Under the pieces are notes generated by a model, which was not told the origin of the DNA, ran no database searches, and worked only from the letters and a program-made list of their open reading frames with translations. DNA of 64,000 bases from Pontederia crassipes (lineage: Eukaryota; Streptophyta; Magnoliopsida; Commelinales; Pontederiaceae), in NCBI GenBank assembly GCA_030549335.1, contig CM060196.1:71198139-71262138 (forward strand), read 5' to 3'. Of the stretch, positions 1-64,000 are shown piece by piece. Numbering within the stretch: position 1 is the stretch's first letter; the number at the start of each line of letters is the position of its first letter. The translations under genes and the position numbers were made by a program.

Positions 1-779
1 TGTATATCTTAAATATATATTATTATATATGTAATTTAATTAATAATTATTATATTTTATATAATAATATTAATTTTTATTTTATGATTAAATCAGGAAA
101 ATTGAGAATTTTTTTATTTTTCTCTCGATTTAATAGGGATCGAGTCCGAGATTTTGCAAATCAGAAACAAACCGGGGCAGGTCCTAGACTCGGATTTGAG
201 CGCCCCAACCTTTTTTATTTAAAACTAACAACTTTTTTATAAATAATTTCACATAAATAATTTTCATATTTTCAAACATTAAGTGCAACATCTGGTTTTA
301 TTATCCTGAAACTTATTTGATTTTTCTTCTTACATCTTATACTTTTTCCTCTCTGGAAATAATTTATCTTTTTCTTAAAAAACTTAAAATACAGAAGAAA
401 ACTCTTAGATCATAAATTACCCTTCACTAAAAATATCTTATTAATCCTATTTGTTTTATTCATTTCCATTAATCTCAATGACTCTTTAAACTATATTTTT
501 TTTAGAAATTCATTATTATTAGTTAATGATCTGAAACAAAGGTTAACACTAACTTTTTTTTTATAATTTATGGATTCTCACATAGTTCCTTAATTAATTA
601 GTTAATTGAATAGGGATGCTAATTTATAAGTGCATGCAAAATTTTAATTAATTAATGTCATTTTTAATTTTATATGATGTAATTTATTAACTTAAATTTT
701 ATTTATTAATAGTCTATTTTTTTATAGTTTGATTCCATTTTTATTTTATTGTTATGCAAGTGAAAAGTACGTCGATCAT
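1..779. other. AT-rich intergenic DNA, nothing recognised
   Basis: Strongly AT-rich sequence with homopolymer runs and TTAATTAA-like motifs. I see no open reading frame of note, no RNA gene and no clear repeat ends. Confidence 0.6.
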
Positions 780-2127
780 GCCTAGATTTATTTACTCATA
801 CGAACAAATATTTTCGGTGCTCACGAAGATAGCGAGCAGAATGAATCATATAAGTCATGGTGTGATTGTTAACAATGTTGCCTGATTTAGAGTGAGAGAG
901 GTCAGATACGAGATTCAAGTTTGGGCGTTATAGGGTAGCGAGCAATTTGAAAGCTCGGGTCAGGCACTGAAATGTAGCGACTGGACTTAAGTCCGTGCGG
1001 TGTATAAATAAAATAGAGTTAGACATACGCTCCTTCAGTGAGAGTCTCCACCGTAGTACTTATGTTTAGTATCAAGTATGCAAAGTCGACCTAGAGAGAA
1101 ATGATGAGTTGATTAGTTTGATGGTTATCATGGTGTGAGTCTCTGGCTGTCCTTAGACTCTTGATTATGTCTTAAGGAAAGGAATTAGTGATTCCTACTT
1201 TAGCGTGGTACTCAAAGGTGAAAAGTAAAGTAGTCTATCGAGCTACATCTAGGAAAGCAGTTATTTCACTACTAAGAGACATGAGAGCGAGAGAAAGAAC
1301 TATTATGAGCTGCATTAAGCTTTCACATACAATTGACCAACTATTTTTAAAATAGTTATGTGAAAGATAGTTATCGCGGAGCAAGACATACATTGTCTTA
1401 GCTATGCTGCAAGAAAAATCTAGGGCATAACAAGATACATTATTTGAGCATTCATTGGCTCATGCGTGAGCTATCATGAATCCCTAACGGGCATGACATG
1501 CTTTAGAGATAGTTGAGCGATTGAACCTTAATATGTATCTTTCTAGCTCTTATAAAAAATGTGCTTGTACTCGTGGGTCGCACGACACGTTTACCAATTC
1601 TGGACGAATGAAAGTGCAACGCCCAATGCAAACAAATGAGAGATTGAAGGGCAAATGCCCTTTTGGGCTACACAGTGGACTGCGTGCGTGCCTGCATGGC
1701 CCACTCGGACAGAAATGCACGGATCACGTGTGCATATAGCGCGCGGATCCTGCGCGATCACGCAGGCACGTCACGTCACGCAGGCACTACACGGATCGCG
1801 TGCACGAGGTTCGCGCAGATCCTGTCTGTTGACGTGCCCAGAGCGCGCACGTCTGTACGATCTCACGTGATGTGTTCTACCTAACTTCTCGTCCAAGTCT
1901 TCCTCTCATATAAAAGGAGACCCATAGGATATCCCAAACACACTTTCGAAAGGTTCTTCCAGAGACACTTGTATTGTGGCAAAGAGTTCCGTTCCCTGAG
2001 GTTTAGTTTTCGATCCCGATGCGCAAGTACATTTGTCAAGAGTTCATGAAAAAGTTCCGTCGATCCGTTTTCGTTGCAAAAAATATTTCGCAACCTCTAA
2101 AATTTATATTTATTATAAATTCCAACA
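780..2127 (+). mobile_element. LTR-like segment of a retroelement fossil (uncertain)
   Basis: Base composition changes here from AT-rich to mixed, with a GC-rich, CpG-rich patch at about 1,660-1,880. A TATA-like CATATAAAAGG lies at about 1,905-1,915. The segment runs to ATTCCAACA at 2,127, the kind of end seen in plant LTRs that start TGTTGGAA. I could not find the matching left end, a primer-binding site or coding remains, so this may be the right part of an old LTR. The left limit is a guess from composition. Confidence 0.3.
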
Positions 2128-2703
2128 CTCTCTCCCCCACATCGAGCCAAGTGAAATCCGATCGTCCGATGGAAACGGTAAAAAAATTGGGAGCAGGTGC
2201 GCCCAACACTCAAATTAAATCCTTGAAATAAACTTTGCCGAGCGCAAACACATATAGACCACTTATACTAAATCCAAATCAATATTTTTTTTTATTCTAT
2301 TAGCATGTATTATTAGGTGTTTTCGTTTTTCTCTTCTAAATTATAAAATTTTCCGACTTACCCTTAAACTATTCAAATATTCATTAATTTCTCTTAAACT
2401 AATTAGTTTATTAAGATAATATTGACTATACATAATTTATTCTATTATCAAGTCCCTTGATTACTATTTTTGGAGATAGAACCCACCTCAACGCGATCGG
2501 ACGAAAGAAAAAAAAAACTGGTCCGGATGGAGGATGACGTCATAATCAGTGGGCCCTCGTCCTTGGAAAAAAGATCGAGCAGGCGGTTTCGCCGGCGCAA
2601 CCGACTTGCCTATGCATGCCCAGGGATAAGCATGTTACTAATGCCCCCGACTCTATCACGAAATTACCAACAGTATATCTTCCTCCTCTGGAAAGCGCGT
2701 ACA

Positions 2704-2713
2704 CCTATAAAGG
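2704..2713 (+). promoter_or_regulatory. TATA-like box upstream of the VPS13-like gene
   Basis: CTATAAAGG lies about 390 bases before the chorein-domain start codon at 3,097, at the change from AT-rich DNA to a GC-richer leader. A TATA box here would place transcription start near 2,735 and give a leader of about 360 bases holding several upstream ATGs. Position and motif fit a promoter; no transcript evidence is available. Confidence 0.4.
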
Positions 2714-5700
2714 CTTAAGCCGCTGTTCCCATTTCCTCGCTGTGCCATTCCCTCTGCCCTCACACTTCACTGTGTTCATGTATTGCGTTCCCAGTCCCAT
2801 TCTCGTAAATTAGTCGAATCGAGTCCGATGAATTCTCCCGCCGCATACTCGTTCCAGCTTCCAAATTCCCGGCGGTATGGGTATATATATATATTTGCGA
2901 AGTCCTGGAGCGACGAGTCGTGCTCTCCAAGAATCCCGAGAAGACGTCTCCGTCCCGGTTGAACGCTGCATACGACGGCCGGAGGCGAGCGTCGTGGTCG
3001 ACAAGGACATCGAGCGTGGCCGCCGGCGCGATCTCTTCTTCCCGCCTTCGTCTATCGCCGGAGCTCCGCTGGCTGGTGCCGGCGTCGGAGGAGAAGATGC
3101 TGGAAGGCAACGTCGCCTTCTTGCTCCAGAAGTACTTCGGAAACTACGTCCGAGGCGTCAACAAGGAGGCTCTCAAGATTAGCGTATGGAACGGTAACTG
3201 CGGATTCTTGCTATTTCTTCTCGCCTCGCCCCTTTCCTGATGCTGCTTAGTTTGCCGTGTGCATCATGGCGCGAGCGATCGACGTTGAGCAACTACTTTG
3301 ATAGCGGTTTTGGAAGCTGAGGGCTATAGAGAAGTGTTTATGTCGATTTCTAGTCGAATTATAACTGTTAAATCAAGTTTTCGAGATATGGGCATTTGTT
3401 TTATGGTACTAGTGTCATACTTGGCATTCTTGATTGTATTCGAGGCATCGGGATTGCTATGCTCAAACCACATTGTTGGTTTCTATGATTTGGGCTGCTG
3501 TTCAATTAGGTCGGGAGGCCTTGCAGTAATTCAGGTTGAGGTAAAGACACCATGTCGAATTCTCTCCAGAAAACTTGGGAACGACCTAAAGGTGAAATGT
3601 AAGTCAGCTGATGGAATTTCTTTTGAAGGTTGTGTTGTACCTTGCTTAGCTCATCCAGGGTAGTATTATTATTTGGCTGTGCCGGCATGGTATGCAGCTG
3701 GAAGTTCTAAATGAATGAGACAAGTGAATTTAGATAAATAATGCATAATTACGATACACTTATTTATTATGTAGCTGTGTTGTTATCCTTAATGAATGCA
3801 CGAGAAATTGACTGATGGGTATATCTAAATGTCCCTGTTACTGACATATTTGAGAACTTCCTCAAAACAATAGGTTTTTATTTTTTTGGTGTAAAACAGA
3901 ACATTATGTTTCGATTGTTATCCAGTTGTGCTTCACATCACAGAAATTCAGCTTTTCATATAGCTGAACTTTGAATATGTGGACATGGTATTTCAAGTTC
4001 CGGATAAAAGTTAAGCTGTTACATGGATCCTTGAACTGGTTTCATGCATGTAATCTGGATACATGCCAGTGAGCTTGTATACTATGTTTCTTTGCTGGTG
4101 AGAGATGGAATATTTCTGTTTCTTTACCTTCAGGTGCCTCTCCTTTGGCACCCTCGTCGTTTTGCTTTTGGTTTCCCATACTGGTACATTTCTTGGCAAT
4201 ACAATCACATTATGGATGAATGAGAAAGTATTCTTTTTCGTCTTAAGCAAAAAATCATGACATATATGTGGTACACCACAATCATGCTTTTCTGTTCTCT
4301 TATCATCAACCAAAAAGCTTGAGATTGATAATGCAAGCCTTGAACTGACAAATAACGAGTTTTCCTTTTGGGAGTTATAACAATACTGGAATTGATTCTG
4401 TTGGAACTTTGGGACACTAACATAGGATTAGTTGGTAGAAAACACAGGAAATGGATTTGCATCAATGAGGTATCACAGGCTATCGATCAATGTTTCATGA
4501 ACTCTTGTCTAGTAAAACCCACGATGCTTTGAAATGTTTTTTGTTTAGTATCAACTGCTCCGTTTCTTAAGGTTTGGTGTCTGTACTTTTCTTTAAAAAA
4601 ATTCTATACTTTCTAGAATATGTGCTCCTTGTCCATTTACAGCCATTTCTTATTCGTTATGATGATGTGCAGGTGATGTAGAATTAACAAACGTGCAATT
4701 GAAACCAGAGGCGCTTAATGCCTTGAACTTGCCTGTGAAAGTCAAGGCAGGGTTCCTGGGATCTGTGAGGCTTAAGGTTTAAATATTTTTTAGAACATTA
4801 TATTGGTGAAATACTTGTCTTGAGTTCCTTAAAATGTGTCAAAGGAATTGCCTCTTTGCCCTGAAGATATTTGTAATATGATTTTAGAGTTGCAAAGGAT
4901 TTAAAACTAGCTTGTTGGATTTTTCCACCAAATTAACAAGCTTTGAAGAACGATATTATTAAAAATGCCTCTTCTTAGTGAAAAGGAACATGTTCAGTGG
5001 TCTTTTAATTGTGGTTTTGGATTTTGATCATAGTCCTAACAAAGATTGGTTAAAATTTGTGCTTACTGGAATTTTTTATATAATTTTTGGTTGTTTGGTA
5101 TGAAAATATGATTTATGCTTAGCCAATGATAGACTTAGTAGCACCAAGGGGTTTTTACGGTACTATCTTTCTCTAGAGTTATTGGTTCAGAGTGACTGTA
5201 ATATGGGAATGGGAAGAAGAGTTATGTAGCATGCACAGTACAGAAGACAACAGAGATGATCCAAACTGGCACCTATGTAGACAATTTATGAAGTTCACAA
5301 GATCTAAATGAAAACTGTAGATCATTGTTCAGTTTCCAGAACATTTTAAGTGTTGTGGTTCCATGTCCGGTTTTATAGTTAAGGACTTAATGCTGAAATT
5401 CTGGGCCGCCGAATGAGTCTTCCTCTTGTCTTGGGTTGGTTCTTGGCCCAAAAATAATCTTGGTTGATCCCTAGACATCACGTTGGTTGGGTCTGGAAGC
5501 ATTCCTCTTGAGCCCTGTCGTATAACTTGATTAGCCTTGTTAGTCCTTTCTGGGTTGTGTAGGCCAATCCTTAGGTGTTTTGTCTTCTCCTTCTTGAGCC
5601 GAGATAGCCTTGGCCCAATATGTTGTTGCTTGAATTTTTCTGCTCTATTGGAATTTGCCATTTCATCGAGTCTAGATCCTTCTGAATGATCGAAACTAGT

Positions 5701-6830
5701 TAGCCCTTGAATTAGGGGTTAAAAAAAAGGGGTTATAAGTTGAAGTGTCAGTTGAAAACCTATTTAGAAGATGATTGAATGTTGCACAAGGACATGAGTA
5801 AACTTAAATCTATCTTATTTTAGTAATTTGATTTAGGCCTTCAAAATGATGGTTGTTTTTGCTCATGCTTTATCACTCTTGATTGTTCTTTCAGGTTCCA
5901 TGGAGCAGGTTGGGCCAAGAACCTGTTCTCGTTTATCTTGATCGTATTTTCATATTAGCAGAGCCAGCAACACAAGTTCAGGGATGTAGTGAAGATGCTA
6001 TACAAGAAGCAAAGAAGAGCAGAGTGAAGGTTTTCCATTATATTCTTTGTAATCACATTTGACTGTCACATTGATATGCTAACACATTCTCCTTTTTTTT
6101 AATTGTGTAGGAATTGGAATTGAAACTTTTGGAGAGCCAACAACAGCTTAAATCTGAGATGGTGCTTGACATTACCTATTCCCTTTTCTTTAAATTGCTC
6201 TTTTTTCATCTTGCAGCTGATTTATACTGACTAAGTTTTCATTTTCTTTCCCTATTACATCGTCTTAATAATAGAACTCAGGGTAAAAGAATGATTACAC
6301 TAGTCATCTGTAGATTTTCAGAACTTATTGTCACTAAGTTTAATTTAATCGACTATTGAGGCAGTGAGTTCTAAGGACTATGCATTATTGTTGATTCTAT
6401 ATCTCAATATATGTTCGAAAAAGAGTTTTGATCCATACAATTTTGAGCTTTATTGTTGCAGAAACAAGTATTTGTGCCAGCGGTTTTTTTTTGTCATTTG
6501 TTTCTAATCCTAGTTAATGGGAAATAGCAAAGATCTCATCATAGATGCATTTCTTCTTATTGAAATTGTGTTTAACACTTAATGCTTGGCATTACAATTG
6601 CTTCAAGGAGGATATTGAAGTCCATCTTTGTCATATTGATGTATCATGTAACTACATGCTGCGTACTTTTTTAATATATAGCGGATGACCAGTTAAGCTT
6701 TGGAATCATCCTTCCCTTCCTCAAAACAATCAACAATGCATTGTGTCTTCCTAAAAAAATAGTCTCCTTTGAGTGACTGATAAATCACGAAAATAAACTC
6801 CAATAGGAAGCAGTGTTACAATTAGAAACA

Positions 6831-7204
6831 TGTTAATAATGCCTTGAATCTGAACCCAGTTGGTCCCCCTACATAGTCAGGCGCTTCAGCAGAATTCCCC
6901 TAATTTTTAGGGATATTCTGTATGTGATTCAGATTTGATTTATTTCCTTCTCACAAGATAGGTGTCCTATTTTCAGGAGATTTATTTAGAGTCTCAATCC
7001 GTATGTAATTCCTATCATCTATCAAAGAGAGTGCTCATATAAACTCCTTAGGGGTTTAGACAAAGACTCATTCTTGTAATCATCATTATTTCATAACAAA
7101 GAGAGCCACCGCTTCCCGAAGACGTAACCCAATTTAGGACGAATCTCGTTAATCTTCGTATTCATCTGTGTTCGTGCGATCCCTCTCTCCCTCTTTTCGT
7201 AACA
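6831..7204 (+). mobile_element. Solo LTR, about 374 bp, in VPS13-like intron 4
   Basis: The segment starts TGTTAATAATG and ends TTTTCGTAACA, so the ends are inverted TGTTA/TAACA. It is flanked on both sides by AAACA (6826-6830 and 7205-7209), a 5-bp target-site duplication. The interior looks like an LTR, with a pyrimidine-rich downstream part. No internal domain is present, so this is a solo LTR left by recombination. The superfamily is unassigned, and the intact ends suggest moderate age. Confidence 0.7.
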
Positions 7205-7723
7205 AAACATATAGTTAAATTACTTTTTCTTTAAACTCTCATTTGACAAAAAATCAGAGTCAGCCACTGAATAGAATTGACCCATGTTTCTTTTTTTTGA
7301 AGAATACATCATGGTTAGGATCATGGATCAACACTATAATTGGTAATCTTAATCTCTCCATTTCAAATATTCACATAAGATATGAAGATGCCGAGAGGTA
7401 AGTGTTCTTATTTCTTGTATATATTCTTTTTCAGTTACTGATTATTTTACAAATACGTTATTAAATGTGTTTTTTGTAGCAATCCTGGGCATCCATTTGC
7501 AGTTGGTCTGATGCTTTCTAAGCTCTCAGCAGTTGCAGTCGATGACTTGGGGAAAGAGACTTTTGTTACCTGTGGTGTTTTAGAGCGCATTCTGAAGGTA
7601 TTTTTTTTAATAATTTTGACAACAAGGTTGTAATAGCCCTATTATTAAGGTTTTGTAAATCATAATATTTAATGTGCCACTCTTATTTCATATTGTTTTT
7701 TAGAGGAACTCTTATTTCATATG

Positions 7724-7741
7724 TTTCTCCATATTCTTCAA
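7724..7741. repeat. Target-site duplication of the LINE (left copy)
   Basis: TTTCTCCATATTCTTCAA is repeated exactly at 10864-10881. The last base or two could also belong to the element tail. Confidence 0.9.
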
Positions 7742-10700
7742 CAACAACAACAACAACAACAAAGCCTTATCCCACTAGGTGGGGTCGGCTACATGGATCA
7801 TACGACGCCATTCCGCTCTATTAGTAACCAAACCTTTCGGTATATTATTCACCAATAGATCTTGCTCTATTAGTTCGCCAAGTGTCCGCCTTGGCCTCCC
7901 TCTCCCTCTTTTAATCGAACTCCAGATTATTTGATCTACTCTTCTTACTGGCGCATCTAATGGTCTTCTCTGAACATGACCAAACCATCTCAAACGATTC
8001 TCTACCATTTTCTTACTAATAGGAGCCATTCCGACTCGTTCACGTATATGATCATTCCTAATCTTATCTAATCTTGTATGACCACACATCCATCTCAACA
8101 TCCTCATTTCGGCTACCCCTACTTTACGTTCATGTTGTCCCTTCATAGCCCAACATTCACTGCCATATAACACTGCTGGCCTTATAGCAGTACGATAGAA
8201 TTTTCCTTTAACTTTATTGGGTATTTTTCTATCACAAAGAACTCCAGTGGCTTTCCTCCACTTACACCAACCAGCTTGAATTCTATGATTAACATCGTCA
8301 TCAATCTCACCATCTTGTCATATAATTGATCCTAAATATTTAAACTGTCACTTGAGGAATTATATCCTCCCCTAGCCTAACTTTCAAATCGTCTCTAAGT
8401 TGTTTATTTGTGAAATTGCTATGCATATATTCTGTTTTATTCCTACTTAAACGAAAACCCTTTGACTCCAACGTATTTCTCCATATTTCCAATTTTGTAT
8501 TAATCTCTTCTCTTGAATCCGCTAAAAGTACTATATCATCCGCAAATAGCATGCACTTAGGTACCTCCTCTGTGATACTCTCGGTTATAGCATCGATAAC
8601 TAAGTTAAATAGATACGGGCTTAAAGCTGATCCTTGATGTAGGTCAATTCCTATAGGAAATTCATTTGTCTCACCTCCGGGTGTCCTAACCCTAGTCAAT
8701 GCCCCATCGTACATATCTTGTATTACCTTAATGTAGGCAACACTCACCCTCTTCTTTTGCAAGGCTTTCCAAAGTACATCCCTTGGTACCCGATCATACG
8801 CCTTCTCTAAGTCAATGAAAGCCATATGTAAGTCTCTTCTCCTACTTCGATACTTCTCCATCATCCCCCTTAGTAAATAAATCGCCTCTGTAGTGGATCT
8901 TCCTGGCATGAACCCAAATTGTCTCTCAGAAATACTAGTCTCCATTCTCAATCTATGCTCAATCACTTTTTCCCATAATTTCATTGTGTGACTCATAAGT
9001 TTAATCCCTCTATAATTTGCACAATTCTGAATATCCCCTTTATTTTTGTAAATAGGAACTAATGTACTTAATCTCCAATCATCAGGCATCTTTTTCGACC
9101 GTAAAATCTCATTAAATAGTTTACATAACCACAACACACATTTTTCTCCTAAACATTTCCAAACCAATCATCCGGTCCAACGGCTTTACCATTCTCCATT
9201 TTCTTAAGAGCTTCGCTAACCTCCGAGACTCTAATTCTACGATAAAATGACCTATTAAGCTCACATTCACTAACTGTCAAGTCCTCCAAATCACAACGGG
9301 AACCTTCACATCCATCATTAAATAGCTTATAGAAATACTCTTCCCATCTGTTCTTAATATCTCCTTCAGTAACTAAAACCTTACCAACTTCATTTTTTAT
9401 ACATCTTACTTGATCCAAATCTCTCGACTCCTTCTCTTTATTCCTTGCAATCTTGTAAATCCTTTGTTCACCAGCCTTTGTCCCTAACTCCTTATAAAAC
9501 CCCTCATATGCTTTAGCACGAGCATCACTAACTGCCTTCTTAGCCTCCCTTTTCGCCAAACGATACTTTTCCCAATTGTCAGAACTATTGTCCAAGTGTA
9601 TCGCCTTGAAACAATTCTTCTTATTACGCACCTTTTCTTGGACCTCCTCATTCCACCACCAAGTCTCCTTATCTCGTGGTCCAAAACCTTTTGATTCTCC
9701 TAAAATGACTTTAGCAACCATTTCAACCTTTTTTGCCACATTCTTCCACATGATACTAGCATCTCCTTCTAACTCCCACACACTTTCCTCTAATAACTTA
9801 CTTCTAAAAGTCTCTCGCTTCTCCCCCTTTAACTGCCACCACTTGATCTTTCGATCAAAAACTGTTCGGGATTTTGGTTTTATACATTTCATTTGCATAT
9901 CAAGAACTAACAATCTATGTTGTGTAGTCACCCCATGCCCAGGAATTACTTTGCAATTAGTACAGCGTCTTTTATCAGTATTTCTTGTCAAGAAAAAATC
10001 GATTTGAGACCTATGAGTTCCACTTTTGTATGTGATTAAATGTTCATCTCTCTTCCTAAAACAAGTGTTGATAATCTTAAGGTCGTATGCTAAAGAAAAA
10101 TCAATAATAGTTTGTCCTTCCTCATTCAACTCCCCAAAACCAAAACCACCATGAACCCTTGCATGTGGTCCTGCCTCTTTACCAACACGTCCATTAAGAT
10201 CTCCCCCAATATAAACTTTCTCGGTTGTTGGTATACTTTCAATCAAACCCTCCATATCTGCCCAAAACTTCTCCTTGAGATGTGATTCTGCTCCTACTTG
10301 GGGTGCATATGCATTAATAATGTTCATAGTCTCCTTTCCAACAATTACTTTCACGGATATGATTCGATCCTCAATCCTTTTAACTCCCACAACATTCTTC
10401 CTCCATTCTGCATCCGCGATAATACCAACACCATTCCTTCCATTTACCTTACCTGTGTACCAAAGTTTGGAACCATTTAACCTAATCTCTTTACTTCCCT
10501 CTCCTACCCATCTAGTTTCTTGCAAGCATAAGATACTAATCTTACGCTGGTCCATTACTTGTGCCACCTCGAGGCGCTTCCCATTCAACGTCCCAATGTT
10601 CCAAGAACCTAATCTGACCTTAGTCTCATGAACTAACTTCTTTAACCGCCTCCGTCCATTAGAGTGCGGTAGCCCTTGCTCATTTAACACTGCATTCAGG

Positions 10701-10863
10701 CGAGGATGCAGCGGCTCTTGCTCTCTTATCACTGTACCCGAGCTGTACAGCGCGTTACTTACGGATAACGACCTAGCATTAACACAATATATTCGTTGAT
10801 CCATGTTCATAAGATTCGACATGATTTTATGTTGGCTGTCGGGGCCTAACACAACCCTCCTCC
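7742..10863 (-). mobile_element. RTE-type non-LTR retrotransposon (LINE), nearly full length, in VPS13-like intron 6
   Basis: The element runs antisense to the host gene. Its 5' end is at 10863 and its 3' end is a (TTG)n tail at 7742-7760. From 5' to 3' on the minus strand it encodes an APE-type endonuclease (VRLGSWNIGTLNGKRLEV, LQETRW, IINAYAPQVG, GGDLNGRVG; about 10,640-9,900). A reverse transcriptase follows (YRGIKLMSHTMKLWEKVIE, GFMPGRST, AFIDLEKAYDRVPR, FADD; about 9,160-8,400). The C-terminal domain contains CGHTRLDKIRN and RLRWFGHVQRR (about 8,170-7,775). The single ORF is broken about twice: a shift near 9,160 just after GKAVGPDD, and a break between about 8,340 and 8,175. The 5' end starts GGAGGAGGGTTGTG, about 13 bases inside the 5' end of the related copy at 13,352, so very little is missing. 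The exact 18-bp duplication points to a young insertion. Confidence 0.92.
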
Positions 10864-10881
10864 TTTCTCCATATTCTTCAA
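10864..10881. repeat. Target-site duplication of the LINE (right copy)
   Basis: Exact match to 7724-7741, placed just outside the 5' end of the element. Confidence 0.9.
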
Positions 10882-11433
10882 TTCTTCTATAATTCCTTCG
10901 AAAAAGTGTAATGTGGGGAGGAAACACGAAAACAAGAATACCTTTTGCAATATAGATGTCTGGGAAAGTGGTCCAATAGTTCAACTTGAAACCGATTACA
11001 TGCATTGCCGCCACCTGCATCATTTGTGGAATCATGGATGAGGACATGTCAACTGTGGGGTGCTGCATCCCTGATGATGTTTGGTGACTGGTGGTTGTCA
11101 TTTCAATCGACCCTTGTCCAATAACAACCTTTTGGCATATGTATAAGACCTGTTGTGTGCAATGGACTTTCCAATTAATACCACTGGCAACGTCATTGAT
11201 GGTTCTTGGGTCATTTGGCAGCAACACAACATGATCTTTCTTGGGAAGGGAGAGATGTTGTGTATTTCCTACTCGAGCGGAGGAACTGTCTCTGAATTAT
11301 TTTTTTATTCTTGTTATGGTTTGGATTTGTTTACTCCTATGCATATTTCCATGTTTTCCTTATTTTTTTGGAAATTCTCGAACATGTTGTTTGGAAGCCT
11401 ATCGCTGAACCTTCTCTGATGCCCTTCTTTCAG
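10882..11433 (+). other. Remainder of VPS13-like intron 6
   Basis: Intron sequence right of the LINE target site, up to the acceptor before exon 7. It is open in one minus-strand frame that continues into the LINE by chance. I recognise no domain in it, though its mixed composition leaves room for an older insertion. Confidence 0.5.
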
Positions 11434-13351
11434 TCCGTGAAACTGGAAAATCTTGCTATTTATTTTGATTCTGATATTTGTCCTTGGTCTGTTGACAAAG
11501 CATAGGAGCAATTGCTTCCTCCAGAGTGGAACAAGGTGCATGCTTCTTTCATATAAATTTCTTTGTTTCTGGAGCATGACTGATATTTAAATGCCCTTCA
11601 GATCTTTAAAATGGGGATCAAGGATCATGCAAAATCTAATCTTGATATGGAAGAACACAGTTATGTCTTGGAACCAGTGACTGGAACTGTGGATGGTATT
11701 GGTGCCAGCTTTGCAAGATGTTTAGAGATCTTAAATAACAAGGCTATAGCACAAAGGACAAGGAATCCACGTGCCATTCTTTCAGATGGTGTTATTAGAG
11801 AATATAATGAAAGGCAAGCAATGGGACAGGTAACACCTGGCAGCTAATCTATTATTCCAAGTGCAAAACCTTGGGATACATATTGGAGAGAAATAGATAA
11901 AAAAATTTGCGACACACATTGGAGAGAGAGATAAGAAAATTTAAAAAGGAATAGTTCTTTTTTTAAGTTTCTGAAGGTTCAACTTCTCATTTATATTCTA
12001 TGATCCTTTATTAGTATTCAGACTGAAAGATTCTTTAAATATTTTAACTGAAAAACTCTTTTAAAAATGGAAAAGCTGAAAGAAAAGTGTTATCAAAGTA
12101 CTGTAGCATGCATGAGAAAGACTTCGGTTATTTTAATTAATAGACCTTGTATTTCTTTTTAATTTATTTATTTTTTTGAATGAATTTTTTAAGGAGTGAG
12201 CTGTTTAAATTTATTGATTGTCTAGTTGTGAGATTTTTTTTATCATGTATGATTTCTTTTGTTTAATCTGAGAAGATATTTGGTTCTATTGTCTGTTTGC
12301 AGATGGTACTTTACCTAGCAGAAGCTAGCAGACGTCATGGTTGTACTGATCTGTTCAAAGAACCTTCAAAGTATGCATGGTCTGACTATTATGAAGATCA
12401 TTTTATTGTGCACAATCAAAGGATTGTCCGAATATCAAATAAAGGTGTCATGCTGCTTAAGGTTAGAAATGATGGTTACCTTGTCTCATTATGATTCCCT
12501 AACTTAATCCGCAGTTTGTTTCCCTGTAACAGTGTTTTGCTCCTGATAAGATGGACAAAAGACCGTGCAAGATACTCTGGGATGTACCTTGGGATGAACT
12601 TCTGGCTTTAGAGTTGGCAAAAGCTGGATATGAGAAACCATCTCATTTGATCATACATCTTAAGAATTTCAGGATATCAGAGAACTTTGTACGGTTCATT
12701 AAATGCAAGATTGATGAAGAGGAAGAACCTCAGGCTGTCATCATAACTTCTGTCATTCGAAAGATATGGAAAACATACCAAGCGGGCCATAAGGTGCTTG
12801 TTTTAAAGGTAGGTGCTCCCTGCGCTGATACTGTATCTGGTCTTCTGAAGGTGCTGCTTCTAAAATTGATATATAATTAATGTATAGGTTCCTTCAAGCC
12901 AACGATACGTACGGTTCACATATGATGGAATCGTGGAAGACCTGTCACATATCCATAATAAACCTTTTCTGCAACCAAGAGGAAGTCCAACATTTGGGGA
13001 AAACAGATTCATAAAGCATAGTCTCAACTTCATAAAGATATGGAGTAGTGAAAGAGAACAAAGAAGTCGATGCACTTTGTTATCGAAACAGGTAGAAAGA
13101 TACCATATGCATTCATTACATTCTTTCAGAACGAAATGATGTTTGACCAGATCTATGTATTGCACTGTTATAGGTAGTTGGTGATGGTACAGTATGCAGC
13201 ATCTGGAGGCCCCTTTGTCCTGATGGGTAATTTTCAACTTCAACCTTTTGTTCCAAGCCTTTTAAAAAAAACTTTTTTTATTTTACGCAACTTGTGGCAT
13301 AGGAAAGAACTTTTTTTGACATGCATTTTAGTATTCTTTGAGCATAGATCT

Positions 13352-13551
13352 AACTCCGCCTATGTTTTATAACCAGTCCCAAGCCCGGATAAAGGAGGAA
13401 GGTTGTGTTAGGCCTCGACAGCCAGCGTAAAACCCTGTCAAATCTCATGAACATGGATCAACGAATATATTTGGTTACTAATAAAGCGGAATGACGTCGT
13501 ATGATCCATGTAGCCGACCCTACCTAGTGGGATAAGGCTTTGTTGTTGTTG
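13352..13551 (+). mobile_element. Non-autonomous derivative of the RTE LINE (both ends only), in VPS13-like intron 12
   Basis: The first part (about 13,381-13,475: CCCGGATAAAGGAGG, GGTTGTGTTAGGC, ATGAACATGGATCAACG) matches the 5' end of the LINE at 10,863-10,780 in reverse complement. The second part (about 13,475-13,551: TTACTAATAAAGCGG, ATGTAGCCGACCC, GATAAGGCTTTG and a (TTG)n tail) matches its 3' end. The whole coding region is absent. The junction falls in a short shared TTTGGTTACT-like stretch. Flanking TTGAGCATAGATCT (13338-13351) and TTGAGTATAGATCT (13552-13565) look like a 14-bp target duplication with one change. It is SINE-sized but built only of LINE ends. It lies in inverse orientation to the full LINE in the same gene. 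Confidence 0.85.
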
Positions 13552-14402
13552 TTGAGTATAGATCTGTCACTCGGAGACCAAATGCATATTTTCTCCTGAT
13601 ATCTAGCGCCTCAGTCTGTTAAGAATGAGCCATTGAACTGTTAACCTCATGTTCATCTTCTGCTCCTAATCAAGGTCTTCCCTCAAAATTATCTTGTTTC
13701 ACATTACTTAATAAAACATGTGTTTGACAGGTATGTTTCTGTTGGAGACATTGCCCATGTAGGCTCGCATTCACCGCATGCTGCTTCTATCTACTGCAAC
13801 TCGGATGGGAACTTTGCACTCCCTCTGGGTTATGACCTGGTATGTAGTTCTAAATTTTTTGTTCGTCCCAGCTTTTAACTTATGCACTCATGTAACCATC
13901 TGCACTGTTGAATATGTTTGCAATGAATTTTCTTGACAATCCACATTAACAAAATTAGCAGTACTTTCCATACACAGCAGTACTTTATGTTCTTTCATTA
14001 TGAACATTTGCATACCTGTGACATCGATAATGAAGAAGCCAATTTTGTATGTATGCGTGCAGGTTTGGAGGAACTGCGTTGAGGACTACGCTGCTCCTCT
14101 AACGATCTGGTTACCAAGAGCACCTGATGGATATGTTGCACTTGGATGTGTAGCAGTACCTGATTACGAGGAACCCCAGTTGGATTCTGCATTTTGCGCG
14201 AAGGAAGGGATGACCGAAGAGACCCTATTTGAGGAGCAAATGGTGTGGACCGCCCCAGATTCTTACCCCTGGGCATGCTACATATATCAAGTCAAAAGCG
14301 AAGCGCTGCAGTTTATTGCATTGAGGCAACCAAAAGAAGAGCTTGAATGGAAAGTGAAGCGAGTTTTTTAGCATACATTCTCACATGAATATGAAGCTTC
14401 AG

Positions 14403-14490
14403 GGAATCCTTGATTATGTTTGAGTAGTAGGCCTCCTTTTTTAATAGGAATCCTTGACTATGTTTGAGTAGTAGGCCTCCTTGTTTGAAT
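14403..14490. repeat. Tandem duplication, 44-bp unit x2
   Basis: Units at 14403-14446 and 14447-14490 share GGAATCCTTGA, TATGTTTGAGTAGTAGGCCTC and differ at a few bases. They lie just past the stop of the VPS13-like gene, in its 3' untranslated region. The repeat is probably slippage or a local duplication. Confidence 0.8.
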
Positions 14491-15029
14491 AGCTATGTTT
14501 GAAAGTTGAAGCTTGTGAATTGTTAATCTGATCAAAATCTAAAGAATTATGCTAACACAGATTGATAGAATTAGACTGTCTTTTTTTCCTTCTATTTGTC
14601 TTTTTTTCTGTCATATTTTTTTGTCACGCATTATTCTTTTGTATTTAAACTTCATCCAAACACTCACATTTAATAATAACAAGATTACAAGAACAATTTA
14701 AACGAATAATAAATCCATTAGTTTAATAAACCTTATCCTTTGAATAACAAATTATGAACCAAACAACACTTAAAAGATTACTAGAGATAATTCTTGGGGT
14801 CTTAACTTTTATTTTTGGGAAAAAGCTAAAACTTACATATGTAATTTCTTTATGATGTAGTATTAAGATATATATTATATTATATATTCTTGTCTAAAAC
14901 TTAACTCTATATTCTTGTAACAGAGAATGCATATTTACTGTTTTTTCAAGTTGACTCTTCAAATCCTAAACTTGTACTTCCCAAAATAATTGAAGGAAGT
15001 GAAATTGAACTGGAGTTGACCGCTTGCAG
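14491..15029. other. Spacer between the VPS13-like and beta-amylase remnants
   Basis: AT-rich DNA in which the N-terminal beta-amylase exons would be expected but are not found. A short frame just before the amylase exon (about 14,950-15,026, reading [18 protein letters not shown]) has no family I recognise. Confidence 0.5.
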
Positions 15030-16487
<1,458 letters not shown>

Positions 16488-16830
16488 CTATGGAAGTGTA
16501 TAAAAAGTAACCCAGATAAAGAAGTTTAGAACCAAACTACTATAGATTACTTGTGTAACTAATTTATTCAAAAGTTTATTTCACAACAACAAATAGTGAA
16601 TACATAGACCTATTAAACTCGAAACTTTATCTCTTCTCCAAAATTGTGGTATGTACATTTGAGCAGTCTGGCGAGCTTTCTGTGACAATAAACATATTAA
16701 CTGCTGGATCTCTGAGAATTGAGAAGAAAAACTATGAAAGGAGAGCGAAAAATAAGAATAAAAAAACCCATAGAAACCTTCTGCATTAACTTTCTGAAAT
16801 CTCAAGAAACGCCTCCAATCAGTGTGCACA

Positions 16831-19800
16831 TTAGTTATGATTTGCAACCTTCATGAGCACAAATCTTCTCTTGCCAACAGTGTTTACATTCTCACTTAGT
16901 TTATTGAGGTGAAGCATTCGTCTTTGAGCAGATGCTAAGCCGGAATCTTGCTCCCTTTTGTTATTGGTCTCTGTCCAAGATGGATGATAAGTGTCAACAG
17001 GTTCCACCTGGCCATCCAAATCCTTGTGTTGCATTGCTTTCTTGAGAACTTCTACAACCTCGCTCATCGCTGGACGGTCCTTGGCTTGCTTTGCGAGGCA
17101 ATTATCAGCCAGGGTTGCAATATCCCGAGCAGCCCTCAGGGAATATCTATTTTGAAGTCTAGGATCCATGACCAGGCTGAACCTTTTACTCTCAGCAGGG
17201 AAATGTGTGACCCAATCCAGGAGCTTTTGCTCACCTCTTGGCCGATTTCTGTCCATGGAACGTCTTCCGGTAAGGATCTCATAAAGCACAACTCCGAAAC
17301 TCCACACATCACTTTTCGCTGTGAGATGCCCGCTTTCAATATAGTCTGGTGCAGCATATCCATAAGTCCCCATTACCTGATTAATAAGAATAGTAATGAT
17401 AAGGATAAATAGTTTACAATTATCATAAATAAAAATGGCTATGAATCATTAGTGGACATGTATAACTCAAAATTCTCATGTTAAGCACATTGACAGAGAA
17501 TTGGTCATTCTACAGCATCATAACATGAAGCATTTGATTCATAAATTAGACAGTCTGATTCTAAATTTTGAAAGAGAAAGTAAAACATCATCTAGAACTC
17601 CTCGAAACCAACCTAAAATGGCTTCAGACATATTCTATCTGATTCAAAATCTAACCCAGGAAAATTGGGACTTACTGCAGTTGTGACATGAGTGTCCCCT
17701 GCTGATGGCCCCTGCCTCGCTAATCCAAAGTCAGATAACTTTGGTTTAAACTCCTCATCTAAAAGCACATTTGATGCCTTTAAATCACGATATATCACCT
17801 GCCACAAAAAAATGTAAATGGACGAGGATTGGCATTGAGCAGAAGCAGTACTTGTTCAGATGCAAGTAAACTCACTCATAAATGAATCTATTTCAATCCT
17901 ATTGTTATTTTTCTAGCGGATGATATGAAGACTGGCAAATCTAACGGATACAAGTAGCAATTTACTTTCCAGAAGGTAAGACTGCATTTTCTCTGGAACG
18001 TATTGAGAAGCTAATCACTCAGTGTTTGGAATATTGAAGTATGGTACCCCATTACTTATTCCACTAGTTTGCTATAGAACAAATAGTGGCCTCATTCTCA
18101 CCAGAGAAGTGAAATTTTATCCAATTAAAGTATGTAAATCATGATTTTCATGCAAAATCTAATGGTGAAATGTGAATGACAAGACATACAAGAAGTCTGA
18201 TAAAGGATAGGGTCATAACTATGCCATTAACTATCATGGTTTTTATTCATTCGACATCCTCAAGGATGTACTTGCAGCCACCCACTTACCTTAAAATATA
18301 ACAGACATTGTCGTAAATGCATTAAGCATGCAAACGTGGTTAGTTTAAATATAAAGAAAGTGCTTAAATAAACATACTAAGCCAGCCATGCAGGAAGGCT
18401 TCTCATATCTTGAGTGGAATAGGATTAACAGGAAGTACTGCTGCACCTCAATGAGTAGGGAGCAACAATGATTTCATTTGTTTTTGAAATAGTGTCTTCT
18501 CAGCCTAGTGGTGGTGCTTGCCCATGCTGGGCTTCATGAGATACCAATGTTTGTGGGCAGCAGTAAGTTTAGTCTACAAAACATGTTGTACAAGAGCAGG
18601 AATACAAACCTGAACTTCCAGTCCGCCATGGAGATATGCCAACCCTTCTGCGGCACCCAAGGCAATCTGTAACCTTATTTCCCATGGAATTGGAGGGTAT
18701 GCTCTGCTGAACAAATGATGTTCCAGAGTCTTATTAGGAACAAATTCATAAACTAACAATCTTTGAGGCCCTCGCTCATCATCATCCACAGAACAGTAGC
18801 CAATGAGTTTAACAAGATTTGGGTGCTCAACAACTCCCAGAAACTGAACTTCTGCCAGCCACTGCCTGTGGCCCTAAATAATAGGATATAAGAGTACCGG
18901 TGAGCTACATCAGACGTAAATAAACAAGAGACTTGTGAAAATATTGTAGCTTTGAAGTTTTGACAATTATAAAAGCCCATGAACACATTGTTACAAAGAT
19001 TCCTTCTTTTCACCATAAATGGAGAATCATGATAAATACAAATACCACAAAGGATGCAATTTTCTGTTTTCCCTGGCGATAGTAGCTGTACTAATGTTAG
19101 TTCCACGGGCAAGCTGATGAAAGAGATTGTAGGGTATTTCGATATGTTACATTGTTAACGATTCAAAAGCTCAATATGTCTTGGTTTTCATTAATCTGAT
19201 TTGGGCTGCCTATGTCATCTACTGTAATTTTATATTTCTAGTATAAGGGCTAAGTATTGTGGATATTTCATCACTTTCCAGACCTTTATCTATTATGATT
19301 TGGTAGTCAGAGAATAGTAGGTGACTGAGTATAGCTTTGATTATTTAGCATCTAAAAGAAAGAACAACCAATACAAAGCATGTCATCCAATTTAATGTCT
19401 AAGAGCACAGATTAATAACTAGACCACCAAATGAAAATTAACCATACCAAGTATTTTTAAACAGACACATAAGAAAAACAGAGGATGCACAAACAACTGA
19501 AGAATTATAGAAACGATTTGAAAACAAAGAGCACAATTTACAGAAAGGGAAGGAAGTATGCTTCCTCCATGTCACATACTAGAAACGAAACCAACAAATA
19601 TTATACCACATTGAACTTGTCTACCTCAAACACAAAGCAAGCACACTTGCCATTGAACTTTGCTGGCTAGTTCTTAAATTATATTTATGCACTATCATAG
19701 TGTTAGACAATGAGCAAAATGTGTGCTAAATGATTCAATCAAATCGTAGATTGATCGAATAAATTTAGTCCGTCAATAATCAAATTATTATACAATAATA

Positions 19801-20513
19801 GGTTTAATTGGGGTCATAATTATCTTGTCCCCTCATTGTAACTTCCTTTCCCTCATTTTTCAATGAGGGGACAAGATAATCATGATCCCAATGAAAACTA
19901 TCATTATATAATAATTTGATTATTTGATATCATTGTAAGATCTAGTATGACGGCTGCGCACATAGTCCACCAATCAGGGCAGGCCAGAATTTAAACATAT
20001 TGTTCAAGCTAGTAAAAATTAAGCTTATTGATAACTCCATGTATCATATACAACATGACCATTTAACTATAATTCTTCGACATTTCCAGATGGAAAACCA
20101 AAAGAAAAAGGACTACTGCCTACAAGCATTACCTGTACCCCATTTGGATTAAGCTTCTTGATTGCTACTGCAATGTTATCCCCTTTCCTGTTGATAGATC
20201 TAATGGAACCCTTGTACACATTCCCGAAACCACCTTCCCCTATCTTAAAAAGCCTGCTGAAATCATTGGTAGCATGCCTGAGCTCCCTGAGCTCGAAAAC
20301 ACGCAGGTTCTGCGCCCTCTCCTGGAACAGTTCAGGAATGCTTCGCTGCGAGGCAATGGAGGCAGTAGACTTGCTGGCTTCATTTCCAGTAGCTGACTCC
20401 TCAGATCTGCTTGTGGCCCTAATCGACGTCGGGGAGGCTAAGCCAGGAGTAGGCGCAGACCTCGTCTGCTCTGTGTACTTGCATCTCCTTCTAAAGTAAT
20501 TGAAACAACCCAT
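16831..20513 (-). CDS. Receptor-like cytoplasmic kinase, RLCK VII subfamily (PCRK/PBL type)
   Basis: Four exons on the minus strand: 20133-20513, 18610-18873, 17676-17798 and 16831-17376, all phase 0, giving 437 residues. It starts [10 protein letters not shown], with Gly2 and Cys3 as in membrane-anchored (myristoylated/palmitoylated) RLCK VII kinases. A Ser/Thr-rich stretch follows, then the kinase domain. P-loop [11 protein letters not shown] at 92-102, VAIK lysine at 119, [15 protein letters not shown] hinge region, catalytic YRD at 218-220 (Y-R-D is normal here), DFG at 238-240, and [27 protein letters not shown] and [13 protein letters not shown] are typical of the PCRK1/PCRK2 branch. 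These kinases act below pattern-recognition receptors in immune signalling at the plasma membrane. The usual APE motif reads APD (Asp267), a conservative change. All key catalytic residues are present, so it is probably functional. The exact orthologue is not certain. Confidence 0.93.
19778..19922. mobile_element. Small fold-back element (MITE-like) in kinase intron 1
   Basis: An imperfect palindrome. AATCAAATTATTAT and GATAATTATGA-type arms on the left are mirrored by ATAATAATTTGATT on the right. In the centre, TTATCTTGTCCCCTCATTG faces CAATGAGGGGACAAGATAA almost perfectly. About 145 bases. No coding part and no clear target duplication, so superfamily is unassigned. Confidence 0.75.
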
Positions 20514-21364
20514 GTTTCCTCGTAGGAAGCAAATTTCTTCTTTACAAGGTCATGACAATGTTCTTTACAACAGAAGCAAGAGGAGGTAAACCTAACGATA
20601 AGCAAAATGCACACAGAGTTTTCAGTTGGATTTTGGAAAGGAAAAGACTGAAAGAATGCAGGACTGAAATGTGGAAATTTTGTGCAGGAAACAGAAAAAA
20701 AATGGATTAGTAATAGAAACTCGTATAACAAAAGGGGAAACGCGATTGGAACATCAGAAAGATATATAAACAAAAACAATGGAATATTCAAAACAGGAAC
20801 CAAAAGCGAAACCTCTGAAAAGAGAGAGAATCCAACCCAGGGCAGAAAGAATCAGAAAAAACAAGAAGAAGAAGAAAAAAAGTCAGAATGTAAAAGAACA
20901 AAGAAAGGAATTGACGACAGGCAAAACAAAAGAAGAAAGGAAACCACGATAACACAAATACAAGGAAACAAAGAACAGAAGCAGAGAACTGATGAGAGGA
21001 GACCGGAAAAGTGATAAACAAGTCATTCGAAACAGAACTGCAAAAAAAAAAAACGAAATCAAAACCCAGAAACCTTAAACGACAACAAAAAGAAACCTTT
21101 TGCTCTCCTCGCCAACTTCGTTTTCGAGAGTACGCTCTTTCCGCTGATCACCGATCCCTTCTGATGCAACTGCCAGAACAGCACGAGCAAAGGTCCGGTT
21201 TTTACCTCCCTCTGCTCCACTGGAAAAAAAAACAGAGTCAAAGTCGTCTCCTTGAAGCAAAATTCTGGACCAACAGAGCGAGGGGATGATTGATATTTTG
21301 ATATAGAGGTGATAGTGGGTCGTGGACAGTGGAATTGTGATGGGAATAATGGTTAGGTGGGCTA

Positions 21365-21375
21365 CCTATAAATAG
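21365..21375 (-). promoter_or_regulatory. TATA-like box and leader of the kinase gene
   Basis: On the minus strand CTATTTATAGG lies about 850 bases before the start codon. Downstream on that strand comes a mixed-composition leader (about 21,335-21,090). Then comes a GT start and a long T run ending TTTTTGCAG near 21,040, compatible with an intron in the 5' untranslated region. A 350-base pyrimidine-rich stretch reaches nearly to the ATG. This is inferred from motifs only. Confidence 0.35.
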
Positions 21376-22084
21376 TAGTTCTCATATATTTCACCGAAGA
21401 TAACTATAACACTTGTTCTTCTTGGACATCGAATCAAAAAAATTAATCTTTCATGTATATAATAATAGTAACTTGACGAGATCAACACTAAATAAGCCTT
21501 TATGGCTTAGCCGCTGACGTACGTAAACGTTCAGGAAGATTATCTCAGACCAGTTTTTGTCTGCTTTTTCTGCAGTAGAAATACTAATAAATCTGTAAAG
21601 ATTCATTTGACCAGGAAAACTTTCTGAGATCGCCCACAAGGCAGAACAGTCTGTTTCTGCCTGATGTGAATTCGTTTGTCTCTTTTTGTTTTTTTAAATG
21701 TCTTGTTAACCCAAAACGAACGAGAGAAACCAACCCGCTTTGTAGACTACTGATGGCGATTGAAAGAATCCTCCTCCAGAGCACCCGTTTTATGATCAAA
21801 GCAGGGGAAGCCTTTCTCACAGAGAACGGGAAACGAGTCATTGGATCTCAAATGAACAATTAAAAAAGGCTTTGTTTCATGTGATCACGAATAGCGCGTC
21901 TAGATTCCTTGGTCAGACAAGCAAAGGAGGGGGCTTAGGATGGAGGAAGACGTGATGCACAAATTTATTTGTTTGAACTGAAGTCTCGCTGCAAAGTTGC
22001 GGTCAACGCTAGTGACCTCTTGGCCGCAACCGTAGAGGCGTCGAGCCGCTGCAAATGTTGGGATTAAATTTATTTCAATGTCGG
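21376..22084. other. Intergenic DNA upstream of the kinase
   Basis: No gene, RNA or repeat ends recognised. Short open frames on both strands show no family features. Confidence 0.5.
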
Positions 22085-23040
22085 AAAAATTACATAAATG
22101 ATTCCTTAATTTTGAATCATTTTTAAATTGATTCTTCAATTTTAATTTATAATTAAAATATTCCTTATTTTTTATTTTCTTGCACGATTAATTTTTTTGA
22201 CTCGTGATAGTGAATTTTTCGATTGTCTTACGTATGTGACTGGCGCGTGAATCGTTTCTCTCACATCTACGTCATTTAAATCATCCTAGTCATTTAACGT
22301 TTCAAACCGAGTAAATTACGTGGATCGTCCCTTAATTTGAGTCGATTTCTAAACAGTTCTCAACTTTAATATTATTTCACGATTCATCCACTTGACCGAT
22401 AAAAAATAATCTTTCGATTATCTTGCTAATGTAACGTAATAAAATATAATAAAAAATTTTAACTAACTGACATCACACAATAAAAAATATTATAAAATTT
22501 TAAAAATGCAGACGAACTGGCAGGGGGTTGCGGCCCCCCTCTCCAAGCTCGTCCACTGGTGAGCTTCACAAGGGGCGCCCTATCATTTTTTATTTTTTTA
22601 TTAATTTTTATAATATTTTATTAATATTATCTTATTTTTATTGTGCCATGTCAATAAGTTAATTTTTTATTATATTTTATTACACCATGTCAGCAAGGTA
22701 ATCGGGAGGTTGTCTCTTACTGGTCAAGTGGATGAATCGTGCAATAATATCAAAGTTAGGATATCGTTTAGAAATCGACTCAAAGTTTGGGGACGATACG
22801 TATAATTTATCCGATTTGCTAGCATTAAATGATGTGGATGACTTAAATGACATGGATGAAAGAAAAATGACTCACATGGCGTCCACGTATGCAAAGCAAT
22901 TGGAAAACTCACTATCACCGGTCAAGAGGACTAATCGTGCAAGAAAATAAAAAAATGAGAGACGTTATTGGTACAAATTGAAGTTGAGGGATCAATTTGA
23001 AAACGATTTAAAGTTGGAAAACTAATCGTGTAATTTACCC
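22085..23040. mobile_element. Long fold-back (TIR) element, about 950 bp
   Basis: The two halves are imperfect inverted copies: AAATTACA near 22087 is mirrored by TGTAATTT at 23029-23036. ACGATTCATCCACTTGACCG near 22,380 is mirrored by GGTCAAGTGGATGAATCGTG near 22,725. The terminal motif recurs inside at about 22,313 (AAATTACGTGGATCGTCCC), so the arms look like nested copies of a shorter unit. The centre (about 22,510-22,600) is GC-rich with its own short hairpin around GGGGGTTGCGGCCCCCC. Non-coding; the short frames inside are not genes. Superfamily is unclear. Confidence 0.75.
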
Positions 23041-23149
23041 TTTTCAATGTGTAATGTGACTTGATAACATAAACAAAGGTTTTCCTACCAAAAAAAATAC
23101 AGAAATGTTTTGATAAATAAAAGGATTTAATGAGGTGCTCTGCGACTAG

Positions 23150-23745
23150 ATATTCAACGACCGGAATTGCACATGATTTTTTAGCCGTTGAATTTTCGTG
23201 TGATGGTGTAAATTTGCATCTGCTTTTTTCTTTGTGTGCGTGATTTTTTCCTCTTTGCCGAACGGCCGATCGAGCTCCTCTACGCCGAAGCGTCGATCCC
23301 GAGCTCTCATCGTCGCTGAGACCTCACTCGAGAACCCTCGCCGCCCCCCTTTATTTGTTGTGTGCTCGCTCGAGAACCTCCGCCACTGCTCGTGTCACAC
23401 ATTGCCTCTTCTCACCCTTGTGCGACGTTTCATGCTGCACACCGCCTTGACGACTAGTCACCGCCCTAGTCATTCGCTGTGACCTCGCTCGAGAACTCTC
23501 ATCGTCGCTCGTGCCGCACGCTGCCTCTTCGAGCTCGAGAACCCTCACTGACGCTCGTGCCGCACGTCACCTTGCGATCCCTTGCCGTCGTTGCCTCACC
23601 GCTACTCGTCGACGTCGCCGCCGCATGCAAAGAAGATTCGACGCCTCGTGTGAGATCGAGAGAGAAAAATGTGGATGCCAAATTTGCACCGTTGAGTGAA
23701 GATCCAATGACTAAAAGATCGTGCAAGATTCTAGTCGTCGGATTT
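23150..23745. mobile_element. Mutator-like non-autonomous TIR element with GC-rich interior
   Basis: The left end (about 23,155-23,225: CGACCGGAATTGCACATGAT, then GGTGTAAATTTGCATC) is mirrored by the right end in reverse complement. That end reads CGACTAGAATCTTGCACGAT, then GGTGCAAATTTGGCATCC (about 23,737-23,670). The inverted repeats are about 70 bases and imperfect. Between them lies about 430 bases of GC- and CpG-rich DNA built of degenerate repeats of GCTCGAGAACCCTC and CTCGTGCCGCAC. Long TIRs around a GC-rich filler are usual for Mutator-like elements, including Pack-MULEs, but I recognise no captured gene. Target duplication not resolved. Confidence 0.55.
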
Positions 23746-26700
23746 AGATCAAATGAAAGTAAAATGTTTCTTTTGTGGGTCCTGCGTGACACACAATTTA
23801 ATCAAATTAATTATACTCGATGATGGATCGTCTTTTTTATATATAAACAATACTTTTTTATTCTAGATTTTGGTAATTTTTATATCAATATATGTAGATT
23901 TGAGATAATAAATGAGACAGTAATTTTTTTGTGGTTGGATCCATTTATTATGATATATCTTAATCTTGTTTAGTTTTCCCATGACACTTGTAGATTAATT
24001 TTCTTGGAGCCATCTTACTCGGATTGAAGTTTTTCAATTTAATTCGTTGTAATAAAAGCTTCGTGATACCAAACCTTTTTATTTAAATTAAAATTATAGT
24101 GTCACGATATAGTAATTAAAATGTCTCACTTTTCATGTCAGAATTTCGATATTCCATTATCTCTAATATATACTTTCCTATGTGTTGGAACTCATAAAAA
24201 AATTCTTGTTGTGATTTTTTTTCATGCTTTTGTAGATTTTGCTTCTTATTCGTGAAATTAATTAATTCATAGGTTTGTTTATAACTGAGAAATTTATATT
24301 AAAAAGGTGTCCTTTATCTTATATGTTTATTGAATTTATGTTATTAACTGTTGTACAAAATTGCTGTAAAAATATGATTTTCATCAATTTTAAAAGCTTT
24401 ATCTTTTCACTTACCTTCCCCAAATTATTGGTTTTTTTTCGAAATAAATAGTAAACTTTTCAATATTTATAGTTAACTCCAATCATTAATATCGTCCATT
24501 TTCTGTTGTCTTATTATTATATTACTTTCTTTACTCTTCAACAATGAAATATTGAATTTAAAAAAAAAAATAAAAGCATGCTCCCGTCGAACGAGGAGAA
24601 GACCCAGGCCTGGTCAAGTACCTTTATTCATTTTTATGTCTTAAACGGTAAAAAAAATACTTAACAATATATATAACTGTAAAGTGAGACAAATAATGAA
24701 AATATTTTTTAACGGTTGAAATTAAGTGAAAATATTGTCAAAATTCAAGTGAGATAAATAGTTAATATGAAAATGGATAGTTCGAACCATTGGCACAACT
24801 GGTATTATTACTTCAGGTTCAAAACTCGTAATTATCACGTTCATAAAGATTTATTCATGTGTAGCAGGTTCAAATACCGAATTAATCATACGCTAATAAT
24901 TTTAAAAATAGATCGATTTTAAAAAAATGGATAATTCATGAGAGATAATTGAAAATCCATTCGATTGTTCATAACTAATAGCAGAAAAAATTCTTGTGAT
25001 CGTGATAATTTATAAATTAAATACGAGGTATGTGGATAGAGGAAAATCAAACTTAGTGAACTTTTTATGGTATTTTCCCTAGCGTCTTAAAAACTAAAAA
25101 GTAACTTCGACCATCATTCCAAAAAGTGAACCAACTCATCTTGATAGTTCTTGCCTCTTTTATTGGTAGGTAGCGAACCCCCCACATTATTTCAATTTAT
25201 TTCTGTACTTTCCCTCTTGTGCCCTTCCTTGAATGCAAAGGGCAAATTGACCACTATTTCATCATAGATCCCAATAATAGAGTCAGGGAACTTGATCTTA
25301 TAAGTTATTTTATGAAATACTATTTCTAAAACTAGGATGGAAAAAAGTATTAAAGTCGCCAACTTATTAAGAATTAATTATTTATCGAACATAAAATTAA
25401 TCGATAACTAATAGTTTTGGACAACTAATGACAAAAAAGTTCAACTTTATTTTTTTAAAAAGAAATAATTAATTAATAAAATGGTAACTCGAATATGCGG
25501 ATTATATATGCCCAATTTTAATTCCTAAGCTTAAGATTAATATATTAGACATACGCCGATCTCTTATTAAAGACAAAAGTGGTCACCATTAGGAGTTAAA
25601 ATGGAGTGTCTCTTCAAGCAAAAATTCGAATTTAAGTTCACATTAATATAAAAAAAAATTTGTTGGAAGTCTCGTAAGTGCCCAAGTTATTAGACTTATG
25701 ATAGGTCGATCTTTAACATGTCCCTTTTCAAACAATGGGACAAAAAAAAAACACATTGCGGCCTACATGCTCAATTGTGCCCATGTATTCATATCAACAA
25801 GTAGTAGAATCTAATCAATCCTACATCGAAATAAAATGGAACGCTCAAAAGTCGTACGAGCATAATTTTTCTCTGTATTACGAAAGGGGCACTCATAAAT
25901 TTAGTAAATTATTATAAAATTAAAATAAATAAAGCAATGCGCGATAATTATAATCATATTTTGAAATGAAAGAAAAAGAGAAAGCAAATGTCACAAAATT
26001 ATCAGTCTTCTATTTAAGCTATTGGGCCCTAAAACGAGTTAAATTGGGCTGTCCAAACTCCTACTCACCGCATCATTTCAGCCCATTAGCATTATAAAAA
26101 AATATTCGTTATTAATTAGTGTTTGTATTATCAAGTTATGTGGCCAAAGTTTGGATTGAGGAAAAAAACGGGAAAATAAAAATAATTTAGCATTTTTTTT
26201 CACATAATGTAAGTGAAAGATTAAATTAAAATCGTCCTTCATCAAATTGAAATCATCAATGTAACATCTAGTTAGGCATATATATATCTTAATTAGTAGA
26301 TTATCCAGTAGTATTTTGACAGTGACCATTGAAATTTGTATGATGGACATGAACACGACAAAAAAAAAATCGATTTAAATCATGAGATTGTGATCCGATC
26401 TCACGCTTGAATATTGATGACCTAACTATGTGGGTCAGGTGCATTACCTCTTTCAATTTTCCACATTAATATATAATAATTGTCATAAGTAGGACCATAA
26501 AATTATATGTAACATCTGATTTTACAAAAATGTAGGTTGCATTGTTAGTTTTACATTTTACGTGATCGAAAATTACACATTTGAGATATATATATAACTT
26601 GTTTTCCTTCTCACCTCAAACTTAATAATCTTTTATAGTCAACACATAAGTATTTTCATCTCCTTTTGTCATTTTTTTCGTTAATTTATGTTTGTTAATG

Positions 26701-27834
26701 TTAGAATGATTATTTACCTATTCGACACTATCATTATTTTATTATAAACCATTTAAAAAAACAATAATAAATATAGCAATAGAAACAAATGCCCCTTATC
26801 TCAAATCTTCCTCCATTAGGGCATATTGATGAACCATATGGATCTGATGCATTACCTCTCAGTTTTCCTCTATTAATAATCAGGATTTTAAACTTTGAAT
26901 TGAGTGTATTTGTAAAATCAAAAGAGACACATATGTGTTGGTGTGCTATGGTCTGAATTATCTTTTTTTTTTCTACACCGATCTAATTTTTTCGGAGCTC
27001 TATAGTGTTATAGATTTTATTTGTGTAATATGTTAAGAGGCATTTCAAATGATATGCACAAAAATATTACATTTTCTAATGCAACTATTTGTGGCTTATG
27101 AATAACTATTTCTTCTTCACATATTTCTATTCAATTAGATTGCATGTATAACGGATTTTAGTAAAAATAATAATTTATAAATTTACTTATATTTAAAAGT
27201 CAACTTTGATTATGCCATAAAATCACTTTGATTATGCAACTAAAGTTCATAGATAGAAATATATCATTGGTTTTTAGGATGTTCGACTTAGCTAATATAA
27301 ATAGTTGACCTGATAAATAGTTTAATGACTAAAGTTAATTTTAAAGATAACTAATTAGATATTTGATAATACAAAAATGTATAAGTTATTATTTTAGCCA
27401 AATAATAAAAAAATTAATATTATAATAGATGAAATATGTGAAAAAGTTATGTATATTTTAAGAGTAAAATAGTACATTCATTGATCAAATTGATTATTTT
27501 TTTAACACAAAAAAAGTTTGGAGTTATTTTTTTTACTTATAAGCAGATAAAATAAATATTTATCATATTTTTCAGTTATTGAATAAGAAAAAAATTCAAA
27601 ATTATTTATAAATTCATTTTGATTAACTTATAAGATTAGTCAAATAGTCCTCTAATAATAGGGTTAGGTGTGTTATTGATCTAATATCATTTTATGACAT
27701 GCAAACATTTTAAATATACATCAAGGTAAAAGCACTTAATGTTATGAATATGCGGAATACGTAGAGCAACCAAAGTTATATATTCATTACAGAGGAAACG
27801 TTTATGTAATATTTGTTCATGCTTTATTCATATA
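23746..27834. other. AT-rich intergenic DNA
   Basis: About 4 kb with no gene recognised. A weak SINE-like patch lies near 24,785-24,905. Several stretches look like decayed repeats without definable ends. The sequence is full of homopolymer runs and short stop-riddled frames. Confidence 0.55.
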
Positions 27835-28445
27835 GGGGCTGTTTGGCAATTAAAATCAGGTGGTTTCGTCTGGTTGCAGTCGATTCTGCTGACATTTGAT
27901 GGAACCGAAGGCAGAACCCGATTTCAAAAAAAAGTGTCATATGACCTCTTTTTCATTGCCATGGTTCCACCACCAAAACGGTGGAACCAGGCACTGTAGC
28001 ATACTTCAAGTGTTGTTTTCTTTTTCAATTTTATTATTCTTTTTTTTCTTTCTTTATTCTCTCTCACACATATATGTTATAAAATAATTTATTTATTAAC
28101 TAAATTATTTATTATAACATATTAATATAATATTATTTTTACTTATTATTTCATTAAAAATTAATATTTTACTACATATAATTATTAAAAATGAGATTTT
28201 TTTAATTTAAATAAATTATTTTTTAACAAATTTTTTAAAATATTTTTTTAAAATTTTACTTCTATTTTTATTTACTAACAATATTATATTTATTTATTTT
28301 AAAACTCAAAAAAATTAATCTATCACATCTACTTTTTCTTATTACATCAACTATCTTATTCCTCGTCATCAAATTCCACTCCATCCAAACACAACTAGAA
28401 TTACGAAAACTTGATGGAACGTCTGATTCCGTTGCCAAACGACTC
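27835..28445. mobile_element. Tourist-like (PIF/Harbinger) MITE, about 610 bp
   Basis: The left end GGGGCTGTTTGGCAATT is mirrored by the right end CGTTGCCAAACGACTC. A 3-bp ATA flanks both sides (27832-27834, 28446-28448), fitting the 3-bp duplications of PIF/Harbinger elements. The interior is very AT-rich with TATTTATTAAC-type blocks that recur in the elements at about 48.0, 48.7 and 55.6 kb. No transposase is present. Confidence 0.75.
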
Positions 28446-30347
28446 ATAGTATAATGTTTTGGATCCACAACCTTGAATCCAAAGCCTTAATAATAAATTG
28501 GAACTTTGATTTATTGACGTAATAATGTATTATGTGGCTAGCGTACTATTGGACGGTCAAAACCATTAAGGCTACGTCTAATATTTAATTCCTACGCTAT
28601 TAACATCTTGTATAAGTCTTCATTTATATTTTACTAAAACAATTGCAAGTGTGTGCGAAAGAAATACACAAATAAGGGGTATAATCAATTAAAAGAAAAG
28701 AAAACCTAATAAAAAAAATCAATTCGATTCAATACACAACTTCAAGTTATTTTTTTAGTAGAAAGAAAAAAAACACCTCGGCAAAAACAATTACCCAACA
28801 AGTCCGATGTATATTTACACAATTAAAATGATAATATATATTATATTAAAATTATCTATTTAAAACAACAATATATGAACAAACGACAATAATACTAATT
28901 GTATAAGTCGTAAATTTTGACATCAATTTCTATGAAACAGATGCTTCTTAATATTATTGTAAATATAAACTTTCTAACATTTAGTAAAAAATGATAAATT
29001 ATTTGAAATTTGAAAAAAAAAATCAATATTTTTATGGTAAAAGAAAATATTCCATTCCTACCACCCCCTACTCACAAGCCACATTATGCCAACATTTCTT
29101 TTGGTTAGCCATCCAAAGGCAATTATGTTAGTACTTGGTAGCCACCATATATTTAGATGACGTGGACGGCTCTCCTTTAAGGTTGGTAGAAAGGATGCCA
29201 CTAAGAGATGATTACTAAGAAAATAATATCTTAGTACCAAAGTCTTTTAAAGAAAATAGGAGTATGTTCTTTTCAATGCTTTAAGTAAGATACCAAATAT
29301 GATTAACATGATCTAAACAAAAACAATGTATAAATTAAAAAAGTAAAGTTATAAACCTAAAGCAAACTCTTACTTAATCAGATATAAATTGCACAATCGA
29401 TTACTCAAAGAAAGTAAAATTGGAAGATCAAATTGTTGTTAAGTAGTTACTGAACAACATCAAAGTGGAGGGAGAATGAATAACTCGTAATCTTAAACAT
29501 TTAATAATATTTTCTCCGACCCAATGGGTTTCTAAGATTGTGTTCCAAATGAGTCACTAAAATTAGAACCAATTTATTTCGATTCTGAATTAAATAATCT
29601 TAAATATCGGAGTCCGAAAATATTTTCTCCGACAAATTATTATCAATTTATTTAACTGTTTGGTCCAATCAACATCTCATAACTTTGGAGTCAAATGTTC
29701 ATGGGCGTTTATGCTTTCCTACGTCTAATCATGATACGATCTCTCTCGAAAATAGTACATTCGAATTTTCTTTTTATGACATTTTCTATGGTGCAAAATG
29801 GAATCAATCTTAATTTTATAAAAGTATTTATTTAAGGAGAATTAAAATAGAGTGAGATTTTGCAACACTTGGTAGTTTTTAATGATAAAATGGTCACAAG
29901 AGAGCAACAATAGCCAATTTGAGGAGTCAGAACTCAGAAAGCGTTAATAAAAAACTCGTGCTTTATTTCATATATATATATATATATATATAGTAAGAAT
30001 GAAACAATGAACAGTGAACTGTTGCTTATAATAAAGAGCAATAAAATCCAATTCAAATTAGAGCATATTACGGGGGACGTTTAAATTATTATTTTTTTTT
30101 TGTCAAACTTGGTATTTACTTTTTTTTGGAAATTAGAGCACAATTAAAGAGTGAGTGACTGAGTGGGATTTCAAGTGAGCAAACAAAGCAAATGTGAAAA
30201 AAAAACTTTAATATTTTGGACTATTAATTAAAAATATCAATAGATTTAAACATCATTTTTTTCTTTCAAAATTTCTATTACAATTTTATTCTGCCAACTA
30301 AATTCACGTGTCATTTCCATATAGAGCCCATTTCGCTCCCCTTTTCT
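28446..30347. other. AT-rich intergenic DNA upstream of eIF4G
   Basis: No gene recognised. An (AT)n microsatellite lies at about 29,970-29,993. The last part before 30,350 should hold the eIF4G promoter, but no clear TATA box stands out. Confidence 0.5.
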
Positions 30348-30591
30348 CTATTTTGCCCTCGTCCTTCCTTTATTTCCCCACTTTACCACCCCCCTCCACC
30401 CTCCTACCTCTTTTTTAGCCTTCTCCCTCTCTCTCTCCCCCCTCTTTCTCTCTCTCCCTCGTCGCTTCTTCTTCTTCTTCGCCAACTCTTCTTCGTCTCC
30501 GTCGCGCAAGGCGCAGCTCAGCTCCGTTTGATGATTTCCGCCTCCCTCGCATCGCGCCGAGGGGAGGAACCCTAATATCCGAAGCTTCCAG
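30348..30591 (+). promoter_or_regulatory. Pyrimidine-rich 5' leader exon of eIF4G
   Basis: About 130 bases of nearly pure C/T (30,350-30,480) are followed by a GC-richer stretch ending AAGCTTCCAG before GTGAGC at 30592. An acceptor TTTCTTAG at 30808 precedes the coding start, so a leader intron of 217 bases (30592-30808) is likely. C/T-rich leaders are common in plant housekeeping genes. The transcription start was not determined. Confidence 0.55.
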
Positions 30592-30832
30592 GTGAGCAAG
30601 CGCGATCCCGTTGCATTGCCACTTACCCCTCCACAAATCCCTCTTTGCCTCGCAATTTGCTCGCGGAGTCCGATAAAAAATTCGTGGAAAAAGTTGGATT
30701 TTTTTGTTTGGTTTCTTGATTATGAGATATTTCCTAAGGGGTGTTTTTGTTCCATTTTGATCCGTGTTCTGTTGGTTTCTTGCTTTTTTCATGGTAGATT
30801 TTTCTTAGAAGCCGGAGCCCAGGTCGGGATTT

Positions 30833-33800
30833 ATGTCCGTCAATCCATCCAGGGCAGACAAGACCGAGGGGCATCTCAAGAGACCCAGTCGATCCGGCAG
30901 CGGAGCGCAGCACAGAGGCGGCGGCAGCGGCGGTGGTGGCAGAGGCGGCGGGTTCTCCGCCCCTCCCCCGAACCCTAACTTCTCTTCTGCGTCGTCGGCT
31001 TCCGGAGCTGCGCAAGAGACTGCTTCGGCGCCGACTTCGATCCTGTCGGCGAATAGAAGGTGCGCGGCCTCAAGTCTTTGATCCCGTGCTTCTTATCCGT
31101 TGGGTTTGGTGGTACTCGTGTTTGGGCTCAAGATATTTCTAAAATTAGCATTTTTAAGTGAGCTCCATTGTTGTTATTGGTTTCTATAGCTTCAAGAAAT
31201 CTGGGGGCGCGCACAGCGGCCACTCTAGGGTCAATCCTGCAGCAGCAGTTTCCGAGGCGATTACTGCTGCACAACATGCTGCTCAGAATGGTGCTCATGG
31301 TCAAGCCCCCAAGCCGGGTAAGCAGTTTAAATGAAGCTTTCTTTGCTGTTTCTGTTATCTGAAATTGATCTCGGAGCACGAGGACTTAGCAGTCGTTCAA
31401 TGAACGGTCAATCCCACGCCTCTTAATTTCTATGATCATTTGGTTTAGATTCCACGAGCTTGTACATTAACATTCGCTAGCCATCTTGTTTTTTTCTTTA
31501 ATTAAAAAGGGATCACTAAAATGCCATCGATCTTGTTGTTTCGGTTGGATCCGCAGGGACAACGGCCAGTGGAAAACCTGTTGATGTGTCTACGCCTAGA
31601 AATGCTTCCAAAGTTCTTCCAAAACCCCCAACCTCGCAAAGTGCGACCGGGTTGACAAATTCTTCTGCATCCCCCGCCACACCAAAAGGTTTAGAATCTT
31701 TTCCTTTTTGTTAATTACACGTTTGTCATGAGCATTTGTGCCTCAGTATATTTTCAGATTTTCAGTGCAAAATACATCGTCAGAAGGATTTCTTACCTTC
31801 TCATGCTTGTTTTAATGATATTGCTCCAGGGGATGCGTCTAGACCATTCACTCTTCAGTTCGGGACAATAAGTCCTGGTGTCATGAATGGGGTGCAGGTA
31901 TCCTTCATTATTTTCTGGAATATTTTGACTCATGTTTTACCCATGGTTCTCATGTATCAATGAACACTATTGCTCACATTTGAACACACTACTATTATTG
32001 CAGATCCCAGCTCGGACAAGTTCAGCGCCACCAAATCTGGATGAACAGAAACTCGATCAGGTTTGTTGTATAAATATTTTGTTATAGTCAAATTTTTTAA
32101 GAATACATTTGCGTGCTTTGTGCATGTATTATTTCTTTGTATACAATAGTACTCGTGCTATATAGATTGCACAATCTTGCTGGGATTTAAGATATGACTT
32201 TACTTACTGAATATTATATTTCTTTTTTTAAGGGGCTATATCATATCCCTTCTTTACCATAATATTCTTGGATGACAAGCCTGCTCATTGTCACCCTTTC
32301 TTTCCCTCGTGTCAATTCTACTAGCATTATTTACTATAGATAATTCTACTTTCTACTTGTTTGCACGTAGTAATATTCTGGCATGTTTTCTCAGGCTCAG
32401 CATGAGCCCTTCAGGGCTATTCCTACAGCTCCTATATCTACTGGACCTAAGCAGCCGCAACAACAGAGAAAGGATGTTGGTGCTGCTATTCAATCTAACT
32501 CAGGAGAGTCGCATCCTCCATCACAGATTAAAAAAGATACAACTGTCCCAGTTCCACCTGCTCCAACAGTTGCACCTCTAAAATCATCTGTTCATCCTAT
32601 CCCAGCAAGGCCTATGCCTATTCCTTTTCAGCATCAGCATCAGCATCAGCATCAGCATCAGCATCATCAGGTTCCTCTGCAATTTGCTGGTTCCAGTCCA
32701 CAGATGGCACCACAGGGTCTCACGGGGAATTCATTGCAGATGGCGATGAACATACCTGTAGGGAGTAATCCCCAAGGACCACAAATGTTGTTTCCTGGTC
32801 ATGTATTGCAACAGCAGGCATTGATTCATCAGGGACAAGGAATGAGCTTTGCCCCTCCAATCGGCCATCAATTACCGCCACAATTGAACCTAGGGATTGG
32901 AATGGCATCACAGTTTCCTCAGCAGCAACCTCGTAAATTTGTTGGACCAAGGAAGACTGCTGCCGTGAAGATAACTGATCCTGTTACTCATGAAGAAGTT
33001 AAATTTGATAAAAGAATTGATACATTTAAGGATGGGATGTCATCAGCACAGAGAACCCTACCTAATATGAATCCACAACCTCAGGCTATTCCTTACACCT
33101 CTCATCAGATGAATTACTACTCTCCAATGCAGCAGAACTATAATCCTTCACAGCTTGTCTTTTCTACACCCACATTGGCAAGTAACCAGATGCCTACTAG
33201 CTCACAACCACCCAGATATAGTTTTCCTGTTAGTCAAATGGGGCAATCTCTACCTTTTATGACCCCATCCGTGCTTAATACCTTGCCCGGAGGGAAACCT
33301 AAGTCTCAGACTCCTTTACATGATGTTTCTGAAGTGGTTAACTTGGAAGGCACACCTGTTTCCTCATTTTCAGCGCCAGTCCATGCAACTATAAAGCCAA
33401 CACATGTAACTTCACGTGCACCAGAATTGGCGAATTCGGCAACAACTAGTGTGCCTAGTGCCAAGGGTGAATTGTCTAGGATTTTAAAATCAACTGATGG
33501 TGCTTCCTCCAATCTGAAAAGTGGAATTGCTCAGGATAGTTCAATTCATCAACATAAATCTACATACGAACCAGCATACACTCCAACGTCGCCTAATGGA
33601 ACTGGCAAGCATGCCACTGTCCTTTTACCTGTCAATGCACCACAAAAATCTGGGTCAGAACCATCTTTGTCAGTTCCTCCTACATCCATAGGGGATTCCT
33701 CTTACACAATGTCTGGAAACGATGATAGAAAAAAAGAATCTGCTAGAAAATCTGATTCTTTTAAGGAGAGTCAAAGAAAGGTGAGTAAGTACCTTAAGAA

Positions 33801-36800
33801 CTTACATAAGCAAAACCAGGTTTCTTATTGTTTCTTCTTGTTTTTTATTATCTTTGTACTCTAGATGTTTTCATCCTAGTTTTTTATCTGAGCATATGTT
33901 TTCTGTGCTGCAGTTGGATGAATCTCTTTTAGCTGAAAGTGCAAAGGTATCATCACCAACCCAGGATGCCATAGGAAATGAGGCATCCACTAACCTTGAC
34001 AGAAAGAAAACTGCTTCAACAGCAGATACTCTGACGTCTGCAGCAAATTTGCCTTTGCATGAAGTTGAACAGAGAACAACAGAAATAATGACATCTGAAG
34101 CAGGTGATGACAAGAAAGTATCTGCATCATCTATTTCATCTGAAATGCTGTTAGAGAGTGAGAAATCCCAATGTACACCAGCTATATCTTCCGATTCAGC
34201 TAGCTTAACTAACGATGACCCTTCTGTCAAGGAGTGTGTATCTGGGACCGCATCTTTAGTCCTTAGGGTAGGTGATGATACATCAATAAACTTGGATTCG
34301 AGTTCAAACCAAGGTGGGACAAATTTGGATATAAGTAAGGAACAGATTCTTGAAGGAACTACACATGAGAAAATTGATGTGATCAATGAGATATCCGTAG
34401 ACACCGCAGATAAAGAATTTCCAGCTCGTAGTGTTAAAGAATTAGTTTCAGATGATATTCAGCAGCTAGATGGAAATAGTGGTATGCGAGGAAATCCCGA
34501 AAAATTAGTACTCTCTGATTATGATTTAGTAAAAAGTAAAGAACTTGAAGTCTCAAGTGAAATTGTTGAGCGGAAGGATGATAGTAGAGTTGGGGAACAA
34601 GATAGTACTTCTCGTACACCTTTGTCACCCAGCAACTTGAGCAATGCCCATTGTCCTTATGAAAACTCAGCCAAGGAAGAGTCTTCAGATCTTGAAGGAA
34701 CTGCAACTGTGCATACAATGTCATCCAATGAGAACAATGACTTGGTTGATTCTCTCAAAGCACCCATGGAAATGTCTTCTGCATCCGATTCAATTATATC
34801 TAAGGTGGTACCAGAAATTGACGTTAAAGTTGTGGAACCATCTAGTGGAATTGTTGAGGCCAAGGAGAAACCTTATATAGAGACTTCTAGACCTAAGAAT
34901 GTTGCTGTGAATAAGAGGAGGAAAAAGAAAGAATTGTGTGCTAAAGCTGATGCGGCAGGAGCTTCTGACCTTTACAATGCATACAAAGGCCCTGAGGAGA
35001 AACATCAATCATCTAGTAGCCCAGAAAATGCCAACAATACTTTGACTATTGATGAAACTCTTGCTCCTATTGATGATTCTAAAAAGGATGGTGATGTAGT
35101 CAAGGAAGGAGAAGAAAATAAGGGTGAACTAGATGATTGGGAAGATGCAGCTGATGTAACAACTCCAAAGCTTAAAATAGCAGAAGATTTGCAGTCAACT
35201 ATGGGACAAATGAAACAACAAGATGAACATGGAATTGTTTCTAATGGTCAGAGAAAATACTCGAGAGATTTTCTGTTAACCTTTGCACAACATTGTGTTG
35301 AACTTCCTAACGGTTTTGAGATTGCTTCTGATTTAGCAGAAGCACTTATGAGTCTAGGGAAATCATATATTCTTGACCGTGACTCGTATCCAAGTCCTGG
35401 AAGGATAACAGATCGAACTGCAGGAGTTACTCGTGACCGCAGGGTCAGCGGAACTATGGAAGATGACAAGTGGATTAAATCTCCCAGGCCTTTTGGTTCT
35501 GGACATGACATTCGGTTGGATATTCCTCACGGAAATGCAGTTGTTAGTCTTCGACCTGGTCAAGGAGCCAACACTGGGGTTTTGAGAAACCCACGGGCAC
35601 AACCATCGAGTCAATTTGGTGGTGGTATCCTTTCAGGGCCAGTGCAACCTCTGATGTCTCAAAGTGGCATGCAGCGTAGCAACTCTGATGCAGATCGATG
35701 GCAACGTGGGCCTCATAGAGGTTTAATACCTTCTCCTCAGACACCTTTGCTGGTAATGCACAAAGCGGAGAAACGATATGAAGTGGGTAAAGTTTCTGAT
35801 GAAGAGGAGGCAAAACAAAGGCAACTGAAGGCCATCCTTAATAAGCTAACACCACAAAACTTTGAGAAGCTCTTTGCTCAGGTGAAAGAAGTCAACATTG
35901 ATAATACAGTTACTCTGACTGGTGTCATCTCACAGATTTTTGACAAGGCTCTAATGGAGCCTACATTTTGTGAGATGTATGCGAACTTTTGTTTTCACCT
36001 TGCTGCTGAACTTCCAGATTTCAGTGAGGACAATGAAAAAATTACCTTTAAGAGGCTTCTCCTGAACAAGTGTCAAGAGGAATTTGAAAGAGGGGAGAGA
36101 GAACAGGCTGAAGCTAACGAAGCTGAAGAAGAAGGTAAAAATAAGCAATCTAAGGAAGAAAGGGAAGAAAAACGGATCCGAGCTCGCAGGCGCATGTTAG
36201 GCAACATTCGATTGATTGGAGAACTTTACAAGAAAAAGATGCTGACAGAGAGGATTATGCATGAGTGCATCAAGAAATTGCTTGGGCAACATCAAAATCC
36301 TGATGAGGAAGACATCGAATCCTTGTGTAAACTGATGAGTACTATTGGGGGGATAATAGATCATGCTAAGGCAAAGGAACATATGGATGCATATTTTGAT
36401 GCGATGTCTAGACTATCTACAAACCAGAAGCTATCATCTAGAGTTAGATTTATGCTAAAGGATGCAATTGATCTCAGAAAGGCCAATTGGCAACAAAGAA
36501 GGAAAATTGAAGGTCCAAAGAAGATTGAAGAAGTTCACAGGGACGCAGCTCAAGAAAGACAAGCTCAGTCAAGTAGATTGGCTCGTGGCCCTGTTATTAG
36601 CTCTGGAGCAAGACGGGGTGCTCCTGTTGATTATAATAACCGAGGGTCCATGCCTATGACTTCTCCTAGTTCTCAACAAAGTATTCGAGGGTTTTCATCT
36701 CAGGCTCGTGGCCCACAAGACGTCCGCTTTGAGGACAGGCATAATTTTGAGAACAGGACACTGTCAGTTCCTCTCCCTCAAAGACCCACTGATGATTCCA

Positions 36801-38693
36801 TTACACTTGGCCCTCAGGGTGGCCTGGGCCGGGGGATGTCGATTAGAGGACAGTCATTGATGTCTCAACCATCCCCATCTGATATTTCTAGAGGCGTTGG
36901 AGATCATAAATTAACAGCAGGGCAAAGTGGGCGTACTACTATGCCTGGATTGGCATCAAACTCACGATGTGTAATGGCTAGGTCAATGGCGGATGGATTA
37001 TCAGGACCAGTATACGACCGATCACTTTCTCAAGATCGTCATTCTTACACTGGGAGCAGGGGGTCCAGAACATCTGATCATACTTTTGATAGATCTTCTA
37101 CAATACCTGCAGGGAGAACCAATGAATCACCAGATACTAATCAATCTTTGGCTTTGGAAACAAAATCACTCTCTGAAGATGATCTTAGGGAAAAATCTAT
37201 ATCAGCCATTAGGGAATTTTACAGGTACTTGCTAACTTCGTATATTATCCTTCTTTAAAGTAATCATGGCTAGTAATATTTTCTTTGACGGAGAAAGGGA
37301 TGGCTAGTGGTAATTGGTCATCATGCTGTCTCATGTTTGATGCAACCCTTGACTTTTTCTTACACCTTTTGACTAATAACTTTTTGAGAAGGCTTTTGAC
37401 TAATAACTACTTATTGATCTAGGATTTTTTGCTTTGATCTTGTGTGTTGTTTGGTCTTTCATTTAACTAGTCTTTGGTAGAAGTCTACTTATAGCCATTA
37501 GTATACACCTAGTGCCTAAAATTGGATTTGAGTGGCAATACAACAATCATTTGGCCAGATTTGGTTCAACTTTATCCCTGCTCAATTTTACTCTTAGTGC
37601 AATAGAGAAAGTTTGTTCCACATCATAGTGATATATATATATATATATATATTATATATTCATGGATGACACCCTAATTTGGTGTTCATCCTTTTCCTCA
37701 AAAAAATAGAGAAATTTTGGTTCAGCTCTCTTTGGTGACGCAACATTGATCAGCACTGTTGAGAATCATATATAAGCTTATAAAGGAAATTTGTTGAATA
37801 TTTCTACCTGTGTAGAATGTCTCTAGCTCACATTGCATCAACCATGTAGCACGTTTAAAGTATATTATCAGACTTTACTGTAATGTGTTTGATGATATCC
37901 AAACTAAGGCATTTGTGTCATTAGTTTTTTTGTCTACTAATTTGCATTCATGGTGAAATGCAATTCTGTTTCTACTATTTGTTCTGAAACCTGACTATGA
38001 CATAAACTGGTTTTGCTTCAGTGCAAAGGATGAGAAGGAGGTTAAGTTTTGTATCAATGAGTTGAACGCCTCGAGCTTCTATCCTATAATGCTATCTCTT
38101 TGGGTCACTGACTCTTTCGAGAGAAAGGACAAGGAGAGAGAGATGTTAGCAGATCTTATTGTCAACCTTTGCAAGCCTCGTGATGCTATGGTTAATGGAG
38201 TACAACTCATTGAGGGGTAAGAGCCATCAAACTAGAAACATAGTTTTCTCATTAAAAAAATCAGAGGTGATGTTCCTTTTGGCATCTCCTTCAATTATCT
38301 TTACCTCTGTGCTATGTTTTTACTTTTGTGATAATATCAAACATGGGCCATGGCAGGGTTGAGCACGTCCTTCTGTCATTGGAGGATGCTGTCAATGATG
38401 CTCCAAAAGCAGCGGAGTTCCTTGGTCGCTTTTTTGCGAAGATGGTTTTAGAAGATTTGATCTCTTTAAGAGAGATAGGAAGATTGTTACATGAAGGCGG
38501 CGAAGAGACTGGTCGACTAACAGAAATTGGCCTAGCAGCAGATGTCCTTGCTAGCCTCTTGGAATGCATAAAATTAGAGAAGGGGGATTCTACTTTAAAT
38601 GATATGCTTGCTAACTCCACTTTAATTTTGAAGGATTTTCTACCACCACATCCAATCAGAATTAGGAAATTGGATGCATTTCTTTCAACCTGA
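30833..38693 (+). CDS. Eukaryotic translation initiation factor 4G (eIF4G)
   Basis: Nine coding exons: 30833-31059, 31190-31317, 31557-31688, 31830-31897, 32004-32060, 32395-33780, 33914-37224, 38022-38216, 38357-38693. All are in phase, giving 1,946 residues, slightly longer than known plant eIF4G (about 1,700-1,800). eIF4G is the scaffold of the cap-binding complex eIF4F. It binds eIF4E, eIF4A and eIF3 to recruit ribosomes. The N-terminus is low-complexity, Gly/Ser- then Gln/Pro-rich, with the plant motif GDASRPFTLQFGTISPG. The eIF4E-binding site is YSRDFLL from Tyr1115 (Y-x4-L-hydrophobic). The MIF4G domain spans about 1300-1520 (LKAILNKLTPQNFEKLFAQV, FCEMYANFCFHLAAELPDF, RRRMLGNIRLIGELYKKKML). 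The MA3 domain spans about 1760-1946 (AIREFYSAKDEKEV, LEDAVNDAPKAAEFLGRFFA, EIGRLLHEGGEETGRL), ending RKLDAFLST. No break is seen. Length and domains separate it from eIFiso4G, which is under half this size. Confidence 0.96.
32629..32670 (+). repeat. (CAGCAT)n coding microsatellite in eIF4G
   Basis: About six to seven CAGCAT units encode a Gln-His alternating tract starting at residue 283, in the disordered Gln-rich N-terminal part. Such tracts vary in length between alleles. Confidence 0.9.
37630..37652. repeat. (AT)n microsatellite in an eIF4G intron
   Basis: An uninterrupted AT run in the 797-base intron between the long coding exon and the first MA3 exon. Confidence 0.9.
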
Positions 38694-40272
38694 AAATGCT
38701 TCATATGGGGCAAAAAGATCTCTATGTTTAGGTTCTTTTGTATACTCCATCCTTAATATCATTCTGATTAGGGTTTCTGTAACTGTTGTGAGTTACATTT
38801 GGCTTTGCTTTCTGGAGCTCACCTGCAGATATAAAGCGATTGAACAAAAACAAGTCTATTGGATATGGAATCACCCTTCATCGACCATACTTTATGATGC
38901 CTCTAAGTGCTGCTTCAATTAAAAGGGCACCGAGTTCTAAGGTAATTGTACCGAAATTGGTGCTTATGCTTATGACACTGTATTTATGGCATGTGTTTGG
39001 GACAAAAATACTGGCAGTGCATGCATTTTGGGTGTACCGTCTTGTAAATAGCAAAAAATGATCAATTTGCTTGTGATCTTGAGGGTTAGATCCGAACTTG
39101 GCGGAACTGCCAAGTAATTCTCGTATAATCGGATGGCTGGATGTGCCGAAATCCAGGCTGCCGGCGGTGAAGATTGCCTCTGGTATCCTGTGCACCGGCT
39201 AATTTGGGTTGCCGTTGGTCAAAATGGTTATATTAGACACGAGTGATCATTGTGACTTGTCTTTACGGTGAATGTAGACTTATCATATCCGATGTAATAT
39301 CTTAGCTATCTCGACTACGGGGGAATTCGATTTCTTTTCCCCTGGTCAGATTCTTTTTCTGCCAATGGACGAAACTGCCCCCTAAACAATCCGACGTGGC
39401 ATTTTTCTCCTGTCAAATCTACATTTAGATATCAATTCCTCATGCTGTGGCGGGCCTCTTGATGACAATTAAGAGGATTCCGAAAATTATGCATTATTTT
39501 AATTGTCTTTTTCTTGTATCATAAAGCGTTGCAAATATGTATTTTCATGTAAGTTGTGCGTGCGTATATTACAGCGGGTTGAGAACTTTGAAATGGATAG
39601 TTATTGCATATTTAACACTGCATATTCCTTGAGCTCGTTACAAATTGCAATTTTCATCTTTGAGACGCAATTGAAGGGGCCAACTATGATGCATATTAGG
39701 CTTATGAATTATACGGGTGACTCTCTAGTCTATTTCCTTTTGTTATGGGCTCAGGGGTATTCTTCGGTGTCAGCAAAAAATTCTGATTAAATTTATGAGC
39801 TACTAGCTCCTACCGGTGTATAATTAGTCGTATAATACCAAATTTTACATAAATTATCCAATTTTGAAAGCTTTTAATAAAACCATGAGTCCATGACCTA
39901 AGTACATCAGAATTGGTGAATGACAATTTATCGATTAAAACAACTCTCTTGACTTTAGGTCATATTTTTAAAAAAATAAAAACTTTCCACATCATATTTA
40001 AAATAATATTTTTTAAAAAAATTTAAATAAAAAATTTTCCACATATATTTACAAATTTAAAAATAAAATAAAAGAAGGGATGACCACTAACATCAGAGAA
40101 GAAAAGAGGAGGAAAAGGGGAGGACATCTACAATGAGATGAGCAGGAGTGCGGTATCAAGAAAAGAGCATCTCAAAGGCTTCACCTATGTTTTTCTCCTC
40201 CTCAATTCCACTTGTAGTTGTTTGGCAACTCTAACGCGGAGAGGGTAGGTATGAAAAGCTTCTTGAAGAGAA
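38694..40272. other. eIF4G 3' region and intergenic DNA
   Basis: Contains the 3' untranslated region of eIF4G, probably to about 39,300, then AT-rich spacer. No further gene or RNA recognised. Confidence 0.5.
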
Positions 40273-41390
40273 TGTCCGTGTAATTATGTAGTAATTTTAA
40301 TGTGATTATCATAATAATAGGGCTATGATTTATAATATTTTATCATTTATAATGAAGCTTTCGAAATCTACGCTATTATTTGTTATGTTTCTGGACTCAT
40401 AAAAATTTGACAAAAATGTATCTATAAAGACTTAATACATGCAACCAAAATTAAAGTTTTCCAGCCAGTATTAAAGTTTCTAGGTCATATTTAGCTCACA
40501 TCGGCCGCTACAGGCATGCCATATTTAATCCTTCCAGCCCCTATTGGAGACTTTAAGTTATATTGACCTCGCATCAGCCAATACTAACAGGCCGTATTGA
40601 AGGCCTTCAAATCGTAACACATTTCATATTCAACACGGTCCTACCTGTAGCGCCCAAGTTTCGACCATATTGGACCCGTCGACCCATTTCAAATTATTTT
40701 TGGAATATTATTTTAACCATAATTATGAAAGGTATAAATAAAGATTTTGGAGACCAAAAAGGGTTCGAATCTTGTTTTGGGACAACTTAGAACTTATTTT
40801 CTTTTGAGCTATTTCCATAAACATTCCCTAAACAATCACGATTTTTCACGTCTAACTCCAAATTATGAACTTATTTTTTTATCCTTAAATTATCGTGACT
40901 TTTCCATTTTAGTCCTTCCATCCACTTCTATTACATTTTTCATTACTTTTACTTTTTTTCATTTATGAAAAGTCTTAAGATCTTTTTATTACGAAAGTAG
41001 TTAGAATTGTATTTGCCTAAAAGGAGATGTTTGATTTTTAAAGATCGAGTAGAGCACTCATGATTACATTATTTTTAAAATCCCTATGATCAATACCCTT
41101 TATGGATTTGAAGCCCTAGAAACTTTTTTTTCTGATAACAACCCCGATTAAATTTTTTCTTTCTCTCTTCTAAATTTGGTTAGTCATTTCTCCTTTTTCT
41201 TTTTTTATTTAACTCTCGCATAAACTTTTAGATAACAATTATTACCAGTATTTGAGCTCTTCTATGTGGAACGATATTTTATATACTAAATTTAACCTTC
41301 AGATAAAATTATAATACTTGAGCTCTTATCTGTGGAACGATATTTTATATACTAGGACATTAATTTCGTATACTTGTAGGGGATTTGTCA
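40273..41390 (+). repeat. Left LTR of the Athila-like element
   Basis: Starts TG near GTCCGTGTAATTATG and ends TTTGTCA. Shares blocks with the right LTR, for example GTTTCGACC, TTTTTGGAATAT and GGAACGATATTTTATATACTA. A block at about 40,815-40,975 is unlike the right LTR. It resembles one arm of the fold-back element at 61.8-62.3 kb. Confidence 0.75.
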
Positions 41391-44300
41391 AATTTTTTAT
41401 GTCGTTACCGGGAAAGAAAGTCAATATTATAATTTTGATTTTATTTGTTACTCTAGACATAAGTTCTTTTTCTTATGCATGCCAACAGTTACATGGTGCT
41501 TGAGTCATATAATCCAAAAATTGAAAGACAACGCCGAACAAATCGAAGAGCACAAATAGACCAAGTAATGACCTTTAATGAGAATAGAGGGCCAAACATG
41601 GAAGAAGAAAAATCAACAACAACAAGTGGAGGAATAAGAAATTCCAATGAGGGACCTATCCGGTCTTACAAAGGCACCGCCCTGAGCATAGTGGTCCCAT
41701 ATATTATTGATAATAATTTTGAGTTGAAGTTAGGGTTCATTCAAATGGTGCATTTAAATTAGTTTAGGGAAGAACGTAATGAAAACCTTTTATCCCACAT
41801 AAATTGTTTCCTCCAAATGTGTGTCACCATCAAGATGAATGGTATTGAGTAAAATTTCATCAAGATGAAGCTTTCCCCTTTTTCGCTCAGAAAGATTGTT
41901 TGGATTCTCAATCATGTGGAGCATTTAATACATATTTTTATGGAAGATTCTTTCCTACTGACAAATTTATAAAATTGACAAATTCTCAATCATGTGGTAA
42001 TGAATGATGCAAATTATGAAGAAGGGCCATCTAGAGCAGCATATGTTAGAGATAATGATAGCTATAGGAATTTAAGTGTAAAAGTTGATTCTTTAGTACA
42101 ATTAGTAGCCAACATAAATGAGGGGCAAACAAAACAGATGTCCACATCACACAAATTCTATGAAGGATATGAAGGACCTCACATTGCATGCAAATTGAAC
42201 AAGACATCTTTGATGTAAATCAGGGAGAATAATTGCTTCTCTAACACATATAACCTAGGGTGGAGAAGTCATCCTAATTTCTCATGCAATAATCAAGAAG
42301 GATTATCTTAGCAAACAAGGCCAACACCTTCAGGGATATTACTTAGACCATCTTATCAGACTTAGTATCAATCTTCATATCAACCTCCACCACACCTACC
42401 ACTTCCACAACCTCAAGTGGAGAAGAAGCAATATTAGGAATATGTCATTGAAAAATTAGCAAATGCAATGATATAATTAAGAAAATTGAGAAAGGGATGA
42501 AGCAATTAGTCACATCTCAGAAAAAATTTAAAGCACCAAGTGGGACAAATAGCAAGTTCGATCAATTCCAGAGAAGAATGCAACTTACCAAGCAAGACTC
42601 AAGTAAAACCTGAGAGCACCACAATGCGGTGGAATTGAGATGACGAAAATTGTAGGCAATAGGAATTAAGTTGTGGAGGACAACAATGAAGAGGAGCAAC
42701 CAACAAATGATTCTGAGCAACTAGAACCTCTTTACAAGTCTCAACCACCATATGTGTTACCAATTCAATTCTCTCAAAGACTCTAAAAGTATAAGATGGA
42801 ACAATAGTTTGTAAAAATATTTAAGTAATTTCATATAAATATTCCTTTTACAGATGTTATTGTTCAGATTCTTGCATATGCAAAGTCTTTAAAAGAAATT
42901 TTGACAAAGAAATGGACTCTTGAAGAATATAAAAACATCGCTTTGATAGAGGAAATGTAGTGTAGTGATACAAAGGAAGTTCCACCGAAATTGAGAGATC
43001 TGACAAGTTCTTAATCCCTTGTACTGTTGGCCATCTAAACATTGACAAGTCCTTGTGTGATTTAGGAGGAAGAGTATCTCTTATGCCCCTTTTTATCTGT
43101 AAGAGATCAAAGATTGAAGGAATTGAAGCCTACTTCTATCGTACTACAATTGATTGACCATTCAATCACTTACTCAATGGGTGTTTTAGAAAATGTATTG
43201 CTCATAGTACCAATGAACTTAATTATCTTGGACATGGAGGAGTATGAAGAAATACTCCTCATTTTAGGTAGACCATTTTTCGCCACTGTTGAATCAAGAA
43301 TGGAAATTAACCTTCACGAAAGAAAAAAAAGTAGAGTTTGACCTCTTCAAGTCTACTAAATGTTCAACTTTAGCTGACCAAGTTTTCTTTGCAAATTATA
43401 TTGATGTGATGGCATAAGAAGATTCGCAAGACATGATGCATAAGGACTCTTCAGCAAAATCATCACGAACTCAACCAAAAATGAATGTAAAAAAAAATGC
43501 ACGAAGTGAGTACCACATTATGAGCTTATCCCAATCAAGCTATGAAACTGTTTATGCTAAGTGGTCAAAGACTGAAGTCTTGCTTATTAAACTAGAGAGG
43601 AAGAATTACTAGAACTTCATGATCCATTACGTGGATGGCCCTTCTTGGGAGAAAACACAAAATTTTTTCTTATCAATATTTTTTCTTTGAATATTTTTAT
43701 TATGGAATAAATAACTTTTCTCATTAGTGCATGTTAGATACACTAGAAGAGATTTACATCATGGTCCACTGAATTAATGCATGACATATTAAATGGGATG
43801 ATTGGCAAGCTTTCCCTCCATTAGAAGCATGAGATTGAGATTTTCTTTACCACCAACTTAGTTTTGTGTTTTTATTTGTTAGAAATGTTGAGGACGATAT
43901 TCATACTATGTTTGGATGAAGTGGGGTGTGAGTCTATGTTTGGTTATGAGAGTTGAGTCTAGTTTAATTGTTGTTTATTTACTTTTGCATTCGACCTAGT
44001 TGCTATGTATGAACATGATATTTTGAAATCCCTTTTTATTATATGTAATGGATGTGCATGAGTTGATGTATTCATGGCACTGTTAATCAAACATTATTCA
44101 TAATATTGTTAATCCTCTAATCCACATGATTGATTTATGTTGAACATTCATGAAATAGAACATTAAAAATTGAATGACCCTTACCTATAACCAAAGCTAG
44201 TGACATGTAGACTAAACTTTCACATAACTCCATATGAGATCTTACACTTGCACCCACTTGTGTGATGCTAAATTATGATATATTGCATTATAGTAGTAAT

Positions 44301-44634
44301 AAATTACCTAGTCAATACATACCCCTACATCTGCACTTCTCTTCTCTTATAAATTAGGGAATTCTTTTATTCTTTCTTTAATAAAGGTCTCATGTGCCCC
44401 ATACAAGTATTCTCAGAAAAAAAAAGTCGGAAAAACTATGAGCAACTTCTCTCCCCTTATAACTAATTACATCTATGTTCCCTCACTTGAGGGAGACAAG
44501 AGTATGTCACATATAGCGCCACTCGTACCCAAGCTGAGTATTCTCGAAAGAAATACGAGGAACATGCTCAATGAATTTTTGTTCTTTGTTGGTTCAATTC
44601 ATAGTAAAGGAGACGTGACAAAAGCATACAAAAA

Positions 44635-44651
44635 GGGGGGGGGGGGGGGGG
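44635..44651 (+). repeat. Homopolymer run of 17 G
   Basis: A run of 17 G lies in the decayed 3' internal region of the Athila-like element. It could be real slippage or an assembly artefact. Confidence 0.8.
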
Positions 44652-44991
44652 TGTAAATGAAAATTGGGTTAGTTGAACCTAGGGATATGTAATGTGTCCC
44701 CATATGTGCAAATCAACTTTTAGTATTAAAGTAGGTTGGGGATAGTGTAAGGTCTTATGGGGTAGCTATATGGATGGTTAGTATGTAGAATAGCCTTACT
44801 TGGCATCCATATGGGCACATGATTAAGTGGCTCTAAGTCAGGGTTAACATACCTTCAATGATTAAATAATGTTGAGGTCTAGGGAGATATAATTTCATCT
44901 ATAATGTGGCTAGGGAAACCTCAAAATTTTTTGTTGATCCCAAGTTCCTAATTTTTGCTTGAGAACTAGAACGAACTAAATTTGGGGGAGT

Positions 44992-46312
44992 TGATAATCG
45001 TGTAATTATGCATAAATTGTATTGTAATTATCATCATAATAGAGCTATGTTTTATAATATTTCATCATTTATATCAAAGATTTTAGAATCCAAACTATTA
45101 TTTGACGTGTTTCAGGACTTGTGAAAATCTGACAAAAGTTTGGCAAAATGTGGCAGTATTGAAGCCTTCCACCTAATATTGAAGCCCCACAGAATATATT
45201 GAGCTCACATCAACCACTACGGGCATGCCGTATTTAAGCCTTCCAACCCGTATTGGATCCTTTCAGGTCATATTGATCTCGCATCATCCAATACGGACAT
45301 ATCGTATTTAAGCCATTCAGATCGTATTAAGGACCTCCAGATCGTATTGAGGGCCTCCAGATCGTAACACATTTTAAATTTAGTATGACCTTATTCAACT
45401 AACTGTAATGCTTAAGTTTCGACCGTATTGGACTAGTTTTGATTGTATTTGACCTATTTCAGGTTATTTTTGGAATATCATTTTAACTCTAATTATGGAT
45501 AATATAAATAGGAATTTTGGAAGACAAAAAAGGGTCCATACTTTGTTTTGGTGGAGAACGAAGACTGAAAATTTATTTTCTTTCTTCATAATTTATGTAC
45601 TAATTCTAAACTTTATTCTTATCTCCTTTCAATGTAAAAATTTATTTCCATGATGATTTTTGTTGTTATGCATGACTAAACTACAATTTCTAGGGTTTAG
45701 ATGAAACTTAGGATTGATCATTAGGGAATATTTTTATTTGATATAATGTGTTCATTATTTTTCATGTTCTTGATGAAATGCTTATAGTAGATTGACCACC
45801 TAATTAAGTGACTTAAGAGTTTTTTTATTATGAAAGTAGTTCATTAATATTAGTTAAAATGAATGACAAGAAATGTATTATTTATTAGAAATAAGGATAA
45901 TCATTTTACTCATAGAATATTTATTTATAATGCAATTAAAATAATTTAAATGACCACAAAAGTAGGCATTTATTATTTTAATTGAAAATGTAATTGCTAA
46001 AAATGATATGCATAATTTTTAAAGATTGAGTAGGGCACTCGTAATTACATTATTTTTAAATTCCTTATAATTCGAAGACCCATAAACTCTTTTTTTCAAT
46101 AACAAAGTCTGACAATTCATCTCCGTATATCTTTCAAATTTGGTTACTCATTTCTCTTTTTATGTCTCTATTTTTTTATTTTCTATTTAACTCTCACATA
46201 ACAGTATAGATAGCATTAAAAATTATATAATTTTAGTATTTGAGCTCTTATTAATGGGACGATATTTTATATACTACGACATTGAGTCCATATACTTGCG
46301 AAAGGTTTGTCA
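44992..46312 (+). repeat. Right LTR of the Athila-like element
   Basis: Starts TGATAATCGTGTAATTATG directly after the polypurine tract and ends GGTTTGTCA. About 200 bases longer than the left copy. It abuts Copia-type sequence on its right. Confidence 0.78.
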
Positions 46313-47970
46313 CAAACTAATATTTCTGTTGACTCTGTTGAAATATTTGTTACAACCTTGCTAGATCTTATTCATGTAGATACATGGAGGTCATTTAAGA
46401 CTCCAACATATAATAGATACAATTATTTTGTGACACTAGTTGATGACTATTTTAGAATGACTTGAGTCTATCTAATCAAACATCATCATATTATCATCTT
46501 ATCTTAACTAATTTTTTGAATATGATTGAGACAGTTTGAGTTAAAGACAATTATGATTGATATGACTATGAGTATCACAATTCAAGTTTTAAAAATTTAT
46601 TTTCAATGAGAGGCATTATACATCAGAGTAGTTGCATATACACTCCTTAATGGAATGGGCTGATTGAAAAGAAAAATATCAATATATTCTTGAAGTAGCA
46701 AGAGATATTTTATTTCAATCTCATGCCTAAGTTTTGGGGAGAAATGGTTCAGCCAACTGTATATATTATCAATACATTGTCTTTAAGTTTTGAATAATGT
46801 TTCACCCTATGAGAAGTTCTTTAATAGGAATATGAATATCACACGGGTCTTGAGTTGTCTTTGTTATGTTACTAATCAAGTTGTTTTGAATAAGTTTGAT
46901 AAGAGAGCAAAGTCCTCCATTTTTATAGGTTATTCCATATTCCATAAAGGATATAAAAGCTTTTGAATTATAATATTTTCATATTCGGGAGAATATTTTT
47001 TTTGATGGCATATTTCTCTTTAATAATGATAGTGTTGTATGGAAATTGAAAATCTTACTTTCATTCTTTACAAATATATTTTTTGAAGGATAAGCATGAA
47101 TACAAAGAGTCTACTTCAATAAATTTAGTTGCTCAGAATCAAGAATTTCTAAAAGAAAATATCAAATATACAAGTAACAGAGAAACCTCTAACACAAGTT
47201 GTACAATCCACATAACGAGAAGAAGTTTTGGTTTCTAATACAACCTTACAAAGAACAAAAAGGAACACAAAACCACCATGATGGCTTCAGTCCTATACTT
47301 GTTTCTTAAGTTATTTGTCAGAGGTTGAGGAATCTTCTTATAAGTAGTTAAAGATCACATATGTGCTCAAGCCATGGAGGATGAGTTGAAAGCCTTACAA
47401 CATAATGACACATGAAAATTAGTTGATCTTTCACCTAGTAAGAAACTTGTATGTTGCAAAAGAGTTTATAAAATTTAACTATCAAGAAGTGGTAAAATAG
47501 AGAGGTGCAAGGCAGAGGTACAATTAAAAGGCATGAGTTGATTTCAAGGAAACTTTTTCATTGGTTGCCAAGTCAATGACTATTAGAGCCTTTCCAACAA
47601 CACCTGCACAAAATAATTGGTTACTGATCCATTGGGATGTAAACAACACATTTTTAGTGCAGGCATTTATATGACCAAGTATACACAGACACTCTTGAAG
47701 GTTTTGAACAAAGGCAAGGTGTACTGATTACTAAAGTAACTATATGCAGAATATAAAACTTATTGGGCTTTTAAATCTTCTATTTTTATTCAGGGTAAGA
47801 ATGATTATTCTTTATTCACAAAAGGTCATGAATATGATCTTGTTACCTTATTGATGCATGTTGATGATATTTTAGTCTTTGGAAGTAGTTTGTCTATTGT
47901 TGATTTTACTAGAGATTCTGTATCGTCCAAGATCAAGTTGAAGAATTTAGGAGAACTAAAATTCTTTTTT

Positions 47971-48684
47971 GCTGTGTTTTGGTACCGGAACTTGGGCAAG
48001 TTCTCATACATTTTGCCAAACACCATACGTTACCGGAATCGTCGAGTTTTGATCATGTAACGGTGGTTCTCCATTTTGGAGAACTTTAAAGTTTGCAAGT
48101 TCTCGTCTCCAGCGAGAACGTGCTATTTTTTTTACTTTTTCTTCTTTTTGTATTTTTTATTTCAAAATTTTATTATATTTTTAATTAATAAAATATTATT
48201 AATGACTGCTTAATCTTGATATTATTTATTAAACTATTTTTATATTATCTTAAATAATAACCAAATATAATATTTTATTTATTAATATAATATTATTCAG
48301 TTTATAAAATAATTCTTTAACTTAATATAAATATTTTTTAAAAATTATAATATTAAAACATAGTGAAAATAATAAATTATAATATTCTTATTTTTCATAA
48401 ATTATAAAATATAATATCAATATAAATATTTGTCATAAATATTTTTTTAACTAAATAAATAAATAATATTTTAATTTGCTATAAATTTATACATAATAAA
48501 ATAATAATTATATCTTTAGTTCTTACTTTTTATCTAAACACCTACTAAAATTTATCTATCAAATCAACTTTTTAAATTCTCATCATTACATTTTTCATCC
48601 AAACATCATATCTAAACTATTCTATCAAATCGATTAATTTTCGAGAACTAACATGAACCACAAATTCTCAATCCAAACACAACC
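47971..48684. mobile_element. Tourist-like MITE nested in the Copia fossil (first)
   Basis: Left end GCTGTGTTTTGGTACCG is mirrored by right end CTCAATCCAAACACAACC. A TTT flanks both sides (47968-47970, 48685-48687), in line with 3-bp target duplications. The interior is AT-rich and like that of the 27.8-kb element. No coding part. Confidence 0.7.
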
Positions 48685-48747
48685 TTTGAGAATGGATATT
48701 TTGCGTTCTTACTCTGTCATTTTTTTAACTAAGTGCATATGCTCTTA

Positions 48748-49403
48748 GGGGTCATTTGAAAATGGAATCGTGGTTCCTCCTAAATTCTCGGTGCATAGTT
48801 GAATTGACATATTAGTTCGTATTGTATTTGATTGGAGTGGAATTTGATGATGGTGAATAAAGTGATTGATGCGATAGGAAAAAGTATATGTGATGGATGA
48901 ATGTTTGGTGGAATTTGAATTAAAAATGATTATCATAATTGTGAAGTATAATTTTATTATAATTAAAATAAAATTAAAAAGTAAAAAATTTTATGGCAAA
49001 AAGTTTGTTTCAAAATATATTATTTAAATATAAAAATCATTTTAAAATTAACTATGTTTAATGATATATTAGTTTTTAATGAAATAAAAGTAATAAATAA
49101 TATTATATTAATCCCTTATTAAAATTATTTCATATTTATTAAATAATTTATTTTATAAAAGATATGGTGTGAGAGAAAAAAAAAGAAAAAAAGAAAATGA
49201 ATTTTGAAAAAAAAGAAAACGTCACGTCAAAGTCAAAAGACAAAAAAAATTGGGTATGGCTCACAGTTCCACCAAAAATGATGAAACCGGAGTCACGTGA
49301 CCCCAGTTCTACCATATTTGTTTCCGTCCCGAACTTGGTTCTGGGGCGATGTTTGGCGAAACAAGGGCGCGATTCCCGTCCGGTACCGCAAACTAACGGG
49401 GCC
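48748..49403. mobile_element. Tourist-like MITE nested in the Copia fossil (second)
   Basis: Flanked by TTA on both sides (48745-48747, 49404-49406), the classic PIF/Harbinger target. The left end GGGGTCATTTGAAAATGG and the right end, read in reverse as GGCCCCGTTAGTTTGCGG, are imperfect inverted repeats. AT-rich interior of the same family as its neighbour. Confidence 0.7.
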
Positions 49404-50189
49404 TTAACGTTCTCTCATATCTTGGTTTCATATTGTAAGCCAACCAAGACTCCACTTGAGAAAAAGGAGAAGTTAACATCACTGGAATATGATTTAAAAG
49501 TTTAGACATATTTATGTCAAGCCTTTGGATTCTCTTTTAAAGTTTCAGCAGTTAATTGAGCGGATGATATATTTGACCCACACTCGACAGGATATTACAT
49601 TGTGTACGAAATTTTAGTCAATTCATGCATACCCCTAAACAGTTGCATTTTGAAGTTGCTTTGTGAGTCGTGAAATATTTGAAACGTAGTCCTGGTCGAG
49701 GCATATTATTTTTTGCGAAAAAATACTAAAGTTTTAGCTTTTGTAGATGTAGATGCAGATTGAGTATTTTACATTATTTCTCGCAAATTAGTTTCAACTT
49801 TTTGTATTAAAATTGAAGGTTCCCTAATTTCCTGAAAATCTAAGAATCAAACCATTATAATAGAACGCATTGCCTTAGTGGTTGTTGGATTCATATGGCT
49901 TGTTTCCAAAACTGCAATTGCCTTCAGACGACATCCAATCATAGTTATACACACAGTAAGGTAGTGATGCAAATAGTAGACAATCTAATTTTTCACCAAA
50001 GAATAAAGCATGTCAAAATTGATTGTCACTTTATAAGGAAGAAACATCTGAAGCAACTTATGCGGTTGTAACATATTTCAACCAAAGAGAAATTTACATA
50101 CTTACTAAATCTCTCGATAGACAACAGCACAATTACCTATTACAAGTTTGGTCTTTTCGATTTGTTCCAATCCCCAACTTGAGAGAGAG

Positions 50190-50477
50190 TGTTGGAAGTA
50201 TTAATCGGGTTGTATTATTTTTACAGTTTTGGTAGTTATTGTCTTATGTTTTTTTTTTTATTTTCAGATCATGTTTTGTCATGGCAATTAAAGTCCGAGA
50301 CTCCGGATAGGGGTAGTTAGATTGTTTTATATTAGGTTTTGTATTATACCAATTTTTCATGTCCGTTATTTGTGTGAGTATATGACCCAGAAGAGAGAGA
50401 TATTTTGATTTTCGAATCATAGATGAATAAAAAAATCTTCCCAACTTCTCTCTCAAATTCTCCTCGCATAGCTTACA
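50190..50477 (+). repeat. 3' LTR of the Copia fossil
   Basis: Starts TGTTGGAAGTATTAATC right after the purine tract GAGAGAGAG and ends ATAGCTTACA, about 288 bases. The right limit is the nearest CA that fits and may be off by some bases. Confidence 0.6.
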
Positions 50478-51432
50478 TGATCATCTTTAATGGCGACAAC
50501 ACAAATGATCCATTTCTTAATAGCCAAGCATATCCATAATCTCCAATCCCCTTCCCGATGACGGTCGACTGACTTTTGGCATTTATTTTATTTTAAATAT
50601 GTGCATAAGTTTTTTTTTATTTTTTTTCAATTCTTATGACGTGAAACTTTTTTATTCTATTATACTAAATACGATGTGAATGAAGGACAAAATAACACAA
50701 TAAAATTTTAATAATCAATTATAATGATCGTAGCTAAAATATTTCAAAAGTTTGATAATTGTATGATTACAAATTAAAATTTTATGTAAAACTTACTACA
50801 CTTAAATGAGAGACCTAAAAATACATTACACTCGAAATTCATATAATATAATAATCAAATTTCACTCACCAAGTAAGAGACAGATAACTAGATAATTTTT
50901 TTCTTATCCGATCAATTTTAGATTCAACAGCCACATTATTAGCATCCGACGAAGTTGACATTGGAACATGAGTGATATATATATATATATATATATGATC
51001 AATTTGATGATTATAGTAATTAAACATAAAACTATTAAATCAGATCAATCCTGATATGCAAACTATAATCAATTGTCAATCGAATTTCGTCAGAGCCGAA
51101 GAAAATTTCATTAAGTAGAATAAAAAGAAGAATAAAGAATGAAACATAACAATAAATATGACAATTAGAAAGGACAAGGAGTTAACATTACAAGAAGCTG
51201 AGTTTTGAATTTTTTTTAGGGGACTTTTAAAATATGTGAGCATTAGGAGGATTTGTAGGCAGATAAATATAGTTCTATCATCATTCTACAATTTGCCCTT
51301 TTTTTTCTTTTAGGTTTGTAGTGCTCCATTTGCGATCCCTAAAGTTGTCAAGATGGGATCTTACATAAGATCATATAAGGTCATAAGATTGAAAATTGTA
51401 AAATCAGATTGAGTATCATAACATCCTATGTA
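50478..51432. other. AT-rich intergenic DNA
   Basis: Contains a (TA)n microsatellite at about 50,975-50,996. No gene recognised. Confidence 0.5.
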
Positions 51433-52910
51433 TTAATTGTAACTTCTCAAAATTTCAATAGGGGCAATAAAGTAATTTAAAAATTAAAAGTATGGTTAGA
51501 AATAAAAAAGGAAAAGAAAGAAATATTTAATCTATTGAGAGTAAAAATTATGATTAGAGGTTTCAATTTGATTTGAGATCTAAAAGAATGTTTAATGATT
51601 ATAGGACTCCCAAATAGGATAAGATTGAGAGTCATATGACTTAAAAAAATATTTTAGTCATTAAAATAATATTTATTATTATTATTTTAATTGATAAAAT
51701 ATTATTATATTAATTCATTCTGAAGATTAGATATATGATGAAAATAAAAAGATAAAATAAAGGTATAATTTGGTTAACATAAGTTATTGATAAAATACGG
51801 AAATAAAGTTGGATTGAGAGAAGTTATGGAAAAGATAAAAAGAAATTTGAGTAGAGAAGGATTTTTGATAAGTATGGTTATGGAATAATTAGTAAAATTT
51901 GGATTTAATTAAATTTAAATATTTAAGAGATGATAATTAATGATGAATAGTTAAGATTAATAGAGAAATAGTCCAAGACCCAATATTAGTAAAAAAACCT
52001 TAGTTGAGAGTTATAAATAGGGCCTAAATAGTAGCTAGAAAATATTATTTGCTTTCACAAAATTTTTGCACGAGAACACATTTTCTCCTTTGTTTTCTCA
52101 CAAATCGAGGCATCTAAGAGCGCGAGCGATATACCGTTTCAAAGCCCCCACATAGAAGAACAAGATCCAAGTGGAAGCCGAAGGTTTCTGAATGTCAATA
52201 AGGAGAAATCATCGATCAAAAGTCGCGACATTCATGCAATCCACAGATAACAAGAACCTAGTTGATTTTTCAACCAACTTAAGGTACGTAGGGGGACTCC
52301 CATGTCATCGATTTTCCATGACATGGACTCCAGAACTCTTCTCCATTGCATAGATTACATATTATTTGCATCGATTGAATATTAAATGACATAAATATAT
52401 ATAATCACTGAAAATTGTGTTGGAAACACATTTCTTTACGGCGACATAATCCGGCTCAGGCTCTGTCTGACACAGCCCGAGTTCCATTTAACACGATCCG
52501 AGTAATGATCGACGCGGATCGGGTTCTAGAATAGAAAACATATTTTTATGAATTGATTTATAATTTATTGGATAGTTAAGATTGTTAATCATTGCCGATC
52601 ATTTGATTAACATCCCTGATTTTAGTATGATGATACTTGATCAGATTGCCATCATATTGATTATTATTGTCATTACATCCAATTATGATATTGATTCATT
52701 GACCTTATTATTGATTAATCCTGATCAAATTATTATTCTAATTCGATTCATCATGATATTTGATGATACCATTAATTAATATATTGATATAGTGATTTTT
52801 TTTATAAAGTCATGTTTAACCTAAGATAATTGTTAAAGATAAGCATCTTAGCTAATTGAAATAAAAGTTGAAAATCAATGGGCCCATGCTTACTAATTGC
52901 CACTAGGTCT

Positions 52911-53205
52911 GATAGGGCCATCAGCCTAACATTATGCCTTTTGACTAATAGGGTCTTCGGGCTAACTATGCCTTCAGGCTGATAGATCTTTCGGCTAATA
53001 TTGCATCTTTGATAGGGTTTTCGGGCTAATATTGCACATTCGGGTTAATAGGGTCTTCGGACTAACATTACACCTTTTGGCTGATAGGACCTTTGGGCTA
53101 ATATTGTGCTTTCATGTTAAATGCGCCTTCAAACTGATAGGGCCTTCGGGCTAACTGTGTCTTTAGGCTGATGAGGCTTTCGGGCTAATTGCGCCTTCGG
53201 GCATA
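52911..53205 (+). repeat. Degenerate tandem array, about 36-40-bp unit, inside the solo LTR
   Basis: Roughly seven to eight copies of a unit like GATAGGGCCTTCGGGCTAAT followed by TTGCACCTTCGG-type sequence. Units vary in length and sequence. Confidence 0.8.
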
Positions 53206-53342
53206 ATTAAATTGAGCAGATAGCATAAAAATTATGACTGTCCTCGGTGTGATCCTTCGTCCACCATTGTACCCGAACTTATTAATTGACATGAAGTGAC
53301 ATGGTGTCCCTTAATAATAAAGAACACTCGTATTGCTAATAA

Positions 53343-53790
53343 AATTGCACCTTAGTGGTTGATGGATAATTAATTTCGCCCTAGTGGTTGATAGACTATT
53401 AATTTCGCCCTCGTGGCTAATGGATAATCGAATTATACATTTATGACTGATGGATAATCGAATTGCGTCTTTAAGAATGATGGATAATAAACTGCGGTCT
53501 TTGTGCCTGATAGATGAATTAATAAATTATTAATAGAATTGAATTAATAATTGTTATTGTGACCTTCATTAACCCCCGACCAATTGGTGATTGATTAAGG
53601 GTAATTAATATTGAATTGACAACTATTATTGAATATAATTGAGATAATCGAACTAAATTGAATTGTTAATTGAATTGCGTCATAGTGTTTGATAGATAAT
53701 CGATTTCGTCCTAGTGACTGATTGGTAATCGAATTGCTCTCTATTGTCGGATGGACCATTGTTTATGCCACAGTGAATGATGGATAATTG
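53343..53790 (+). repeat. Second degenerate tandem array inside the solo LTR
   Basis: Repeats of about 34-36 bases like TTTCGCCCTAGTGGTTGAT and GATGGATAATCGAATTG. They are interrupted by a unique stretch at about 53,510-53,660. Distinct in sequence from the first array. Confidence 0.75.
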
Positions 53791-54403
53791 AATTATTAAT
53801 AGACTTGATAATTGATAATTATTTATTGTGGCCTTCACCGACCTATGGCCAATTGATAATTGTTTTAAGATAATTGAATCGAATTGAGTGGATATTGGTA
53901 ATCAGTAATTGATGATATGAATAATCATTATGATTGATCAAATTGTTTATGATTTATTATTTATTGTTAATTGTGGTCAATCATATATTATTATAGATAA
54001 TTGTTTATTGATAGTATTGGTGTCGATATTGACCATGGATCGTATAGATATTGTTATAAGTGACTCTACGTACTGGGTTATCTCATTGGACTTTGCCCCT
54101 GTATTTGAATCCATAGATGGTGATGGTAATGGCGATTGGTGAGACAGTCGATGGCTCCTATGATAGGTGACATGCACATGGATATAGAGTACATTATTGT
54201 ATAGACATTGGCCTTATTCCATAGGTTATTGGATATGGTATAAATAGCTTTCATATATTGTAATAGAATGTTACAAATTAGTCTTTCGCTTATATAAATC
54301 AATTTGTTGACTGAACAAAGTCAAAGTATAAAATTGAGTGGCGTCACCGAGATAACTTTCTGAATAGGCAAAAGAAAAAAAAATCTCGAAACGTTACATT
54401 AAT

Positions 54404-55459
54404 AAAAAAGTATATGTTAAAATTATAAATATTATTATAATAGATTTATCGCACTTAAATATTAAATTACACTTCATTGGGTCATATTTTTATCAATTCT
54501 TAAATGAAACATCAAAATATATTAAAATCAAAGGAAATATATTAAACTTCATCTCAATTAATTATTATTATCATATATATATATATATATTAATATTTAA
54601 ATATTATCATATAAGATCGCGTGACAAGAATTCATATCATATTAAATCTTACATCTTGAAAATAGGATCAAGATAAAATATTAAAATATAGATCGAGATC
54701 GCGACAAACTTTGACTCGTTTCAAGATTGGTTTAACGATCAATATGACCAGACCACAAGATTGATGCAAAGCAATTCTTGGAGTACTATATGTATCACCA
54801 CCTGTTAGCTATTATGGAAATGGTGCTCATCTTTATTTGATGACACATTCAAATGTCCTGATAACCCAGGTCTGATTCCAGGAAGCTTCACGGCGGGATA
54901 ATCCTCAAATGACCTTCACAGCTGCACAACAGAAATCAGACAGCTTTTACAGAAGTCATGGCAATGATCATGCAACATATATACAAGAAAGGCAATCAAT
55001 GTACTGGTGTGGTGGCCAAACTCTCTCCTCAATTCTCAGTCGGATCCATAAATTTTTTTTGTGTGCCCGGTAACTCTTTTAGAATTGTTAATGAGGAAAC
55101 TTGGGTGCACCCACACTTCCTGGTCATTAATAGTACTATTTAGCCTTGGACTTCCGCCCTGTTTTCATACCCAAAAAAAAAAAAAAAAATGAAGAAAGAG
55201 AGATGGTTGGATTTAGGGAGTACTCTCTGAATTGTTTTGTTAAAAATATGACATTATTTATTAGTTGAGTGTTTAGTGTGCATTTTTTTATCTGATTTGG
55301 TTTCTTATAAAATTAGTTGTCATAGATAATTTTCTGTTATTTTTTGAAAAAGTGGATGGCAACAAGCTTCACATGAACGCAGAGTTGGTAGATTGGTAGA
55401 TAAAGATTGAGTTGTAGATTGAGGAACAAAGAAACAAGTGTTTGAATTCTAAAGAACGC
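54404..55459. other. Intergenic DNA with (AT)n
   Basis: An (AT)n run lies at about 54,570-54,590 and a 17-base A run at about 55,173-55,189. No gene recognised. Confidence 0.5.
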
Positions 55460-56385
55460 CTTCGACACCGGCACTGTCAAATAGTTCTCAGCACTAATAG
55501 ACTTGGATTCAATCCGTAGGAAGTGGCCTCATTGTAGTCGCATTAATTTCTTCATCGTCAAGAGAATCCAGTGGTCAAAGGAGTTTATCATAACCATCTA
55601 ACCTCATGGGTATGATCGATAATGGAACCAGGTTAAAATCGAGATTGTTTTCAGCCTAATTTTTCAAACACCTAGCTCGGAAATTAAATTAGAATCACGT
55701 GACTCTAATTCCACTCCATAGGAATCTTTTGTTTTGTTTAACCTTTTTTCTTTTCAATCTTTTTTTTGTCCATTTTCTTTTTTTTCCTTTCTTATATAAT
55801 GTATTTTATTAGATATATTTAATTTGAAAATTATTTAACATTATTTATTATTTTATTAAATAAGAATTAATATAATATTATTTATTATTTTATTAAAATT
55901 TAATATTTTGTTAAATATTTTTAATTTGAAAAAGGTTTTTATATTTAAATAATATACTTTTAACAAATTTTTTTCATAAAAAAATTTTAATTTATACTTT
56001 TATTTATAATAGTTAATAACATAAAAAAATTTAATTTATACTTTTATTTATAATAGTTAATAACTTTATATTTTATATTTACAATACCTATTTTTATTCA
56101 AATTTTATTAAAATTAATTCATCATATTTACTTTTTACTATAACATAAACTCTTTACTTTTTCATCATTAAGTTTCACTCTGTTCAAATACACATCAAAC
56201 TAATTTGTTAATTTAATTATTTACCGAACACTTGAAAGGAACGATTCTATTTTTAAACACATAAACCTTGTCGGGACAAAGTAGTGAAAAAGGCAGTTAT
56301 TTCCATGGTTGATACCCATGTACCAGCCAATGCATTGCTATGATTATTTTCTGTAAAGTTAAGAATTTTATTTGGGTATGTTTCT
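55460..56385 (-). pseudogene. Decayed copy of metacaspase exon 2, split by a MITE
   Basis: Same orientation as the intact gene at 57.8-61.4 kb. The part 55,510-55,628 aligns with the 3' half of its exon 2: TAGTCGCATT, GATTTC-like, TCCAATGGACAAAG versus TCCAGTGGTCAAAG, and TCATAACCATC shared exactly. The part 56,275-56,385 aligns with the 5' half: TAGTGAAAAA, ACCAGCCAATGCATTGC versus ACCAGCCAATACATTGCC, and GAATTTTAT. An AT-rich insertion of about 640 bases separates them. It carries many differences and a degenerate catalytic region, so it is dead. No other metacaspase exon was found nearby. Confidence 0.65.
55630..56270. mobile_element. AT-rich MITE-like insertion in the metacaspase pseudo-exon
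   Basis: Bounded by the points where metacaspase similarity stops and resumes. Its AT-rich interior (TTATTTATTATTTTATTAAA blocks) matches the Tourist-like elements at 27.8 and 48.7 kb. Terminal repeats are poorly kept, so the borders are approximate. Confidence 0.55.
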
Positions 56386-56810
56386 CAAGGTGATATATGA
56401 TTGAACAATAGAACAAACAAAGAGATTCTAATTTATCTTATTATAAAATTATCTTATGCATCAAATAACCCATAAAAACTGCAAGGGTAATTTGGCATTA
56501 AAAAAAAGTAAATAATGCATTTTTAAGTAAATAGCTTATTATGTACCATTGATTTCCATGGTTGAATCTTGATAGTGACACCCATGTACCAGCCAACGCA
56601 TTGCAACAATTATATTCTGCATTCTGTACAGTTTTAGAATTTTATTTGAGTGTGTTTCTCAAGGTGGCATTTGATTGAAGAATAGAAGACATAAAAAGAC
56701 TTTAATTTATCTTACCGAAGAAAATACTCATAAAAACTGCGAGGGAAATTTGATATTTCCATATTAAATAGTGTACTTTTGAATATGTAGCTTATTCTTG
56801 TCAAGTTGAA
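56290..56810. repeat. Tandem duplication of about 255 bp carrying the metacaspase exon fragment
   Basis: Copy one at about 56,296-56,545 and copy two at about 56,552-56,805 share CCATGGTTGA, CCCATGTACCAGCCAA, GTTTCTCAAGGTG, CTCATAAAAACTGC-like and GTAGCTTATT-like blocks in the same order. The second copy therefore holds a further piece of metacaspase exon 2 (about 56,552-56,665). Confidence 0.75.
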
Positions 56811-57754
56811 TATGTTAACTATTTTTCTTCTACATTGTTCTTATATATATATATATATATATAATCTATGTACTTGTAAATTGGGTAAATATTATAAAAA
56901 AAATGTTCCAACTATAGATTTAGTTTAAACTTTAAACTTCTATTGGTATATTAACAAAATCGACTTTTAGATTAGTTATAATATTAACTTTTGTTATTAT
57001 CCAATAAAATAAAACCATTAAATATCAATTCGATAGCTGTCACATCAATAATATTATTTTAGATTTATATAGTCTAAACTTCAATTAATTTTAAATATCA
57101 TGAAAGTTAAGAGCAATTTTTTTAACATAAATTAGTTACGTCTACAATTAATTTCAAATTTATAATTCTTTAAATAAGAATAAAATTAGACTAGATTTAC
57201 AACATCTTGATACATTAACTTTTATGGTATCCATTTGTTGTTTAATTTAATTAAAAATGTATATTATGAATTAACAAAGTTTCAAGATCAATTATAACCA
57301 CTTTATCGCGCGGGTTACATCGAATTAGTCTAAGTATTAGTACGCCATGGATAGAAAAAAATTATATGGAAGAATTAATGGAAGTGTCTCAGTCGATGAA
57401 TTTCTAAACAAACTTCACCAAATTGGAATATATGAAATCACATTGGTTGTTGAATCTGTTGAGAAGATACATTTTTGTCCCATTATCTTTAAAATTTTTA
57501 TTCTCAGTTTGATGATAAGATGATTCAAAGATTATCTAACTTCTTATATAAAGAGCACAACGTAATCAAATGACGAAAATATACTCGGGTAAAAGTTCAA
57601 AAGGATAAAACAAAAATCATCTTGCTTTCGTATATTTCTTCAGAAAATCAATAAATTAATGTGGATGTCTTTATATGAAAAAAACTGTACAGTGTCACAC
57701 TCTAAATGGTGAACAGCATATCACACAGGCTCAATACGGGAGCCAATCTCCACA
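56811..57754. other. AT-rich spacer downstream of the metacaspase
   Basis: Contains an (AT)n run at about 56,842-56,863 and, near 57,700, the 3' untranslated region of the metacaspase. Nothing else recognised. Confidence 0.5.
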
Positions 57755-60700
57755 TCACAATGCAAATGGCTTCATATAAACATCAAACGTCTCGTACGAA
57801 GTCAATTGTGGCTCCTGCAAGACAAAAAAAAAATGTGATTCATCTCTAGGACTTCAGAAGCTTAATTTAAGAACAATAAAAACGTGGCACTTGCAATATC
57901 AGTGGGCTGAGGGAAAGTTTGGATTGCTTTTCTGGACACTATCAGGGTACAGAAACCAGTTACTTGGTTTTCCTATTTCTGAACTTTGAATGCAAATGGC
58001 TGAGAGGAATAAAATTCTTGGATAAACAAATCTAACCTGTCTTAGACCACCACCCAGACTGCCTCCTGTCAATAGCATGGTGAGAAGTGATGTCACAGGC
58101 CCACCACTCAGTGAGTTGCCGGTGTTTCGGATTGTTGATCTCATTGAATTCAGCATACTTCCATATGTGGCTCCATGCCCCTGCTCGAGAGCTTGTATAA
58201 AGCAAAAAGTCATTGCACCAGTGGAGGTGATCCTGGAAAGAGCCTGCTCAGTAAAAAAGCAAGCAGGAGCTTCAGCTATTAGAAGGGTCAGCTATTGCAC
58301 TAAAGCAGGTAAAAGATTCAAGACATGGAAAATAAATTAGTGGTAGGAGGCCAAAATTTTAAGTTTTCCTTTCCCTTTGCCTTTATTTAGGAGTGACTAA
58401 GAAAAGTCCTATACTTCATGGAACACATCTCCAACAGAGAATTAACAATCCAACAAGAAACAAGATATTACCGAGGTATCAGCAGATGTTTGATGGTCAT
58501 CACAGCCGCTAAATGAAATAGCTTCTCCGCCATTAGTACCTTTCCAAATACCAGAGCGTGGACGGTGATCTTCCCATACATATTGTCCAGACCTATATCA
58601 ACAATAACATAAGCATAAAGAAACACACACTAATATGTTGAGAAGCATAGACACTTAATGAGACACTTCACTGATGAAATAGACAACCCATTATTTCGAA
58701 AAAGAATAAGCCTTCTTTCAATTCTCGTTGTTTGGTACCATGCCGACAAGGAAAATAATACAGTTAAAATAAAAAAGGCTTGCACTTATTTTTAATCTTC
58801 CCTTTCTTTGCTGATAACAGAATTTAGCAAATTTCTGCAATCAGATGCTAGATACAAAAGCCTATAAGTCTCGGTTAACATTTTTAAGGGATCTTTCATT
58901 TAAGGTTCGTACTGAACAAGATCTTTTGATATTTGGACATTAACATCCTACATATTCTGGGACTAACCCTGGTCAGTTTAACTAATAAAAGAGAGTATCA
59001 CTAGCATGATTACCCTCATTTCACTCTGTGGTTGGTTGATACAATTACTGAATTGTCCCATACTAGGCAGCACAAGTCTGTTCCACAAACCTCATTTTTC
59101 CATTACCATTCTTTTATCTTATTTAAATGGCAGGCAGAGGACAATCTTGCATATGAAAGCCTTCTTTAAGGACGGAAGGCAAATACGACCTTCCGTGCAA
59201 ACTGTGACCTCCAACTCCAATATTGTGTTGATACCTCTCTTGAGACTTACAATCTTATCTCCTCTTTACTTACAACTCATCTTCACAATCAGATGTACTA
59301 CTTCCATCAACCACTCTCATCCACCCTTGCTTGTTGGAACCCTCATCTGTCACATTAATCCCACTGGGTGAGTTATTTGCCTTTTTTTTTTAAACGAGAA
59401 GTTATTTGTCACTCTTCATTTTCTATACTTCATTTACTGTGTGGATCTTCTACATATCATTCATATAACAAGTATGTCAGCAGAATCTTAAACCCTTTGA
59501 TCTTAGTGTAACCAATTCAGTTCTTTTATAAACCAAAGAAGATAACACAAGTATATTGCATCCTATTTCTATATGGGGCCCATGCAGTATGAAAGATTGT
59601 ATTCCCTCCTATATGATCAGCTTCTGTTAATTTACTCTTATGACTTTCATCTGTATATTTTTAGCTTAACTACATGGTAAAACTAGTATCCATGGTTTTT
59701 TTTTTCTCTTTTGAGATAACAAGCAGTATCTATGTTGATAGTGATTTCCTGGATTGCATGCAATCTCCTTCGGCATAAATCGTATGTCTTATTCACAACA
59801 AAGTTTCTTTTAAGTATATAGAAATTCAATTCTTTTGCACAACAGCTACAGTAATAGGACTGATGTGAAAGTGGTATGTCATTTTCTAGTAGATTTCCCT
59901 TTTATTTACAGAAATCTAGAAGTCACAGTGATATAATTCTTTTTAGAGCCCATAGTGATATAAAATTAAATACCTGAAAAGATGAAACAAGTGCATTAAA
60001 AGCAGGAATAACTTTTAAATTTCCATGAGCAAAAAAAAGAAAGAAAAAGAAATGCTGAGAGAAGGATAAACACAATAGAAGGGCTTGTGAACTGATATAT
60101 ACCTATTCATTCGGCAAAGGAATGGTAAATCAAGCATGGTGCCACTATGGCAAGCATCTATTATGGCATGAAGCTTAACTCCCCTAGGTAGAGGTCTCAC
60201 TATAGTCGCATTGATTTCATCATCTACAATCATTCCCTGCGTTTCAAAGTCCAATGGACAAAGTGTTTCATCATAACCATCAACCTCATCAGAGTGGTAG
60301 CTCCTCTGCTGTGAACCATGTCCAGAATAGTGAAAAACCAATGAGTCCCCTGGTTGACATCCTTGAACCAGCCAATACATTGCCATTCTTATATTCTGTT
60401 TAGTTGGAATTTTATAAGGATCTGTTTCTTCCTCTGCAAACAGTTAAAAACATTAATTAGGACTAGATTAGGAAAAGAGCAAAGGGTAAAACACAGTAAA
60501 AATCAAGCACTTTGGAGGAATAAATACATCTCAATTGCATATTATTGCTTATGCACATTATCTATTATGTTCAAAGTTTCCAAATTATTACTTGAGTCCA
60601 ACTTATGTAAAGAAGTTAAAGCCCTCACAGGTATTAAAAAGAACCCAGAGAAATGGACATACAACGACATCTAAACTCATAATTTGTGTTTTGGTAATAT

Positions 60701-61433
60701 GATCAGCATTTTCTAAGACGATAAAGCAAATTTCCCAAAGACCAGAATTTGATAAATAAGGTATCATATAAAGACATGATTTTTTAAATTAATAATACAG
60801 AATCTTCTGTAATTTCCATAGCAATGAAGAAAAGAAAGCAAATACAGGAAAGAAAAACACAGCATTTAGAAATCTTAATTGTGCACATGGATTTTGCTAC
60901 TTGTGAATTGAATTAGAAAACCTTTTTTTTTAAAAAAACAATAGTTGAATTTGTTCAAGGTTCCAACAACGAAAGAAAACAGCACATAAATGATTGATAA
61001 TTTCAGTCCAAACAACAGTGGAAGAAAAAAAAAACCCTATTGAGGCAGATTCAAAGAACACACCAGTGAGCATAATGATGGACGACTCAGGGAAGTGGAA
61101 TCGGTTGATGAGGAGGTAACGCATGCACTTGGCGTCGTTGCTGCACCCCTTGAGCTCGTGCCTCGAGAACCGGTACGAGATCCCGACTATCACCGCCCTC
61201 TTCCTCCCGTGCGGCGACGGAGGCGGCCCCCACGGAGCCCCTCCCGCGGGAGACGGCGCCGGAGGTGCGGGATAGTGTGAATTGGAGGACGAGGGAGAGG
61301 AAACGAAAGGCGGGGCCTCGCGGGGGTCTGCGATAAGAGTGACGGCCTGGCAAAGGGCGCACCGGATGGACTTGGCCCCCGGCGGCAGCTGCAGAACCAT
61401 CTGGCAGCCGGAGCAATTCACGAGCATCAACAT
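57755..61433 (-). CDS. Type I metacaspase with LSD1-type zinc finger (AMC1-like)
   Basis: Five exons on the minus strand: 61064-61433, 60103-60433, 58472-58592, 58037-58243 and 57755-57814, in phase, giving 362 residues (AMC1-type proteins have about 365). Metacaspases are Cys proteases that cleave after Arg or Lys and control plant cell death. The N-terminus has the zinc finger CSGCQMVLQLPPG...RCALCQAV and a Pro-rich linker. The catalytic domain follows: RKRAVIVGISYRFSRHELKG, the His162 motif FHYSGHGS, DEVDGYDETLCPLDF, and the Cys218 motif IIDACHSGT. The C-terminal part has ISFSGCDDHQTSADTS and GAMTFCFIQALEQGHG, ending FDVYMKPFAL. I chose the ATG at 61433, directly before the LVNCSGC motif. 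An in-frame ATG at 61538 would add 35 residues of no known motif. All key residues are present and it looks functional. Confidence 0.95.
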
Positions 61434-61839
61434 ATTCTCGGATGACCGGCCGGATGGGAGGTCCCCCGCGAGGTGGCGGCGGGGAGCGGAGCCGAACGGG
61501 AGAGAGAGACGAAAAGAAACCTCAGGCCAACTTTGCATTCGGTAATTTAGTTGCAGATTTGACGTATTTAACCCCGTTCACTTTTACTTGGAGGCGGTTT
61601 TGGATGATGGCAAATTTGATAATCCTGTCCGAGATCAAGGGTACTTATATTTTTCGGAGTTATTAGGATGGTGGCGCGATGTTTCGCGGCAGTCTAACCG
61701 TTGAATCGAAGACCAACCGAATCTGACGGTGGTACGAATTCTTCCCTCTTAAGTTTTGGACCATCAATAAAAAAAATGACGTCGATAATTTAACTCCAGA
61801 ATCAATTTTGCGATATTATTTTCGCAAACCTCTCCTACC
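61434..61839. other. Upstream region of the metacaspase
   Basis: Should contain the promoter and 5' leader on the minus strand. GC-rich close to the gene, then AT-rich. No definite TATA box assigned. Confidence 0.4.
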
Positions 61840-62330
61840 TAAATTATCGTAATTTTTCATATTTAATTCTAAATTTAACTCTAAATTATGACTTTTTTAT
61901 TTTTAAATTATTATAATTTTTTTACTTTAGTTCTTTTATTTATTTCTATTACGTTTTTCGTTACTTTTAATTTTTCTCATTTATGAAAAAACTAAATTAT
62001 TTCTCCCTTCATAATATATTAAATAATAAATATAAAAAGAAAAAAATAAGGAGAAGATAATTTAGTTTTTTTCATAAATGATAATTTTTTATTTGACACT
62101 TTAATCCTTCCAATAAATTTTTTTATTTGTTATTTATGTTTTTCTAAAGAGAGGGATAATTTAATTTTTTTATAAATCAGAAAAAAAATAAAACTACCGG
62201 AAGATGTAACAGAAGTGACGAAAGGACTAAAGTAAAAAAATCACGATAATTTAAGGATCCAAAAAAATAAGTTTATAATTTAAAATTAAATGTAAAAATT
62301 TATAATAATTTAGGGAAAATTTATGAAAAT
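61840..62330. mobile_element. Fold-back element, about 490 bp
   Basis: An imperfect inverted repeat. The left arm (about 61,843-61,995, AAATTATCGTAATTTTTC... TTTACTTTAGTTC... CATTTATGAAAAAACTAA) is mirrored by the right arm (about 62,060-62,325). No coding part. One arm of the same family lies inside the left Athila-like LTR at about 40,815-40,975. Confidence 0.65.
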
Positions 62331-63758
62331 AACTTTTTTAATAATTACAATTTCAATCCCCGTCAGGTTGATCATTGATGGACATCATGTGAGATAAAAT
62401 ATGTGCATTGTTCACATTTGGAAAGAGAAATTATGAGAGCGATACGAGAATGGGCTTTCGAAAGAATGGATATGATTTGTTATAATTGTTTGTGTCACCA
62501 TTGGTGGTGATATTTGTTCTATACGTTGATAAGAATTTCATATTGTATGTTTTAATATAATTTATTATTTATAGCTTATACAAAATTTGTTATTTTGCAT
62601 ATATGTATATATACACTTTTCCCAACTGTCCGTACGGTAATCAAGATATTGTGTTCGGATGAAAACATTTGTCCGTCTTTATTAGAACGATGAATGATGG
62701 GTGATGAAGTATGATGTTCATTTTTAAATAATAAATTATAAAAAAAATATGAGATGGAATAATGAAAGTCGGCGAAAGGTAAATATAAATAAAAAAATAT
62801 TTTATTTTAGGAATATGAGATAGAGAGGAGAGGCTAATGAGAGAGAAGAGAAAAGAGAGAAATAGAAGAAAGAATTAATTTGATGTATAATTAATAAGAA
62901 TGAGAAATATGATGTTAGGAGGCTTACCTACTCCATTCATCTGTCTTAATTAATATAAAATAATTATCCAAAGAAGTTTCACACCCTGACATTTCACTCC
63001 ACCTCCTTAAATTAAAACTTTAAATTAGTTAAGTTTTGATGGGATCATCTTTCTTCATTTAAAAAAATAATAATACAACTACTCCTTTTAAAAAATATAT
63101 TTTTTTAGGATTTTAGTTTCTTTGATTAGTTTGTCTTATATTTTATATAATTCACAGAAAGTAGTCAAACAATGGATGGACACTTCTCGTCTCATATAAA
63201 TCAATTTGCTACCAAGACCTCCTCCAGCTAAAGTTATCAACCGTACCACCTTTCTGTCCATTGTTTTTGTTATCTATTCATCCTTTCTCAAGTATATAAT
63301 GCAGCTGAGCAATTAATACGTGACGATTCTAATTACCCCCTAAACAAAGAATCTAATTGGGTGATGATTTTAATTTACGTTGATGATTGGCCCGAAAATA
63401 AATAAAAGTATATGTAGTTACTAAATTAAAATGTATGACATATATACTTATTAAATATATTCACCTCAAGTAAGAATCACTAATATTTTTTTCAAATATA
63501 TAATCAGTTATGTATCAGAGCAAGATTATAAAATTGTTAAATTAAAAATGTGCTACAGTCCCGTACTATTTTCCTTCTATTTTGATATCCATACCTTTTT
63601 CCCATTATATCCTTCTATTTTGATATCCATACCTTTTTCCATTATAAGGTGATAAACGATTCCTTCGAGCCCCTACAAATGTAAAATATTTCTGTAACAT
63701 CACTTGTTAAATGCATATAATTATTAATGTCACACAAATTAAATCGTTCACACCTCTA
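62331..63758. other. AT-rich intergenic DNA at the right side
   Basis: No gene recognised. Contains purine-rich and AT-rich stretches and one short tandem duplication. Confidence 0.5.
63573..63648. repeat. Tandem duplication, 38-bp unit x2
   Basis: CCTTCTATTTTGATATCCAT and the following ACCTTTTTC...CATTAT occur twice back to back, at 63573-63610 and 63611-63648, nearly unchanged. Confidence 0.9.
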
Positions 63759-64000
63759 CTATAAAAGAAAAGGGTCTTCTTTCTTTTCTTTACGTCTTGC
63801 AATTATTTCTTTCCATTTCAGGTGTTTTCGTTCGAGGAAAAGGAGCCTACTTCTTTTTAGTTCTCTCCTCGATTCACTTCTTTGCAATTATTTCATTCCA
63901 TTTTCGGCCATCTATTTCTCATCTCTTCTAGGTCTTGTTTTCTTTTTTTTCTTTTCTTTCACCCTAAGGAAACTTTAGGACTTTTTGTTGTACTCTGACT
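63759..64000 (+). promoter_or_regulatory. Likely promoter and C/T-rich leader of a gene beyond the window
   Basis: CTATAAAAG at 63759-63767 is followed by a long C/T-rich stretch (TTCTTTCTTTTCTTTACG, then TCTCCTCGATTC) up to the window end. This resembles a plant TATA promoter with a pyrimidine-rich leader. No start codon that leads into a recognisable protein is present before the edge. Confidence 0.4.

What the first reader, a model, noticed from the sequence alone, without database searches (positions are those of the whole stretch)
11434..11829. In-frame fusion inside one exon makes a miniature VPS13
Seen: exon 8 moves from an N-terminal VPS13 motif (EEHSYVLEPVTG) to a far C-terminal one (TVDGIGASFARCLE) with the frame and splice sites kept. 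Known: plant VPS13 proteins are several thousand residues and move lipid along a long groove. Inference: a large deletion or partial duplicate fused two exons, leaving a chorein head and a membrane-binding tail without the groove. If made into protein, it could occupy VPS13 contact sites without moving lipid.
Basis: partly seen in the sequence, partly recalled or inferred. Interest (0 to 1): 0.75.

Follow-up and report, generated by a model that had tools for sequence, protein, structure and literature searches.

The report
Decaying mini-copy of plant VPS13 gene
The fused head-and-tail VPS13 gene is really in the sequence, but a stop codon just before the join means it most likely makes no fusion protein, so it looks like an ordinary decaying gene copy.

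Summary
The join is real. A 14-exon VPS13-like gene (3097-14371, +) with GT-AG at 13 of 13 introns passes, inside one exon at about 11685/11686, from a VPS13 N-terminus (VPS13_N, profile 1-262 of 1317) to a far C-terminus (VPS13_C plus a Vps62/beta-tripod stretch). Two details are wrong. Region 11434-11829 is two exons with a 66-bp intron; and inside it, in frame and upstream of the join, lies a TAG at 11503-11505 (codon 224). Under ordinary splicing and decoding the product is a 223-residue head; the tail is not translated and the mRNA should be an NMD target (inferred). Only skipping exon 7 (102 nt, phase 0) would leave an open 645-residue fusion. No ATG2_C or VAB match was found, so the tail is incomplete too. 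The next gene, a beta-amylase, lacks its first ~121 residues. Arabidopsis VPS13M1 (At4g17140) and BAM3 (At4g17090) have close locus numbers, suggesting a duplicated block losing its genes. Best reading: a lightly damaged, internally deleted, non-processed pseudogene. A working mini-VPS13 is unlikely but not excluded; parent gene and RNA could not be examined (no genome held).

The parts
3097..3193 (+). exon 1, start codon MLEG (chorein N-terminus)
   Evidence: VPS13_N profile from position 1
4673..4776 (+). exon 2
   Evidence: AG acceptor and GT donor, phase fits
5895..6029 (+). exon 3
6111..6161 (+). exon 4
7303..7397 (+). exon 5
7480..7597 (+). exon 6
7742..10863 (-). LINE (endonuclease and reverse transcriptase in different frames) inserted in intron 6, flanked by an 18-bp direct repeat (7724-7741 and 10864-10881) read as target-site duplication
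   Evidence: Exo_endo_phos, RVT_1; CTCCATATTCTTCAA at 7727 and 10867
11434..11535 (+). exon 7, 102 nt, phase 0 at both ends; carries the in-frame stop
11503..11505 (+). in-frame TAG, codon 224 of 680
11602..11829 (+). exon 8, the fusion exon; join at about 11685/11686
   Evidence: head side matches fungal Vps13 to its last residue
12303..12461 (+). exon 9 (within the VPS13_C match)
12533..12808 (+). exon 10 (partly within the VPS13_C match)
12888..13091 (+). exon 11
13174..13226 (+). exon 12
13731..13839 (+). exon 13 (Vps62/beta-tripod stretch begins)
14063..14371 (+). exon 14, rest of the Vps62/beta-tripod stretch, final stop
15030..16487 (+). neighbouring beta-amylase fragment (start approximate) without its first part: GH14 profile 85-398 of 402

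Best explanation
A duplicated VPS13M1-type gene lost its many middle exons in one internal deletion whose ends fell inside two coding exons, which were joined in frame. The copy is now decaying: a stop in exon 7 ends translation at residue 223, before the join, so a transcript, if made, should go to nonsense-mediated decay or give only a chorein head. Shown: gene model, join, stop, domains not matched, truncated beta-amylase next door. Inferred: that the middle was lost by deletion rather than never copied, the NMD fate, that the parent was VPS13M1, and the origin from a duplicated VPS13M1-BAM3 block (whole-genome or segmental duplication followed by gene loss).
For: One internal stop, 11503-11505, in a model with 13 of 13 introns GT-AG. 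Head: VPS13_N 1-262 of 1317; tail: VPS13_C and Vps62; no VAB, VPS13 middle or ATG2_C among the four families listed at E up to 1 (HMMER's filters drop most matches above about 0.1). Introns present, so not a retrocopy. Under neutral drift one stop is expected per 19.6-24.1 substitutions, 0.96-1.18% of 2040 nt, depending on transition bias (frameshifts were not modelled), so one stop needs no selection to explain it if the damage is recent. The adjacent beta-amylase lacks its first part. Arabidopsis VPS13M1 is At4g17140 (PMC7613979 passages) and BAM3 is At4g17090 (PMC6394054 passage). The Vps62/beta-tripod stretch after VPS13_C fits what PMC7613979 reports for VPS13M1 only (a beta-tripod in a loop of the C-terminal PH domain). 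At4g17140 has an exon numbered 60 and reads over 13,000 nt (PMC7430643 passages), against 14 exons here.
Against: Only one small lesion in 680 codons and no broken splice dinucleotide: a recent or polymorphic stop in a gene that was alive until lately is possible, and at 5% neutral divergence two or more stops would be expected with probability 0.92-0.97, so an old duplicate must have been under selection until recently. Exon 7 can be skipped in frame, leaving 645 open codons. No parent, RNA or second assembly was examined. In five plants, whole-genome-duplication copies are fewer among pseudogenes than among functional genes and, in most species, show the lowest structural divergence (PMC7935947 passages), against a fractionated block with a large internal loss. 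The gene-order argument rests on two locus numbers of one distant species. The solved-structure support for the beta-tripod is weak: 6fbm, E 0.018, equal to an unrelated hit, 2jbh, E 0.018.
Confidence: 0.8

Rival explanations
1. A working mini-VPS13: the stop is bypassed (exon 7 skipped, or the TAG is a sequencing error or a rare allele), giving a 645-679 residue protein with a chorein head and a PH/beta-tripod tail that could tether membranes or compete with full-length VPS13 without a long groove.
For: Only one stop, splice dinucleotides intact; exon 7 is 102 nt, phase 0 on both sides, and its removal leaves an open frame. In another bridge protein, BLTP3A, a 1-336 construct still goes to lysosomes and deletions map vesicle clustering to the C-terminal region (PMC12583604 passages), so ends of such proteins can act apart.
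Against: The stop as read precedes the join; exon 7 has AG and GT at its ends, so skipping is not forced. No ATG2_C or VAB match in the tail. One stop is what neutral decay gives at about 1% divergence.
Confidence: 0.08
2. Assembly mis-join: two distant parts of one full VPS13M1 gene were joined by the assembler.
For: The parent kind of gene is long (reads over 13,000 nt in Arabidopsis, PMC7430643 passages), and no reads could be checked here; the window has no N to betray a gap.
Against: A mis-join inside two coding exons would keep the frame only about one time in three and would not explain the separate in-frame stop or the truncated beta-amylase next door.
Confidence: 0.08
3. Dispersed partial copy: head and tail were copied in and joined as filler in break repair or by a transposon, rather than left by a deletion in a duplicated block.
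For: Dispersed pseudogenes in plants are mostly fragmented (PMC7935947 abstract in the passages). LINE sequences sit in two introns.
Against: Head and tail are in natural order and orientation, with introns, start and final stop, and the neighbour is a beta-amylase, as near Arabidopsis VPS13M1 by locus number. No further VPS13 piece was found in 125 of 252 ORFs scanned.
Confidence: 0.2
4. The locus makes only the 223-residue chorein head, which has an effect of its own.
For: The frame is open up to the stop and the head is colinear with the solved fungal Vps13 N-terminus 6cbc.
Against: A stop in exon 7 of 14 usually triggers nonsense-mediated decay (general knowledge); no expression data.
Confidence: 0.07

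Closest known systems
Plant VPS13M1 (Arabidopsis At4g17140)
   Same: Chorein N-terminus, C-terminal VPS13_C followed by a Vps62/beta-tripod stretch (VPS13M1 architecture from PMC7613979 passages)
   Different: No match for most of VPS13_N (positions after 262 of 1317), VAB or ATG2_C; 14 exons against an exon numbered 60 in Arabidopsis; internal stop. No plant VPS13 sequence was held for direct comparison.
Non-processed (duplicated) plant pseudogenes
   Same: Introns kept, disablement present, partial cover of the parent family (class in PMC7935947, passages)
   Different: The internal loss happens to have kept the frame and both gene ends
Plastid-type beta-amylase (the neighbour)
   Same: Best of 29 solved relatives listed is chloroplastic beta-amylase 1, 8j5d, E 1.7e-142
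   Different: Match begins at residue 122 of that chain; the part before is absent

Membership tests
VPS13 (definition in PMC11712023, passages: all four of Chorein_N, VPS13, SHR-BD, VPS13_C) | Chorein N-terminus | tested here: met
   VPS13_N E 2.2e-61, residues 1-263; the head also matches ATG2_CAD (E 2.8e-8), but below that model's cut-off (32.4 of 50 bits)
VPS13 (definition in PMC11712023, passages: all four of Chorein_N, VPS13, SHR-BD, VPS13_C) | Second VPS13 domain (PF16908 in that paper) | tested here: inconclusive
   Not among the families listed at E up to 1, but the Pfam copy used has a 1317-position VPS13_N and may no longer hold PF16908 as such; only positions 1-262 are covered
VPS13 (definition in PMC11712023, passages: all four of Chorein_N, VPS13, SHR-BD, VPS13_C) | SHR-BD/VAB domain | tested here: not met
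   No such family among the four listed at E up to 1
VPS13 (definition in PMC11712023, passages: all four of Chorein_N, VPS13, SHR-BD, VPS13_C) | VPS13_C end | tested here: met
   PF25037, residues 288-395, E 3.3e-10
VPS13 as a lipid bridge (PMC7613979) | Long repeating beta groove (12 RBG domains in most plant homologues, per passages) | tested here: not met
   VPS13_N cover ends at position 262 of 1317, then the tail follows
VPS13 as a lipid bridge (PMC7613979) | ATG2_C region | tested here: not met
   No ATG2_C family listed at E up to 1; the tail begins 25 residues before the VPS13_C match
Duplicated (non-processed) pseudogene | Introns kept | tested here: met
   13 of 13 introns GT-AG
Duplicated (non-processed) pseudogene | Disabling lesion in the reading frame | tested here: met
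   TAG at 11503-11505, codon 224; middle missing
Duplicated (non-processed) pseudogene | Intact parent elsewhere in the genome | not testable with these tools
   No whole genome held
Duplicated (non-processed) pseudogene | Relaxed selection or no stable RNA | not testable with these tools
   No parent, orthologue or RNA available

The most novel reading that the evidence does not exclude
The gene is alive in spite of the stop: exon 7 is skipped in frame, or the stop is rare in the population, and the plant makes a 645-679 residue groove-less VPS13M1 with a chorein head and a PH/beta-tripod tail that tethers membranes or competes with the full-length bridge: a natural separation of tethering from lipid transfer. 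That only one lesion is seen in 680 codons leaves room for this.
Probability: 0.07. Interest if true: 0.6.

Novelty: new member of a known kind. Interest (0 to 1): 0.15.

Why it matters
As it stands, it is a tidy example of how a copy of a giant gene can shrink: one join keeps head, tail and frame, then a stop ends it. It is a caution that an intact-looking fusion with good splice sites is not evidence of a protein. If the gene were expressed by exon skipping, it would be a natural tool for asking whether the ends of VPS13 alone can hold a contact site without lipid flow.

Tried and rejected
The window's own genome could not be searched for a full VPS13 (none held). Two scans of viral contigs, with part of the tail (4 stretches matched a pattern) and with the head (45 stretches), confirmed no relative. 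Bacterial and archaeal genome contigs, phages, plasmids and E. coli genomes were not scanned for this plant gene; metagenome contigs allowed no scan. Retrocopy: rejected, introns present.

Missing middle elsewhere in the window: Pfam at E up to 0.01 on 125 of 252 ORFs of 58 residues or more, those lying wholly in stretches outside the recognised genes, plus 20 chosen translations, 4 of them also among the 125: no VPS13 family. Shorter ORFs were not scanned. tblastn of the head-and-tail protein on the window gave, besides the exons themselves, one weak hit overlapping exon 10 (31.6%, E 1.9e-5) and six hits of E 2.6 or more. First part of the beta-amylase: no GH14 match among the 14 ORFs scanned in 1-3000; in 14372-14960 no ORF of that length lies wholly inside, so none was scanned there. 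It could also lie left of the window, if the VPS13-like gene sits in a beta-amylase intron; not testable. RNA families: none at gathering score.

Papers: searches that could have shown a plant mini-VPS13 or a plant VPS13 pseudogene (17 papers listed) showed none that fits by title and start of abstract; of these, passages of four papers were read and one on BLTP3A. No paper was read whole. Searches (pseudogenes; BAM3) led to the passages.

Full report
What is there. The window (35% G+C, no N) is plant DNA, judged from its genes. On the + strand at 3097-14371 a 14-exon VPS13-like gene can be read with fitting phases; 13 of 13 introns begin with GT and end with AG. Its 680-codon frame begins MLEGNVAFLLQKYFGNYVRG and has its final stop at 14369-14371.

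Why the join is real and not a chance motif. The 262 residues before it match fungal Vps13 end to end (6cbc_A 1-262, E 1e-43), where EHSYVLEPVTG faces EHQFILKPVSG. In Pfam the head matches VPS13_N positions 1-262 of 1317 (E 2.2e-61) and, below the cut-off, ATG2_CAD (E 2.8e-8); the part after the join matches VPS13_C (PF25037, residues 288-395, E 3.3e-10) and Vps62 (two stretches, best 569-646, E 1.7e-13). PMC7613979 (passages) explains that Vps62 matches in plant VPS13M1/2 are beta-tripod domains and that a further one lies in a loop of the C-terminal PH domain of VPS13M1 only. In solved structures the tail's best hits are weak: 6fbm, an insecticidal protein (tail residues 269-377, that is 531-639 of the whole, overlapping the Vps62 stretch; E 0.018), an unrelated 2jbh (E 0.018) and 7ar9 (E 0.75). 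So a VPS13M1-type parent is likely but inferred. Between head and tail no VPS13 middle, VAB or ATG2_C family was listed at E up to 1.

The stated interval 11434-11829 holds exon 7 (11434-11535), a 66-bp intron and exon 8. In exon 7 the frame reads SVKLENLAIYFDSDICPWSVDKA-stop-EQLLPPEWNK: a TAG at 11503-11505, codon 224. It lies upstream of the join, so ordinary translation never reaches the fused part. Retaining the 66-bp intron would bring a TAA of its own. Leaving out exon 7 (102 nt, phase 0 at both ends) would give an open frame of 645 residues; whether that happens cannot be seen from DNA.

How it most likely works, or rather fails. Shown: join, stop, domains not matched. Inferred: a duplicated VPS13M1 gene suffered one internal deletion with both ends in coding exons. 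The Arabidopsis gene At4g17140 has an exon numbered 60 and reads over 13,000 nt (PMC7430643 passages), so about 46 or more exons would be gone if the parent here was alike. A random join of two coding exons keeps the frame about one time in three, and keeps the outer splice sites by construction, so neither is evidence of selection. One stop in 2040 nt is what neutral drift gives after about 1% substitution (one stop per 19.6-24.1 substitutions, by transition bias; frameshifts not modelled). The same sum cuts the other way: at 5% neutral divergence two or more stops would be expected with probability 0.92-0.97, so if the duplication is old, the gene must have been under selection until recently. 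A stop in exon 7 of 14 should send any mRNA to nonsense-mediated decay (general knowledge).

The neighbour. From about 15030 a beta-amylase follows; its best solved relative is chloroplastic beta-amylase 1 (8j5d, E 1.7e-142). The match begins at residue 122 of that chain and at position 85 of 402 of the GH14 profile. About 660 bp separate it from the VPS13-like stop; no ORF of 58 residues or more lies wholly in 14372-14960, and no GH14 match was found in the ORFs scanned elsewhere. In Arabidopsis VPS13M1 is At4g17140 and BAM3 is At4g17090 (PMC6394054 passage; PMC7011640 passage); such numbers run in gene order along the chromosome (recalled), so the two are near neighbours. That the fragment here is of BAM3 rather than BAM1 type was not tested. 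I infer a duplicated VPS13M1-BAM3 block in which both genes are being lost. This is a post hoc argument from two locus numbers in a distant species and needs a gene-order comparison. Against it, PMC7935947 (passages) finds whole-genome-duplication copies under-represented among plant pseudogenes and, in most of its five species, structurally the least diverged.

Transposons. Intron 6 holds a LINE on the - strand at about 7742-10863 with an 18-bp flanking direct repeat; intron 12 holds a 201-bp derivative made of the two ends of the same kind of LINE. Neither touches the join.

Verdict. The remaining room for a living mini-VPS13 (exon skipping or a rare stop) I put at 0.07.

Noticed in passing
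15030-16487 (+): Beta-amylase (GH14) fragment lacking the part that corresponds to the first 121 residues of 8j5d, about 660 bp after the VPS13-like stop; Arabidopsis VPS13M1 and BAM3 have close locus numbers, which suggests conserved gene order.
   Followed up: partly
7742-10863 (-): About 3.1-kb LINE with endonuclease and reverse transcriptase in different frames and an 18-bp flanking direct repeat, in intron 6.
   Followed up: yes
13353-13553 (+): 201-bp element in intron 12 made of the 5' end (89% identical over 85 bp) and the 3' end (96% over 84 bp) of the same kind of LINE, joined directly, with a TTG-repeat tail and flanking 12-bp repeats alike at 11 of 12 bases: a miniature, internally deleted LINE.
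   Followed up: partly
22108-23015: Sequence that matches its own reverse complement over about 905 bp at 73% identity: a large decayed palindrome, perhaps a foldback or MITE-like element. A smaller one (150 bp, 81%) is at 19775-19924, between kinase exons.
   Followed up: no
16834-20549 (-), 33785-37255 (+), 60018-61577 (-): Protein kinase exons, an open frame of 1157 codons with a MIF4G domain (eIF4G-like), and a caspase-domain gene with an LSD1 zinc finger (metacaspase-like). Not checked exon by exon for lesions.
   Followed up: no
one of 125 ORFs scanned outside the recognised genes; place not determined: Matches to SH3_retrovirus (E 1.1e-9) and RVT_2 (E 1.9e-5), one ORF each: remains of Copia-type elements.
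   Followed up: no
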